Assembly: GCA_009829735.1 (NCBI GenBank)
Contig: CM020619.1
Coordinates: forward strand, 12,267,777 to 12,331,776
DNA length: 64,000 nt
Reading direction: 5' to 3'
From: Pyropia yezoensis
Lineage: Eukaryota > Rhodophyta > Bangiophyceae > Bangiales > Bangiaceae
The notes under the pieces were generated by a model, which had not been told where the DNA came from, did no database searches, and saw only the letters and a list, made by a program, of their open reading frames with translations. Positions 1 through 64,000 of this stretch are shown in pieces. Both the position numbers and the translations under genes were made by a program. Within the stretch, counting starts at the first letter, position 1. The number at the start of each line of letters is the position of its first letter.

Positions 1-1966
1 TCCCGGAGTGCCCGGGTATTGGCTTCGAGTACCCCTAGTTTACCAGGGGTTATCTGGTGGCCCAGATACTCGACCGTCTGTTGGAAGAAGGCGCACTTCT
101 TCAGACGCAGGGTTACCCCGGCGTTCCTCAAGAGGGTGAGTACCTCGTCAACATGTTGTACATGGTCATCCATGTTACGCGAGAAGACGATGACGTCATC
201 GAGGTACACTAGGCAGTTACGCCACTTCACCCCCGACAGTATGATGTCGATAGCCCGCTGGAATGTAGCGGGGGCGTTGGACAATCCGAAGGGCATCCTT
301 AGGAACTCGTACACTCCACTGTGACAGACGAATGCCGTCTTGGGGATATCCTCGTCCGCCACCGGGATCTGCCAGTATCCGGCATTGCAGTCGATGGTGG
401 TAAACACCGTAGCCTCCCCCAGGGAGTCGATGCATTCATCCATCCTTGGTAAAGGGTATGAGTCCTTCTTGGTAACCAAGTTGAGGCGTCGATAATCGAT
501 GCAAAACCGAGGGGTTTGATCCTTCTTCGGCACAATAACGACTGGGGCACCCCCATTCCGACATCGAAGGTCGGATCACCTTAGCTTCACTCATCCTCTT
601 CACTTCTCCATCAACGATCTCTCGTTGCATAGGTCCCGCTCGGTGCGGTTGTGAGCGGGCGGGTCGTGCGCCTGGTACCAGGTCTATACGATGTTGGGTT
701 GCCCCAATGGTCCCCAAGGCCCCGCCTGTCCACATAACGTCATGCTTTCTTAGCATCCGTCGCACCCCTTCGGCTACCGAAGGGGGAAGGTGGTCGAGGT
801 CAGCCTCGGCCAGTGCCTTCAAGGCCTCTTGGTCCTTTGGCGGCAGGTCCGCCGGAGCCGCCGATGGGTTAGGCTTCCCGTCATCGGGTTGCTGTCGCTC
901 GGTGGTCTCGGCGACCGCCAGTACTTCAAGTGGTTCCACTTGACCTTCCTTATCAGGGGTAAGGATATCTCCTTCGTAGAGTTCGGCAATCCCGAGGATA
1001 GTTCCCTTCGGGAGGGTGACTGCCTTACGGCGATAGTTCGCCATCACTAGGAGGGACGACCCTCCTGCTGGGAGGTCTATGAGACCGTTGGCCATGGTCA
1101 ACCCATGGCGCTTGTACGTCCGTAGGTTGGACTGGACTCTGCAGATGCCTGCGAGGTCGCAGTTAACCGGGAGGACTGTCTCTGACAACGGCTCAAAGCG
1201 AGTTCGCTTGGCCAACCGAAGTGTCTTCGGCTCGACGCTTGCGTACACCTCAGCCACGTTAACGTGGCTTCCTTGTAGCGTCAGGTCCCTGACGATAGCC
1301 GTGTGTCCTCGCTTCGTCCCGTCGGCTTCTTGAAGCTCGACGGTCCTCCGGCCTGGCCGGATTGCATCAACGTGAACGTTGATGAAGGTGCACCCCAGTA
1401 TGCAGGGCACCGATAGCGTTTCACATACCAGGAAGTCAACTTCCGTGGTGAGATCCCCGATGGTAACCTGCAGCGACATCGCTGCGGTCGTACGAATGAG
1501 TCGACCATTCGCGTCCTTGATGGTGGGTCCCCGAGTCACTCTGACTCGTGGAAGCCACTTGTCCGGGAGGGTATCCTTCCGGATAAGGTTGGGTCCAGCC
1601 CCTGTGTCCAGTACAGGGTAGTACGATCGTGTCGACTGGGGGTCAACCCCCAGTGTGGCTGATACCTTGAAGTTCTCCAAGGTAAACAACACATGTCCTA
1701 CACCAATATCCGGTGTAGCTCGGGCATCCTGAACAGGGCCCTTGTCTGGTTCAACGTGACGGGGCTTCCCGTCCTCTCCTCCCAACCTTGGAGGTTGGTC
1801 ATCAATCCCCTGACGCCCGTGTCGTCGGGGCCGGAAGGTGTACCCGGGGGTTGATGCGGCGTCGGCTCAACCGCGCTCTCCGTGGGGCTTCCCCCGCGGT
1901 ACTCCGGGGTGGCTTGCTTGGGTAACCCCAGCGCCCCCCGGTCATCCTTCCTCTTACTCGTTTCCC
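1..1966 (-). pseudogene. pol fragment of copy A: protease and N-terminal reverse transcriptase, frameshifted
   Basis: Part of the polyprotein that copies and integrates the element. The 436-1785 segment encodes a retropepsin-like domain with the active-site motif LDTGAGPN, then the linker to reverse transcriptase. After about position 550 the frame changes because a C-run in 'GGGGCACCCCC' has one more C than the same site in copy C, so the RT core continues in another frame to the window edge. The pol frame is entered by -1 slippage at GGGAAAC (minus strand, 1960-1966). The single-base nature of the break makes an assembly error as likely as true decay. Confidence 0.85.
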
Positions 1967-4126
1967 GCCCTTGGTAGGGTGCTGTCCGCCGGGACATCCG
2001 GCTGAGGAGGTGCCCCCGCGACGGCCAGTACTCCACCTGGAGCTGGCTGCCTACCCGGTGCGGGTCCGGGTGCTCGGGCGGGATACCCCCCGGTGGATGC
2101 CTTGCGTTGCGCCGCTGCCCGCCGAGACTCCTCGGGATGAGTGGGCAGGAAGACACCCAGTGCTGGGGACCCCCACACAACATACATCCGGACGTGCCGG
2201 TCCTCCTTGAGTTCGCATCGGGGTAGCCCCGTAGCTGCGGTTGCCTCCCTCGGGCGCCCGAGTGCCTGCTCCCTGGTAGGCCTTGGGTCCTTGGGTCAAC
2301 CGGAACATAGACTCCCCAACCGGTTGGGTCGGCCCGCAATCTGCGGAGGTGCCTCCGTACGTACTGCCCATGTAGGCAGGGGCTGGGGGGGGTTACCCGT
2401 AACCGGGGCATACCCCGTTGTCCGCACATACGGGACGCGCCGTCCCGTTCCTTCGTTGACCTGGACTGGGTTCCAGCCGGGGCGATGTACGCTACCGTAC
2501 CATGTTCATCAATCACCGGCGTCGCCGGTAGCAACAGGTGGCCCTGTTGGTCGACTAGAGGGTCATCCTCACCAATAGGGGTATGTTCGGTCGCCACCAG
2601 TACTGGTGCGGCCTTACGTTCCACCTTCTCTTGCCTCGGTACCGGGGTAAGACTGGGCTTGCCTCCCTCACCCTTGGGCTTCGGGGCCAAGGCACACTCC
2701 GGGTGTAGAACCCGGTAGGCGTCCCCTAGGGACTTGCACATATGCATCAGTCGACTGAAGTTCGTCCGTGCCGTGTTGGCGCCCCGTACGGATATCCGCA
2801 CGTAGTTGGGTACTCCTGCGAACAGGATGGCCCGTAGCTCCCCTTCTCCGAGGAGCTTCCCCAGCTCGTAGTCGAGCTCTTGGATCCGGCGTCCAAACAT
2901 CTCCTCATCCTCCCAGGACTGGGCGGTGGCAGTGCGAAGGGCCCGATAGTGGTCCTCGCACTTGTCCTCACTGAGGTAGCTGCTCAGCAGCTCCTTCAAT
3001 ATCCCACGGTAATCCATGGGGGTGGCCGCGACCCTCATTCCCGGATCGGGGATGCCTGGCGAAGAATGCCTCGCACCCGTTCATCAACAAAGAACGGGAG
3101 GATCTCCAGGGCCAGCCCCTCGTTAACGAGCGCCTTGTCTGCGGCTGTCTTGAAGCTAGTCAAGAAGCCGATGACTGCCAACGGGCGTCCGTTCGGCCCC
3201 CCGAACATAGGGACTCCCTTCATAAGGGTCTGCATAGAGCGGATCGCCCGATGCGACGTATTACGCATCGATCCGATACGGTGGTAGAGCGGCCCTCAAA
3301 CGATAACGTTCCGGAGTAAGAACCGACCGGAAGACCTCGTTGACGATCTCCGTGTCAGCGTCCTGGATATCCAGTCGCTTAGCCAGTTGATGAGCGAACT
3401 CATCGGATTCCATCCGCTTCAGTAGGCTCGCAGTTACCTGCGCGGTCATAGCTTCCACCACTGAAGATGGTACTTCAGGCGTCGGCACCTCGGGAACCCG
3501 AGTTGCCTGGCCTCCTTCGTCGTGGGGTACTGCGAGAGGGTACCCCTCCCCCAATAACCGACTCTCCCCGGCGTACGTATCCGCCGGGTCGTGTCCGCGG
3601 GAGTCCGCTTCGGGTGCTCCGAGCGTATCGCTCCGTGTGACTCCGTTCCAACTCTGCCGACGAGTCGGACCCATACCCCATTGTGTCCGGGGGTTGTCCA
3701 GGAGTAGCAACCCCGGGATTGACCCTGGTGGACTCCGAAAGTAGTCCGGCCGGTTCGAACCGTACCGGTGTGGGGGGAACACGACGGGGTCCCGTCGTGT
3801 GCCGTGTTGACATCAACACTGCCATTGCGTCCTCCGTCCGATCTTGACGGGCGTCGAGCCCGGAAAACCGGGCCTCGATGCGGGCCAATGATGCCATCAG
3901 GGAATCCCCTGGTGAGGAGGCGGCGGAGTGAGGTCGGTCGACGACAGTTGAGGCGGGCCCCCGCCTCCTGCCGTCGAGCCGTGCCAAACGTCGATCCGGC
4001 ACCGGAAAGCATTGGCGTCTCAATGTTATCGATCGGGTTCCCGATCCCGGCTCCCGTAGTCACCTCCGGAGTCGGCGTCGACGCCGATCCGTCATCTTGA
4101 ACGTTCCCCGTCTCTTGGGTAGACAT
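1954..4126 (-). pseudogene. gag of copy A, broken by many single-base indels
   Basis: Homologue of the intact 727-residue gag of copy C, which forms the particle that packages element RNA. Fragments lie in three frames (1954-3038, 3261-3782, 3446-4126). Each switch falls at a one-base difference from copy C, for example GTCGTGGGG versus GTCGTGGGGG, and CCGTCGAGCC versus CCGTCCGAGCC. About a dozen such indels with almost no substitutions suggests poor consensus quality rather than age. The start (ATG ending at 4126) matches copy C. Confidence 0.85.
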
Positions 4127-4350
4127 AGTCACAATCAGTCCACCGATGCAACGATCACCACGAATAAGAGAGCGAGGGGGTAGATTGGGGAGAGTAACAG
4201 TATGTCACAGTCACAGGTAAAAGCTCAACACAATCGATCAGGTCGCAACACCACGAGTACAAGAAAAGGACCGGATCCCTATCCGTGTGCCAGGGCCGAA
4301 GACGGCGTCACCACAAGGGTGACGGAAACCCGTCCCTGCTGCTCCACCAA

Positions 4351-4621
4351 TGTAGCACAATAGGAATCCGTCGCACGTCCACTCTCAGGGAACACTCACC
4401 AAGGGGGATCGGCACCAACGTCACCGGGGGCCAAGGTTGCTGTCCTTGGAGCGCAAGCCACGGTACCAAGATGGGAGCCCAAATGGGAGGGGTTTGTTGT
4501 TCTACCTTGGCCGGCGGTGGATTCGCCACCGGCCCCCTCGTTATAAACCCTCGGAGACACTACTAACTACCCTCCACCCCCAAGATGCAAGTCCTCTGGT
4601 CATACGTAACTTATAGATACC
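4351..4621 (-). repeat. LTR of copy A (5' LTR for minus-strand coding), interrupted at the gap
   Basis: Begins TGTAGCACAATAGG on the plus strand and matches the 363-bp LTRs at 7455 and 17915. The primer-binding sequence (CTGCTGCTCCACCA on the plus strand) ends one base to its left. The match stops at 4621, in 'TTATAGATACC', where inverted pol sequence begins; the remaining ~90 bp of the LTR appear inverted on the other side of the N-gap. Confidence 0.9.
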
Positions 4622-5219
4622 GAGGGGGAGACGTTGATCGGTTCCGATAACGTTATCCCGGACCTACGTCCGNNNNNNNNNNNNNNNNNNNNNNNNNNNN
4701 NNNNNNNNNNNNNNNNNNNNNNNNNNNNNNNNNNNNNNNNNNNNNNNNNNNNNNNNNNNNNNNNNNNNNNNNNNNNNNNNNNNNNNNNNNNNNNNNNNNN
4801 NNNNNNNNNNNNNNNNNNNNNNNNNNNNNNNNNNNNNNNNNNNNNNNNNNNNNNNNNNNNNNNNNNNNNNNNNNNNNNNNNNNNNNNNNNNNNNNNNNNN
4901 NNNNNNNNNNNNNNNNNNNNNNNNNNNNNNNNNNNNNNNNNNNNNNNNNNNNNNNNNNNNNNNNNNNNNNNNNNNNNNNNNNNNNNNNNNNNNNNNNNNN
5001 NNNNNNNNNNNNNNNNNNNNNNNNNNNNNNNNNNNNNNNNNNNNNNNNNNNNNNNNNNNNNNNNNNNNNNNNNNNNNNNNNNNNNNNNNNNNNNNNNNNN
5101 NNNNNNNNNNNNNNNNNNNNNNNNNNNNNNNNNNNNNNNNNNNNNNNNNNNNNNNNNNNNNNNNNNNNNNNGGGGGCTACTTCTAATCCTTAACTTCCAA
5201 TTTGAGAGTCCGAACTGGT
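4622..5219. other. Apparent local inversion carrying the assembly gap
   Basis: Bases 4624-4672 are the reverse complement of the RNase H part of pol in copy C (about 13208-13256). Bases 5172-5219 are the reverse complement of the LTR's right end (about 18194-18238). Flipping the whole segment would restore the LTR on the left and pol on the right. This is most simply a mis-oriented contig piece at a scaffold join; a real inversion is the alternative. Confidence 0.8.
4673..5171. other. Assembly gap (499 N)
   Basis: Run of undetermined bases. From the flanking sequences the missing DNA should hold the rest of the LTR and possibly integrase, the antisense ORF and 3' region of copy B, so the true length may be several kilobases rather than 499. 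Confidence 0.99.
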
Positions 5220-7454
5220 CAACGTCTCTCCCTGTAACAGGGTGCATCCCACTTGTGTATCGCACGCATCGACATCGATGACGAAGGTACCCCGTCTATG
5301 CGGTAACGCAAGGACGGGTGGGGCTAGTAGGGCTCGCTTCAGCGACTCGAATGCCTCCTCTTCGCTAGGCGAAGGGGGTTGGAGTACCTTGGGTAAGGTA
5401 CTGCTCGTAAGAACCGTTAACGGTTTAGCTATCCGAGCGAAGTCCTTGACGAACCGTCAGTATACATTGCACATTCCCAGGAAGCTCTTGAGCTGCGTCT
5501 GGGTGTAAGGGAACCGAGCATCCCGGAGTGCCCGGGTATTGGCTTCGAGTACCCCTAGTTTACCAGGGGTTATCTGGTGGCCCAGATACTCGACCGTCTG
5601 TTGGAAGAAGGCGCACTTCTTCAGACGCAGGGTTACCCCGGCGTTCCTCAAGAGGGTGAGTACCTCGTCAACATGTTGCACATGGTCATCCATGTTACGC
5701 GAGAAGACGATGACGTCATCGAGGTACACTAGGCAGTTATGCCACTTCACCCCCGACAGTATAATGTCGATAGCCCGCTGGAATGTAGCGGGGGCGTTGG
5801 ACAATCCGAAGGGCATCCTTAGGAACTCGTACACTCCACTGTGACAGACGAATGCCGTCTTGGGGATATCCTCGTCCGCCACCGGGATCTGCCAGTATCC
5901 GGCATTGCAGTCGATGGTGGTAAACACCGTAGCCTCCCCCAGGGAGTCGATGCATTCATCCATCCTTGGTAAAGGGTATGAGTCCTTCTTGGTAACCAAG
6001 TTGAGGCGTCGATAATCGATGCAAAACCGAGGGGTTTGATCCTTCTTCGGCACAATAACGACTGGGGGCACCCCATTCCGACATCGAAGGTCGGATCACC
6101 TTAGCTTCACTCATCCTCTTCACTTCTCCATCAACGATCTCTCGTTGCATAGGTCCCGCTCGGTGCGGTTGTGAGCGGGCGGGTCGTGCGCCTGGTACCA
6201 GGTCTATACGATGTTGGGTTGCCCCAATGGTACCCAAGGCCCCGCCTGTCCACATGACGTCATGCTTTCTTAGCATCCGTCGTACCCCTTCGGCTACCGA
6301 AGGGGGAAGGTGGTCGAGGTCAGCCTCGGCCAGTGCCTTCAAGGCCTCTTGGTCCTTTGGCGGCAGGTCCGCCGGAGCCGCCGATGGGTTAGGCTTCCCG
6401 TCATCGGGTTGCTGTCGCTCGGTGGTCTCGGCGACCGCCAGCACCTCAAGTGGTTCCACTTGACCTTCCTTGTCAGGGGTAAGGATATCTCCTTCGTAGA
6501 GTTCGGCAATCCCGAGGATAGTTCCCTTCGGAGGGAGACTGCCTTACGGCGATAATTCGCCATCACTAGGAGGGACGACCCTCCTGCTGGGTGGTCTATG
6601 AGACCGTTGGCCGTGGTCAACCCATGGCGCTTGTACGTCCGCAAGTTGGACTGGACTCTGCAGATGCCTGCGAGGTCACAGTTAACCGGGAGGACTGTCT
6701 CTGACAACGGCTCAAAGCGAGTTCGCTTGGCCAACCGAAGTGTCTTCGGCTCGACGCTTGCGTACACCTCAGCCACGTTAACGTGGCTCCCTTGTAGCGT
6801 CAGGTCCCTGACGATAGCTGTATGTCCTCGCTTCGTCCCGTCGGCTTCTTGAAGCTCGACGGTCCTCCGCGTGGCCGGATTGCATCAACGTGGACGTTGA
6901 TAAAGGTGCACCCCAGTATGCAGGGCACCGATAGCGTCTCACATACCAGGAAGTCAACTTCCGTAGTAATTTCCCGATGGTAACCCGCAGCGACATCGCT
7001 GCGGTCGTACGAATGAGGCGACCATTCGCGTCCTTGATGGTGGGTCCCCGAGTCACTCTGACTCGCGGAAGCCACTTGTCCGGGAGGGTATCCTTCCGGA
7101 TAAGGTTGGGTCCAGCCCCTGTATCCAGTACAGGGTAGTACGATCGTGTCGACTGGGGGTCAACCCCCAGTGTGGCTGATACCTTGGAGTTCTCCAAGGT
7201 GAACAGTACGTGGCCTACCCCGATATCCGGTGTAGCTCGGGCATCCTGGACAGGGCCCTTGGCTGGTTCAACTTGACGGGGCATCCCGTCCTCTCCTCCC
7301 AACCTTGGTGGTTGGTCATCAATCCCCTGACGCCGTGTCGTCGGGGCCGGAAGGTGTACCCGGGGGTTGATGCGGGCGTCGGCTCAACCGCGCTCTCCGT
7401 GGGGCTTTCCCCGCGGTACTCCGCGGTGGCTTGCCTGGGTTACCCCAGCGCCCC
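5219..7454 (-). pseudogene. pol fragment of retrotransposon copy B: protease, reverse transcriptase, start of RNase H
   Basis: A diverged second copy of the same element. Reading leftward it holds the protease (LDTGAGPN in the 6778-7302 segment), the reverse-transcriptase core with an intact YLDD catalytic motif in the 5457-6071 segment, and the start of RNase H. Frames change near 6070, 6535 and 6880. Unlike copy A it carries many substitutions relative to copy C (for example around 6960-6990), so it is a genuine separate copy. Its gag is missing: pol begins at 7454 and directly abuts the LTR at 7455, at the C-run 'CAGCGCCCC' just after where gag would end. Confidence 0.88.
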
Positions 7455-7817
7455 TGTAGCACAATAGGGATCCGTCGCACGTCCACTCTCAGGGAACACT
7501 CACCAAGGGGATCGGCACCAACGTCACCGGGAGGCCAAGGTTGCTGTCCTTGGAGCGCAAGCCACGGGACCAAGATGGGAGCCCAAATGGGAGGGGTTTG
7601 TTGTTCTACCTTGGCCGGCGGTGGATTCGCCACCGGCCCCCCTCGTTATAAAACCCTCGGAGACACTACTAACTACCCTCCACCCCAAGATGCAAGTCCC
7701 TCTGGTCATACGTAACTTATAGATACCGTGACCAGTACGAACTATCAAATTGAAAGTTAAGGGTTAGAAGTAGCCCCCTGATATTAGGGTCACAATACGG
7801 ACAACCATATTGCTACA
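7455..7817 (-). repeat. 3' LTR of copy C
   Basis: 363 bp, TGTAGCAC...TTGCTACA, a few percent different from the partner LTR at 17915-18277. It contains TTATAAAA (7646-7653), which reads as a TATA-like box on both strands; the plus-strand reading points toward the antisense ORF. It abuts copy B pol directly on the left and the polypurine tract on the right. Confidence 0.93.
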
Positions 7818-7830
7818 TATCCCCCCCTTA
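7818..7830 (-). other. Polypurine tract of copy C
   Basis: On the minus strand TAAGGGGGGGATA lies immediately upstream of the 3' LTR, the position and composition expected for the plus-strand DNA primer of an LTR retrotransposon. Confidence 0.85.
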
Positions 7831-8536
7831 GATTCGGCCCGTCCTCGGGTCGAGTTGCATTCGGGTTACCGAATGTAAGTGGGTCGCGTGACTGTTTACC
7901 CGTCGGGTGGGGCTTTGGCCGCCCCGTCGCGACAGACACCCCTTTTCGAGGTTGTCCGAGGGGGGTGCCCCCCTTTGTGTGGTACACACACGATCCGTTT
8001 TCCGGACCGTTAATTTCCCGATGCGGGTTTTTGTTCACGACCCCCCTTTCCGAGGGGTGGTGCAAGCGGATCCGCCACCAGGTGGCCTGGTGGTAGGGGG
8101 GTCCCTCTCGTGTGGACGATTGAGCGGGGGGCGAGGGCTGCCCGCGTTGCGTGGGGGCGGTTGGGGGTGACCCCCCTTGCTTACCCCATGTGTGGGGGTG
8201 GCCCCGTCCCGCCCAGGTGCCTGGGTGGGGCGCGTTCGTAGCCCCGTGCGGCGTGGGTCGACCCGCGTGTTTGTGGCGCTGCTCGTGGCCGTTTGTGGTC
8301 ATAAGCGCGGGTGCCTGCGCTTCCCTGGCTCGTCCCGGTTATCCCACCGTACCGGGTTCGTAGCCGTCGACGGCTTGTGGGCGCGGGGGACTCTGCACCC
8401 GTTATCATGTCCTATCCTCAGGTGCTTGGAGAGGAGGAAGACCTCCTGATCGGGGAGGAGATGGAGGACGACGCGCCTGTCGGTCCCGATGCCGCGCGTT
8501 ACGGGGTGAGCTCGTCTGACGACGACGGGCCCTGCG

Positions 8537-10432
8537 GTGTCCGTCCGTCTGTCGGCCGGAGGACTGTCGTCCGTGTGCAGCGGCACGACGGTGCCGTCGG
8601 CCGGCGGTCAACCCGGCGGTCAACCGCGCGTGGCGGCTTCTACCCCCTCTCTGCCGGCTGCCCGGATGGAGCCTGGTGCCGGTGCCGGCTCACCGCAGCT
8701 ACCTCAAGATGGTCCGCCCTGCGGCGGAGGTGGCGACCCGCAGCCGACTCCGGCTGGTCAAGGTGGTCCGGGTGTCCGGGCGGTGACTCTTCGAGGCGGT
8801 CCCGACGTTGACGCGGGTGGTGGTGGCGGTGCGACACCCGGTGCGGCGGGTCAAGACGGTGCGGGTGTCCGCACGGCCGGGGCTCCGGCTCCGGAGGCTG
8901 TCCAAGTGCCTTCCCCTTCCGAGGCGGGGGCTACGCCGACGGGTGGTGCCGGCGCCGGTACCATACCTGCGGTGCCGCGGGTGTCGAGCGGTCAAGACGC
9001 TCCTTCTCCCATGGCGGTTGACACCGGGAGTTACTCCGGGCGGGCGCCCGCCCTTCTTCTTCCTCCTCGGCCTCGTCCATCTCCGACGTCGGCCCCTCTG
9101 CCGGTGGTGCGTCCCCCGGCGCCCCCGATTCTTCCTGGTCCTGCCCGGGTTGCCTCGTTGGGTGGCGGCGTCGCCGTGGCGGCGGGTCAACCCGCCATGT
9201 CGGTGTCCGACTTGGTGGCTCGGGTTCGAGGCCTCACGGTGCAAGAGTCGATGGAGTCCGATGGGCGTATGCGGGTGGACTTCCACCTGGTGCATCCCCG
9301 TGGAGAGTCCTCCTGCCGCGTTAAGGTGGACCCGAGCTGGGAGCGGGAGTTGGTGCGGCAGGTCAACCAGCCGAACGCGGTCCGGGTGGAACATCATTGG
9401 ATCCTGAGTCAGCCGGACGACCGGCATGCGCAGCTCTGGCGCACCCGGGTGGGACGGGGTGAGGTCTACCTCGACCCCAACTTCGGGGTCTGCGACCTGA
9501 TTGCCCCCGCGTTGCCGCGGGAGATTGACTACCCGGCTAGTGCTCGGGGGATTGCGGCGGCGGCGGAGCCGGTTGCGTTTGGGGAGACGGTGGGCAGTAC
9601 CGGTCGGTATCCAGACTTTGACTACTACCCGGGGGTACCCCCGTATCTGTCGTTGACGGCTCCCTACCCGCCCATGGCGGGGTTGAAGTCGGCGTCGAGT
9701 TGGCGACGTAACCATGGTGTCGTGGCGGATGCGTTCCGCACGGATATAACGTGTGCGTTGCAGACCGGCAACGGTCGTGCTCCGGTATACACTCCCGTGC
9801 GCCCGCCGCTATGGCAGGAGGGGTGGGAACCCGCCCCTGCTTACCGGTTTGACACCGGCTCCTGTCTTCGCTACTTCGGGAGTGTGTTGGCCTCGCGACC
9901 GGTCCACCCGTTGCAGGGTACCTTCACCCTTGAGGTTACCCTCGGGCAGGCTTCATCCTTCTTGCTGTCCGTCCGCCGGCAGGGTCGTCTGTTTCATCTT
10001 CCGACGGGTGTCCGTCGGCACATCGCGCAGTTGGGCGTGGATCTGATAGCCGCCAAGACCGGGTTGGCCCGGGAGTTCGAAGCCCTGCTGGCTGTTCACG
10101 ATGCCGTGAACTGGGCTGGGGTGTTGGCCCTTCCCCCGTACCGGGACCCGCAGGCTGGGGCTTCCCCCTTGCCTCGTCACTCGTTGCGTGTCCGGCGTAC
10201 TCAGCCGGGTGAGCCCAGTTGCCATGGATGGGCATCCACCGAGGCTGTTGCTGACCTGGGTATTCCCATGGTTATCCATGACCCTCTTCGGGTCCTTGCT
10301 CCGTGGTTCGGTAACCCGATGCCGGCGGCGGTTGGCCGTCGTCCCGAGAGTGGGGCTCTGTGGGTGGGGAGCGTGAGGTGTCCCGTCGTCGTGCGGAGTA
10401 CCGCCGTGGGTACGGTGGAGCCCCTTCGGTAG
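8537..10432 (+). CDS. Antisense ORF of copy C, main part (unknown function)
   Basis: A 631-codon ORF on the strand opposite gag-pol, between pol and the 3' LTR. I do not recognise the family. The first ~220 residues are Gly/Pro/Ala-rich low complexity. From about residue 225 ('SDLVARVRGLTVQESM') to residue 560 it looks like a folded globular domain with mixed hydrophobic pattern, many Trp/Tyr/Phe and no transmembrane helix. An ATG at 8407 in another frame starts an acidic stretch (GEEEDLLIGEEMEDD), which may be the true N-terminus joined by a short intron or a frameshift; GTGAGC occurs at about 8504. At the C-terminal end the frame is lost near 10400 and coding appears to continue in the 10360-10854 ORF. 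Extra antisense ORFs at this position are known in some plant LTR retrotransposons; kinship with those is untested. Confidence 0.7.
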   Translation: MSVRLSAGGLSSVCSGTTVPSAGGQPGGQPRVAASTPSLPAARMEPGAGAGSPQLPQDGPPCGGGGDPQPTPAGQGGPGVRAVTLRGGPDVDAGGGGGATPGAAGQDGAGVRTAGAPAPEAVQVPSPSEAGATPTGGAGAGTIPAVPRVSSGQDAPSPMAVDTGSYSGRAPALLLPPRPRPSPTSAPLPVVRPPAPPILPGPARVASLGGGVAVAAGQPAMSVSDLVARVRGLTVQESMESDGRMRVDFHLVHPRGESSCRVKVDPSWERELVRQVNQPNAVRVEHHWILSQPDDRHAQLWRTRVGRGEVYLDPNFGVCDLIAPALPREIDYPASARGIAAAAEPVAFGETVGSTGRYPDFDYYPGVPPYLSLTAPYPPMAGLKSASSWRRNHGVVADAFRTDITCALQTGNGRAPVYTPVRPPLWQEGWEPAPAYRFDTGSCLRYFGSVLASRPVHPLQGTFTLEVTLGQASSFLLSVRRQGRLFHLPTGVRRHIAQLGVDLIAAKTGLAREFEALLAVHDAVNWAGVLALPPYRDPQAGASPLPRHSLRVRRTQPGEPSCHGWASTEAVADLGIPMVIHDPLRVLAPWFGNPMPAAVGRRPESGALWVGSVRCPVVVRSTAVGTVEPLR

Positions 10433-10854
10433 GGTCCTACCGGGCCTCGTATCAGGTGCCACCGGCTCCGGTGGTAGCCGTGTCGGCTCCTGTGGCTCCT
10501 CTGGCTGCGCCAGTGTCACCTCCCGCCCCTGTCCTACATGACGGGGGTCCCCGTCTCTGGTATGAGGGCGTTGACGCCCTTGTTACCCGCGCAATGCGTG
10601 GGGGTCTCTCTGTTAGCTGGGGGGATATCCCCCCAGGTGCTGCGCTGGTTGGGTCAGCGCGTTGCTTCGGTGGCGTGCTGGACCGCCTCCAGAAAGCTCT
10701 GGAGGACGTGGAGGCTGGCCGCAGCACCCTCGTCCAGCTATGCACCGAGGTAACTCGGGTGGTCGACCGTCGTGACGTTGCCGACCGGTGGAGCACGGAG
10801 GTCTACGCGCTTACGCGTGAGTGGCCTCCCTCGGGCAGTGGGTCTACCCACTGA
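10360..10854 (+). CDS. Antisense ORF of copy C, C-terminal part in a shifted frame
   Basis: 164 codons overlapping the end of the main antisense ORF by 73 bases. It begins with an Arg-rich stretch, then a Pro/Val/Ala-rich linker (about residues 33-58), then a helical region with the pattern 'GGVLDRLQKALEDVEAGR' and 'VADRWSTEVYALTRE'. The antisense ORF of the second retrotransposon (26043-28160) also ends with a Pro-rich linker followed by a helical segment (VLNNVVDRVF... QQWSETFTGF). The most likely reading is that both ORFs here were one gene and a one-base change split them; an overlapping second gene is the alternative. Confidence 0.6.
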   Translation: MGGEREVSRRRAEYRRGYGGAPSVGSYRASYQVPPAPVVAVSAPVAPLAAPVSPPAPVLHDGGPRLWYEGVDALVTRAMRGGLSVSWGDIPPGAALVGSARCFGGVLDRLQKALEDVEAGRSTLVQLCTEVTRVVDRRDVADRWSTEVYALTREWPPSGSGSTH

Positions 10855-11332
10855 GGAGTGCTATTGTTTGTGCGGGAGAGGGCCCCGGCAACCCTTATGG
10901 TAGCCGGGTAGTAGTGAGTATAAACTCATCCCCTTTGGGGGCATTGCTTGCCTCTGTTTGCTGCCCTGGGGAGTACCCCTTCTGGCTCAGTGGTGCCTTG
11001 CCTCCCGTCCAACTTCTTCCGGTAGGTTCATGCTTGGGGAGGTCATCCTCCCTCACTTGGTGTCTTGGCTTGGGGAGGTCATCCTCCCGTGTAAGCTCCC
11101 TAGTTACTTCGATATTATCGGAGTTAGCCTTCACCTTTAAGTTAACTTATTAAGGTTCAGGTTTTACTTAGTTACCTAAGCTTAGCTCTACTTAGTTACC
11201 TAAGCTTGGTTCGACTTAGAAACCTAAGTCTGATTTGACTTAGAAACCTAAGTCTGCCGTAACCACGTCACACCCTACTTAGTAGGTATAAGCCTCACCC
11301 CCCAACAGCCGAAGTCGGTGTCGGTTGGGTTG
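10855..11332. other. Non-coding spacer between convergent antisense ORF and pol
   Basis: 478 bases. Contains a 16-base direct repeat (GGGGAGGTCATCCTCC at about 11036 and 11074, itself partly self-complementary) followed by four tandem dyad repeats (separate entry). No ORF of note. Its position between two convergent coding units fits a 3'-end or termination region for both. Confidence 0.6.
11166..11265. repeat. Four tandem ~25-bp repeats, each a near-perfect palindrome
   Basis: Units of the form ACTTAG-TTAC-CTAAG or ACTTAG-AAAC-CTAAG recur four times (starting near 11167, 11191, 11217 and 11240). Each can fold into a short CTTAG/CTAAG hairpin, and they are AT-rich in a GC-rich element. Possible roles are a bidirectional transcript terminator or a protein-binding array; neither is shown by the sequence alone. 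Confidence 0.85.
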
Positions 11333-13000
11333 TTACAGTAGGCGTCGTCGCCTCATGTACGGCATGAGAAGTTGGCGGGGTATATTTGCCGCCTGTTCCC
11401 AGGTGGGTGAGTCGTATCCGACCCACATAACCTTGACGTACCAGGGTCCTGGTAGGTCCGGGTCGGTGTGTCCGACCACGCTCTCTACTTGGTATGGAAT
11501 CCCATCCGGTCCCACCGGGTCATCTGACCGGTGGGTTGTAAGAGCTTCATGTAGCAACCCAGCCGGTACCGACTGAGGCTGTTCCGGCATCGGAGCAGGT
11601 GTGACATCATTCATGCTGATGCGTTGAATCTCCGTATCGGAGTGTAAGATAACAGAGTGGTCATCTCTGTGGAGGATCTGGTACGGTCCCTTGACCGGTT
11701 GCATAAGCTTGTTCCCTCGGAACTTCTGGTGTCTGATATAGACCCAGTCACCTGTTACCAGGATTGCGTTGCGCACCCGTAGTCGGGCGTCGAAGTTCTT
11801 CTTATACCGAAGTTGTGTTCTGTCAAGGGCACCCTTGAGCTTAGGAATCATCCACGATAGCTTGGCCAACCAAGCTAGGTGGATGCGCTCGGCGGGTCGG
11901 CCCTTCGGTGTATCATACCGAGTGCACCTGCCGGGTGGCAGCGTCAAGTTACCGACGCCTAGTGGCATGACCCACTCCAGCGGAGCAATGTTTGTGCTCC
12001 GATGTGGCCTGGCATTGTATGCCAGGGTGAGTACGGACAGAAGCCTGTCCCAAGTGTTCGTGTGCTCGGCCACGTAGCACTGTAGCATCTTTACGATGGT
12101 GCGGTTGAACCGCTCCACCTGCCCGTTGGACTGCGGGTGATAGTCGGATGCCCGACGTGGTTCGATACCGAACATGCCCAGGACCTTAGTGCAGAATGCC
12201 GACGTAAGGTTTGCTCCGTTATCGGAGAGGAGTTGCTTCATGACTCCGTATGCACTGATCCAGTGGTCAACCACTGCGTTCATGATCGTGTATGCCGTAT
12301 CTTTTGGGATGGCTGCCGCTCTTGACAGCTTAGTGAAGCGGTCAGACATGACCAGGATGTACCTGTTCCCTTCTTCCGTTATCGGAAGTGGCCCGAGTAT
12401 GTCGATAGCGACTTGCTCGTTGGGCCCATCAGGTGGGAATAGCTTCATGGCAGACGCCCGCCTATGTAGACTCATGCGGTTACGTGCACAGGGGTGGCAT
12501 CCCCTTACGTGGTCGACCACGTCGACGGCCATTGCTGGCCAGTAGAAGAACCTTCGCATTGCTGCGAACATACGTGAACCCCCCGGGTGTCCGGCTGTAG
12601 GGTTCTCATGTTCTCGTTTCATGACGGCTTGCCGTAAGGACACGGGAACCACGACTTGATGTCGTCCATCGGCGGGTGCCCGCCGGTATATGAGTCCGTC
12701 TTCGTTCTCGGAGAAGATGCCGGCCGTACCGGCCAGGAGGTTAGCACGATGACGTCTACAGTCATCGTCGTTGGCCTGTGCCTCGCGGAAGTCCGCGAGG
12801 GTCAATGGGCACGCAAGGTGTGCCATGGTATGGTCAGCCATACCCTGGGTAGCATTACCCACCATGCACACCGGTACCACCGGGATGTCCTCGTCCACCG
12901 GGCGGGTATCCCCGCTCGGGGTGTCGAGTCGAGACAACGCGTCTCCGAGGTGGTGGGTTGACCCAGCCTTATACACCGTGCGGTAGTCGTGCTCGGCCAT
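11333..13000 (-). CDS. pol of copy C, part 2: end of RNase H, integrase, chromodomain-like tail
   Basis: 555 codons. The N-terminus finishes RNase H (HLGDALSRLDTP). A zinc-binding H-H-C-C domain follows (HENPTAGHPGG... CHPCARNR), then the DDE integrase core: D in VAIDILGPLP, D in LLSDNGANLTS, E in SNGQVERFNRT. The last ~60 residues (WYVKVMWVGYDSPTWEQAANIP) resemble a chromodomain, which in chromoviruses steers integration toward particular chromatin. It is in a different frame from the protease-RT ORF; a single-base change near 13040, in the conserved RNase H segment after RSDHAP, separates them. Ends with a stop at 11333-11335, convergent to the antisense ORF. Confidence 0.9.
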   Translation of the reverse strand: MAEHDYRTVYKAGSTHHLGDALSRLDTPSGDTRPVDEDIPVVPVCMVGNATQGMADHTMAHLACPLTLADFREAQANDDDCRRHRANLLAGTAGIFSENEDGLIYRRAPADGRHQVVVPVSLRQAVMKREHENPTAGHPGGSRMFAAMRRFFYWPAMAVDVVDHVRGCHPCARNRMSLHRRASAMKLFPPDGPNEQVAIDILGPLPITEEGNRYILVMSDRFTKLSRAAAIPKDTAYTIMNAVVDHWISAYGVMKQLLSDNGANLTSAFCTKVLGMFGIEPRRASDYHPQSNGQVERFNRTIVKMLQCYVAEHTNTWDRLLSVLTLAYNARPHRSTNIAPLEWVMPLGVGNLTLPPGRCTRYDTPKGRPAERIHLAWLAKLSWMIPKLKGALDRTQLRYKKNFDARLRVRNAILVTGDWVYIRHQKFRGNKLMQPVKGPYQILHRDDHSVILHSDTEIQRISMNDVTPAPMPEQPQSVPAGLLHEALTTHRSDDPVGPDGIPYQVESVVGHTDPDLPGPWYVKVMWVGYDSPTWEQAANIPRQLLMPYMRRRRLL

Positions 13001-13046
13001 CTTCAGCCTCCATCGGGCTAGCCTCCCATGGCTATCGGAATCCTTG

Positions 13047-15497
13047 TCACCAAGGTTGAGGAGCCATCGTAGGGGCGTGGTCGGACCTCACGATGAACCT
13101 GGAGCCCTCCAGGTATGGACGGAGCAGTTGCACTGCCCATATAACTCCGAGGCATTCACGCTCAGTGGCACTATAGTTCCGCTCAGCCGGGTTGAGTGTC
13201 CGGCTGAAGTATTCTACCGGACGTAGGTCCGGGATAACGTTATCGGTACCGATCAACGTCTCTCCCTGTAACAGGGTGCATCCCACTTGTGTATCGCATG
13301 CATCGACATCGATGACGAAAGTACCCCGTCTGTGCGGTAACGCAAGGACGGGTGGGGATAGTAGGGCTCGCTTCAGCGACTCGAATGCCTCCTCTTCGCT
13401 AGGCGAAGGGGGTTGGAGTACCTTGGGCAAGGTACTCCTCTTAAGAACCGTCAACGGTTTAGCTATCCGAGCGAAGTCCTTGACGAACCGTCGGTATACA
13501 TTGCACATTCCCAGGAAGCTCTTGAGCTGCGTCTGGGTGTTAGGGAACCGGGCATCCCGGAGTGCCCGGGTATTGGCTTCGAGTACCCCTAGTTTACCAG
13601 GGGTTATCTGGTGGCCCAGATACTCGACCGTCTGTTGGAAGAAGGCGCACTTCTTCAGACGCAGGGTTACCCCGGCGTTCCTCAAGAGGGTGAGTACCTC
13701 GTCAACATGTTGTACATGGTCATCCATGTTACGCGAGAAGACGATGACGTCATCGAGGTACACTAGGCAGTTACGCCACTTCACCCCCGACAGTATGATG
13801 TCGATAGCCCGCTGGAATGTAGCGGGGGCGTTGGACAATCCGAAGGGCATCCTTAGGAACTCGTACACTCCACTGTGACAGACGAATGCCGTCTTGGGGA
13901 TATCCTCGTCCGCCACCGGGATCTGCCAGTATCCGGCATTGCAGTCGATGGTGGTAAACACCGTAGCCTCCCCCAGGGAGTCGATGCATTCATCCATCCT
14001 TGGTAAAGGGTATGAGTCCTTCTTGGTAACCAAGTTGAGGCGTCGATAATCGATGCAAAACCGAGGGGTTTGATCCTTCTTCGGCACAATAACGACTGGG
14101 GCACCCCATTCCGACATCGAAGGTCGGATCACCTTAGCTTCACTCATCCTCTTCACTTCTCCATCAACGATCTCTCGTTGCATAGGTCCCGCTCGGTGCG
14201 GTTGTGAGCGGGCGGGTCGTGCGCCTGGTACCAGGTCTATACGATGTTGGGTTGCCCCAATGGTCCCCAAGGCCCCGCCTGTCCACATAACGTCATGCTT
14301 TCTTAGCATCCGTCGCACCCCTTCGGCTACCGAAGGGGGAAGGTGGTCGAGGTCAGCCTCGGCCAGTGCCTTCAAGGCCTCTTGGTCCTTTGGCGGCAGG
14401 TCCGCCGGAGCCGCCGATGGGTTAGGCTTCCCGTCATCGGGTTGCTGTCGCTCGGTGGTCTCGGCGACCGCCAGTACTTCAAGTGGTTCCACTTGACCTT
14501 CCTTATCAGGGGTAAGGATATCTCCTTCGTAGAGTTCGGCAATCCCGAGGATAGTTCCCTTCGGGAGGGTGACTGCCTTACGGCGATAGTTCGCCATCAC
14601 TAGGAGGGACGACCCTCCTGCTGGGAGGTCTATGAGACCGTTGGCCATGGTCAACCCATGGCGCTTGTACGTCCGTAGGTTGGACTGGACTCTGCAGATG
14701 CCTGCGAGGTCGCAGTTAACCGGGAGGACTGTCTCTGACAACGGCTCAAAGCGAGTTCGCTTGGCCAACCGAAGTGTCTTCGGCTCGACGCTTGCGTACA
14801 CCTCAGCCACGTTAACGTGGCTTCCTTGTAGCGTCAGGTCCCTGACGATAGCCGTGTGTCCTCGCTTCGTCCCGTCGGCTTCTTGAAGCTCGACGGTCCT
14901 CCGGCCTGGCCGGATTGCATCAACGTGAACGTTGATGAAGGTGCACCCCAGTATGCAGGGCACCGATAGCGTTTCACATACCAGGAAGTCAACTTCCGTG
15001 GTGAGATCCCCGATGGTAACCTGCAGCGACATCGCTGCGGTCGTACGAATGAGTCGACCATTCGCGTCCTTGATGGTGGGTCCCCGAGTCACTCTGACTC
15101 GTGGAAGCCACTTGTCCGGGAGGGTATCCTTCCGGATAAGGTTGGGTCCAGCCCCTGTGTCCAGTACAGGGTAGTACGATCGTGTCGACTGGGGGTCAAC
15201 CCCCAGTGTGGCTGATACCTTGAAGTTCTCCAAGGTAAACAACACATGTCCTACACCAATATCCGGTGTAGCTCGGGCATCCTGAACAGGGCCCTTGTCT
15301 GGTTCAACGTGACGGGGCTTCCCGTCCTCTCCTCCCAACCTTGGAGGTTGGTCATCAATCCCCTGACGCCGTGTCGTCGGGGCCGGAAGGTGTACCCGGG
15401 GGTTGATGCGGCGTCGGCTCAACCGCGCTCTCCGTGGGGCTTCCCCCGCGGTACTCCGGGGTGGCTTGCTTGGGTAACCCCAGCGCCCCCCGGTCAT
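13047..15497 (-). CDS. pol of copy C, part 1: protease, reverse transcriptase, RNase H
   Basis: 816 codons from the first ATG in frame; translation more likely enters upstream by -1 slippage from gag. Retropepsin-like motif YPVLDTGAGPN near residue 110. Reverse transcriptase spans about 440-640 with FCIDYRRLN, TTIDCNAGYWQIP, PFGLSNAPATFQ and the catalytic YLDDVIVF all intact. RNase H begins with FVIDVDACDTQVG and continues through AERNYSATERE to RSDHAP, where the frame breaks and the ORF ends about 7 codons later. All catalytic residues that can be checked are present. Confidence 0.92.
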   Translation of the reverse strand: MTGGRWGYPSKPPRSTAGEAPRRARLSRRRINPRVHLPAPTTRRQGIDDQPPRLGGEDGKPRHVEPDKGPVQDARATPDIGVGHVLFTLENFKVSATLGVDPQSTRSYYPVLDTGAGPNLIRKDTLPDKWLPRVRVTRGPTIKDANGRLIRTTAAMSLQVTIGDLTTEVDFLVCETLSVPCILGCTFINVHVDAIRPGRRTVELQEADGTKRGHTAIVRDLTLQGSHVNVAEVYASVEPKTLRLAKRTRFEPLSETVLPVNCDLAGICRVQSNLRTYKRHGLTMANGLIDLPAGGSSLLVMANYRRKAVTLPKGTILGIAELYEGDILTPDKEGQVEPLEVLAVAETTERQQPDDGKPNPSAAPADLPPKDQEALKALAEADLDHLPPSVAEGVRRMLRKHDVMWTGGALGTIGATQHRIDLVPGARPARSQPHRAGPMQREIVDGEVKRMSEAKVIRPSMSEWGAPVVIVPKKDQTPRFCIDYRRLNLVTKKDSYPLPRMDECIDSLGEATVFTTIDCNAGYWQIPVADEDIPKTAFVCHSGVYEFLRMPFGLSNAPATFQRAIDIILSGVKWRNCLVYLDDVIVFSRNMDDHVQHVDEVLTLLRNAGVTLRLKKCAFFQQTVEYLGHQITPGKLGVLEANTRALRDARFPNTQTQLKSFLGMCNVYRRFVKDFARIAKPLTVLKRSTLPKVLQPPSPSEEEAFESLKRALLSPPVLALPHRRGTFVIDVDACDTQVGCTLLQGETLIGTDNVIPDLRPVEYFSRTLNPAERNYSATERECLGVIWAVQLLRPYLEGSRFIVRSDHAPTMAPQPW

Positions 15498-15505
15498 CCT
15501 TCCTC

Positions 15506-17689
15506 TTACTCGTTTCCCGCCCTTGGTAGGGTGCTGTCCGCCGGGACATCCGGCTGAGGAGGTGCCCCCGCGACGGCCAGTACTCCACCTGGAGCTGGCT
15601 GCCTACCCGGTGCGGGTCCGGGTGCTCGGGCGGGATACCCCCCGGTGGATGCCTTGCGTTGCGCCGCTGCCCGCCGAGACTCCTCGGGGATGAGTGGGCA
15701 GGAAGACACCCAGTGCTGGGGACCCCCACACAACATACATCCGGACGTGCCGGTCCCTCCTTGAGTTCGCATCGGGGTAGCCCCGTAGCTGCGGTTGCCT
15801 CCCTCGGGCGCCCGAGTGCCTGCTCCCTGGTAGGCCTTGGGTCCTTGGGTCAACCGGAACATAGACTCCCCCAACCGGTTGGGTCGGCCCGCAATCTGCG
15901 GAGGTGCCTCCGTACGTACTGCCCATGTAGGCAGGGGCTGGGGGGGGTTACCCGTAACCGGGGCATACCCCGTTGTCCGCACATACGGGACGCGCCGTCC
16001 CGTTCCTTCGTTGACCTGGAACTGGGTTCCAGCCGGGGCGATGTACGCTACCGTACCATGTTCATCAATCACCGGCGTCGCCGGTAGCAACAGGTGGCCC
16101 TGTTGGTCGACTAGAGGGTCATCCTCACCAATAGGGGTATGTTCGGTCGCCACCAGTACTGGTGCGGCCTTACGTTCCACCTTCTCTTGCCTCGGTACCG
16201 GGGTAAGACTGGGCTTGCCTCCCTCACCCTTGGGCTTCGGGGCCAAGGCACACTCCGGGTGTAGAACCCGGTAGGCGTCCCCTAGGGACTTGCACATATG
16301 CATCAGTCGACTGAAGTTCGTCCGTGCCGTGTTGGCGCCCCGTACGGATATCCGCACGTAGTTGGGTACTCCTGCGAACAGGATGGCCCGTAGCTCCCCT
16401 TCTCCGAGGAGCTTCCCCAGCTCGTAGTCGAGCTCTTGGATCCGGCGTCCAAACATCTCCTCATCCTCCCAGGACTGGGCGGTGGCAGTGCGAAGGGCCC
16501 GATAGTGGTCCTCGCACTTGTCCTCACTGAGGTAGCTGCTCAGCAGCTCCTTCAATATCCCACGGTAATCCATGGGGGTGGCCGCGACCCTCATTCCCGG
16601 CATCGGGGATGCCTGGCGAAGAATGCCTCGCACCCGTTCATCAACAAAGAACGGGAGGATCTCCAGGGCCAGCCCCTCGTTAACGAGCGCCTTGTCTGCG
16701 GCTGTCTTGAAGCTAGTCAAGAAGCCGATGACTGCCAACGGGCGTCCGTTCGGCCCCCCGAACATAGGGACTCCCTTCATAAGGGTCTGCATAGAGCGGA
16801 TCGCCCGATGCGACGTATTACGCATCGATTCCGATACGGTGGTAGAGCGGCCCTCCAAACGATAACGTTCCGGAGTAAGAACCGACCGGAAGACCTCGTT
16901 GACGATCTCCGTGTCAGCGTCCTGGATATCCAGTCGCTTAGCCAGTTGATGAGCGAACTCATCGGATTCCATCCGCTTCAGTAGGCTCGCAGTTACCTGC
17001 GCGGTCATAGCTTCCACCACTGAAGATGGTACTTCAGGCGTCGGCACCTCGGGAACCCGAGTTGCCTGGCCTCCTTCGTCGTGGGGGTACTGCGAGAGGG
17101 TACCCCCTCCCCCAATAACCGACTCTCCCCCGGCGTACGTATCCGCCGGGTCGTGTCCGCGGAGTCCGCTTCGGGTGCTCCGAGCGTATCGCTCCGTGTG
17201 ACTCCGTTCCAACTCTGCCGACGAGTCGGACCCATACCCCATTGTGTCCGGGGGTTGTCCAGGAGTAGCAACCCCGGGATTGACCCTGGTGGACTCCGAA
17301 AGTAGTCCGGCCGGTTCGAACCGTACCGGTGTGGGCGGAACACGACGGGGTCCCGTCGTGTGCCGTGTTGACATCAACACTGCCATTGCGTCCTCCGTCC
17401 GATCTTGACGGGCGTCGAGCCCGGAAAACCGGGCCTCGATGCGGGCCAATGATGCCATCAGGGAATCCCCTGGTGAAGGAGGCGGCGGAGTGAGGTCGGT
17501 CGACGACAGTTGAGGCGGGCCCCCGCCTCCTGCCGTCCGAGCCGTGCCAAACGTCGATCCGGCACCGGAAAGCATTGGCGTCTCAATGTTATCGATCGGG
17601 TTCCCGATCCCGGCTCCCGTAGTCACCTCCGGAGTCGGCGTCGACGCCGATCCGTCATCTTGAACGTTCCCCGTCTCTTGGGTAGACAT
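15506..17689 (-). CDS. gag of copy C
   Basis: 727 codons from ATG at 17689; an in-frame GTG two codons upstream is unlikely to be the start. Structural protein that packages element RNA. Residues 1-190 are Ser/Thr/Arg-rich. A helical capsid-like region lies at about 215-480 (for example ILPFFVDERVRGILRQ, HYRALRTATAQSWEDEEMF). A CCHC zinc knuckle (CMLCGGPQHWVSSC) near residue 670 is the RNA-binding nucleocapsid motif. The last codons overlap the frameshift site. The only one of the three copies with an uninterrupted gag in this window. Confidence 0.9.
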   Translation of the reverse strand: MSTQETGNVQDDGSASTPTPEVTTGAGIGNPIDNIETPMLSGAGSTFGTARTAGGGGPPQLSSTDLTPPPPSPGDSLMASLARIEARFSGLDARQDRTEDAMAVLMSTRHTTGPRRVPPTPVRFEPAGLLSESTRVNPGVATPGQPPDTMGYGSDSSAELERSHTERYARSTRSGLRGHDPADTYAGGESVIGGGGTLSQYPHDEGGQATRVPEVPTPEVPSSVVEAMTAQVTASLLKRMESDEFAHQLAKRLDIQDADTEIVNEVFRSVLTPERYRLEGRSTTVSESMRNTSHRAIRSMQTLMKGVPMFGGPNGRPLAVIGFLTSFKTAADKALVNEGLALEILPFFVDERVRGILRQASPMPGMRVAATPMDYRGILKELLSSYLSEDKCEDHYRALRTATAQSWEDEEMFGRRIQELDYELGKLLGEGELRAILFAGVPNYVRISVRGANTARTNFSRLMHMCKSLGDAYRVLHPECALAPKPKGEGGKPSLTPVPRQEKVERKAAPVLVATEHTPIGEDDPLVDQQGHLLLPATPVIDEHGTVAYIAPAGTQFQVNEGTGRRVPYVRTTGYAPVTGNPPQPLPTWAVRTEAPPQIAGRPNRLGESMFRLTQGPKAYQGAGTRAPEGGNRSYGATPMRTQGGTGTSGCMLCGGPQHWVSSCPLIPEESRRAAAQRKASTGGYPARAPGPAPGRQPAPGGVLAVAGAPPQPDVPADSTLPRAGNE
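15512..15518 (-). promoter_or_regulatory. -1 ribosomal frameshift slippery heptamer GGGAAAC between gag and pol (copy C)
   Basis: On the minus strand the gag frame reads GCG-GGA-AAC-GAG-TAA. The heptamer G GGA AAC has the X XXY YYZ form required for tandem -1 slippage and lies one codon before the gag stop. The -1 frame is open from here into pol, which is exactly the pol frame. A potential stem CCGGGG...CCCCGG lies downstream. GGGAAAC is an established -1 slippery sequence in some retroviruses; use here is inferred. Confidence 0.75.
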
Positions 17690-17895
17690 AGTCACAATCA
17701 GTCCACCGATGCAACGATCACCACGAATAAGAGAGCGAGGGGGTAGATTGGGGAGAGTAACAGTATGTCACAGTCACAGGTAAAAGCTCAACACAATCGA
17801 TCAGGTCGCAACACCACGAGTACAAGAAAAGGACCGGATCCCTATCCGTGTGCCAGGGCCGAAGACGGCGTCACCACAAGGGTGACGGAAACCCG

Positions 17896-17913
17896 TCCCC
17901 TGCTGCTCCACCA
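17896..17913 (-). other. Primer-binding site of copy C
   Basis: Minus strand TGGTGGAGCAGCAGGGG, one base inside the 5' LTR. It starts TGG, complementary to the CCA end of a tRNA, as LTR-retrotransposon primer sites do. The same sequence occurs in the second, unrelated-looking element at 34342-34359. I cannot name the tRNA without a search. Confidence 0.8.
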
Positions 17914-17914
17914 A

Positions 17915-18277
17915 TGTAGCACAATAGGAATCCGTCGCACGTCCACTCTCAGGGAACACTCACCAAGGGGGATCGGCACCAACGTCACCGGGAGGCCAAG
18001 GTTGCTGTCCTTGGAGCGCAAGCCACGGTACCAAGATGGGAGCCCAAATGGGAGGGGTTTGTTGTTCTACCTTGGCCGGCGGTGGATTCGCCACCGGCCC
18101 CCTCGTTATAAACCCTCGGAGACACTACTAACTACCCTCCACCCCAAGATGCAAGTCCCTCTGGTCATACGTAACTTATAGATACCGTGACCAGTTCGGA
18201 CTCTCAAATTGGAAGTTAAGGATTAGAAGTAGCCCCCCTAATATTAGGGTCACAATACGGACAACCATATTGCTACA
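17915..18277 (-). repeat. 5' LTR of copy C
   Basis: 363 bp, TGTAGCAC...TTGCTACA. TTATAAA at 18106-18112 is a TATA-like box on the minus strand for gag-pol transcription, next to a GGTGG/CCACC hairpin (about 18080-18098). Flanked on the right by GGTTGGC, the start of the Harbinger-like remnant. Confidence 0.93.
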
Positions 18278-18382
18278 GGTTGGCTGCCAGTCTTTTCCTT
18301 TTTTTACCTCGAGACTGACTCTGCTGTTATGACTGCCGGGCACATCACGCTTCGCACGTCTGATGTTTGTCTCTTCCCGCAG

Positions 18383-19200
18383 ATGACTTCGAGGTCTGTG
18401 ACGAAGGGCACGCCATGTGGGGTACAGCGGTGGAGGTGGAGCGTCAAATCGTCCTCGGGTCTGAGCTCTCGAGCCCTTCCTTCTCACGTGCCCCTCACCC
18501 TCGCGCCGAGGCACGCGGAACCTGTCCGCTGGACATGTCACAGGAGGACCGCTCCCTGTCTCTGAACCGAGATCGCACCGAGGGGGGTGGCACTGTGTCT
18601 GCTAGCAGTGGCTCCGTGGACAGCGCAGTCATCCTCACAAACGCCATTTCCACGCCCCCCTCTCCCTCCGGTCAGGGTACGGCTAAATGCTCTGCCGTAG
18701 AGCCTGCGAGTAGCCGTGCCCATGGCCATCTACCGCGCCAATCTGCCTCCCGTCCGTCGGGCGACGAGCTGTCAGCTCTGTCGGCAAAGCGATTTAGGGT
18801 GGTCCCCCCAGGGGCGCTAAAGAACAAGCAGCAGGGCTGTGGGAAAGAGCTACAAGTTATTAATCGCGTGGCGGACGCGCTCGAAAGCTCCGAGACGGGC
18901 CGCGCAGACCGTCTTCGGCCCATGAACCAGCAGGCGGAGTGGACTAAGGAGTACCAAACCGGACGCCTCGCCCTTGCGGAGCGCGTGTTGGCTGTGCGTG
19001 AGAACGATGCGGCGATGGAGGAGCAGATCAACGCGGCGAAACAGCTGCGCAAGGAAAGTAAGAGTATTACGCCACGCATGCTGCAAATTGCATGCTCAAG
19101 CGGGTCTGTCGCCCAGGTGCTAGCAATACAACGCAAGTGGGTCGAGGGGGGTGGAGAAGACATGACTCCGTCTCGAGAGATGGGTGGTGCGAGGGGGTGA
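18383..19200 (+). pseudogene. 3' exon of a PIF/Harbinger accessory (partner) protein, 5' part missing
   Basis: Opens directly after an intron-acceptor-like TCTTCCCGCAG at 18372-18382 and stays open for 272 codons. The middle is Ser-rich low complexity with a basic patch (SAKRFRVVPP). The C-terminal ~90 residues are a charged coiled-coil-like helix (WTKEYQTGRLALAERVLAV ... QLRKES). It lies convergent to a Harbinger transposase remnant, as the exon-2 part of the partner gene does in the intact element at 49242-52993. The upstream exon is absent because the retrotransposon array begins 105 bases to the left, inside the presumed intron. Assignment rests on position and architecture, so it is tentative. 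Confidence 0.5.
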
Positions 19201-19414
19201 CGGGGGTGGAACCGGATCGAGCAATAGGGGTGCTGACGTGGGCGGGAGGCGGGGGGGGTAAGGCCTAACACCACATGATGGACGCATTGCACTTCTTTTA
19301 CTCCTCTTGGAAGGGTCTCAGCGAAGTCAAAGCAGCGCTTGTCGCCTCTCTTTACTCGTGATAGACTGTCCACAGCTCGTCCGCCAGTTCCTCACACATT
19401 TGCAATCCAAGCTC

Positions 19415-20765
19415 TTAGTCATGACCCTCAATAGCATCCGCTGCCGTTTTGTCGTCGACGTCCTCTCTGGAGTCCAATAAACCCTTCCATCCGTCCCCCT
19501 GGTCCAATAAAAAGTTGTGGAGGCGCACGCATGCCTCAATAGCGTGGGAGAACAACTCAGTCCCGGTTGATATTCCACCATGGAGCACCCTCCATCGACC
19601 CTTCTACACCCCGAAAGCCCTCTCCACGACGGCGCGGGGGGAACAGAGAAAGCGGTTGAATATCCGCCGTCGCTCCGTCGTGAGCTGGTCCTCGGGGTAA
19701 GGCCTCAGCAGCCGTGTCCCGAGAGCAAATCCCCCGTCAGCCAGCGGAATGCAGTGAGGGAGAAGCACCGGGGAGCTGCCAGTTTTGCGCTCATACCATG
19801 CGCTCTCCTTAAACGCGCGACTGTCAGCCATGGAGCCACCTAGCCTTGACCGTGTCAAGATGAAGCGCTCGTGCGCGTCAACGATGGCGAGAAGAATCAC
19901 ACCGCAGAAGCACTTACGCGTGTTAAAAGCCCTCTTGTGTTTCGCGGGAGGGGTCCGGATGGGGATAAGGCACCCGTCGATGAGGCTGACCACACGCCTG
20001 AAATCGCTGCCCAGACGACGCTCAAACCGCGCCGCGACGGCCGCTTGACCGGCTTCCGTCCGGGGAAAGTGTGGGGTTGGCACCGACGCACGTTGAATCG
20101 CCCTGAGAACTACTCTTACGATGGTTGAAAACGTAGAGTTGGCCATGTCCGCAACCTCGCACGCCTCAAACTGGCTTTCCCCTTGACCAAGCCAAATCAG
20201 AACCAACGCAAGCCGAATACGAGGCTCGATGCTTGGCGCGCGTCCCACTACCCCGTCTCCATCAGAGCAGAGCGCAGAAACGGCTGTGCTCGCGAGCGGA
20301 GAAGCTCACACGAGGCATGTGTCATGCACATCCGCTTGTAAAATCGTTGCTTACCACATTCCGTCAAGCGAGGGAGCCATGTCTCTTCGTTGTCGCGGCT
20401 TCACACCGCCCCTGACTCTCTGTCTCCTTCTGGAAATGGAACTGTCAACGCGAACGCATAGAGAAAGCAACGCTTTAATCCTCTTCCGAACAGGCGTCGC
20501 CAAAAGCTCCCCGCACTCCCTCCCCCACGGCGCCCACGCCTCCCCCTCCGCATGCGAACAAATCATCATTGTCCAGATCCCCCAAAATATCCAGCCGGTT
20601 GTCGCCTCCAGGCAAGCAGTCGGCAGCCGCATCCCCAGGTGCACTGAGCTCATTACATTCGCCATCCCAAGCGGCGAATGGATCGTCAAGGAGCCGCCGG
20701 CGTACCACCGGGCGCAGGAGACCCATACCAACGGCGGCTGGTGCACGTGCGCCCAGATAGGACAA
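19415..20765 (-). pseudogene. PIF/Harbinger transposase (DDE_4 type), degenerate
   Basis: The 19604-20248 segment has a helix-turn-helix-like stretch (EACEVADMANSTFSTIVRVV) and the nuclease motifs SLIDGCLIPI, GGSMADSRAF, ADGGFALG and VVERAFG. A TAG at 19604 interrupts the sequence right after VVERAFGV, where the family has a hydrophobic residue before K-G-R-W; the same frame then stays open to a stop at 19415. The N-terminal part is split over two more frames (to 20351 and 20475-20765, the latter acidic: LDILGDLDNDD), by frameshifts or small introns (GTAAGC on the minus strand near 20353). Shorter and broken compared with the intact 426-residue transposase at 51713, so not expected to be active. 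Confidence 0.75.
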
Positions 20766-21220
20766 GGGCTCACGAGACAGACCACTCGAAATATCGCGTG
20801 GTCAGGCCTGTGGCGGGGGGGGGGCTGAGGGGGGGGGGGGAAGGAAGAAGGCAAGTGAAGCAGCTCGGGGGAACCACGAGAGAGCGGGTCGCGAGGAGTG
20901 TTGGAGGGAGCGCCGCTGACCCGCCGCCAGCGCTCGGATACGGACACTGGGCGCATGGGACCCCCTGTGTACTCGCCACAACGGTGCTGGCCAGTGCAAG
21001 ATCTTCGCTTGCCTCGGGCGACGTCGGGTCGTCCCCGCACGTGCTCAAGGGGTCCTGGATTGAAAGACTTGTCTCAATTTGTTCTGCTTTTATCATTTAC
21101 GTTCGGTCCGGTCGATTCGACAGGCTGTATTTGACTGTGGCTTCGTCGCTGGCCCCGACTCCGAGACCTGTTGGTCTAGCGATGGGTCTTACACCGGCTC
21201 GGTTTACTATGAATTCGAAA

Positions 21221-21253
21221 GGCCCGGTCCCGGAACTGCGCGGGACCGGGGCC
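21221..21253. repeat. Inverted repeat (12-bp stem)
   Basis: GGCCCGGTCCCG, six-base loop region, then CGCGGGACCGGGGCC; the arms pair with one bulged G. No flanking gene identified. Confidence 0.7.
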
Positions 21254-24200
21254 CAGAAACCTGTTACCGAATTGGGCTCAACAGTGTGCGCGAGAGGCTG
21301 TCTATGGGTCTGCTAGTGATCTCCATATTGCTCCTGGTCTGTGATCTGAGTGGCTCTCGATGTAGAATTGTCGACTCGGCAGCCTGATCTTACCAGCCAT
21401 TGGCCCAAGAAAGCTCGCCCTTTGTGCTCCTGTAGAGAGCCTCAACGAAGCGCGCGCGCTCACGCAGCGGCCTGGCGCAGCAACTTAGCGCCTGTGCGCA
21501 GCCCGTGTGCAGCTGGCCGACCCGCCGCTCACTTCCTGACCACCTGCGCCGCGTCCTCCTTCAACCGTCCCATCCCACACCCTCCCCCTCACTCCACTGC
21601 CTTCTCCCTCCCTCCCATCTGGCTGACAAACGTCGAGCGTCGGCGGGAGCGGAACGGCTGGGTATGAGGCCTGAGTAGGCACCCCCCCACTATCATCCAA
21701 CACCCCCCTTTCCCCCACGCGTTCCCACCGACCCGACCTCAGGAAGTGAATTCCGCCCCCCCCCCCCACCGGTTGACTGGCTTCTCCCCCTTCCCCCACG
21801 GGCAACGTCGGATTGATTGCCAAGGCCGTTTACTGCTGCTCGACAGGTTGTTCGTTCTCCGTCAACGATATTCTCACGCGTTCCCCCCAGTTCTGCTCGT
21901 TCGTCGCCCTTCGTACTGCTTGTCCCCTGTCTCTTGAACGGCTCACCTCTTCTCTGCATCCTCGCTTTCTCCCAACTCACCTCGTTCCCCACGCCTTGGC
22001 CCCTTTCCCACTGTTTTCCCCTCGCATCTGCCACTCGTTGTCAGATCTCCTTTTCCCGCTGGGACTGGAGGGGGAGGGGGAGAGTAGGGGGGAGGGGGAT
22101 AGAGCGTTGGAGTGGCACAGGCGCTCAAACGAGCCAATGCACAAAGGCCAGACCACCGCTGGAGAGACCCAGAAACAAACAGTATTCTTGAACGGAGGCG
22201 GTTGCCTCGTACTCCCAATTTATTCGAGTTGTGGGTCCTCCTCAGCGGTTGGAGATCGTCATGACGATCGAGTCTGGTGAATCGATCGACCGCGGAAAGC
22301 ACCAGATTGTACGGTCTTCGCTGAATCGTACCGACGCCGTACCATTGGCCGAGCCCAACCTCGACGAGTCGTGTGGGCTCATGCAGTTTCTACATGGCAA
22401 TGTGAACTGGGCTGCCAACTTAGTGTCTAAATACTTTAAGCAAGACCAAAGCAGCTGTCATCATTTCACTCGCTCATATCTTTAAAGACCACATCTAAAA
22501 GTAGCGCCTATCACGAAAGTCAACCACGTGGACACGCCGGCGATGCGGGGAGATCCTGGCGAGCAGTCAGCCAGATGAACGATACAGGGCTGTAACTCGA
22601 AGCTGATTGACCGCTCGGAGCGCGAGCAGATATTTTCCAATGGGCTACACCTCGGGCACCAGTGCCCCTCTCGTTCTGCTGTTCAGGCCGTTGAAGTACC
22701 TCTGAGCAGGTGCATCCGCCCATGCTTCTCACGTGCAGGTGCTTGTCAGGGGTCAACTACCCACTGACTCGTTTCACGGCTGGGGCCAATTTCTCCGCCC
22801 CTCAACACGGCACTTCATGCAGGATCATTACATTAATCCCATAAACATCCTTGTGTGAACAACGGGTGCCACATGTGAACACCTGTTGTCAGAGAGATAT
22901 TCCTTTTAGCTTCTGATCGCAAGTACCATGCTCATCCGTAAGTGGCCCGTGGGCCTCGCATTGCTGCTTCCGATGTCCGAGGTGGGCCACCACGTCACCC
23001 CCAGGTCACGGCGGACCTCAGAGTTGAGAGCGAGCACTGTATTGCGTCCGACACGTTCACCCTTCGCGAGACTTTATCGATCGAACGACTTCCTGCTTGG
23101 ACGAGAGATGTGATGTTCGACTACACTTGGCAAATTATTTTGAGCGAGAGCAGGAAAAGAAAAAACATGACATTCAGAAGGTACGGCACCGTACCTCAAA
23201 TAATGCAAAAGAGAAATAGGCCGCATCAGGACCGTATCTTGTTTTCTGCACGAAGCATGTCCTTGGTTCGAAGTGCCTCTGCAAGTGGTCCGCACGCAAG
23301 TGCAACATTGAGAGGCCTATTGCGCGAGGATGGAATTCTCATTTGCATAAGGAGACCGCGTGATCCGCAGCACAAAACGATCGGGATCACGTGTGCCAGC
23401 AGAGCCCTCTGTCATCTACGGACACTAAAATGTCGCATGCGGTCCCTCCTGGTTCGACGTCCGATCCGGCATTTTCTCGTCGGTCGAGCATCGCCGCATC
23501 ATCTTGGGTGCTGTCGGGTCCGCTATTGCCCATCACGGGGTCCCTTCTCCCCCTGGCGCGTGCAATTCAGTTTTTCATCCATTGGCTGGGGAAATACCCA
23601 TACACTGGAAATCCCAACATGGGCTCCAGAGCCAATGGCGACCCGGTCCCATCTCCATAGGAGGGGACCAATCGGAAGCCAGTAAAATCCCAAGGAGCCA
23701 ACTCGGGCCCGTCCTCCTCACTAGGAAGGTGGGCACAGGGGTACGACGCGATCTCTACGAGGTTCCCCCACGTGGAGGGCCCATAGGGTCCCTACACGCA
23801 GCAAGGCGGCGCCCGAGGATCCCCTCTCAGCGGCGACGTCAGTGTGGACAATAGGGGGACCCAAAGCACGTGCGATCTTGTATTGTGGCGAACAGGAGCA
23901 CCCTTGCAGCCGGGAGAACACCATCTACTTGAGCGAGCTCCCCGTGCCGAAAGAATTACAACTCTGCCCAAGCGGCGTTGGCGGACCTCTTCTCAGACGA
24001 TACCGACGACCTGCGGACCAATGGGGCGACTGCCAGGTGCAGCTGAGGCCCGTTCATCTCACCTTGATGGGGGGCTATTCCTTCCTGACTACCCACCTGG
24101 GATTCGCCGGAGCGTCCTGTCAGTCGCCTCATCTGTAATGCAGTGTGCAGGCGCGGTCAATCAAGGTGAGTGTCAGCCTACTTGAAGACCATGGCAGGGA

Positions 24201-24488
24201 GCATGGCAAAATGCAAGCTGGTAGTGACGCTAGGGGACAGACGGGCTCTCACCAACACGCTGAGGACACGGCTGTGGCGTAGCAAGACGAGCGCTTAGCA
24301 AGCCGGGTGAAGCCTCTGGACCTAGCCGAGCAAGGACTTCAATAAGGAACCCATAAGGACTCCAAAACCTGTCCCCGGACGATCTCATCTCTGTTATCGT
24401 GCGCGGTAGTTGATGACTTCATTTGGTTTCGCCTTGCTCCCCGCCGCCCCCACGTGATAAAAGCGCTCGTGCGCTGGGACGGGGGGGG

Positions 24489-24512
24489 CCTCCGGCGTCC
24501 ATGCCGGAGGCT
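24489..24512. repeat. Perfect 9-bp hairpin
   Basis: GCCTCCGGC-GTCCAT-GCCGGAGGC. Isolated in non-coding sequence; function unknown. Confidence 0.7.
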
Positions 24513-25284
24513 CTACCGACCCTCGGCCTTTTGAACGCCTTCTTGTTTACAAAAACGTAACGGGGGTTGGCCGGCTTACTGTGCGCCCACCAGCACTTGG
24601 TCAGTATAAAACGCACGAAAGGTCGGGACTATGCGGGCGCACGATGTCCCCGCAGCCTGGTGTCAATAAACGACCTGTCTATTTTGCTCTTTTCTCCTCC
24701 GACCAACTCTAAAATGCAAGAACTTTACGTGCGCTGCATGCAGGCGAGAGCGTCCAGAGGCCGACATGGACACGGAGACAGCCCGGACCGAGTTCAATCT
24801 GCACACCCGACAGCCCACTCCGATAGTACAGCCGCCGAGTCGGCCGTAGCCGGCTGAAGGCCGATTGCAGCTGAGAGGGTTTCATAGCCACACGTGGCGA
24901 AACCCTTAGATGAAGCCAAGTTCGTTTATGAACGGCACGGAATGTGCAACCCCTCCTCCCCCCCCACATCCCCCCCACTTCCCGAAGTACCGTGTGTTGT
25001 AAGCTAACCCAGCATAAAACTAGAATACTTAAACGCGCGTTGCATAAATCAATTGATTAAACAGATGGACAGTTATAAAACGTAATGTTATTACCAATCA
25101 TGGTCCTGGGGGGGTTCTCCCATTGACTCTATATCTCCCACTCGGATCTCGATTCAAGCGTGAACCGAGCTGAAGATTGTTGCGCATTACAGATACTATC
25201 AACAAGATCGGCCCACAAGATCAGTGGGGCTGTTTTCAGTCGATTTAACACGCGTTTCTACAAAGTACACATCCAGAAGTACAT

Positions 25285-25855
25285 TGTGGTATAAAACTCG
25301 ATCCTCTCAGACACGTGTCAATATCTCTCGGGGGACAGGGACAGGTAACACAGAAAGGGGAACTACGAGAATGGTATGCCTGTTGCCTCACGTGCCTGCT
25401 CGCAGAGCAAACAGATACGCACGGTAGTGCACACGGGAAAGAGGAAAGCAAACGCGCAGTTGTCTTTTTCCTGAGGGCGCGGGCCAAAGGCGCCTCGCTG
25501 TTCCTCTTAACGTGCATCTGGGGGAGCCTCGGCACGTCGGCCAGGTAGCCCCCCCATAACCCCGAGTGGCCCCGACCCGAGTCTAACCTCGCCAGGTCGG
25601 GGGCCACTATCACTACTAATTCTATTCCCACTCACTAATCTCACACTCAATTTCTCTCAAATCAAGTCCCTCACAAGTATGCAAAAACCCATCAGAAATC
25701 CCTCTCTCACGTGTGGATAGCGTAGTCCACCGCATCCCAGTGCCGGGCACGGGCCACGGCCGCAAACCATCACCACACGGCGGGCGTGTTCTGGCACCTG
25801 GTGCCCTCTGGTTGTAGTCCCGGGTCGGCGCCAAGTCGGGGCCAGGGATGCTACA
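25285..25855 (-). repeat. 3' LTR of second retrotransposon
   Basis: 571 bp, TGTGGTAT...GATGCTACA, an imperfect terminal inverted repeat (TGTRGYAT). A plus-strand TATAAAA at 25290-25296 points toward the antisense ORF. The adjacent GGGAGGGAGCTA on the minus strand (25856-25867) is a polypurine-tract candidate. Confidence 0.95.
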
Positions 25856-25867
25856 TAGCTCCCTCCC
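25856..25867 (-). other. Polypurine tract of second retrotransposon
   Basis: Minus strand reads AGGGAGGGAGCTA directly before the 3' LTR. Position fits, composition is purine-rich but imperfect. Confidence 0.6.
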
Positions 25868-26042
25868 TAGTCCGGCATGTCCTCGGGCCGAACCAGGTGC
25901 CACCGTGCACAGCCTCGAGCACGTCCACACCGGTGCCGAGGTCGAGCGTCTTCATCCCGGTCACGATCACCTCCTCCGATTCTGTCCCCCCCACCCCTTC
26001 TCCTTCACCTTGGCCTTCTCGTTCCCCCGGATTCTGGACGTC

Positions 26043-28160
26043 ATGTCCAGTTCCGAGATTCAAGCTGGGCCCGTGGTTCCGGCGGCGAGTGTTGCGGAGG
26101 AGAACTCGGGTAGTCGCGCCCCTCTCCTGCCTCCGGTTCCTCGGGTGTCGGTGCCGGCGCCGGTCGCCACGGCGGGGACGGATCAGGTTCCCCCGGCTTC
26201 TGCGTTGCACCCGGTCGAGACCCCCCCGGTGGGTCTCCCGGAGATGCTTCTTGGGCAGGATCCTCTGGCGGGCCGGCGCTACTCCACGGTGGTCGGCAAC
26301 GCCAGCGCGGCCCAGTGCCAACAGGATTGCTTGGACATCTGGCGCAAGGAGCTCCAGCGCGGGGTCTTGACCGAGATGGACAAGACTCGCCTTCATACGG
26401 CGGACCAGATGCGCCTGGCACAAGACCGCTCCCAGAGCTGCTCGGGTTCCTCTTGGGTTGCTCGCCTGGAGGATCTCCCCTTCGCGCAAGTGCTGGATCT
26501 ACCCATGACCGAGCGTCGCGTGTCTGCGTCCGTTCTCCGGTGGCCAGAGGAGGAAGGGTACGTCCACCGGGCGCTCAAGGTCTGGGACGAGGCGCTCAAG
26601 GGGTCGGGGAGCCTGAACTGCGATCCCCGTCCGAGCATGGTCGCTCTGGAGCCGCCTTTCCTGACCCGGAAATACTCCAAGTTGTCGCCGGTGCGGGAGC
26701 AAGGCGAACGACGCGGCCGACAACGTGACTTCATCGTGAGCTGCAACCATCAGGAGTTCTGGAAGTTGGACAAGGCCAACCGGGCGGCGTACAACCCCAA
26801 GGTCATCCCGCAGCAGCAGGAAATCGAGATCCCAGTCGGGTTTGCTCCATCCAGCATCCCCTTCACCAGGCACTTCTTGGACGCCTTGACCCAGGCGTCG
26901 ATCAAGGGCTTCTTCCACTCGATCCCTTACATGATGTACACCTCCGAGAGGACGGTCTTGGCGGCCAACCACTGGCTCCACGAGGTCTTGGTGTCCAACC
27001 GGCTTTGGTTCCTCCCCGACCTCCTGATGGTCTGGATTGTCGACAAGTTGACTGTCGACTTCCTGTGCAGCCAGGACGAGGAGTACAAGGAGCTCTTCCA
27101 GGCGATGATTGACTTCCGGCGTCGGCTGCCGGTGCATGACCGGAGCTTCTTGAACGCCGTTGCCGAGCAGAACAGCCCGCGTCGGGATGGCTCCGGTTGG
27201 GTGCAGGTGGTCTACCAGTCTTTTCCGGCCAAGGTGCAGCTGTCGATGCCGCTTCCGGCGTGGCCGCAGCTGAGCAGCTTTCCTGCTCCGGTCGCCCTTG
27301 ATCTCCTGCCAACTGGGCCGCCGGTACAAGAGTCGGGTTGGGCCGCAGCGGTTGGTCGGGCGTCTGCGGCGGCTCCGCTTCCTCCTGTTGCCCCTGTCGC
27401 TCCGGTGGCTTCGCCTGAACCGTCGCCGGCGCCTTTGCGTCCTGCTCCGTCTGTGCCGGTGCTTCAAGCTCCTCCGGCACCGCGCTTGTCTGCAGCGAGT
27501 CTGGGCGTGGCCGTGCGGTCGCCGACTACTCCGGCCGTTCTGCCTCGGGCGCCTTCTTCCAACGTCGGCGGCCCTGTGCCTCCTCTTGCGTTGGGGACTC
27601 CGGTTTCCGGGGCTGTCGTGGACCGTCCGGTAGTGGCATCCTTGAGGCGGTTCGAGATCCCGGCGCCGACTCTACGCCTTACCCGCTTCCGGGTGCCTGA
27701 CTGGTACCTGAACCAAGGTGGCCCGACATGCGACCAGTACGACGTCGGTATGATTGAAGACCAGCTGGGTCGTCTTCCGGTGCAGGTTGAAGGCGTCGGG
27801 TCTTCCCTGGTGCTGGGTACTTACGCCAGCGTCTTGAACAACGTGGTTGACCGGGTGTTTGCCTGCGCGGACAGCGGCCAAATGTCGGACAGCCCGGTGG
27901 TTGGCGAACTTCTGGCGACTTTGACGCGGCATGGCTTGGCGCAGCAGTGGTCGGAGACCTTCACTGGCTTCCAGAGGCGCCGACAGGCATATCTGGATGA
28001 GCGGGAGCGCCCGGCAACTACCGGTACTACTCCAATGGCGTCATACCTGGAAGCGCCGCGCCCACCGCACTACGTCATCCCGCCTTCCTCCGGTTCCCGT
28101 CGTGCCGCGGAGGCAGCGCTGGAGAACGCTCCCGCGGCGCAGCGTCCGCGCCGGGAGTAG
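26043..28160 (+). CDS. Antisense ORF of second retrotransposon (unknown function)
   Basis: 705 codons from ATG at 26043; the frame is open back to an ATG at 25848 inside the LTR, but residues added there are low complexity and the later ATG gives a more natural start. I do not recognise the family. Residues 1-90 are Pro/Val/Ala-rich. Residues 95-420 are a globular domain rich in Trp, Phe and Arg (NHQEFWKLDKANRAAYNPK, FLPDLLMVWIVDKLTVDF). Residues 425-545 are a Pro/Ala/Val linker. Residues 545-640 are helical (YDVGMIEDQLGRLPVQ, VLNNVVDRVF, QQWSETFTGFQRR). The tail is basic (AAQRPRRE). No stop or frameshift over 2.1 kb, while pol on the other strand has two nonsense codons and a lost catalytic residue. 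It is convergent to pol with a 145-base gap. What it does is unknown; capsid-, envelope- or silencing-suppressor-like roles would all be guesses. Confidence 0.75.
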   Translation: MSSSEIQAGPVVPAASVAEENSGSRAPLLPPVPRVSVPAPVATAGTDQVPPASALHPVETPPVGLPEMLLGQDPLAGRRYSTVVGNASAAQCQQDCLDIWRKELQRGVLTEMDKTRLHTADQMRLAQDRSQSCSGSSWVARLEDLPFAQVLDLPMTERRVSASVLRWPEEEGYVHRALKVWDEALKGSGSLNCDPRPSMVALEPPFLTRKYSKLSPVREQGERRGRQRDFIVSCNHQEFWKLDKANRAAYNPKVIPQQQEIEIPVGFAPSSIPFTRHFLDALTQASIKGFFHSIPYMMYTSERTVLAANHWLHEVLVSNRLWFLPDLLMVWIVDKLTVDFLCSQDEEYKELFQAMIDFRRRLPVHDRSFLNAVAEQNSPRRDGSGWVQVVYQSFPAKVQLSMPLPAWPQLSSFPAPVALDLLPTGPPVQESGWAAAVGRASAAAPLPPVAPVAPVASPEPSPAPLRPAPSVPVLQAPPAPRLSAASLGVAVRSPTTPAVLPRAPSSNVGGPVPPLALGTPVSGAVVDRPVVASLRRFEIPAPTLRLTRFRVPDWYLNQGGPTCDQYDVGMIEDQLGRLPVQVEGVGSSLVLGTYASVLNNVVDRVFACADSGQMSDSPVVGELLATLTRHGLAQQWSETFTGFQRRRQAYLDERERPATTGTTPMASYLEAPRPPHYVIPPSSGSRRAAEAALENAPAAQRPRRE

Positions 28161-28305
28161 TACTTGGAGGCAGGGAGGGTGAGAGTCTTGGGAGAAGCGA
28201 GGAGGGAAGAGGCGGAGAGAAGAATTGCTCGAGCGGGTGCTTGTTTTTCTTGATAGTTCCATGCTTGTATTGCGTGTTTTCCTTTATACACCCGTTCCCT
28301 TCTTC

Positions 28306-30234
28306 TCAATCCTCTTGTTCCGCGTTCGTTGCGGGTGAGCTCAGCTCGTCCCCGGGGTCTTGATCAGCCCCGTCCTCCTGGTCCGTTTCCGAGTCCGATT
28401 CCAGGGTCTTGCCGGCTTTGGCCACTGGAGTGCCCTCAATCCCGTTCCGTCGCGTGTAGGCGCAGACGTCCGCGATGGGTAACCGGTTTGAGGGTTCCCA
28501 GGTATCATCTTCCGGGTCAAAACCGAACCAGCGTACTCGCAGGTACAAGCGCCCGTCCCTCCAGGCATGGTCGACAAGCTTGACGTAGACATATTCCCGG
28601 CCTTCTTCTTGGGATAGCCAGGGTACTGCGGCCTGCTTGCGCCGGTTCAAGTCCCGTTTGCTTGGCGGTGGGGCTCGGGTGGCAAGGTCGCGGCTCACCC
28701 GGTACTGGGAGCCATCCACGTCTAGAAGGAAGGTCCAGCCATCCGTATTCAGGATCTCATAAGGTCCATCCGTCTTAGAGTCCAGCTTCCCCCGGGTCTT
28801 GCTATGGTTGTCCACAAAAACCCAGTCGCCACCACCCAGTTCCTTGTTCTTTTCCCGGACTCCCTTGTCATAGTCCCGCTTGTATCGCTCCTGGGTCTTT
28901 GAGATTGACTCCTTGACTCTGGGGAGCAGGAGCTTTAGTTGTTCCAGGAACTCATCCTTGGCCTTGGGACCTGACTTCAATGCAGGCTGGAGACCGTCTG
29001 GTATTCTTTCCAAGGAGAAGCTGATCAGCCGCCTTGGGGTGACAAAGTCGAGTGGAGCGACCCCCGTTGTCCGGTGAACTCGGGAGTTGTAGGCTAGCGT
29101 GAGGACAGCCAGGAGCTCGTCCCAGTCTTCTTGGTGCTCCTCCACGTAGTGCCGTAGCATGTCCACCAGAGTCCGATTGAATCTTTCCACCTGGCCGTTC
29201 GTTTGCGGGTGGTATGTCGTGGTGAACAAGTTCTTGATACCCATCAGGTCACAGACTCCTTGGAAGAACAGGGATGCAAACCGGGGGCCATTGTCTGTTA
29301 AGACGGAGTCTGGAGGGCCGTAGGCAGCTATCCAGTACTCGCAGAAGGCTGACGTGACATCCAGAGCCGTGATGGTCCTCAGCGGGATCGCTCGAGTGAA
29401 CTTGGAGAACCGGTCACGAATGATGAGCAGGTATATGTTGCCGCTGGATGTTTCAGGTAGGGGCCCCAGGATGTCCATGCTTAAGCTTGCAAAGGGCTCC
29501 GCCGCAGGGAATAGGCGTAGCTTGGAAGTCTTCTTCCTCTGGGACAACCGGTTCCTTGCGCAAGAAAAACAAGCCTCCAGGTGCTTATGGACGTCGCTGG
29601 CCATGGTTTCCCAGTAGTAATGTCGTCGCATTGAAGCATACATCCGATTGATACCAGGATGTCCGGCCTGGGGAGACGAGTGCTCCAGGCGTAGGATGTC
29701 GGCTCGTAGACTCCGGGGTACGTAGACTTGAGTTGCCCCATCGAAGGGTGACACCCGTACCAGGAGTCCATCTGTAGACTCGAAGAAACGACTGTTCCGG
29801 TTCAGGTCCATTTGGTGGCGAAGCTCCAAGCATTGAGGATCCGTCAGTTGTGCCTCCAGCATCCGGTGAATGGTCACCGGTTGATGAGCTTCAGGTGTCT
29901 CATACAGGGGAGCATGCCAGCCACGTCCGACATTCGGGAGGATGAAACAAGGTACTTCCTCCGGGATAGGGCCGGTGTCGGCTGCAGGAGTCTCCAGCCG
30001 GGACATGGTGTCGGCGCAGTGGTGCTCCCTCCCTGCTCTGGTGCACACCTTGTACTTGAATTCCGAAAGGCGTAAGCGCCACCGGGCGACCCTTCCTTGG
30101 CTGCTGTCCATGCATAGCAGCCACCTACGGCTGGCGTGATCCGTCCGGATGAGGAACTCTTGTCCTTCAAGATGTGGGCGTAACAAGAAGCAAGCCCAGA
30201 CGACCGCCAAGCACTCGCGCTCCGTCGTGGATTA
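28306..30234 (-). pseudogene. pol of second retrotransposon, part 3: end of RNase H, integrase, chromodomain
   Basis: Follows the TAA at 30232-30234 in the same frame. RNase H tail (FLIRTDHASRRWLL). Integrase zinc domain (HSSPQAGHPG... CFSCARNR). DDE core with D in SMDILGPLP, D in VLTDNGPRFA and E in TNGQVERFNRT. The C-terminal chromodomain (YVYVKLVDHAWRDG... RVRWFGFDPEDDTWEP) contains the aromatic residues of the classical fold, which places the element among chromoviruses. Reading frame intact for 634 codons, but translation must pass the upstream stops. Confidence 0.9.
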
Positions 30235-31416
30235 ATTCCTCTCGGCTGGAGTCAGGACGCGACTGTAGTAGCCTATCGGGAGGAAGTGCCCATCAGGTTG
30301 CTGCTGGAGTAGAGAGCACCCCACCTGGACGCCACAGGCATCAGTCTCCAAGACAAGCTGGCCCCCCCGCTTGGGTAACGCCAGTACTGGAGTTGTGGTC
30401 AGGCGCCTCTTGAGCTCTTCGAAGGCCGCGGTCTGCTTCTCGTCGAACACCGGGAGTTGTGTGGGGAGCTTCTTGCTGGTGAGCTTGGTCAATGGCCGGG
30501 CAATCAGGGCATATTCCCTTACGAACCGGCGGTAGACGTTGCACATACCCAGGAAGCTCTTGAGTTCCGTCTGGGTCTTAGGTTGCCGTGCATGCCGGAG
30601 GACCTTGATGTTCTTCTCATTGACCCAGAGCTCCCCCTGACTCAGCACGTGCCCCAGGTACTCCACCTCAGTCTCAAACAGGTGGCACTTCTCGGCCTTC
30701 AGGGTAACTCCAGCCTTGGACAGGAGAGCCAGGACCTCTCGAAGGTGCTCCAGGTGTTCCGCCGGGGTCTTGGAGAAAACGATAATATTGTCCAGGTAGA
30801 CCAAACATGTTCTCCACCTTAGCCCCGACAGGATGATGTCGATGGTTCTCTGGAAGGTTGCCGGAGCATTGGTGAGACCAAAAGGAAGACGCTTGCACCG
30901 GAATAGTCCCAGGTGGCACGTGAAGGTAGTCTTGTCCTTGTCCTCGTCAGCCAGAGGAATCTGCCAGTAACCGGCATTACAATCCAGCGTCGAGAAGAGG
31001 GTGGCATCACCAAGAAAGTCGATGCAATCATCCATCCGGGGTATCGGGTATACATCCTTGACTGTCATCTCGTTCAGGCGCCTGTAGTCAACGCAGAAAC
31101 GGAAGTGACCGCCAGGTTTTGGGACGACTACCACCGGGAAGGCCCACTCGCCATCAGACGGCTCGATGACATCCATCTTGAGCATCTTGTTAATCTGCTT
31201 CTCAATCTCATCCCGGCGATGAGGTCCAGCCCGGTATGGTTGCAGGTGTACTGGCTTGGCATCCGGCTTGAGTTGAATCCGGTGTAGAGTGGCGTCCATC
31301 TTGCCCAGCTCTCCAGACCACAGGTGCCGATATCCCTGGAGTAGCTTCTCCAGTGCCTCCTTCAAGTCGGAAGGAACATTTTCTTGTTTGACCTTCGGCA
31401 TCCCGGGTGGTGCTTA
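30232..31416 (-). pseudogene. pol of second retrotransposon, part 2: reverse transcriptase and RNase H start, catalytic motif altered
   Basis: 389 codons from ATG at 31401. RT motifs FCVDYRRLN, STLDCNAGYWQIP, PFGLTNAPATFQ are present, but the catalytic motif reads YLDN where YLDD is required: the second aspartate of the metal-binding pair is Asn (one G-to-A change on the coding strand). RNase H starts LVLETDACGVQVG; the frame stops at TAA (30232) inside AERN-stop-STTERE, where element 1 has Tyr. Bounded upstream by another TAA at 31414. These changes should abolish reverse transcription by this copy. Confidence 0.9.
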
Positions 31417-32406
31417 TTCGGGCTTCGGAGTGGCGCTGCCAGCCTGCTCTTGCTTCGGAGGTACGTCTAAGGCCGTCAAGTTGGATGCCAGCTCTTGTTG
31501 CAGGTTCAAGAGGTCTTCCTTGCTCATAGCACGAGCGGACCCCCGGTAAGGCTCTGCTGTACCAACTCGGGTGCCCTTGGCGAGGGTTATTGGCTTCCGG
31601 CTCACGTTGACGATCAGCACCGAGAACGGGGTGTGCCTTTCTACCTTCTTGTGATGTTCGTGGGCCAAGTATAACCGGAGTTTCGCCAGAAATTCCTTAC
31701 GTCCGTAGATCAGGCATTGACCTGCAGTTCGGGTCGTTACTTGAACCTTGGTCTCCGAGCGAGGAGGTAGGAGCACCGGTTTGAAGAGAGTCAAGGTAGA
31801 GGGTGGAATGCGTTCCTTGTTGTTCTTGACTACACGAACCTTGGCATCCAGATGCTCCAACACCGGTGACACAAACCCATGGTTGAACTGCACCTTTCCT
31901 TCTCCGGGTAGGATGCTCTTGACATGCTGCCACTGGAAGTCCCAGCCTAGGATGAGGTGGACCGATAGAGTCTTGACTACTAGAAAGGGAAAAAGCATTG
32001 GTTCATTGTTGACATAGATGGCGACGGGAAGACGGCCAAGCGGTCGTAGGGTTTGACCTGAAGCTTCAACAATATGGGTTCTGGTAGGCGCTCTCCAGGC
32101 ATGTCGACGCCAGCCCGGAGGTAACAGGTTCTCAGTGATGACGCTTGGTCCGGCTCCCGCGTCAACCACCGGCGTAACAGCTTGGGGGAGGCTATCCCCC
32201 ACACGCATACGAGCATTAATCTTGAGGTTTTCCTTACGCAGGACAATCAAGGTCCCCTTGAACAAACAGGGTGTCCAGGCGGCTACCAGTTGAGCAGGTA
32301 ACTGCCGTCCTTTCTCCCGGCACGCAAGGGGAGAACGGGTAGAAGTACCCTGCCGTCGGAGGTTCGGGAAGACACTTGGGGAGAGCGCCTGCCCTACTCG
32401 TTTCTC
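31414..32406 (-). pseudogene. pol of second retrotransposon, part 1: protease
   Basis: The frame is open from the gag/pol overlap (minus strand GAGAAAC at 32400-32406) to TAA at 31414. The retropepsin-like motif is VVDAGAGPS; element 1 and most retropepsins have Thr or Ser at the second position, so the active-site loop is unusual. The later ILGWDF motif matches the second conserved part of the fold. The stop separates it from RT by only 4 codons and lies in the same frame. Confidence 0.82.
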
Positions 32407-34154
32407 GGGTCCGAGGAGTCCTTAGAGATTTCGGTCTCCAGGTCAAAGTCCGTAGGAGCTTCCCTTGCCAGAGCCTCCGTGATGCTCTGTGACATTGCCA
32501 CTCGGATTGCGTGTACCTGTGCCTTGTCCATCTTGGAAGGTGCTCGCCGGTCAGCCCAGTTGACCGCCTTTGCAAACACTAGTCCTTGACGCTTGAGTTT
32601 CTCCTGGAGATCCTTCGGAATGGTCGGGCACTGGTAGGACATGTGGTCCTCCTTCTGGCACAGCCAGCAAGACCGGAACCGCTGGTTCTTGACCTGCTTG
32701 GGGGCGACCAGGGAAGGTTGCTCCTTAGAAACGAAGCCGCCCCACTTGTCCCCTGACCCCACGGGTGAGGCCTCGCCAACTGCGAGTACCGGTACAGGGC
32801 TATCACCTCCCTTATACTTGTCGGGTCCGGGACGAACTCGCGACAACGGCTTGGGAGTTGATACCATGGGAGCTTGGAGGGCCTTGGCTTGCCGGTACTT
32901 GCCCTGGGTGTAGGCCATCACCTGCTGGAAGGTATGTTCTTGATGTTCCTGGTTGTAGTTCTCCGCATCCACTTGAAGATATTCAGGAAGCCCTTCCGAG
33001 AAGATCATCTTGAGCCTGTCCTCAGGGTAAACGTTGCCACAAGCCTCGCTCATCTCCCGGACACGACGGGCGAAGGCCTCTGGAGTCTCTTGTCTCTCCA
33101 TGGTTGCCCGGTTCAGCCTGCCGACTGCCGTACGCAGGGAGTCCGCGTCAGCGTAGTTGGACAGGAGCCAGTTAACCGCTTCCGGATAGCTCCCAACAGT
33201 ACGCCCAACAATGTGTCCGGCAGAGTCTGGTAGAACCTGTGCAAACCGCTGTTCCGCTTCTCCGGTCATGAAGCTAACCAGGAGGTAGAGAGCCTTGCCC
33301 TCGGACACATCGTTGTCGTTGCATGCCTTGACAAACCGGCGCAGGAAGGCAAAGATAAGCGCCGGTCTCTTCCCGGAAAACTTAGGATGTCCCCCGAAGC
33401 TCGGCTGCATTCGCCGGTTCAGGGATGCCATCTTCTTGGCCATCTTCCGGGTGTAACCTTGGTCTTGGTTCTCCAGCCGGTAGTTACCCCAATACGTGAC
33501 CTTGTTCAGGGTGGCATCTCCCACTTGGTGAGCAGGGAAGTCAAACTCGACTAGCCTGCGCTGAGTGGGACCAGGAGATGCGTCCCAGTCATATCCCTTC
33601 TCCGAGCTGGAGGAGCTGGTCTCGCTGGTGCTAGAGCGACGACGACGGCGCCGATGCCTCCGGCTGCTCCGGTTACCGGTCTTGGAGCTCCCCGCCCCAT
33701 AGGATGCAAGGGGAGGAAAAGCTTGGCCGGTCCCAGGAGTCGAGGTCTCAGGGAGGCCCGTAGAACCAGTTACAGCGGTGCCTCTGGCACTGCTAGTGCC
33801 CACAGGGAGAGGTGTATACACCCAGCTGCCGTGTGTGGGTCCAGGAGTAAACACACCAGGGGCTATCCCTGGAGGTTGAGGAGTAGAACCGACAGGAGGG
33901 AGACGTCTGCTGCGAGCGGACTCAAACGCCGTTGACCCCGGGGTGGCTCCCACAGGAGGAACAGCCGGAGGAACGGGAGCAGGAGGTACTTGGCCGCCTG
34001 TAGACTCCAGTCCGCTACCGGATGTCACACCCAGGTCTGCTTCACCCGTAGGGAGAACGCCGGGTTGGGCACCGTCCCCCGCGGTGACCAGGGATGCGTC
34101 AAGGGACGCGGGGTCTACCCCCTCGGGCACCGTCGTGCCAGGGAGGGTAGCCAT
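32394..34154 (-). CDS. gag of second retrotransposon
   Basis: 586 codons from ATG at 34154. N-terminal third is Pro/Thr/Ser/Gly-rich. An Arg-rich stretch (RSSRRHRRRRRRSS) near residue 175 may bind RNA or act in nuclear targeting. A capsid-like helical domain lies at about 250-430 (RPALIFAFLRRFVKACNDN, ETPEAFARRVREMSEACG). A CCHC zinc knuckle (CWLCQKEDHMSYQC) lies near residue 515. Ends ..RNE-TAG. Pol lies in the -1 frame as in element 1, but the slippery site reads GAGAAAC, one G-to-A away from the canonical GGGAAAC of element 1. Confidence 0.9.
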   Translation of the reverse strand: MATLPGTTVPEGVDPASLDASLVTAGDGAQPGVLPTGEADLGVTSGSGLESTGGQVPPAPVPPAVPPVGATPGSTAFESARSRRLPPVGSTPQPPGIAPGVFTPGPTHGSWVYTPLPVGTSSARGTAVTGSTGLPETSTPGTGQAFPPLASYGAGSSKTGNRSSRRHRRRRRRSSTSETSSSSSEKGYDWDASPGPTQRRLVEFDFPAHQVGDATLNKVTYWGNYRLENQDQGYTRKMAKKMASLNRRMQPSFGGHPKFSGKRPALIFAFLRRFVKACNDNDVSEGKALYLLVSFMTGEAEQRFAQVLPDSAGHIVGRTVGSYPEAVNWLLSNYADADSLRTAVGRLNRATMERQETPEAFARRVREMSEACGNVYPEDRLKMIFSEGLPEYLQVDAENYNQEHQEHTFQQVMAYTQGKYRQAKALQAPMVSTPKPLSRVRPGPDKYKGGDSPVPVLAVGEASPVGSGDKWGGFVSKEQPSLVAPKQVKNQRFRSCWLCQKEDHMSYQCPTIPKDLQEKLKRQGLVFAKAVNWADRRAPSKMDKAQVHAIRVAMSQSITEALAREAPTDFDLETEISKDSSDPRNE

Positions 34155-34341
34155 GTTGGTCTCTTGACAGCCACAGTCCAGTTGCCTGCGTGTCCAAAGA
34201 TCGCAAGACCACAAGAGAGGGGTTGGAGAGCCAGGAATGGGATTCCCGTGAACGGGTGCAAATAATTCCCAAACCACAGAAAAAGACAGAACAGGAACAA
34301 CCCAACCGCTGCTCCCAAATGTCTCTTCTCAAACACTCCTG

Positions 34342-34359
34342 TCCCCTGCTGCTCCACCA
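34342..34359 (-). other. Primer-binding site of second retrotransposon
   Basis: Minus strand TGGTGGAGCAGCAGGGGA, starting 4 bases inside the 5' LTR. It is the same sequence as the primer site of element 1, so both families should use the same tRNA primer. Confidence 0.82.
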
Positions 34360-34363
34360 AATA

Positions 34364-34934
34364 TGTGGTATAAAACTCGATCCTCTCAGACACGTGTCAA
34401 TATCCCTCGGGGGAAAGGGACAGGTAACACAGAAAGGGGAACTACGAGAATGGTATGCCTGTTGCCTCACGTGCCTGCTCGCAGAGCAAACAGATACGCA
34501 CGGTAGTGCACACGGGGAAGAGGAAAGCAAACGTGCAGTTGTCTTTTTCCTGAGGGCGCGGGCCAAAGGCGCCTCGCTGTCCCTCTTAACGTGCATCTGG
34601 GGGAGCCTCGGCACGTTGGCCAGGTAGCCCCCCCATAACCCCGAGTGGCCCCGACCCGAGTCTAACCTCGTCAGGTCGGGGGCCACTATCACTACTAATT
34701 CTATTCCCACTCACTAATCTCACACTCAATTTCTCTCAAATCAAGTCCCTCACAAGTATGCAAAAACCCATCAGAAATCCCTCTCTCACGTGTGGATAGC
34801 GTAGTCCACCGCATCCCAGTGCCGGGCACGGGCCACGGCCGCAAACCATCACCACACGGCGGGCGTGTTCTGGCACCTGGTGCCCTCTGGTTGTAGTCCC
34901 GGGTCGGCGCCATGTCGGGGCCAGGGATGCTACA
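34364..34934 (-). repeat. 5' LTR of second retrotransposon
   Basis: 571 bp, near-identical to 25285-25855. Followed on the right by TACAT, the target duplication. The plus-strand TATAAAA at its left end (34369-34375) points rightward, toward the uS19 gene about 1.4 kb away. Confidence 0.95.
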
Positions 34935-35045
34935 TACATGAGCGAGCGTCAAACACGGAAGACAACCACAGGGCTGTTAGGCCTAAGTCATACAAAGGTC
35001 TGCGGGCTACTTACGTGATCAGCCGTGCTCATCGCCATTGAGAGG

Positions 35046-35671
35046 CGTTCCGAGACATTGTGGCGGCGATGTGGCGAAGCGATAGTGGCGCCACAAGCAG
35101 GGCGCCACGACCATCAAACCGTTCCGAGACATTCTCGCACTCAGTCCTTCATGGCAACGCGCAGTACATCAATTAAACCAAAATTGAGAGCGAGAATACA
35201 GCCTGCCCACAACTCATGTTCTTTCCGAGGCGTGTCCAGGTGTGCTGACGTGCGGGTCGGGAGGAGATGGCAGCGCAGCAGTGGTGACGAGGACGCAGCG
35301 TCGCTGGTGGTAATCTTGCTAAGGGGCTCGTGGGCGCTTCGACTGAGGTGGGAACATATGCCGAGGGCCAGAGGTCCGGAAAGCTGCTGCGGGGCGCTCC
35401 ATCGACGTCGACCACCGAGATCGGTCATGCCGCGGCCATGGGTGTCCATCAGTTTCGAATTCCTCGTCTACACAACCAGTCCGTGTGTCAGGTCTCAAAA
35501 AAAATTACGGGCTTGACTGCCACATTGTGGCGCCACGTGGCGTTCGCCACAAGCCACACGGTTGTGGCGCCGCGTTTGTGGCGGCGGCCCCCCGCTTCCC
35601 GAGCAGCCAATCAAATCACGAGAAAGCTCGCCACAATCGCCTCGCCACCCGCCACATCGTGTCTCGGAACG
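35046..35671. mobile_element. MITE-like element with imperfect ~45-bp terminal inverted repeats
   Basis: The left end CGTTCCGAGACATTGTGGCG and the right end, read in reverse complement CGTTCCGAGACACGATGTGG, pair over about 45 bases with small gaps. Subterminal GTGGCG/CGCCAC motifs recur many times, and a third CGTTCCGAGACATT lies at 35121. No transposase is encoded, and I see no clear target duplication. Short GTGGCG-like subterminal repeats are typical of non-autonomous DNA transposons; the superfamily cannot be assigned. It ends 120 bases before the uS19 start codon, so it may supply part of that promoter. Confidence 0.65.
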
Positions 35672-35791
35672 GGCCTGAGCGTCCGGCGAAGTGCCTCTTC
35701 GCTACTCGTCACGCGTGTTGCCGAAGTCATCGCGTTTTTTGGTTCGTGCCCTTCACCACCTCTCCCGCCTTTTTCCTCCTCTTCCTCGGCC

Positions 35792-36144
35792 ATGTCGGTG
35801 TTTACTGCCACTCGTATCGCCTCCATGGCGCGGTCTGTTTGGAAGGGTCCTTTTGCAGACCCGCTGGTGCCCTTTGCGGTAACCCCCCCCCCCCCACCGC
35901 GAAGGGCGCGACCGTCCTCGGCACCCGCCGCTCAATGATCCTCCCCGAGTGGGTCGGCACCACGATCGCTGTCCACAATGGAAAGTCCTTCCTGGGCGTC
36001 ACCGTTGTGGAGGACATGATAGGTCACCGGCTGGGCGAGTTTGCGCCCACCCGCCAGCCAACCATCCACAAGGCAGTCCTGGCGCGAAACAAGGCGGCGG
36101 CGGCTGCAGCAGCAGCGGCGCGGCGGCGCAAGGCCGCATCTTGA
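35792..36144 (+). CDS. rps19: Ribosomal protein uS19, mitochondrial-type, frameshifted at a C-run
   Basis: Small-subunit ribosomal protein that contacts the head of the 30S-type particle. The N-terminus from ATG 35792 has a short extension, then [13 protein letters not shown], the uS19 signature start. The C-terminal half ([29 protein letters not shown]) is in the next frame. The switch falls in a 13-C run at 35883-35895; 11 or 14 C would make one frame, giving about 117 residues. That points to a homopolymer sequencing error rather than loss of the gene. A tail of about 20 Ala/Arg/Lys residues follows the domain. Red algal plastids usually encode their own uS19, so a nuclear copy of this bacterial-like type is probably imported into mitochondria; this is an inference. 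Confidence 0.85.
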
Positions 36145-36931
36145 GCCGGGGGGGAGCTGTCTTCTGCTTGCGTGCGAGAGAGGGGGTCAAAGGGCAGCGC
36201 TGCTGGTGTGGGGTTGTTTGCTCTACTTATCAGCGGCGGCGGTCGGCAGCGACGGGCGGCATTGGCGGGAAGTGCTCTGGGGTGGGGTCAGCGTTTGACG
36301 GCCACAGACGATGGTGAACAGCGTCTGGGCGGCACTGGCTCGGCGGTGACGGCTGGGCAGCTGTGGCCAGCGGTTGAACGGCAGTGTTGGGTCGGCGCAC
36401 CTGCGTCGCAAGGTACCCACGTGCTGCTCCTCCCATCCCCCCTGTTCTACTGCGGTTGGGTAGGTACGTTTCACCTTGGGCTGGCTGCCTTTACCGTATT
36501 GCGGCGCTTTCTTGACCTCTCATCGACGTCAGTGCCCTGTGCCTGCTGGGACATCCTCACACCCGAGCGTCACTCTGCCCGCTCTTCATCCAGCTGCTTT
36601 GGACTCTGGTTGTCGGCAACGCCTCTCGGCCGTTCTGTACATGCCCACAGTAAGTCGGGCTCTGACTGCCATATCCGCCGCACATCTGGCTGCGCGCGCA
36701 GTGCCCCTCCCGCTCAAAGCCGTCGTGGTTATCGAGGTAGTACGGCGGCATTAGTCTCATGCAGAAATATATGGATGAGAGAGGATCTAGTGGGCGCGAG
36801 CACCACGGCTACTGTAGTTGAGCAGAAGTTCACCAAGATGAACCACTACCGTGCCGCTTGAGACGACGCTCGCGACAACAATCCCGGATAAGATGGAAAA
36901 AAGAATGAGCAACCAACGAAAAGCAGCAGCG
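36145..36931. other. Intergenic region, no gene seen
   Basis: Spacer between uS19 (plus) and the convergent beta'-COP gene (minus). Short ORFs have no recognisable motif. It should hold the two 3' UTRs. Confidence 0.6.
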
Positions 36932-39883
36932 CTATGCGTCTGCCTCCTCTGTCGCGTCAAAGTCTGGGATGTCGTCGCCAAAGCCCGCCCCCGCCTCTCC
37001 GAAGTCCACCCCATCATCGCCAAACTCAGCGTCTTCAAACCCACCGCCGAAGTCGACGTCGGGGGCGTCCTCGACTGGCGCCTCCTCGCCATTGGCAGTC
37101 GCTGTGTCCGCCTCGGCCGCTGGCGGAGACGCCTCGCGCTTCGTCGCCTCGGGCCCGTCCGCGGCAGCGGCAGCGTCCGACGTGGAAAGCGTTACTGTAT
37201 CCGCGACGGCACCCGCTACGGACGCAAACGCACCCGCCGCTGCGGATGCCACGCCGTCCACAACACCCTCCGTGGCAGGGGTGTCGGCCTCAGGCTCCAG
37301 CTCCGCCGCAATCTCGTCCGGGAGCCCGTCCCCATTGGCAAGTTCGAGCCCCGCCAGCAAGTCGGACACGTCTGTCATCGGCTCGTGCGCATGATCTGGA
37401 AAGGCCGACGCCGGCAGCGTCGCCCGACGCGCGTACAGTGCAGCTACCGCCTTCTCAATCTCTAGCGAGCTGGCATAGCCGGGGAAAAGGTGGGAGTGCT
37501 CATCGGGACTGCCGAGCGCATCCGCGATGCGCACGTTGCCTGCCTTGCGAAGGTCTGACCGCCACCGCTGCACCAGACGCGGGACCGCCGACGGTAGGTA
37601 GGTGCGCGCAAAGACGGCCGCCTCAGCAGCACGGCCCGCAGAAAGCAGCTGATCGATGCAGCCGTTGAGGTCACCAACCAAAAAGTGAGACAGGAAAGCG
37701 ACATTCATCTTGCCTGCCCCGCCAGCTGCAGACGCCACCGACGAAAGGCCGTCCCGGTTCCCGGCCGCCGTATGCAATGTCAAAAGCCCGGCGAAGTCGT
37801 CCACAGCGTTCATACACTCTTCCGCAAGGGCAAAATCGCCGCGAGCAGCTGCCAGCTCCGACAGTTGCCGCCACTTCAGCTCCGACGGGAATTCACGGGC
37901 AATGGACGCCGCCATATCTAGCTTACCAAGCGCAAGCGCCAGCTCGCAACGGTAGTCACCATCCGTAGCCAGCTCCAGGGCGCCCTCACGAAGGCCCTGC
38001 GACTCAAGAAAGCGGGCCAGCTTGTTGTGCTCGCTCTTTGGAATGCGCCCCAGCACCGCATCGGCAGTGGCCTTATCGCCCCGAACAATAGCGGTCTTGA
38101 ACTCGAGCACTGCCAGCAGCAGCACGTAGCTGACCACCGCTCCATGTTTGTCCACCAGATACAGCCGGTTCTCCTTCGGCAGGTAGCCCAACAGGTACAA
38201 CGGGCGGTCCAGATGGAAAAGCGTCGCCACTTCTGCCCCCACCGTGTAGTTCAGGCGCCCGTTGCCATTGGTGTAGACAAAGCAGTCGCCCACCCAGCGG
38301 CCCGAATGGGCGGTGTCGGGAACTTGGTGCAGCAATTCGAAGGCATCCTCCACACCATCCGCATCAAGGACTCCACCTGAAGCATCCAGGGCAGCGTCCA
38401 CAGCGCCGCGGTTGTACGACAGCACAAAGAGAGCTTCCTGGGATGCTACCGCCACGAGCGCCGCGCTATCCGCCCAGTACACCGAACGGGTAGTGACATC
38501 GATACGGCGCACCAGCGCAAGCGTCTCCCAATCATAAAAGCATACAAAATCTGGGCCGCGGACACCCAGAAGGGCGCCCCCAAAGATGGCATCCGTCTGG
38601 AAAGGCAGCCGCAGGGCGGTCCGTTCTTGGAAGGCCTTGTTGTACACGCGCACGTCAGACGAGCCAATGCGTACAGCGTACTCCCCCGCGCCACCGTCCC
38701 ACACCACCTCGTCTGCCGTCCCGAACGCCTTGTTCCGCCAGGCCAACGCTGTATAGATGATGTACTCGCCGTCGCCGCAGACAGCGACAAAGCGACCGTT
38801 GGGGGAGTGCGCCACGGACTGGGGGTAGATCTCGCACGAGCCCAGCTCCTTGGACGGGAGCACCACCCGCTCTCCGTCCTTGAGGCTGTCCGCATTTGCG
38901 TTGCGCACATTAACAGTGCTGATCTCGTTGTGCTTGGCCAAGATGACCTTACCGCCGTTGTCCATCGAAGCAACTGGCTCGTCCTTACCCAGCTGCAACA
39001 GCACCGAGCCATTGTCAAAGCCCAATGCAACTAGGTTGGAGCCCTTCAGGTAGGCCACCGACCAACACCGGTCCAATCCATAGTTAAGCGTTGTCTCAAG
39101 CCGGTAGGTGTTGGCATGCCACAGCAGCACCGACCCGTCCTCAGAGCCCGAAACAATCAGCGGACGATCCGGAAGGAAGGCCACCGCGGACACGTTGTGG
39201 GAATGCCCCGTTAGCGTGGTCACGCAGCTCTTGGTCTGATAGTCCCAGATCTTGACAGACCGGTCGTCCGAACCGGTGACAAGGTACGGCTTGTCGCCGC
39301 CTGAGTAGTAGTCAATGCTGTTGACACCCTTCTCGTGGCCCTCGAGGGTGTAGTTGGGCACAGGGGAAGAAAGGCTCCACACTTTGACGGTGTGGTCCAG
39401 ACTGGCAGTCGCAAACGTGTTCGGATCCTTGGGATTGAACCGCACCTGCATGATGTAGTGCGAGTGGCCCTCCAGCACTTGCATGCACGACCATCCCTTT
39501 TCCCAGTCCCAAATCTTGATCAGCATGTCATCCGAACAGGACACCACCAGCGGCAGCGTCGGGTGCACGGCGATAGACCGGATGTAGTCCTGGTGAGCCT
39601 CAAACGTCGCCACCTTGTCCATCGTGTTGTAGTTGTACACGCGGATGAACATGTCATCAGCCCCGACGATGACCCATTGCTGCCTGGGAATGAAGGCCCC
39701 ACAACGGACGGGCTGCTCCGACACCTCCCAGCTCTTAACCACTTGCTGCGTGGTGTGGTCATAAATGAAGACGTGCCCGTCGTACAGCGACGCCAGCACC
39801 CATGGCTCGGTGGGGTGAATGTCCACGCACTTGACACGCTCCGAGCGAGCGCTCAGCTTCTTCTTAATATCCAGCCGAAGAGG
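36932..39883 (-). CDS. COPB2: Coatomer subunit beta' (beta'-COP)
   Basis: A subunit of the COPI coat that covers Golgi-derived vesicles and carries retrograde cargo to the ER; its WD40 propeller binds dilysine signals. The N-terminal ~300 residues form WD40 repeats (VKCVDIHPTEPWVLASLYDG, SVKIWDY, HSHNVSAVAFLPDRPLIVSGSEDGS), followed by the coatomer WD-associated region and an alpha-solenoid. The last ~110 residues are acidic and Ala-rich, end EEADA, and are longer than in many homologues. The coding frame begins right after an acceptor-like TTATAG at 39884-39889 with P-L-R-L-D-I-K, the residues that normally follow the start Met. The ATG is therefore on an upstream exon; ATG-GTGCGT at 40411-40416 (minus) is a candidate. 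Divergent from the FZL gene. Confidence 0.93.
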   Translation of the reverse strand, partial: PLRLDIKKKLSARSERVKCVDIHPTEPWVLASLYDGHVFIYDHTTQQVVKSWEVSEQPVRCGAFIPRQQWVIVGADDMFIRVYNYNTMDKVATFEAHQDYIRSIAVHPTLPLVVSCSDDMLIKIWDWEKGWSCMQVLEGHSHYIMQVRFNPKDPNTFATASLDHTVKVWSLSSPVPNYTLEGHEKGVNSIDYYSGGDKPYLVTGSDDRSVKIWDYQTKSCVTTLTGHSHNVSAVAFLPDRPLIVSGSEDGSVLLWHANTYRLETTLNYGLDRCWSVAYLKGSNLVALGFDNGSVLLQLGKDEPVASMDNGGKVILAKHNEISTVNVRNANADSLKDGERVVLPSKELGSCEIYPQSVAHSPNGRFVAVCGDGEYIIYTALAWRNKAFGTADEVVWDGGAGEYAVRIGSSDVRVYNKAFQERTALRLPFQTDAIFGGALLGVRGPDFVCFYDWETLALVRRIDVTTRSVYWADSAALVAVASQEALFVLSYNRGAVDAALDASGGVLDADGVEDAFELLHQVPDTAHSGRWVGDCFVYTNGNGRLNYTVGAEVATLFHLDRPLYLLGYLPKENRLYLVDKHGAVVSYVLLLAVLEFKTAIVRGDKATADAVLGRIPKSEHNKLARFLESQGLREGALELATDGDYRCELALALGKLDMAASIAREFPSELKWRQLSELAAARGDFALAEECMNAVDDFAGLLTLHTAAGNRDGLSSVASAAGGAGKMNVAFLSHFLVGDLNGCIDQLLSAGRAAEAAVFARTYLPSAVPRLVQRWRSDLRKAGNVRIADALGSPDEHSHLFPGYASSLEIEKAVAALYARRATLPASAFPDHAHEPMTDVSDLLAGLELANGDGLPDEIAAELEPEADTPATEGVVDGVASAAAGAFASVAGAVADTVTLSTSDAAAAADGPEATKREASPPAAEADTATANGEEAPVEDAPDVDFGGGFEDAEFGDDGVDFGEAGAGFGDDIPDFDATEEADA

Positions 39884-41086
39884 CTATAAGGTGCAACACA
39901 CGACGGATCAGCGCAGGGCGCCAGAGCAATACGGGCATACGGGCGCCAAGACAAAAAACAAGCAGCGAGAGCGGACGACGCAGCAACAGAACAGCAACAA
40001 AACCCGTTAGTCGATAAGTGAACATGCATCTAAACTCGCATACTCCCAAAAGAAAGCTGCAAAGAATGCCGCACACTGCGAACCGTCCACTGGACCGCGC
40101 TGCCTCGTGCCTGTCGCACAGGGTCAACGCTCCTTGAGTGGACTGAGCCTGCCCGTGGCAGAGATGGGACGGGCAGGCTCACAGACGCCCACACGTGGCT
40201 TCCACGCATCCATTCAGACCGCGATTGAAACGTGCCCTGAGCGGTCAAGCACCCACGTTACTTGACGGACGCCGCCGCACCCGACTGTCGCATACGATCC
40301 CACACAGCCCCCACACGCTCGCAGGCTGCAAAAAAACAACCAGCGACGGCCAGCCTCAACACACATGGCCGCCACCCAAAGCAGGAACGGCGAGTTGCCA
40401 AAAAAAAACGCACCATGATGAAAACGGCGGTCGCCCAGCGTCAGAGACCGCGCGGCGGGACCGCCGCAGCGCGCTCCGACCGGACTACTCGTCGCCGCGC
40501 ACCGTTCGAGCTGCACCGCCTATGGTTGCCCAGATACACACAGGCTCCGTCCAGAGGGAAACACACCCACGGCGATCGAGGTGCTCGACCCGTTGACCGA
40601 AGCAGTAAGACGGCCAGAATGCGGGCGGCGTGCCGGGTGGGGGCGATGACAGGGGGCGTCGGGAGTGCCGTGAGCCGCGTTTGTTCCCGTGGCGTACGAA
40701 GGAGTTGATTTCCCGGACCAGAGGGTTGGCGGAGTGTCAGCTGGTGCGTCAGCGGCCCGAAAGTGTCGACCCTCCATAGTGCTGACAGTACTTTGATTTT
40801 TTTCACCTTTTCAGTGCAGAGAGTATCCACGGACAATGTAGCCCCTCCACGAAGCTCAAGATCCCATCCTCAGAAACACTTAGACAACGACTCTCCCCCT
40901 CCTTGCTCGTGGTCCCTTCCGCCAGTCCCCCCTCTCATCGCCGCGGCGCCACAGGCGGCCGGACCCCGTTGCCTAGCATCGCTGCGGAGCCGCAGGCAGT
41001 CGACCCCTGAGGCGGTCCCTGCGGGCCGGCAGACGCGCCGCGCGGGTCGTCGACCTTCGCCGGCACCGGTGCCTGGCGCCGGCGCC
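39884..41086. other. Divergent promoter region of beta'-COP and FZL, with probable 5' intron of beta'-COP
   Basis: About 1.2 kb. It holds the presumed first intron and 5' leader of beta'-COP on the minus strand and the 5' leader of the GTPase on the plus strand. A perfect 13-bp inverted repeat lies at 40144-40181 (separate entry). No independent gene is supported. Confidence 0.6.
40144..40181. repeat. Perfect 13-bp inverted repeat
   Basis: TGAGCCTGCCCGT, 12-base spacer, ACGGGCAGGCTCA. Located within the divergent intergenic region, inside or near the beta'-COP 5' intron. Could be a hairpin or a dimeric protein site. Confidence 0.75.
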
Positions 41087-43606
41087 ATGCTCTCCCGTGC
41101 GCCCGCCATGCGCCACCTCCTCTGGGGGGGGGTGCCTGCCCGCCGCGCAGCGCCCCCCCCCCTGGCGGTGGCTGCGGCAGCAGTGCGGGCGACCGGCGGC
41201 TGGCTGCCGGGCGCTGTGGCGCGGGGCGGTGCTACGCGCGGCTCGTCTGCGGCGTCACCACCGGCGTCGGGCACGGCGCTGACGCTCAAGGGGGTCCTCC
41301 CTGCGGCGGGGGCGACGGCGGCAGGAGGGGCGACCAAAGCTCCGGTAACACCGTCGGCGGCAGCAGCAGCAGCAGCGTCGGCCACCCGCCCTGGTGCCGC
41401 TGAGGCGCCCCCCTCCCCTTTCCCTTCCTCCTCAGAGGGCATGCCCCCCCCCGACGGCAGTGTCCCCCATCCCCCCCATCCCCTGCCTGTCCCCGACGCT
41501 CGCCGGGCAGTTGTCTCCCTCGCCGGCGCGGACGCGTCGCTGGTGACCGCCTCGGCGGCTGCGCTCTCCCGCGTCGCCGATGCGGTGGCGGACCTGGCCG
41601 ACCCGCGTGGCCCGCTGGCCGCGTCGCTGTCGGCGGGGGGCGGTCCGGGTGCGGCGGCGGACCTGGCGCTCCTGCGGGCCGAAGTGGCGCGCCTCACCAA
41701 CGGCGTCTTCCTGTTGGTAACGGTGGGGGAGTGGAACGCGGGCAAGAGCGCCCTGCTGAATGTGTTGCTGGGGGGAGCACTCTTGCCGTCGGGACCAACA
41801 CCAACGACAGCAGAGGTGACGGTGGTGCAGCACGCGGGGGGGGTAGGGGGGGCGGGGGACAGCGGGGGGGGCGGCGCGGTGCGGGCTGCCGCAGCAGACG
41901 GGGATGGTTCCCCCCCCAGCATTGCCGCGCCCGTCACGGCGGGCACGGACCACACGGGGGAGGCGGTGAAGCTTGCCCTCCACGCACCGTGGCTGTCCCA
42001 CGTGCAGCTGGTGGATACGCCCGGCACCAACGCGCTGGACCGGGAGCACGAGGCACGGACGCGGGCGTTTGTGCCACTCGCCGACCTCGTCCTCTTTGTC
42101 ACGTCGGCGGAGCGGCCCTTCTCCGAGTCCGAGCGCGCCTTCCTCGCTAGCATCCGCGCGTGGGGCAAGGCCGTCGTGGTGGTGCTCAACAAGGTGGACC
42201 TTCTCGACGCCGAGCCGGGGAGCCTCGAAACGGTGGTGTCCTACGTGACCGACCGGGCGAGGGTGCTCCTCGGCACCTCCCCGCGAGTGTTTCCCCTGTC
42301 GGCGCGGGCAGCGCTGGCGGCCAAGGCGGCCGCCGCCGCGGGCGACGCCGACATCGCCGCCGACCTGTGGGCGCGCTCCCGCTTTGGGGACTTTGAAGCG
42401 TTTGTGACAACTACCCTGGACAGCCGGGAGCGGCTGGCCCTCAAGCTGGACGCCTCTGCCGGCGTGGGCGAGACTCTCCACCGCCGCTACGCCGCCGCCG
42501 TCGAGGCCGCAGCCGGTGTGGCAGCCGCGGACGCAGCTGCGGTCGCCGCCGTCGACGGGGTGCTGTCGTCCACCGCGGCGGACGTGGACCGTGCCACCGC
42601 CGGTCACGTTGACCGGGTAGACAACCTGCTGCTTCGGATGCTGACCCGCTCCGACTCATTTTTTTCCACCCACGTGGTGCTGGCAAATGTGCGGCAGCTG
42701 GCAGCGGGCGCGGTCGCGGCCGCCTACGAGCGGGAGGTGGTGGGCACCACCGCGGCTGAGGTGGGTGCCGCGACCGCCGCGTTTGGCGAGTGGCTCGCGT
42801 CGCGCGAGGCGGCCGCCTGGGCCGACGTGCGCCGCGTCTTTGCACGTCGCGCCGCCGACACGGCGGCGGGGGGTGGCGGGGGGGAGGCGGACGCGGCCGC
42901 CACAGCAGCGGCGGCGGCGGCGCTTGCCGCCGTCGACGCCTCGTGGGCCGCCGGCGTCGTTGGCGGCGGCGGCGGCGGCGGCTTCTCACCAGACGGCACC
43001 CCCCCCGCGCCTCCCCCCCCCGACCAGCGGCGGGCGACGCTGGCGGCCCTCGCCGACGCGGGGTCCCCTTTTGCCGCCGACTATGCGGCGGCGGTATCCC
43101 CCGCCCGCGTCGGCGATTCGGTCGCTGGCGCGGTCGCCGCGACGGGCGCGGTGGGTCTGGGCGCCCTCGGCGCGCTGGGCGTCCTCGCGTCCGCGTCAGC
43201 CCTCGACGCGACCGGCGCCACCGGCCTCGCCACCGCCGCGGGCGCGGGCCTCCTCGTCCTCCCCCACCGCCGCCGCGCCCTTCGCGCCGGCACGCGCGGC
43301 CGCGTCGAGGCGCTGCGGGCAGATCTGGCCGCCGCCACCCGCCGCCGCGTCGCCGACGGGCGGGCCCGCCACGCGGCGGCGGTCCGCGCGGCGGTCGCGG
43401 CGTTTGCGGCCGACACGGCCGCGCGGACCGCGGCGGTGCGGGCCCACGGGGCGGCGCTGGGGCGGGCGGGGGAGGAGCTCGGTGCGGTGCGCGCGCGGGT
43501 GGGGCGGTCGGGGGGGGGGGGGGGGGGGAAGCGCGCCGCGCCGCCCCCGCCGCCCACGTCGGTGGGGGGGCGGGTGGACACGACGTCGTCAGGGGTCCAG
43601 ACGTAG
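41087..43606 (+). CDS. FZL-like dynamin-family GTPase, probably plastid-targeted
   Basis: 839 residues from ATG 41087, chosen because an Arg/Ala-rich transit-peptide-like segment (MLSRAPAMRHLLWGG) follows; the frame is open 108 codons upstream. GTPase motifs: G1 GEWNAGKSALLN (~213), G2 in TPTTAEVT, G3 VDTPGTN (~309), G4 NKVD (~367). A helical stalk follows, and a hydrophobic stretch at about 681-725 (GLGALGALGVLASASAL) resembles the membrane paddle or anchor of bacterial dynamin-like and FZL proteins. FZL shapes thylakoid membranes in plants. The C-terminus has a G-run coding poly-Gly. The Ala content is very high, as in neighbouring genes. A mitochondrial mitofusin-like role cannot be excluded. 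Confidence 0.85.
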   Translation: MLSRAPAMRHLLWGGVPARRAAPPPLAVAAAAVRATGGWLPGAVARGGATRGSSAASPPASGTALTLKGVLPAAGATAAGGATKAPVTPSAAAAAAASATRPGAAEAPPSPFPSSSEGMPPPDGSVPHPPHPLPVPDARRAVVSLAGADASLVTASAAALSRVADAVADLADPRGPLAASLSAGGGPGAAADLALLRAEVARLTNGVFLLVTVGEWNAGKSALLNVLLGGALLPSGPTPTTAEVTVVQHAGGVGGAGDSGGGGAVRAAAADGDGSPPSIAAPVTAGTDHTGEAVKLALHAPWLSHVQLVDTPGTNALDREHEARTRAFVPLADLVLFVTSAERPFSESERAFLASIRAWGKAVVVVLNKVDLLDAEPGSLETVVSYVTDRARVLLGTSPRVFPLSARAALAAKAAAAAGDADIAADLWARSRFGDFEAFVTTTLDSRERLALKLDASAGVGETLHRRYAAAVEAAAGVAAADAAAVAAVDGVLSSTAADVDRATAGHVDRVDNLLLRMLTRSDSFFSTHVVLANVRQLAAGAVAAAYEREVVGTTAAEVGAATAAFGEWLASREAAAWADVRRVFARRAADTAAGGGGGEADAAATAAAAAALAAVDASWAAGVVGGGGGGGFSPDGTPPAPPPPDQRRATLAALADAGSPFAADYAAAVSPARVGDSVAGAVAATGAVGLGALGALGVLASASALDATGATGLATAAGAGLLVLPHRRRALRAGTRGRVEALRADLAAATRRRVADGRARHAAAVRAAVAAFAADTAARTAAVRAHGAALGRAGEELGAVRARVGRSGGGGGGKRAAPPPPPTSVGGRVDTTSSGVQT

Positions 43607-44021
43607 GAGGGGAAAGCGGGTGGGGGGTGGGGGGTGGGGGGGTGTGGTGGAGCAAGAGGGGGGGGGTGATAGGGGGGGAGGCGGTCGTGACACTGTTCGC
43701 GGGCGTTGGAACGGCGTGCGACGCGGGCATGCCCCCATCGGTGGCGGGGAACTGTTTTTGATGGAGAGGGGGAGCACAAGCGCCCAGACGGCCGCGGTGA
43801 AGGGCCCCCCAAGTGTGCGGCGTCGCGCCCGGCGCACACGACCGGCACGCCGACCGCTTGTTCCCCAGTGCCGTGGGCAGTTGCGCGTTGCGGAGCCGGT
43901 TGCCCAGCAGTGTCTCTCATCCCGCTTTCCCGCTCCCCTCGGTCATCCTCCCCCTGCCCCCATCGGTCGTCCCTTCACCCGCTCCCCCCGCCCCGTCGGT
44001 GCTCCCCCAGGTGCGCCTCCC
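43607..44021. other. Convergent 3' spacer, G-rich
   Basis: 415 bases between the FZL gene and the minus-strand lyase-like gene. Contains G-runs (GGTGGGGGGTGGGGGG at about 43620) and no supported gene. Confidence 0.6.
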
Positions 44022-44690
44022 TCACGCCTCCGCCCCCTCGAGGGCCAGCAGCGCCAGCTGCGCCCGCGCCGCCACCGCGTCAACGGGCCCGCCCGTCCCC
44101 CCCCCCCCCGCCAAGTCACGGAGGACGCCCAGTGCAGCGTCCCGCTCCTTCCCGCCCCCGCCCTCCTTCCCCGCGCCGACGCCCCGCACCCCAAACTCCT
44201 CCATTGCCGCCACGGCCGCGTAACGGACGCTCCAGTCCCCCTGCGCCTCCGCGGCAACGCCCCGCAGCGTCGCCCACACCCCCCCCACGTCGGGCACGTC
44301 GAGGCGGGCGAGCGCCGCCGCCGCCGCCCGGCGGACGTTGGGGATGGGCCCCCCCGTCGCGGCGGCCGCCACCACAGGCGCCACGCCCCCATCACGCAGG
44401 GCGCCCAGCGCGCGCAGCGCGTAGGCATTGACCGAGTAGTTGAACGCCGCGACGCCCTGCAGCAGCAGCGGGGTGGCCGCGGCGGCCGTCTCGGGGCGCG
44501 ACAGCGCGCTGACGGCGACCGCCGCGGCGATGGGGTTGTTGTAGCCAAGGATGTCAACGAGGACGGGGAGCGCCGCGGGCGAGTGCGCATCCGCAATGAG
44601 CGTCGCGCAGTCGATGAGGGCAGACGGCGAGTCGGGGCCGTCCCGGACGGTGGTGATGGCCGCGGCGAGGGGGGGGGGGAAGGCGCTCAT
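44022..44690 (-). CDS. Phycobilin lyase-like HEAT-repeat protein (CpcE/CpcF/CpeZ family), N-terminus uncertain
   Basis: Lyases of this family attach bilin chromophores to phycobiliproteins or act as their chaperones. 222 residues from Met at 44690. HEAT repeats carry the family-typical sequences PVLVDILGYNNPIAAAVAV, NYSVNAYALRALGALRD, NVRRAAAAALARLDVP and DWSVRYAAVAAMEEFG. The length suits the CpcF-like subgroup. The frame stays open upstream to 45338, but that part is Arg/Pro/Ser low complexity and does not look like protein; a targeting peptide on a separate exon is likely, and I could not place the splice site. A nuclear gene of this type supports a phycobilisome-bearing alga. A general HEAT-repeat protein is the fallback. 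Confidence 0.75.
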   Translation of the reverse strand: MSAFPPPLAAAITTVRDGPDSPSALIDCATLIADAHSPAALPVLVDILGYNNPIAAAVAVSALSRPETAAAATPLLLQGVAAFNYSVNAYALRALGALRDGGVAPVVAAAATGGPIPNVRRAAAAALARLDVPDVGGVWATLRGVAAEAQGDWSVRYAAVAAMEEFGVRGVGAGKEGGGGKERDAALGVLRDLAGGGGTGGPVDAVAARAQLALLALEGAEA

Positions 44691-47126
44691 GTCCAGCTCG
44701 TACACGAGGCCCCCATTTACGCCCGAGCAGGTGGGCGGGGGGGGGCGCCCGCTCCCCGCCGGGAGGGGGGGGGTGGGCCGACCTTGCGCCAGATGGACCG
44801 CCGCTGGCAAACGTGCGGGCGGGGAGGCGCCGCGGCCAGACTCCCACGGCCAGCAGGGGGGAGGGGGGGAAGGAAGGCGGTCGTGGCCGGCCGCACGTGA
44901 GCTGCCGCCGCCACTGGCAACGCTGCCATGGCGGGTCACGCCGGCGGCTAATGGCAGCGGGAAATCCCGGGAGGGGGGGGCGGGGGGGGAGGAGAAGGAA
45001 GATGGACTCCAGGGGGGGGGGGGGGGGGGGGGTCGTGGCCAGTAGTCGACTGCAAAGCCGTCGCAGCGGGGGTGGCAGCAACCGACGGCAGACGGGGTGG
45101 CGGCAGCGGCAGCGCAGGCAGGGGAAGGGGATGTCACTCTGGCGGAGGTCGCTGGTCGAAGAGATCTCCGCCACGTGGGAGGATCCCTGCCCGACGCGCG
45201 CCCACCTCGACAATTCTCCTCGCCCGCCCCCGCCCCCGCCCCCCAACCCCCCTGCCCGTCACCGCGCGCCTCCCCACCCCGCTCTGCTCCACCCCCTCGC
45301 CTGGTTCGCCTGGTCCGTTGGGAGGGTGATCCCGCCACACCCGCCGTGTTTTTTTTCTCCTTTTTTATTTTTGCCCTGCCTCACGGGCGAGGCCCGCACG
45401 GCTTGGGAGGCGGAGAAGGTGGGGGGGGCGGAGGAAGGCGGGCGAAGGCGGGCGGGGGCGCCTCGGCGGAGGTGTGGGCACGTGGGGAGGCGGGGATGAA
45501 GGGAGATGTTTGAGAAGCTGGCAGGGGAGGCAGGGGGGGGGGAGGGGGCGACAGCGCCATTTGGCCCCTCCGCGCCCTCGCGGGAATTGGCACAGGGGGG
45601 GGTCGGGGCGTGGCACGCCGCCGCGCTCCGCGCTGCGGGGTCCAGGCCGTGGCGCTCGCGCTCATGGCTGGTGTCTGTGGTGGTGGTGGTGTTGGTGGTG
45701 GTGGCGGCGGCGGCGGCAAAGGCGGGAGCGGCGGCGGTGGCGGCGCGTTGCCGGCCCGGCGGCGGGGGCAGCTGCCGCGGTCACCGCGCTGCGGTGGCGG
45801 TGGTGGCGCCGCCACCACCCGCCGCTGCCGGCGGTGTCGCGAGGTGGCCGACGGCGGGGGCGGCCCCCCCCGGGACGGGCGTCGTCCCAGTGCCTGATGG
45901 GGGTGAAGCGCGGGTGGTGGTGGTGGTGGTGGCGCGCCTGGCTGCGGTGGGGCGGCCATGTGCCGCGCGGCGACCGGCGGCTTGTGCCTGTTTGCAGCGT
46001 TGACTGGAGGGAATGGAGGGGGGCACCTATGCTTGGGGGGGCCTGTGACGTGGTGGGCGGGCGGGTGCGTGGGTGGGGAGGGGGTGGCCTTGTTCTTTGG
46101 AAGGGACGGGGCACTTGTTGGCGAGGGGGGGAAGGTAATAGGTTGGGCCGCCGCGATGGGGGGGGGGTGCCTCGTTCGCCTGCGCGATCGCCATGCGGCT
46201 GGCGTCGCAGGCTGTTGAGGCGCACCATGCGGTTCGAATGACTGCGGCGTCGTGTTGACTGGGGCTGATGAGAAACAGGACTCGCCGGTCTGGCGTACGA
46301 AGCGCAGGAGCGGGCGGTATAGAAGGCAAGTGCCGTCTAACCCAATGAACACACAAGACTTGCGTGTGCTCGACTGCAGGAGACGCCTGCATGATCTTCT
46401 AGGTGCGGGGTACCCGCACATGATGGATGCTGGTGTCGGTCTGGTACGACTGCGAGAGTAAACGTCAGCCTATACATCGACGGGCTGTTGTTCTCTGGCT
46501 GTATCCGTATCAAACAGCGACATCATCGAACGGCAGCTACGGGACACACTCTACCTATGCGCACGGCAAGTGACGGGTAAAAGATTGGACAACACCCCTT
46601 TAAAGCGTTCTGCCCAAGTGAGGCACGTACGGCCCCACAACATATTCATCAAGCAGAAAAAAAAAAAAACATGCAGAAGGCACGAGGTCGCAAGGGCCGA
46701 AAAAGGCCACGTGCAACGACATCCTAAGAATCCTCCACCAGAACGAGATCAGCAGCAGCTTGTCGTCGACCAAGTGGCCACCGACCGCACAACAGTCGGC
46801 AGCAAGGCCGACGACCATCGCGCGATACCCATCGTTCCGTTCCAGGGCAGCAACAAGGGGCCTCGCCCAGCATCGCAAGCAGGCACACATGCCTGAGAAC
46901 GGGCCGCTGACCAATGTTTCCTTGTGTCACCCAACAGGTTTCCCCCGACCTGACCTCCATCCGGCCGCTGCGACGCACACGGACGGTCCGGCAAGCGTGT
47001 GGTAGCGCACCAAAGGACGGCTGCAACAAGCAGCGCCCAGAGATCCGCTGCTTCTTGACGTTCCAGCGCGTCCGAGTACTTGGCGCGAGTGGTAGATGAC
47101 GGCTCTTACGGGAAGGGGGTAGGCGC
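44691..47126. other. Low-complexity intergenic region with GGT/GGC microsatellites
   Basis: Long ORFs on both strands here are Pro/Arg- or Gly/Val-rich and arise from G/C-rich simple sequence (for example GGTGGTGGTGTTGGTGG at about 45676, and GGTGGTGGTGGTGGTGG at about 45914). It probably holds the upstream exon and promoter of the lyase-like gene and the 3' UTR of eL41. No domain recognised. Confidence 0.55.
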
Positions 47127-47204
47127 TTACTTCGAGCGCGCCCGCATGCGCCTGCGCTTCCGCTTCAGACGGCGCATGCGCTTTTTCTTCCACTTCCCGC
47201 GCAT
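47127..47204 (-). CDS. RPL41: Ribosomal protein eL41 (25 residues)
   Basis: Smallest cytosolic large-subunit protein, a single basic helix between the two ribosomal subunits. The 25 residues begin MRGKWKKKRMRRLKRKRR and end RARSK, matching eL41 at nearly every position; 17 are Arg or Lys. The ATG follows directly after an acceptor site with a pyrimidine tract (TTTGTCCTACAG), so a 5'-UTR intron ends at the start codon. A donor-like AAG-GTACGA lies about 295 bases upstream near 47499. Too short for ordinary gene finders. Confidence 0.95.
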   Translation of the reverse strand: MRGKWKKKRMRRLKRKRRRMRARSK

Positions 47205-49241
47205 CTGTAGGACAAACAAAGAGAATGATCGATGAGAGCACACAAGAAAGCGACGAACAAAGAGCAAGAATTAGAACGATTGCACAACAGCCTCCCATAG
47301 CAGAAAGCGTCTCCCTCGACCGGCAAGCCCGCATCAAGCGCCACGACACCGTCGCGAAGAAAGCAGGGAACGACATCACGACTAGAGCGCCGTGTGATGC
47401 ACGGTCGCTGCGCTCCCCAGCGCCCCGTCCTCACATAGATGCACACATCTTCTGCTTCGTGATGCCATGCAGTGCCAGGCGATGGCGGAAAATCGTACCT
47501 TGAGCCCGACGTTTGGAAAACGAGGGAAAGATGTGCGTGACGTCGGTGGCGGCGGGTGCGGGTGGGGCGGCACGGTAGGGAGACGCCGACGCCTTATCTG
47601 GCGCCGGTGCCCTGGCGGGGGATTGCTCGGGCCACACTGGCCCAGCCGTGCTGCTCCAAATCGGGCCCCAAAGCCAAATCGATCCCAAGACCCCGACAGT
47701 CTGTCCTGCCAGCAAAAATGACTCGTCCAATTCGACTGGAACCAAGAAATGCAAGGGAGTGTATCACGTTGTCGAGCACAATGGTTGATCCAGCCTGTAT
47801 TTTAATTATATCATGATTATTTTGTAACCTCACTCGGATTGTGCGCCGCCGCCGACACACAGCCGTGGTTCACGCCCGTTCCAAGGTCCACTCGCTCGCT
47901 GTACGTGTACGTGTAACGCTGCCCCCATTGGTGGGGCCATGTGACGGCGTCACAAACGGTACAGACATACTAAGCCGGCGCTGCGAGGTCTAACCGCGAT
48001 CTACGGCGATACATCGTCCTAGTCGACGGATTTAATGTGGATCATCGGCCGCTAATCAGCAATTCTTGCGCCCACCGGAGCTCGATTGCGCCCGACCTGT
48101 CGCAGGGACGTCACCAGGAAGCACGCGCTGGCCGCGTGGACGGGCCCACATCCGTCGCGGTCGGTTAACCGCATCCACCGCAGATGGCGTCACGCTGATT
48201 CACCCCCCTCCTTCCCCATTGCCCACGTGCGCGGCTCCTCCCCCCCCCCCCCCCCCCCCCCCCCCCCTGCTGCCCTTACGCTGGCGCCCGACGTATGTGC
48301 CTAATCGATCGGGCCACACACCTCCAGGTATCTTCCTCGGTCCTGCACGATCTACGAGTGCTTGTCTCCGACGACCCCAACTCCTCTCGTCTCTCCGTGT
48401 CAAACGCGACTTTCCTTCGGTCTGTCTTTCGTCATTCTTCCCCGTCCGGCCCCGCTCACCTTCAATCGCTTCTGGCTCAATTTGCTGCTGCTGCCCCCCC
48501 ACCTCCTCCCTTCGATTGCTTTTGACTGTGACTTGCTCTCTGCTCCCCACGACTGCGTGTGCTTTTTGTCTCCCTTCTTGCCAGCGGTGGACGGCAGTGT
48601 TGTCGGCGTTCAAGGGAGGGCAAGATTGACGCGGGGGCCATCCGGGATCTACCTCACTAAATCGCCGCGAGTAGCAGGAGCGGCAACGGGACAGCGTGCG
48701 GGGGCTGGAGCCGATGGAGAGAGAGGAGGGCGGAGGTGAGCTTCAGAGAGGGGGTGTTTCATCAGCGGTATGTGTCTTGTTGGTGAGAGCGCTTGCTGCT
48801 GCTTGTTTCCCTGGGTCATGCTCCACGCATGTGCATGAATGCGAGCGGACGTTTTACCAGCCGTGGTGGGGGTGACTTTGACGCTTTGTTCTTTATGGTG
48901 CATCGTTCCATCGTCCTCCAGCTAGGTCCCGTGAGGGAGACGGAGAGTTTTGTGTGCCGCCACACTCTCGACCTCTTTCTCGCAGCACATGTAGCACGTG
49001 TCGCAACGATGGGTGCCGCCTCCGACAAATAAATAAATCTTCTTGACAGGGCTCACGTTGCATCGAGTCATAAATTACACTCGCAGAAAGGATCTAGCCG
49101 TGGCGCACGCCACATGTGGCGTGCTGCAGCACGGTCCTCTCCGTGTCGGCGGCAGCTGCGACCTCGCCTACGTGCCGCCGTTTTTTTTCCCGAACCGCCC
49201 TTTTGCTTCCTCCCCTCCCCTGCTTCCCTCGGTTGCTGCCT
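47205..49241. other. Intergenic region: eL41 leader/intron, C28 homopolymer, no further gene seen
   Basis: Holds the eL41 5' region on the left. A run of 28 C lies at 48240-48267. Overlapping AATAAA signals (plus strand, about 49027-49036) suggest a transcript end there, but ORFs between 48066 and 49035 have no recognisable motif. Confidence 0.55.
48240..48267. repeat. Poly-C run (28 bases)
   Basis: Uninterrupted C homopolymer; length is likely unreliable in the assembly. Could form an i-motif/G-quadruplex pair. Confidence 0.95.
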
Positions 49242-51125
49242 ATGGCACCCCCATCGGTCAAGAGCCTTCGCAACTTGCTGAAGGATCATGGCCTGTCAAC
49301 CAACGGCACTGAGGAGGTGCTGCTCCAGCGCTGCCGAGAGAAAGGTGTAGACTACGCCCGAGCTGGTGGGCGCGGGATCGATCCAACCGCCACGCCTGCT
49401 GCTCCCGCGCCCCGCTCTGATGCGCTCCCATCCGGGTCTTCTGTCCCGCTCTCTGCTCCTCGCGGGATGCATCTTTTGGGTCCTCGTGCCCCTCCCTCCG
49501 CCCCTCGTGGTCCGAATCTCTCTGGCGGTGCCGGCCCTGTCGCCGCCCCGTGCCCCGCAGGTGGATCATCCTTTGCCCCTCACCCTCGCCCTTGTGCTCC
49601 GAGCTCTGTGCCTAATGGCGGCCCTGAGGGGGGGGCGCTGCCCATCACGGCCAGCGGCTCTCCCCAAGGGCCCCCCGCAAGTCCAAGCGGGGCAGCTGAC
49701 GCTCGACAGACGGACGCTGCTGCTGCGTCCCTGTCGCCTACCCAGCTATCCCCTGGGGTCCGTCAACGTGCTCCCCCTTTTACCAAGCACGAAAAACTGC
49801 GTCTCGGGCACGTTTTTTGCGAGGGCGACACGGCGTCGGGTGTGATTGCCTCCCGGGGGCCTATGACCCGACCGCAGAAGGACGCCAGGACGAGCCGTAT
49901 GGCCGTGTGGGTGGTGCTCGTGGCCGAGATGTTCAACAGCGACGAGGTCTTTGACGTCCCCGTCGAGTGTGCCGACGGCGGTATTGACCCCAATCTGCAC
50001 CCCCACCAGCGCATCGGAGAATTTTTGAAGTCCAAGTGGACCGAGGTACGCGCTCTTTCTGTCTGGCTTTTCTTTGTGTGTTTTTCGTGGCGTACGCGCC
50101 TGGTATTCGGTTTGGCGGGGAGGGGGGGGGGGACGTCAGGGAGGGGGGGGGACCGTGAGGGGGGGGGGGGGACGTGCGGGAGGGGGGGGACCGTGAGTGG
50201 GGGGGGGACCGTGAGGGAGGTGGGGGACAGTGAGGAAGGGGGACCGTGAGAAGAACGCGACGCTAGGGGGCACTTCCTGGCAGAGGAGTGCGGGGTGAAT
50301 GCTTTGTCCCGCCTGTTGGTGATCGTCTATGTTGGCGTGTCGTCCGTTTTACCGGCAACCTGTCACCTCCAGCCGCGGGTGGTGACAGGCGGGACTATCC
50401 CACGCGCAAGGAGCGTTGTGTGCACGCGCGGCCGCGGGTACATGGGGGCTTGGGGTGTTGGGGGTGCTCCCGGGGATGTTGCCCTCGCCTGACCCCCTGT
50501 CTGAGAGCGGCGCGGCACGTCAGCATGCACGTTTGACTGTTTGTTTTCGCATGGTCCGGCGGCTGACTAATTTTTGTTCTCGTTTTTTTGTTTGACTATG
50601 CAGCTGGGCTCTTTTTTTTGGAATACGTACAAGGACTACATCAAGTCTGGCCAAAACGACCCCTCCAAGTGGGGGGACTTTTCTGATGGGGACACCACCC
50701 TGGACTACCTCTTCGTCCTGTTTGAGAAGAAGAGCTTGGTTCTCGACCTCATCAACCCCGACGTCGGAGAGGCGGGCGTGGAAGGGGACACCCCACTGGG
50801 GGAGGGCCAGGGGACACGCCAGGCGTCGTCGACCCGGCGCAGGAAGCGCCGGGTCGAAGGTGATGGACCACCCGCCCTGAATGCGTTGGTATCTCACTCC
50901 GCTGACATGGCAGCCTCGGTGAAGAGGCAGACGGACATGTCCGAACTTTCTTCTCTCTCCCAAACTTTGAAGAACCTCAAGGAGGCCGACGCCGACCCCG
51001 AGCTCATTGCGTCTGTGAACGCCCGCCTGCGCCATGCTCTGCTTGCTGGTCGGCCGCATCCGCAACCATCTTCCTCTTCGGTGCCCAGCGAGGGTGGTGG
51101 GGAGCCTGCGAGTCAGGCTTTGTGA
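49242..51125 (+). CDS. PIF/Harbinger accessory protein with SAP domain, two exons
   Basis: Predicted as exon 1 49242-50045 and exon 2 50604-51125 (441 residues). The donor is GAG-GTACGC, the acceptor TGACTATGCAG; both exons are in phase 0. The first ~35 residues match a SAP DNA-binding motif (VKSLRNLLKDHGLSTNGTEE). A Pro/Ser-rich spacer follows, then a conserved-looking block across the splice site (KHEKLRLGHVF, RMAVWVVLVAEMFNS, QRIGEFLKSKWTEV / LGSFFWNTYKDY, WGDFSDGDTTLDYLFVLF) that may be the SANT/Myb-like partner domain. A basic patch (STRRRKRRVEG) is a likely nuclear signal, and the C-terminus is a short coiled coil. It lies convergent to an intact transposase, as in two-gene PIF/Harbinger elements where this partner brings the transposase to the element ends. 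Partner status is inferred from architecture and position. Confidence 0.7.
50115..50250. repeat. G-rich minisatellite inside the intron
   Basis: Irregular tandem units of the form GGGGGACCGTGAGGG / GGGGGACGTGCGGG, about seven or eight copies on the plus strand. Transcribed as part of the intron; strong G-quadruplex potential. Confidence 0.9.
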
Positions 51126-51501
51126 GCATCTGAGAGGAGGGATGCTGTGGGTATGAATACGCTCTGGAGAGCGGGGGGGACGAGGGCGCGGACGTAGAGG
51201 GACTCGGAAGCACGTGGGTGGGACTTGCTGCGGGGACGGGGGGGGGGAGTAGGGAGGTACAGGGGGGCGGAAGAAGGGAACTGGGAGTTGCTACGAGAGG
51301 TTTGAGTACCCGTGGCGGTAGATAGGATATTTTGTCCGGCAGGGGGGGGAGGGCCGGCACGTGACTCCAAATCTCTGGGAACTATGAAACGAGAGGGACG
51401 TCGGAGCGCCGCTCTTTGTACAAGTTATCTTCACGGGGCCCTTTCCGCGACGGACCCGAGGCGCCAGGGGCGTCCTTGCCGCGGCGGGGCGGAGCCACGC
51501 G

Positions 51502-51522
51502 GCGCCCGCCGAAGGCGGGCGC
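51502..51522. terminator. GC hairpin with GAA loop between convergent transposon genes
   Basis: GCGCCCGCC-GAA-GGCGGGCGC: a perfect 9-bp stem. It lies between the partner gene (plus) and the transposase (minus). A 3'-end role is possible but eukaryotic genes do not need it. Confidence 0.4.
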
Positions 51523-51703
51523 GTCCGGGCAGCGCGCGGGGGCGCAGCGGGGGGAAGTCGCGGGCCGCCCCCCCCCCTATTGTTGAAAGGCTCCCCACCT
51601 GCTGCCGCCGCGCTGCCGCGGTAGGCGTCGAGGTGGCGGGGTGACGGGCTCCCGCTGCCTGCGCGCGTGGACTAGCCCACTGTGTGGTACAGGAAACGGT
51701 AAT

Positions 51704-51709
51704 AGTTTA
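51704..51709 (-). other. Polyadenylation signal of the transposase gene
   Basis: AATAAA on the minus strand starts 4 bases after the transposase stop codon (51713-51715). Such a short distance is compact but plausible for a transposon gene. Confidence 0.55.
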
Positions 51710-51712
51710 TTC

Positions 51713-52993
51713 TCAATACATGGGGCTGACGTTCGGACGGAGGAGGCCCAGCTGCTCCACTCGTGCAGTCATTCTCGCCCGCAGAAAGGATCTCTCCCGG
51801 TCCCGCCGGCGACCGCGTTGGTTGGGATTGCTCGCATCATTCTCAAACACGCATGCCGAGCCACCCACACGATCGTCCTCAAACGGCGCCAAAGCGGCAG
51901 TCGATGCACTTTCCTCTCGGCGGCAGTGGTTGTGAAGCTTAAAGCACGCACGAACCAGACTCGGCCGCTTGAAAAAAGGAACGCGCAGAGGGCGCCAAAA
52001 AACACCCCACCGCCACACCAACATACCAAATGCCTGCTCGATATGAATACGACTCGAGGACTGGTAGAAGTTAAAGCTGTCCTTCCACCTGTCCCCGCGC
52101 CCCCCACCCGGCCAGGGCACAGCCATCACCTCGCCCGCGGCGTAGGCCTCATCCCCCACGATGCAATAGCCCTCCTCAATCAGCCGCGCAGTCACGGCGT
52201 GGTGGGGGTCCATCAGCATCCGTCCCAACGTGGTGCCCCCGAAAGCAGTTGAATCGTGGACAGAACCAGAGCTTCGGCAGCTCATCCAGGAGAACTGATA
52301 GTTCCCGGTACATATGGCTTGCACGTTGAACGAATAAAAGCCCTTCCGCGAGTAATAATCCGCAACACAGGGCACGTCGGTAGTCAGGGGCTGCTCCTGG
52401 CGCACCGCAATGCCATCGACCGCCCCCAGCACGTTGTCAAATGGGGAGCGCCGGCTCTGTTGGAAGCCAGCCGACGTCGCCCGTCGCCACAGCGGGTCCT
52501 CAAGCCGTAGATCAAACTTGAGCGCTGGGGCCGCATTCACCGCGTCGACCACCTCCCACAAGCAGTTGTACAGCGTCGACGCCGGGACGCCAAAGGTGGC
52601 GCAAATGTCCAGGTAGCTCCCCCCCCCCAGATAGCGTAACGCCATGGCCGTCCGCAGCTCCGCTTCGTGCCCTCGGGAAGGCAGGTGGGGCTGTAGCATG
52701 TCGACGAGCCTCCAGAAGGCGTCCTCTGGCATCCGCATGGCCCTCTCAAAGTATGGACCGTAGCGGGATCGGACGTCAGAGAACGAGGCGGGGGGCAAAG
52801 CCCGAGTGTTCACCAGCGGCTGCGAAAGAACTCCTCGCTGCATAGACAACGCCGCCGTCACGGTAGTCATGAACATAGACGGGTGGTATGCCGAGGGATC
52901 CATCGCACCTTGGAAAGCTCTGCGACTCTTCGAGCCTCCGCCGTCTAGTTGGGCGCGGCGACTCGTTGGCAGAGGCGTCCCAGCCTCTGCCAT
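51713..52993 (-). CDS. PIF/Harbinger transposase (DDE_Tnp_4), apparently intact
   Basis: 426 codons without a break. A helix-turn-helix-like segment lies at about 123-152 (GGGSYLDICATFGVPASTLY). The DDE nuclease motifs are GAVDGIAV (D193), GSVHDSTAF (D247) and RIHIEQAFG (E319), with VGDEAY (D281) between; all catalytic acids are present. A second start at M31 (52903) may be the real one, because the first 30 codons overlap a two-copy repeat. Cuts and pastes the element. Convergent to the SAP-domain partner gene, so this may be an autonomous element. Terminal inverted repeats could not be identified by eye. Confidence 0.92.
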   Translation of the reverse strand: MAEAGTPLPTSRRAQLDGGGSKSRRAFQGAMDPSAYHPSMFMTTVTAALSMQRGVLSQPLVNTRALPPASFSDVRSRYGPYFERAMRMPEDAFWRLVDMLQPHLPSRGHEAELRTAMALRYLGGGSYLDICATFGVPASTLYNCLWEVVDAVNAAPALKFDLRLEDPLWRRATSAGFQQSRRSPFDNVLGAVDGIAVRQEQPLTTDVPCVADYYSRKGFYSFNVQAICTGNYQFSWMSCRSSGSVHDSTAFGGTTLGRMLMDPHHAVTARLIEEGYCIVGDEAYAAGEVMAVPWPGGGRGDRWKDSFNFYQSSSRIHIEQAFGMLVWRWGVFWRPLRVPFFKRPSLVRACFKLHNHCRREESASTAALAPFEDDRVGGSACVFENDASNPNQRGRRRDRERSFLRARMTARVEQLGLLRPNVSPMY

Positions 52994-53035
52994 CCAGTCG
53001 GGCGCGGCGACTCGCTGGCGGAGGCTCTCGGATAC
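52936..53035. repeat. Two-copy ~50-bp tandem repeat at the transposase 5' end
   Basis: The unit GCCTCCGCCGTCTAGTTGGG.. recurs as GCCTCTGCCATCCAGTCGGG.., with GCGCGGCGACTCG in both. It overlaps the first codons of the longer transposase model, favouring the internal Met as start, and could be a subterminal transposase-binding region. Confidence 0.75.
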
Positions 53036-54422
53036 TGAGGCTGGTCAGAATACGTGACCACCAGTATTTACCAGATGTTTACAATATAGTTATGTGGCTG
53101 GGAGGATACATCAAGCTGGGGGACGAGACGTCCATTCCAAGCCTGTCACACGGTACAGTACCGCGTCACACTAAGGATAGGGTGCTTGGAATGGGCGTCA
53201 AGCTCACTCGACGGGGGCGCAGAGGCCAGCGAGGTGTGTCTATGCCCTCTGTAGAGGTTGCTGTGCCGGTTTTGTCCTCGCTGATGCGCGCTGCTGAGGA
53301 GGGAACACGGCAGCTGTCGCAAATCCCCGGCCCCCACCCCAGCAGGCAGCTCGATGCTGAAATACAGGTGGATGGGAACCTGTTCCCGTCGGGAGCCGCC
53401 AACCCACGCGAACGGCACATGCGCCATGAACGTGTCCAAGCAACCGATATGGTACGGCGCCCCCTCATCGCAAAAAGGGAACTTGTGCTAGTGAGGACGC
53501 TCCTGCCTCGCGACGTCACGACGAGGACGCACTTGGCGCCCGCGGGCAGACCCGCAGGCGAGGAGTCGTCCTGGTGAGGGTATTGATCGCAAAGGCTGCC
53601 ACTCCTGGCTGCCTCCGCCCGCTGTCGGTGGTGGTGGCGCTGGGTCATATGGAGACCGGGAGGGGGGGGGGGGCAGGAGGAGAAAGCGGCGCCAGCAATT
53701 GCCGCTGCAACCTTCAAAGCGCGGAGGTCGCTGCGGATGACCGTGGCACCGCACCGCTGGTGACGGCGGCCACGGCGGGCGGGAGGAATCCCACTCGTCG
53801 GCGTTGGGGCTGTGGGGGCGGTTGCGGCGCTGTGCGCCGAGCCGGGCGCACCGCGGGGCATCTCCGCGTCTAACGTCGGTGGCAGCACGCAAGAAGGTTG
53901 GTCGGGGTGCGAAGTGCGGCACGGTACGTGCCGGCACGCGCATATGCCGTAGCCCTCCTGGCGGTGGGTCGTAAGCACCCGCGCGGGTTGAGGCGGCGGC
54001 AGCCGTCGTCTCGGGCGGCGGCAGCTGCCGTCTCGCACAGCCGCCGCGTCGAGCACCGCCGCATGGTAAGAAATTTCCACGTTTTGTGCCGGGCTGGCAG
54101 GCACGGCTTTTGCTCAGTTTTCGGAGATGGAGGCGGTGGCGATCAACCCGCGCGGCGGCAGGAGCCGGCGAAACTGCGGTGCGACTGCCGAGGTGGAGCG
54201 GTGACCGCGGCAGGGTCACCGCCGCTGGCGGTGGCCCTCACCAGCCGCCCCCCCCCTCGCCTCCGGCCCCCTTTCAACCACGTGCCCCCCCCCTCCGCCA
54301 CCCGCCCCTCTCCCTTCCCCCGCCCCCCCTCCGCCACCCGCCCCTCTCCCTCCCCCCGCCCCTCCCGCGCCGCCCGACACTCCCTTACGCCCGCCCCCCA
54401 CCCCACAGCATCACCTCCCGCA
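53036..54422. other. Intergenic region, no gene supported
   Basis: ORFs on both strands are Arg/Pro- or Ala/Gly-rich and lack recognisable motifs. The right part should hold the promoter and leader of the ankyrin-BTB gene; an acceptor-like CCACCCCACAG ends at about 54408. Confidence 0.55.
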
Positions 54423-57020
54423 ATGGCGGACCGTCCCCCCTCCCCCGACCCCCCCCCGCCGCCTGCCGCTGGCGTTTCCTCTGCCGATGACGATGCTGAT
54501 GCGGCGGCGGAGATGCCTCTCTTTTCCGAAGGCAGCGTCTACGTGGCGCCCGCGGCGGTGGAGGCGCGGCTGCCGGCCGCGCCGGTGGGCGCGCCCGACG
54601 AGGTGTGGTTGGCGGCCACGGCGGCGGCGCCGCCGCGCCCGGGCGCCGCCCCCTCCACCGCCCCGTCGGTGCGCATCACCGCGGCGGTCGCCAGTGGCGG
54701 TGGCGGTGGCGGCCGCGGCGGCGGGGTCGGCGCCCCCCCCGCGCTGCTCCTCGCCGACGGCCACCCGCTGCACTCGTGGGCGCGAGTCGGCGATACGGTG
54801 CGGGTGGGGGCGCTGCTCGCGGCGGGTGCCGACGTGAACGCGCGGGACGAGTGGGACGCCACGCCCCTCTACTACGCGAGCCTCTGTGGCCACGTGCCGG
54901 CTGTGCGGGCGCTGCTCGACGGCGGCGCCACCTGCGACGCCGCGTCCTTTGACGGGGAGCGCATCTTTTACGCTGCCCTCACCGCGCAGGTGCAGGCGGT
55001 GCTGCTTGACTATACCCACCGCGTGCGGCCGCGGGGGGAGGCCGCGGCGGTCGCCCACCTGAGGCGGCTGTGGGAGGTGGCCAACCCAGACGGTGGGCCC
55101 GCCGGCCGGTCCGCGTCGACGGCCGCCAATGGCGGCGGCGGCCACCCCCCCGCCAGCAGTGCCGCGGACCTCACCCTCATTGTCCATGGGGTTCCCCTAC
55201 ACTTGCACCGGTTTGTGCTGGCCGGCCGCATCCCGGGCTTTCGCCGCCGCCTTGCCGGCCGCTGGGCGGGCACCCCCTCTGTGGCGCTCCGCCGGGCAGC
55301 GCTGACGCCGCCCGCCGCTGCTGCGCTGCTAGAATGGGCGTACGGCGGGTTTGTGGACGTGCCCGCCGGCGACGACGCGGCGTCGCTGGTCGCCGCCGCC
55401 CGGGGGGTAGGGTGCGAGGGGGTGGCCGCGGCAGTCGCCGCGCAGGCCGCCCTCGAGGCGCGGACGCGGCAGGCCAAGCACGCGGCGGTGGTGCGGTCGG
55501 TACTGCGCGGCCGGGGGGGGGGGGGGGGGGGGGGGGGGCGCCTCGTCCTTCTCTCCGTCCCGGGGGATGACGTGCGGGCGGGGATGGCCGAGGTAGCCGA
55601 GGCGCTCGTTGCCGCCGCGGCAGTCGCCTCGTCGCCGGTGGGGACGGGGACAGGGGCGGCGGCCGCGGCAGCCGGCGGCCACGCGGTGCCAGTCGAGGGC
55701 GACAAGGACGTGGCGGTGGCCCTGTGTCCCGCCCCGTGGGTGGACCCGCTACTCACACCCACTGCGCTGGCCACCGACGCGGCGGTGGTGGTGAGCGGGG
55801 GGGTGGTATTCCCCTGCCACACCGCCGTCCTGGACCGGTGCGAATACTTTGTGGCGGCCCGTCGGTTTGCCACGCGCGGAGGGGGGGGGGCGGTGGGCGG
55901 TAGCAACGGCGACGATTGCGGCGATGGCGGCGATGGCCGCGATGGCCGCGATGGCCGCGTTGGCCGCGATGGCCGCGGTATCGGTGACGGCGGTCACATT
56001 GGTGGGGGCGACCAGGCTGACGGGGAGGCTGGAGGTACGGCTGCCGGTGGGCGTCCACCGCCCGTGGAGTTTCTGCTCCGAGACGTGCCGCCGGCGGTGT
56101 TTGCGCAGGTGCTCCACTTTCTCTACACGGGGCGCCTGCGGGCCGCTGGAGGGGGCGCCCCGACCGCGGCCGCCACCGCCGCCCTCCCCACCCCCCCCCC
56201 ACCCCTCACGCCCGCCGACTTTGATGGTCTCGCCCGCCTCCTCACCGTGGGCGAGATGCTGCTGCTCGTCGCCCGGGCGTCCCCCCCCCCCGTCAGCGGC
56301 GCATTGGCGGGTGTCCCGTCCGCCACCGCCGCCGTGGCGGCCGGCACCGACGCGCTGGCCAGCGTCGTGGCCGCGGCGCTCGCGCCGCGGCTCACCGCCG
56401 CGTCGGCGGCGGCGGCGCTGGGCCTTGCCCTCGAATTCCCGCTGCCCACCGTGCGCTCCGCGGCGGTGGCGGCGGTGGCGGCGGCCGTGGTAGAGGCCGC
56501 ATCTGGCGGGGGGGGGGTGGCGAGGGCGGAGGTGGCAGGCGGGGCGGATGGAGGCGCCCGCGCCTTCCCTCCTGGTGCCACCGCTGCCGCGCCCACCGCC
56601 ACCGCCAGTGGCGGTGACGGTGGCAGCGGCGGCGACAGTGACGACGACAGCGAGGGTGGCGACGGCGGTGGTGACCCGTGGGCACCTGGCGGCCTGCTGG
56701 AGCAGACCGCCGCGCTGCTCAACGATGCGGACATCCACCCCGCGGTGGCTGCTGAAGTGGTCGAGGACGTACGGGAGGTGGCGCTGGCGGGCGCCGCCGC
56801 TGACGGGGGGGGGCGGGTGGGCGGGGACGGTGGCGACAGCTTCGGCGGCGTCGGTGCCAGCGGCGGCTTGTTGGACGACCGCTACGCCCACGCCGACGCG
56901 GTCGACGCCGTCCTCTGTGCGCTCTACGGTCGGTACGAGGCGGAGGTGCTGCCCGCGTTGCTCTTTGTCGGTGGCGACGGGGGAGGAGGAGGAGAGGGGG
57001 GAGATGGGAGGCGGCGGTGA
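54423..57020 (+). CDS. Ankyrin-repeat and double BTB/POZ protein (ABTB1-like)
   Basis: 865 residues from ATG 54423; the frame is open 175 codons upstream, but that part is Arg/Pro low complexity. Residues ~112-185 form ankyrin repeats (HSWARVGDTVRVGALLAAGA, DATPLYYASLCGHVPAVRALL). A first BTB domain lies at ~249-345 (DLTLIVHGVPLHLHRFVLAG). A second lies at ~451-560, its middle filled by an Asp/Gly/Arg repeat insert (VVVSGGVVFPCHTAVLDRC ... DVPPAVFAQVLHFLYTGRL). The ankyrin-BTB-BTB order is that of ABTB1/BPOZ, an adaptor candidate for CUL3 ubiquitin ligases. A G-run of 26 bases (55513-55538) encodes poly-Gly between the BTB domains. The C-terminal ~300 residues are Ala/Gly-rich. Confidence 0.85.
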   Translation: MADRPPSPDPPPPPAAGVSSADDDADAAAEMPLFSEGSVYVAPAAVEARLPAAPVGAPDEVWLAATAAAPPRPGAAPSTAPSVRITAAVASGGGGGGRGGGVGAPPALLLADGHPLHSWARVGDTVRVGALLAAGADVNARDEWDATPLYYASLCGHVPAVRALLDGGATCDAASFDGERIFYAALTAQVQAVLLDYTHRVRPRGEAAAVAHLRRLWEVANPDGGPAGRSASTAANGGGGHPPASSAADLTLIVHGVPLHLHRFVLAGRIPGFRRRLAGRWAGTPSVALRRAALTPPAAAALLEWAYGGFVDVPAGDDAASLVAAARGVGCEGVAAAVAAQAALEARTRQAKHAAVVRSVLRGRGGGGGGGGRLVLLSVPGDDVRAGMAEVAEALVAAAAVASSPVGTGTGAAAAAAGGHAVPVEGDKDVAVALCPAPWVDPLLTPTALATDAAVVVSGGVVFPCHTAVLDRCEYFVAARRFATRGGGGAVGGSNGDDCGDGGDGRDGRDGRVGRDGRGIGDGGHIGGGDQADGEAGGTAAGGRPPPVEFLLRDVPPAVFAQVLHFLYTGRLRAAGGGAPTAAATAALPTPPPPLTPADFDGLARLLTVGEMLLLVARASPPPVSGALAGVPSATAAVAAGTDALASVVAAALAPRLTAASAAAALGLALEFPLPTVRSAAVAAVAAAVVEAASGGGGVARAEVAGGADGGARAFPPGATAAAPTATASGGDGGSGGDSDDDSEGGDGGGDPWAPGGLLEQTAALLNDADIHPAVAAEVVEDVREVALAGAAADGGGRVGGDGGDSFGGVGASGGLLDDRYAHADAVDAVLCALYGRYEAEVLPALLFVGGDGGGGGEGGDGRRR

Positions 57021-57313
57021 TGGGGGTGGGATAGGGGCCGGGCGGGAAGGGAAGGACGGGCACGGAGGGGGGGGGGGGGGGGGGGGTAGGGAAGGCGGGA
57101 TGCCCACCTGTAGTGGCCGGCTTGGCCTTGCATCCCGCCGCTGGTGCCCCGACACGTGGGAGGGGCCACCCGCGCCCCCGCCGCCGCCGCCGCAGCTCCT
57201 GTCCGACCCATCCCCATCGCCGCACGCGGGTGCGGTGCGAAAAGTAGAAGGAACTGCGACGGGTCTGCTCGCGGCCCGCCACGCGCGCAAGCGCAGCAGC
57301 GTTGGCACCCGCT
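57021..57313. other. Convergent 3' spacer with poly-G
   Basis: Contains a G-run of about 20 bases at 57067-57087 and (CCG)n near 57176-57193. No gene seen. Confidence 0.6.
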
Positions 57314-57994
57314 TCACCCCCCCCCCCCCCCTTGCCCCCACACCAGCTTATCCGCCACCGCCACGACCTCCTCCCAGCTCTCTGCGCGGGCCCCCCCCCA
57401 CCCCCCCCCCTTGGACCAGCCGTACCCCCCCCCCAGGTCAAAGCACACCGCCTCACACTCCACCTCGGCACAGTACGCCGGGTTGTCATCCACCAGCAGG
57501 CACGCGCCCGCCGCCGCACACAGCTCCCGCTTGGACACCCGCCGGCCGCCGTCGCGCCCCCAGGCGTTGCCACAGCCGAGGCCCTCAAAGGCGCCCGGGT
57601 AGGTGGCGGCGAGCCAGGCGCCCGTCTCTGCCGCCACCGCCGCCTGGCGGGAGGTGACGACCACCAGCCGGGCGCCCCGGTCACGGAGGGCGGCCACCCC
57701 GGCCGGGGCGCCGGCCAGCGGCGGCAGCCGGGACAGGGCGCCCGTCGCAAACCACCCCTCCACCACCGCCGAGGCGGCCGCGTCGGTGCCGCCCCAGGTG
57801 TCGGCAAAGCGGTAGGATGAAAAGTCGGCCAGCCTGTGGGACGCGCCCGCCACCGAGTTGTGCCAGTCGATGAGGGGGGGGAGGAAGGGGGCGAGCACCT
57901 CGTCCACGTCGAGCGCAATGGTCGGCCGCCCGTCGGTACAGGGGGCGAGGGGGGGGATGGGGGGGGGCGGGGGGGGCGGGTCGGCCGGCGCCAT
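57314..57994 (-). CDS. HAD-superfamily hydrolase (5'-nucleotidase-like), substrate unknown
   Basis: 226 residues. HAD motif I is ALDVDEVLAPFL (nucleophile D29, general acid D31). Motif II is VVVTSRQ (T114/S115). The motif III lysine is in SKRELC (K155), and motif IV is LLVDDNPAY (D169, D170). The tryptophan- and proline-rich small cap between motifs I and II and the overall size resemble eukaryotic 'nucleotidase'-type HAD proteins of the NT5C/haloacid-like group. No targeting peptide is evident beyond a Pro-rich first 20 residues. Catalytic residues are complete, so an active phosphatase is expected; its substrate cannot be told from sequence. Confidence 0.82.
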   Translation of the reverse strand: MAPADPPPPPPPIPPLAPCTDGRPTIALDVDEVLAPFLPPLIDWHNSVAGASHRLADFSSYRFADTWGGTDAAASAVVEGWFATGALSRLPPLAGAPAGVAALRDRGARLVVVTSRQAAVAAETGAWLAATYPGAFEGLGCGNAWGRDGGRRVSKRELCAAAGACLLVDDNPAYCAEVECEAVCFDLGGGYGWSKGGGWGGARAESWEEVVAVADKLVWGQGGGGG

Positions 57995-58874
57995 TGGGAT
58001 AAACGGTCAAGAGTGGGGAGGGGGGGGGGGGGGGGGGCACGCGTACACTGTGGGATGGACACGGAGGAGAGATGTGAGTTGACGAAGAGCGTGGAGAGTT
58101 GGGGGGGGGGAGGGGGGGAAACGCGAGGGACGACAGCCGGCCGACCAGGCCCCGCGCGGCGGCGCCGCAGTGAGCACCGGAGACAGCGTCAGGGGGGGCT
58201 ACCGCAGAGCGGGTCGCACGCCGCGAGAGGCGGCGCTGAGACACACGGGCGAACGCTGCGCAAGGAGCGAAACGGGCGATGGAAATGGACGCGCACGCGG
58301 TCACCGCGCCGCAGAGCGACCGAGGCCGGTGTGGCAGAGATGGACAAAGCACCAGTGCGCCCGGAAGGGGGAGCAGACAAAGGAAGACTAGGTAAAGAAT
58401 AAGAAGCGCGCGCAGCACATATAAAAAAAATAGAGCACGGGCGTGTGCGTGGCCGTCCCCGCGCACGTGGCCCTCGCTGGTCGGTGTACAGTACAACAGC
58501 GCCGCTCACGTCCCCTCAAACCCCTCCACGACAGGCGTGGTCGAGCCCCACTACCCAAACAGCTAGCTACACACGCAAACGCCTCCTCCTCAACCACGCC
58601 CCACCCCGCTCCATCCAACCCCCGCCCCATCCCGCTCCATCCAACCGCCGCCCCGCCCCATGCAGCCGGTATCCCGCCCCGCCACTTCCTATCCCCCCCC
58701 CCCCCCGGCCCCTCAGGTACGCAACCCCCCCAATCCCGCCTCTACCCACCCCTTGCACCCCTCCCCTCTCCCCCACTCTCATCCCAATCCCCACCCCCAT
58801 GCCACCCCCACCCTCATCCCCACCCCCATGCCACCCCCACCGCCACCCCACCCACATCCCCACCCCCACCAGGC
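57995..58874. other. Intergenic region with C-rich tandem repeats
   Basis: Left part is the promoter and leader of the HAD gene (minus strand); an A/T-rich TATTTTTTTTATATG-like stretch lies at about 58420. Right part has tandem repeats: CCCCATCCCGCTCCATCCAA-type units at 58600-58660 and CCCCACCCCCATGCCACCCC-type units at 58770-58872. Confidence 0.6.
58770..58872. repeat. C-rich minisatellite next to the Ala-rich gene stop codon
   Basis: Units of CCCCACCCCCATGCCACCC / CTCATCCCC, about six irregular copies, ending 3 bases from the stop codon of the minus-strand gene. Confidence 0.85.
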
Positions 58875-61800
58875 CTACCATTCGCGGCGACGCAGGCGGA
58901 GCGACCGGAGAAGCTCCCACCCCCCGTCGGCGCTCGATGTGGACAGAAAGACGCCCGCCTCCCGCAGCCGCCGAGCGGCGCGGCAAATGCCGGCCTCGAT
59001 CGACGCCAGCACCCCGTCGGCGGCGGTGGCCAGCACCCCCACCACCTCCCGCCCGTTGGTGGGCGGCCGCCCCGACACGGCCACCCTGCTGGTCGCCGAC
59101 GCGGCGCCCGCGCCCGCCGCCCGCAACGGCACCGTCCGCGCGTCTGTGTCAATGACGCCGTCCGCATCGGGGGTATAGTCGCGGCATGACGACGACGACG
59201 ACGAGGTCGTGGAGGATGCGGCACGGGGGGGCGGTGGGGGGGAGGAGGGAGGGGGAGGGGCGCTGGCGGGCTGCCGCTCCGCCCCACCGCCGGCGGCCCA
59301 GGCGACGGTCGGCGCCACCCGTGCGGCGGCGGCAGCGACGCGCGCAGGGGAAGCCGGGAGGGTGCCCGCTGCAGCGTCGGCGGCCCCCACCGTGGACGCG
59401 GCGGTCGAATAGTCAGGCGTGGCGGGTGGCGCGACGGGCATTGAGCCCTCGAGGGAGGCTGCCCAATCCGCCCCGCCGGCGGCGCTCCCCTCTGGGGCAC
59501 CGCCTGGCGGAGGTGTGCCGCCGCCGTCGCCATCGCCGCCGCTGCCACCGCGGGCGCGCCGCGGGATGCGCCGCGCGCGGGAGGTTGTCGCCGCGTTCAA
59601 GAGCCAGCCAAACGCGCCGCCCAGGCGGCGCGCCACAATGCTGCGCCCCCCCCCCCGAGGGTACGCGCCGTCGGCGGGAGCGCCGCCGGCGGTGGGCGCC
59701 ACGTAAGGCGGCGGCGGCAGTGCCTTGACGCCCCCCCAGCGGAGGGTGCCGAGGCCGACGCCGACAACGCCGAGGAGGCTGGCACTCGCCGCCGCCGACA
59801 GCAGCCAGCTGGTGCCCGTCACGACCAGGGCGGTGGCGCCCACGGCGGTGGCGGCGCCGGCGAGCGCCGCGGGGGGGGGGGACCACCCGCCACGGGCGCG
59901 GCGGCCGCTGCGCCGCCCGTTGGGCTTATCGTCTTTGTCATCGGCCCGCCGGCCGCGGCGCCGGCGGACGCGGCGCCGGCGGCTACCGTCCATGCCCGCA
60001 ACGGCGGCCGCGGCGGCGAGCCGGCCCGTTGCCATGCCAGTGGATGCGAGCGCCGAAGCGGCGGCGGAGGTGATTGCGCCACCCGCGGCGGCGGTCGCAG
60101 ACCGTGCCGCCGCCGACCGGCGGGCCGCTTCACGAGCCGCCACCCCACGTGCAGCGCGGCGGGCGTCCAGGGAACGCTCTTGTGGCGGCCCTGGCTGCTG
60201 GGGCGACGGGGGCGGCGGCGTAGTGGGGGCAGCCGCAGCGGCCGCACCCGTCGGTGCCGCAGCGGCAGCGGCCGTCGGAGCCGGGGCACCAGCAACCGTC
60301 GGAGCAGCGGCGGCAGCCGCCGTCGAAGCCGCAGCAGTCACCCCAGCCGGAGCCGAGCCGGCTGCCCCAGCAGGTGCCGTGGCGGTCCTATCACCCGGTG
60401 CCGAGACTGTCGGACCAGTCACCACGGCCACGGAAGCTGCATGTGCCGGCGCCGGCAGACCTGCCGACGTCGGCGCTGCTACTGGCGCCCCAGACGTCAC
60501 ACCTGGTGCTGTCGCCGTATCCGCCGGTGCCGCTAGCGCCGCCGTCCCTGCCGCCGCCACTGGTGCCGTGACCGGCACATCCGCCGTAGCAGCCGACGCC
60601 GGCGCCGCCCCAGTAGCTGTCTGCAGCAACTGGCCGAGCATGGCGCCCGGGCCGGCGGCGACGGACGGCATCATCACCCTCCCCGCTTCTGGGGGGGCCT
60701 GCCAGCGAAAGGCACGCGACAGCGGGGCGGCCAAGTCGGCAGGGCCCAACGCGCCACCAGTCGGGGAGGGCCGCACCAGCACCACCGGCGGCAGCGCCGT
60801 CGACAGGCGCCGCGTGGCGGGCGAGGACGCCATGGCCTCGCGGGCAGCAGCGCCCGCGCGGACGGTCGCAGCGACGAGGCGGAGGAGCAGGCCGGGAGGG
60901 GGGGCACGCGACACGGGCGTCACTTCCACCTCGACGGCCACCGACGGCACCGCCGGAGCCGCCACCGGCGGCCGCGGCGGCATCGCGGCGGTGGCCATGG
61001 TGGCCGTCGCGGCGGCCGCAGCGGCGGCGGCAGATGACCCATCCGCGGCGGCCGCGGCAGCCGCGGCTGCCGCAGCTGCGGCCGCGGCCGCGGAGCCATC
61101 GGCGCCCTCCCCGCCCACCCCCCACCAGCTCTGGTCCGCCGCCGCTGCCGCGTCCCCCTCCCCATCCACGCCTCCATTCGGGACAGCTGGGAGTGCCACC
61201 GCGCCAGACGCCACACCCCAGACCATCGGCATGGGCGGGAGGGCGGGGAGCTCCAGGTCCAGCCCCACCTCCAGCACCTCCCGCGCCGCCTGCCCCGCGC
61301 TCACCGCCGCGCCCATCGCCGACGCAACCACTGACACCACTGCCCGGGGTGCTGCCGCCACCGCTGTGGCCGTGAGCGAGCGGGGGACCCCTGGGGGGGG
61401 GGCGGGGGCAGCCCGCCGCCGAGGGGGGGGAGGGGAGGAGGGGCCGCCAGGAGGAGTGTCCCCCGCCACTGCCGCCGCCGCGGACGGGGTACCCCCGTCG
61501 ACAGCCGTCGACGCTCCAGCGGCAGCCGCCGCCTGCGTACTGACGGCCGCAGCCGCCCGCCTGGCCCGCCGTGATGGTGGTGGTGGCCGCGACAGGCGGG
61601 CGGTCACCCACCCGCCCAGCCGTGCCGCATCGGCGGCGGCAAGCTGCCACCCCCATGCGCCATCCGCTGCGGTTGGAGGAGCGGCGGGGGGGACCGCCCC
61701 GCCGGGCCGTGGGGGAGGCGGGGTGTCGACCACTTCTGCTAGGGGGGGGGTGCCCACCGCTGCAGTTGGAGGAACGAGGAGTACCTCCCCGTTGGCCGCC

Positions 61801-62009
61801 GCCGCCGCAACCTCCGCCGCTTCCTCATCCGCCGCCGAGGAAGAAGGGGGCGGTGGCGGTGGCGGCGGCGGTGGTGGCGCGGCCGCCCGGAGGAGCGCCG
61901 GCCGCCGCCGATACGCTTGGCCACGCACCAGGAGGGAGGGCCGGCCGCGCCCGCCAACGTGACCGGCGGGGGGGTGAACCGCAAACGCCACAACAATGGG
62001 GACGAGCAT
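58875..62009 (-). CDS. Large Ala-rich protein with probable membrane segments, unknown function
   Basis: 1044 residues from Met at 62009 (35 further codons are open upstream). The start was chosen because a hydrophobic leader follows (MLVPIVVAFAVHPPAGH) and then basic residues (YRRRPALLR), suggesting a signal or plastid-targeting peptide. Most of the chain is Ala/Pro/Gly/Val low complexity, including poly-Ala and Ala-Pro-Thr repeats. More structured parts are a helical stretch at about 250-300 (VVSVVASAMGAAVSAGQAA), an Arg-rich segment (RRRRVRRRRGRRADD) followed by two likely transmembrane helices (ALAGAATAVGATALVVTGTS, SLLGVVGVGLGTL), and a C-terminal ~110 residues with normal composition ending LRLRRREW. 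The opposite strand has a similar-length ORF (59725-61962), which I regard as a GC-driven shadow. Confidence 0.55.
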   Translation of the reverse strand: MLVPIVVAFAVHPPAGHVGGRGRPSLLVRGQAYRRRPALLRAAAPPPPPPPPPPPSSSAADEEAAEVAAAAANGEVLLVPPTAAVGTPPLAEVVDTPPPPRPGGAVPPAAPPTAADGAWGWQLAAADAARLGGWVTARLSRPPPPSRRARRAAAAVSTQAAAAAGASTAVDGGTPSAAAAVAGDTPPGGPSSPPPPRRRAAPAPPPGVPRSLTATAVAAAPRAVVSVVASAMGAAVSAGQAAREVLEVGLDLELPALPPMPMVWGVASGAVALPAVPNGGVDGEGDAAAAADQSWWGVGGEGADGSAAAAAAAAAAAAAAAADGSSAAAAAAAATATMATAAMPPRPPVAAPAVPSVAVEVEVTPVSRAPPPGLLLRLVAATVRAGAAAREAMASSPATRRLSTALPPVVLVRPSPTGGALGPADLAAPLSRAFRWQAPPEAGRVMMPSVAAGPGAMLGQLLQTATGAAPASAATADVPVTAPVAAAGTAALAAPADTATAPGVTSGAPVAAPTSAGLPAPAHAASVAVVTGPTVSAPGDRTATAPAGAAGSAPAGVTAAASTAAAAAAPTVAGAPAPTAAAAAAPTGAAAAAAPTTPPPPSPQQPGPPQERSLDARRAARGVAAREAARRSAAARSATAAAGGAITSAAASALASTGMATGRLAAAAAVAGMDGSRRRRVRRRRGRRADDKDDKPNGRRSGRRARGGWSPPPAALAGAATAVGATALVVTGTSWLLSAAASASLLGVVGVGLGTLRWGGVKALPPPPYVAPTAGGAPADGAYPRGGGRSIVARRLGGAFGWLLNAATTSRARRIPRRARGGSGGDGDGGGTPPPGGAPEGSAAGGADWAASLEGSMPVAPPATPDYSTAASTVGAADAAAGTLPASPARVAAAAARVAPTVAWAAGGGAERQPASAPPPPSSPPPPPRAASSTTSSSSSSCRDYTPDADGVIDTDARTVPLRAAGAGAASATSRVAVSGRPPTNGREVVGVLATAADGVLASIEAGICRAARRLREAGVFLSTSSADGGWELLRSLRLRRREW

Positions 62010-62114
62010 CGTGGCGAGCGGCGACCGGGGGCGGCGGCGGCGGCAACGGGCGCCGCCGCCAAAACGCCGCGGCGATGGCGGGTCCCCCGTCGCCGCAGAG
62101 GGGTTGGGCACCAA

Positions 62115-63741
62115 TCAAAAGACACCAAGTCGGGTGGGGGAGAAGGGGGGAGGGGGAAAGCACCACGGCCGGCGCGGCCACCGCCGCCGCGAACGGCGCA
62201 CGGCCGCCGTCACGGCGACCGCCGCCGCCGCCGCCGACGCCGCCACCCGCGCCGTGGGTGGCGTAGGTGACGGTGGCTCCCCACGCGCGATCGGAGGTCG
62301 CCGCCGCTTCGGGCGGGCAACAGGGGTGGGGACCCTGCCGAGTGACTGGAGGCACCCCGTGTCCATCCCACGCAGTGGACCAGACCCGTTTGAGCTTCAA
62401 GGCGGGGTGGGCCTCGAGAGCCCCAGCACAACCAAGGAGATATTCCTGGTAAGCACCGCAGGTGCAGTTCGTACGTTTCGTAAATACAATTGATCCGAGT
62501 GATGCGGGACTGGGGGCGACGCAAAGCATTGGCAGTAGCTAGGACTCTAAGAATAGTTTCATATTTGAACAGGTAACTACGTCTGTCCACGTGTTGATCC
62601 GCCCTCGGAGCTCTCCTCTCCGCCGTCTTCCGGGCGGTCGTCCTGTCTGCAACGAATGGCACCTGCATGACAACGGTCGGACCACCTTCCGGCTCGGCCG
62701 GGATGCTGTCTGGACACGCGACGCGGCACGTCCGTTGCCGCCCTGGCCACTGTAGCTGCATTTGGGGGCCGCCAAGCAATCGGGGTGAGGGAGACCGACC
62801 GTGCCAGCTGGCCGCCTCCTCCCGGCCAGGCTGTCCCTTCCCGCTCATGCGGCAACAGACGTCTCCCTCAGGGTGGCGTTGTGCGCCTTTCCCGGCCGGC
62901 ATGCCGTTGCTGGGGTAGGGACAAGCAGCGCCTGGGGGACAAGCAATGCCTGGGTTGGGGCCTGCCGTCCCAGAGGCAAGCGGGGGAGGGTGAGGGGGGA
63001 GGGTGAGGGGGGAGGGTGAGCCGCGCCTGCGTGGCAATAGGCTACATGAGTGCACCTGCTGGGCTGCTGTTCGCTGCGTTCTCTGGGCAGCTCTAGTTGC
63101 GTGGCAGGGCATGGAAAGGAGGGAAGGTAGGGGGGGGGGCGGGCGTTGTCCTTGTTGCTCGGCTCGTCGCGCTGAAGTCCCCCTCTGACTGGCCGCCCCG
63201 CTCACAGCTCGGCAGACTGCCGTTAGGCAGGCGCAGGGGTGAGCCCCCGCCCCCCTTGATCGACCTTGTGGGCCCGTTCTGGGGTATGGCCAGGCACGTC
63301 ACTCGCACGAGCTTTGTTTGACCCGCCACACCTGTTGCGTCTGGCCCACCGACAGGCCCGCCGACGAGGTCGGCGTAGTGCGTACGGTCCGCGGGGGTGG
63401 TGGCGGCGGTGGGGGTGGCGGTGGCAGCGGTGGTGGTAGGAGTGGCGGCGGTGACGGGGGTTGGCCGGCGACGGGGGTGGTGGTCGTTGTGGGGGGGGCA
63501 TTGGCGTGCGGGGTGGGGTGGGTCGTCGAGACGGCCAGCCGAACGGACGTGCCTGCTGTTCTTTGGTGTAGCCACCTTGACCATCGTGGCGGGCGAGTAT
63601 TCGGCGAGCGCGTCAAGCGCCTGAGCTTCCCCCCTGTGCGCAGGACGCATTGCCGCCAAGGCACCGTCGCAGCTGCGACACGGCCCGTCGTGCTATTGCC
63701 GAGTTCACCACTAGTTCAACTGCCGGGTTGCCATTTCTATC
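62115..63741. other. Intergenic region with short repeats
   Basis: Contains GGGGGAGGGTGAG triplication at about 62985-63020, a 20-bp direct repeat GGGACAAGCARYGCCTGGG (62920 and 62939), and GGT/GGC microsatellites at 63395-63450. It separates the divergent Ala-rich gene and the PH-domain gene. No coding region supported. Confidence 0.6.
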
Positions 63742-64000
63742 ATGGGTAAGGCGGGCGCAACGCCAGTCTCTCCGCGCTCGCGGTCTGATGACGCGGACGC
63801 TGCCACATCGGCGGCGAAGGCTACCATTGAGCAGCTCGCTGCACCGGTACTGGAGAATGCGCCCGCATTGCGTCACGAGTATGGGGCGACCTTCTCTGGG
63901 TGGCTGTGGAAGCCGGGCAGGAAGGTGGCTTCGGTCAAGCGCAAGCGCTTTTTTCGCCTCGACGGGGCGGTCCTGTCCAAGCACGAGAGCGCGGACCCGC
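63742..64000 (+). CDS. PH-domain protein, N-terminal part (cut by window edge)
   Basis: The frame is open from ATG 63742 to the window edge (86 codons). After about 52 residues of leader the sequence FSGWLWKPGRKVASVKRKRF followed by FRLDGAVLSKHES matches the first two strands of a pleckstrin-homology domain: the G-W-L start, the basic K-R-K-R-F-F and the L-x-x-x turn. PH domains bind phosphoinositides or proteins at membranes. The rest of the protein lies outside the window, so its class is unknown. Confidence 0.75.
   Translation, partial: MGKAGATPVSPRSRSDDADAATSAAKATIEQLAAPVLENAPALRHEYGATFSGWLWKPGRKVASVKRKRFFRLDGAVLSKHESADP

Follow-up and report, generated by a model that had tools for sequence, protein, structure and literature searches.

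A 705-codon open reading frame, asORF1, runs antisense to gag-pol between pol and the 3' LTR of a Ty3/gypsy element (E1) of Pyropia yezoensis, and is very probably a real antisense gene of the element. It is an antisense ORF (aORF) of the kind carried by plant Grande, RIRE2 and Retand, but its elements are red algal and the plant TRP28 domain is absent. In the window, i.e. the whole 64-kb stretch of DNA analysed, an antisense ORF occupies the same site in the same orientation in both full-length elements (2/2), which belong to two different families.

Two elements with an antisense frame behind pol

E1 (25285-34934, minus strand) is a chromodomain Ty3/gypsy element. Its pol region gave Pfam matches to RVT_1, RNase H, the integrase zinc and core domains and Chromo, the last being marginal (25.2 bits vs the Pfam cut-off of 25.1). 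The order RT, RNase H, integrase, together with the C-terminal chromodomain, the LTRs and a target duplication, is that of a Ty3/gypsy chromovirus. The features of E1 are as follows (evidence in brackets):

25280-25284, other copy 34935-34939, unstranded: target-site duplication TACAT (flanks, by eye)
25285-25855, minus strand: 3' LTR (LTR alignment)
25856-25880, minus strand: putative polypurine tract, minus-strand AGGGAGGGAGC, adjoining the 3' LTR (by eye)
26043-28160, plus strand: asORF1, 705 aa, lying between pol and the 3' LTR on the strand opposite to gag-pol (ORF list, codon score, database match)
28306-32421, minus strand: pol region with RT, RNase H, integrase and chromodomain, and a protease-like part matched under the Pfam cut-off (ORFs, Pfam)
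32394-34328, minus strand: gag-like ORF of 644 aa; sub-threshold Pfam match to a CCHC knuckle (ORFs, Pfam)
34364-34934, minus strand: 5' LTR (LTR alignment)

The two LTRs differ at 8 of 571 positions, and a putative primer-binding site TTGGTGGAGCAGCAGGGGAC, common to E2, follows the 5' LTR on the minus strand. Pol is dead, as the initial annotation had stated: in-frame TAA codons are present on the minus strand at 31416-31414 and 30234-30232, and the RT active site TACCTGGACAAT reads YLDN in place of YxDD. The only TATAWAW motif in the 3' LTR lies on the plus strand at 25290 and is directed at asORF1.

The second element, E2, spans 7455-18277, and its pol is 39-43% identical to that of E1:

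7455-7817, minus strand: 3' LTR, 96.7% identical to 17915-18277 (blastn)
7647, plus strand: TATAAAA in the 3' LTR (motif scan)
8407-10854, plus strand: asORF2, antisense between pol and 3' LTR (ORFs, database relatives)
11165-11256, unstranded: two 24-bp tandem arrays that overlap each other, located between asORF2 and the pol end (repeat search)
11333-15602, minus strand: pol in two overlapping open pieces, with RT, RNase H and integrase, YLDD present (ORFs, similarity)
15506-17767, minus strand: gag-like ORF with weak similarity to the gag of E1 (27% over 253 aa, E 3.5e-18; ORFs, similarity)
17915-18277, minus strand: 5' LTR (blastn)

The frame of E2 pol is broken near 13047-13087, and no Chromo match was obtained in E2 at E up to 0.1. 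asORF2 consists of three open pieces (8305-8811 with ATG at 8407, 8510-10432 and 10315-10854) that lie in different frames, so it is frame-broken in this copy; judged by eye, the junctions are spanned by database relatives, P0002 at the N-terminal and P0003 at the C-terminal one. The LTRs of E2 are more diverged than those of E1, and it is in E2 that the antisense ORF is broken. Three of the four LTRs carry a plus-strand TATAWAW motif, the exception being the E2 5' LTR. No Rfam family was found in the whole window at gathering scores.

Coding evidence and relatives

From its ATG at 26043 asORF1 runs to a stop codon ending at 28160, leaving a gap of 145 bp to pol. The enclosing stop-free frame (25818-28160, 780 codons) starts within the 3' LTR and exceeds anything seen in 400 first-order Markov simulations of 25858-28305, in which the longest stop-free run in six frames had a median of 232 codons, a 95th percentile of 341 and a maximum of 472. 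The uninterrupted 2.1-kb frame described by the initial annotation is thereby confirmed as longer than chance. Measured against host codon use, with a single host gene as reference, the codon score was best in the frame of asORF1 itself (0.028, next best -0.159), and for the main piece of asORF2 its own frame was likewise best (-0.041, next best -0.121). Used as a control, the score was right for E1 gag and E1 pol and wrong for E2 pol, where an antisense frame (-0.138) came out above the true one (-0.207).

The sole database relative of asORF1, P0001, aligns over 583/583 residues without gaps at 90% identity (56 differences), and a third protein search returned P0001 again and nothing else. 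When neutral drift to this divergence was simulated, 7.5% of 400 runs stayed stop-free. Differences are sparser in the domains proposed in the initial annotation (95-420 and 545-640), with 28/394 inside vs 28/189 outside (p 0.004). A post hoc split (161-360 plus 546-646) gave 11/301 differences vs 45/282 in the rest (p 3.8e-7), but as its boundaries were chosen after seeing the alignment we do not rely on it and use the previously proposed domains instead. A boundary-free test of uneven substitution was not significant for asORF1 (221/2000 simulations as uneven), and the substitutions relative to P0001 are not clearly conservative (20/200 simulations as good). The protein appears to consist of a Pro/Ala-rich N-terminus, a core (~161-360), a Pro-rich linker (~396-545) and a predicted helical C-terminal part (~546-646), where the core and linker limits were set after the alignment had been seen and the helices come from a low-confidence model alone. 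AlphaFold2 models were uninformative for asORF1 (mean pLDDT 32, too poor to judge the domains 95-420 and 545-640) and for P0004, a relative of asORF2 (mean pLDDT 28). The C-terminal helices follow a similar order in these two low-confidence models, which is no test of relatedness.

The view that the ORF was kept open while pol died did not hold up. Given the 8/571 LTR differences, the nonsense hits expected since insertion are 0.45 in asORF1, 1.00 in pol and 0.44 in gag, and the probability of no hit in asORF1 is 0.64; an intact asORF1 beside a dead pol therefore needs no selection on this copy, and we rejected the argument.

asORF2 has 10 database relatives; for some sources of the relatives of asORF1 and asORF2, a single-copy host gene and an element copy are indistinguishable in the database lists. 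Seven of the 10 are Pyropia vietnamensis proteins (42-61% identity; loci MMPV_009242, 008948, 008454, 009449, 001347, 008444 and 006872), whose genes are spread over at least six contigs. Compared with one of the seven, P0004, the other six are 88-94% identical. Between asORF2 and P0004, 257/452 aligned residues are identical (57%) and the aligned part is stop-free; none of 300 neutral simulations to this divergence stayed stop-free (mean 8.1 stops), the P. vietnamensis proteins being gene models, able to splice around stops. The boundary-free test of uneven substitution was again not significant for this pair (737/5000 simulations as uneven).

No Pfam, NCBIfam or PDB-sequence family accounts for the asORF1 or asORF2 proteins, and scans of viral and prokaryote contigs yielded no relatives. 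PF04195 (TRP28) gave no match at E up to 10 in 2 asORF1 and 11 asORF2 sequences. PDB sequence matches (a Rieske subunit with E 0.0029 on the Pro-rich linker at 471-556, an MHC chain, flagella) were set aside as low-complexity or weak, and a DUF6214 match in one of the 11 asORF2 members (E 0.014) was discarded. In direct comparison of asORF1 with asORF2, hhalign gave probabilities of 1.0% and 0.7% (1.6% for the C-terminal parts alone) and blastp an E of 0.062 in a middle stretch; the C-terminal profile score was matched by 70/3000 shuffles, and in a ranking among 1002 P0001 took rank 4 and asORF1 rank 91. These sequence comparisons hint that the two proteins may share an origin and fall short of showing it.

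Preferred and alternative explanations

asORF1 looks like a real accessory gene because an antisense gene with repeated Pyropia relatives occupies the corresponding place in the distantly related E2. Most likely it encodes a genuine accessory protein of a red algal Ty3/gypsy family; its transcript would come from an own promoter, and its product would act on element RNA or DNA. It could instead be the shadow of a sense-strand gene behind pol, where the longest sense ORF (26499-27671) has 390 aa and where long opposite-frame ORFs do occur in this GC-rich stretch. We regard this as highly improbable: the 390-aa frame has no Pfam match, the minus frames over asORF1 score -0.171 to -0.215 and contain 3-12 stops while asORF1 scores 0.028 with none, and the database relatives were found with the antisense frame searched against the protein database. 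The assertion of the initial annotation that this is a protein gene and not a shadow thus stands on codon fit, ORF length and database relatives, and is strengthened by the second element.

The convergent arrangement and the lone plus-strand TATA box in the E1 LTR would also suit a role of the antisense RNA itself, which would pair with gag-pol RNA and silence or tune the element through dsRNA, the protein being secondary; PMC7264820 considers dsRNA a possible outcome of antisense units of this kind. Neither 705 open codons nor the 57% protein identity of asORF2 to P0004, with no stop in the aligned part, is required by an RNA-only role, and we consider it improbable. Slightly less so, though still unlikely, is a gene captured from the host or another mobile element and carried as a passenger since the ancestor of E1 and E2. 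The codon use of asORF1 is nearer to the single host gene (0.028) than that of E1 gag (-0.094) or E1 pol (-0.128), and Pfam scans found no relatives in known retrotransposon families; however, two divergent elements share this site and orientation, and the several closely similar P. vietnamensis relatives of asORF2 on different contigs are what is expected of an element gene.

Comparison with known antisense genes and possible role

Extra antisense ORFs at this site are known in plant LTR retrotransposons, in agreement with the initial annotation. PMC7264820 lists as aORF-3R, on the opposite strand between pol and 3' LTR as in E1 and E2, maize Grande gene23, rice RIRE2, Silene Retand ORF4 and PvRetro13, and also fungal Boty. 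These resemble the asORFs in site, antisense orientation, function not known and presence in related elements; the asORFs differ in their red algal relatives, the lack of a Pfam or NCBIfam family and the chromodomain of E1. The comparison with Grande, RIRE2, PvRetro13 and Boty is by their description in that paper. Retand TRP28 (PF04195) has the same place and orientation, and tandem repeats as in E2, according to PMC11963269, in which Retand is a non-chromovirus and TRP28 apparently confined to flowering plants; asORF1 and asORF2 are without PF04195, and the marginal chromodomain of E1 speaks against the Retand lineage. For antisense genes of HTLV-type retroviruses, at the 3' end with a promoter in the 3' LTR (PMC7264820, PMC11963269), the likeness is analogy only. 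Among the papers listed in our literature searches, none described an antisense retrotransposon ORF in red algae, in line with the earlier statement.

Transcription of asORF1 would start at an own promoter within or next to the 3' LTR, the lone plus-strand TATA box at the LTR edge being a candidate judged from sequence; antisense transcription from an own promoter is reported for Grande gene23 (PMC7264820). The mRNA would be short and end in the 145-bp gap before pol, and the product, with Pro-rich arms, core and helical C-terminus, may act on element RNA or DNA. Tentatively, it could be a regulator in the nucleus that serves all copies in trans, and pol-dead copies could therefore still supply it. 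The initial annotation had put forward packaging and evasion of silencing as possible roles in trans. A little more doubtful is that the chromoviruses of red algae have an old antisense accessory gene of their own, with one origin in E1 and E2 (core and C-terminal helices) and unrelated to plant TRP28. If true, red algae and flowering plants would each have acquired antisense genes at this site on their own, which would suggest that long Ty3/gypsy elements generally need a counter-transcribed regulator. P. vietnamensis has several copies of the asORF2 family and its predicted proteins are public, so that the family can be examined directly for copy number, dN/dS and strand-specific expression. 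Antisense genes behind pol have been an unexplained habit of some plant retrotransposons; a protein of no known family at this site in red algal elements suggests more than one origin, and these elements offer another group for studying the purpose of such genes.

Two retrotransposons with antisense ORFs

E1, a Ty3/gypsy LTR retrotransposon, has LTRs bordered at both ends by TACAT (judged by eye), and Pfam assigns RT, RNase H and integrase domains plus a marginal chromodomain to its pol. Its features are:

25285-34934, minus strand: E1, whole element
25285-25855 and 34364-34934: LTRs, differing from each other at 8 of 571 sites
34328-32394, minus strand: gag
32421-28306, minus strand: pol
26043-28160, antisense: asORF1, 705 aa, in the stretch that separates pol from the 3' LTR

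As the initial annotation had stated, pol is dead in this copy: TAA interrupts its frame twice, and the YxDD motif reads YLDN. The annotation's main argument, that asORF1 was kept open while pol died, fails: LTR divergence gives ~0.7% substitutions per E1 copy since insertion, and the expected nonsense hits are then 0.45 for asORF1, 1.00 for pol and 0.44 for gag. In a young insertion there is nothing unusual about an antisense ORF that stays open next to a pol with two stops. Better evidence is provided by E2, a second, distantly related LTR retrotransposon (7455-18277, minus strand), which also has a long antisense ORF, at the same site as asORF1 in E1. The pol sequences of the two elements are 43% identical across a 788-residue stretch and 39% identical across one of 584 residues. 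E2 contains:

7455-7817 and 17915-18277: LTRs, 96.7% identical by blastn
8305-8811, 8510-10432 and 10315-10854, antisense: open pieces of asORF2

The pieces lie in different frames, so the E2 copy of asORF2 is broken. Among the 7995 scored candidates sharing most words, 10 database proteins are relatives of its main piece. Three are P0002, P0003 and P0011; the other seven come from Pyropia vietnamensis (Bangiales, Rhodophyta) and are annotated as hypothetical. These seven show 42-61% identity, cover 32-74% of the query and lie on at least six contigs, since the longest contigs of their clusters have six distinct sizes. One of them, P0004, is identical to the main piece at 257 of 452 aligned residues; the remaining six are 88-94% identical to P0004. 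Neutral simulations to the asORF2/P0004 divergence gained at least one stop in 300 of 300 cases (mean 8.1), with the caveat that the P. vietnamensis proteins are gene models and may splice round stops. Substitution between asORF2 and P0004 was not significantly uneven in 25-column bins (737/5000). In our reading, asORF2 would be a conserved protein gene of long standing, present in multiple copies in red algal elements. The elements are taken as red algal from these P. vietnamensis relatives and from the initial annotation.

Fragments of the E2 family also occur at about 1-4622 and 5209-7454, as two truncated copies with a run of N (4673-5171) between them. In the second, pol sequence directly adjoins the LTR at 7455, so this LTR may be common to two tandem elements or reflect assembly collapse. 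A putative primer-binding site, TTGGTGGAGCAGCAGGGGAC, is common to E1 (34331-34363) and E2 (17881-17914) on the minus strand, despite the 39-43% pol identity. Elsewhere, two minus-strand ORFs (19604-20305 and 51713-52993) contain DDE_Tnp_4 (PF13359) transposase domains and are presumably Harbinger-type, and a plus-strand ORF (49116-50249) has a SAP domain match below threshold (E 0.012).

Coding character of asORF1

No stop interrupts the asORF1 frame over 780 codons. When 25858-28305 was simulated 400 times with a Markov chain conditioned on one preceding base, the longest stop-free run across all frames was 472 codons at most and ≤341 in 95%. Codon choice was scored against a single host gene, an ORF at 36932-39883 named coatomer-like by eye from its WD-type repeats. 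On this one-gene reference the asORF1 frame scores best (0.028 vs -0.159 in the next frame), as do two tested asORF2 pieces in their own frames (-0.041 and -0.055). The true frame is not always recovered by this score: it chose correctly in two of three controls (E1 gag and E1 pol) and missed in E2 pol, where an antisense frame scored -0.138 vs -0.207 for the true one.

P0001, a database protein of 583 aa from an ENA contig of 2319 bases, aligns to asORF1 residues 123-705 with no gaps and 56 differences, and a protein search targeting residues 80-430 found no further relative. Under neutral drift to this divergence the frame stayed stop-free in 7.5% of 400 simulations, and predicted-protein databases are in any case biased to open frames. 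Differences are rarer within the domains predefined in the initial annotation, residues 95-420 and 545-640 (28/394 vs 28/189 outside, p 0.004), but neither a boundary-free test of unevenness (221/2000) nor the conservativeness of the changes (20/200) was significant, which leaves selection on asORF1, taken alone, likely but not proven.

Possible kinship and known antisense ORFs

Common site and orientation speak for kinship of asORF1 and asORF2, while sequence leaves it unsettled. Comparison of the family profiles gave probabilities of 1.0% and 0.7%, the best alignments falling on Pro-rich stretches instead of the look-alike parts, and hhalign of the C-terminal parts gave 1.6%. Blastp of P0001 vs P0004 reached E 0.062 over a middle stretch. 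In Smith-Waterman shuffle tests, p was 0.012 (P0003), 0.23 (P0005) and 0.48 (P0004) for C-terminal parts, and 0.085 (P0003) and 0.65 (P0004) for middle parts. The family profile ranked P0001 4th and asORF1 91st among 1002 sequences, the other 1000 being local asORF1 shuffles; with a C-terminal profile both outrank 127 unrelated segments of the window, although its score was matched by 70 of 3000 shuffles. As several tests were tried, we take these values as only a hint of common origin.

Known elements with an antisense ORF in this position, pol on one side and the 3' LTR on the other, include Grande, RIRE2, Retand, PvRetro13 and the fungal Boty (PMC7264820). The red algal ORFs are placed like the plant aORF-3R (antisense, between pol and 3' LTR) and may, by analogy, work like it. 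TRP28 (PF04195) is given for 57 of 104 Retand antisense ORFs (PMC11963269). A Pfam scan found no PF04195 match and no other convincing family in either red algal antisense family, so by this comparison the proteins are not TRP28 proteins. The same source describes Retand as a non-chromovirus, whereas E1 has a marginal chromodomain. It also reports tandem arrays in Retand elements, in the region where E2 has 24-bp tandem repeats (11165-11256, between pol and asORF2). Full-text literature searches covering few subscription papers showed no antisense retrotransposon gene of this type described for red algae.

Possible transcript and role

TATAWAW occurs just once in each E1 LTR, at LTR base 6 (25290 and 34369), and lies on the strand that reads antisense. 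One such motif lies on that strand of the E2 3' LTR (7647) and none in the E2 5' LTR; shorter TATAA matches occur in the E2 LTRs on both strands. A short antisense mRNA could plausibly run from a putative promoter of this kind through asORF1 to the 145-bp gap before pol. Both AlphaFold2 models, of asORF1 and P0004, were too poor to support any fold. PMC7264820 reports Grande gene23 as nuclear, with transcription driven by a promoter of its own, and by analogy with it we favour a role in which the antisense product would regulate the element family in trans.
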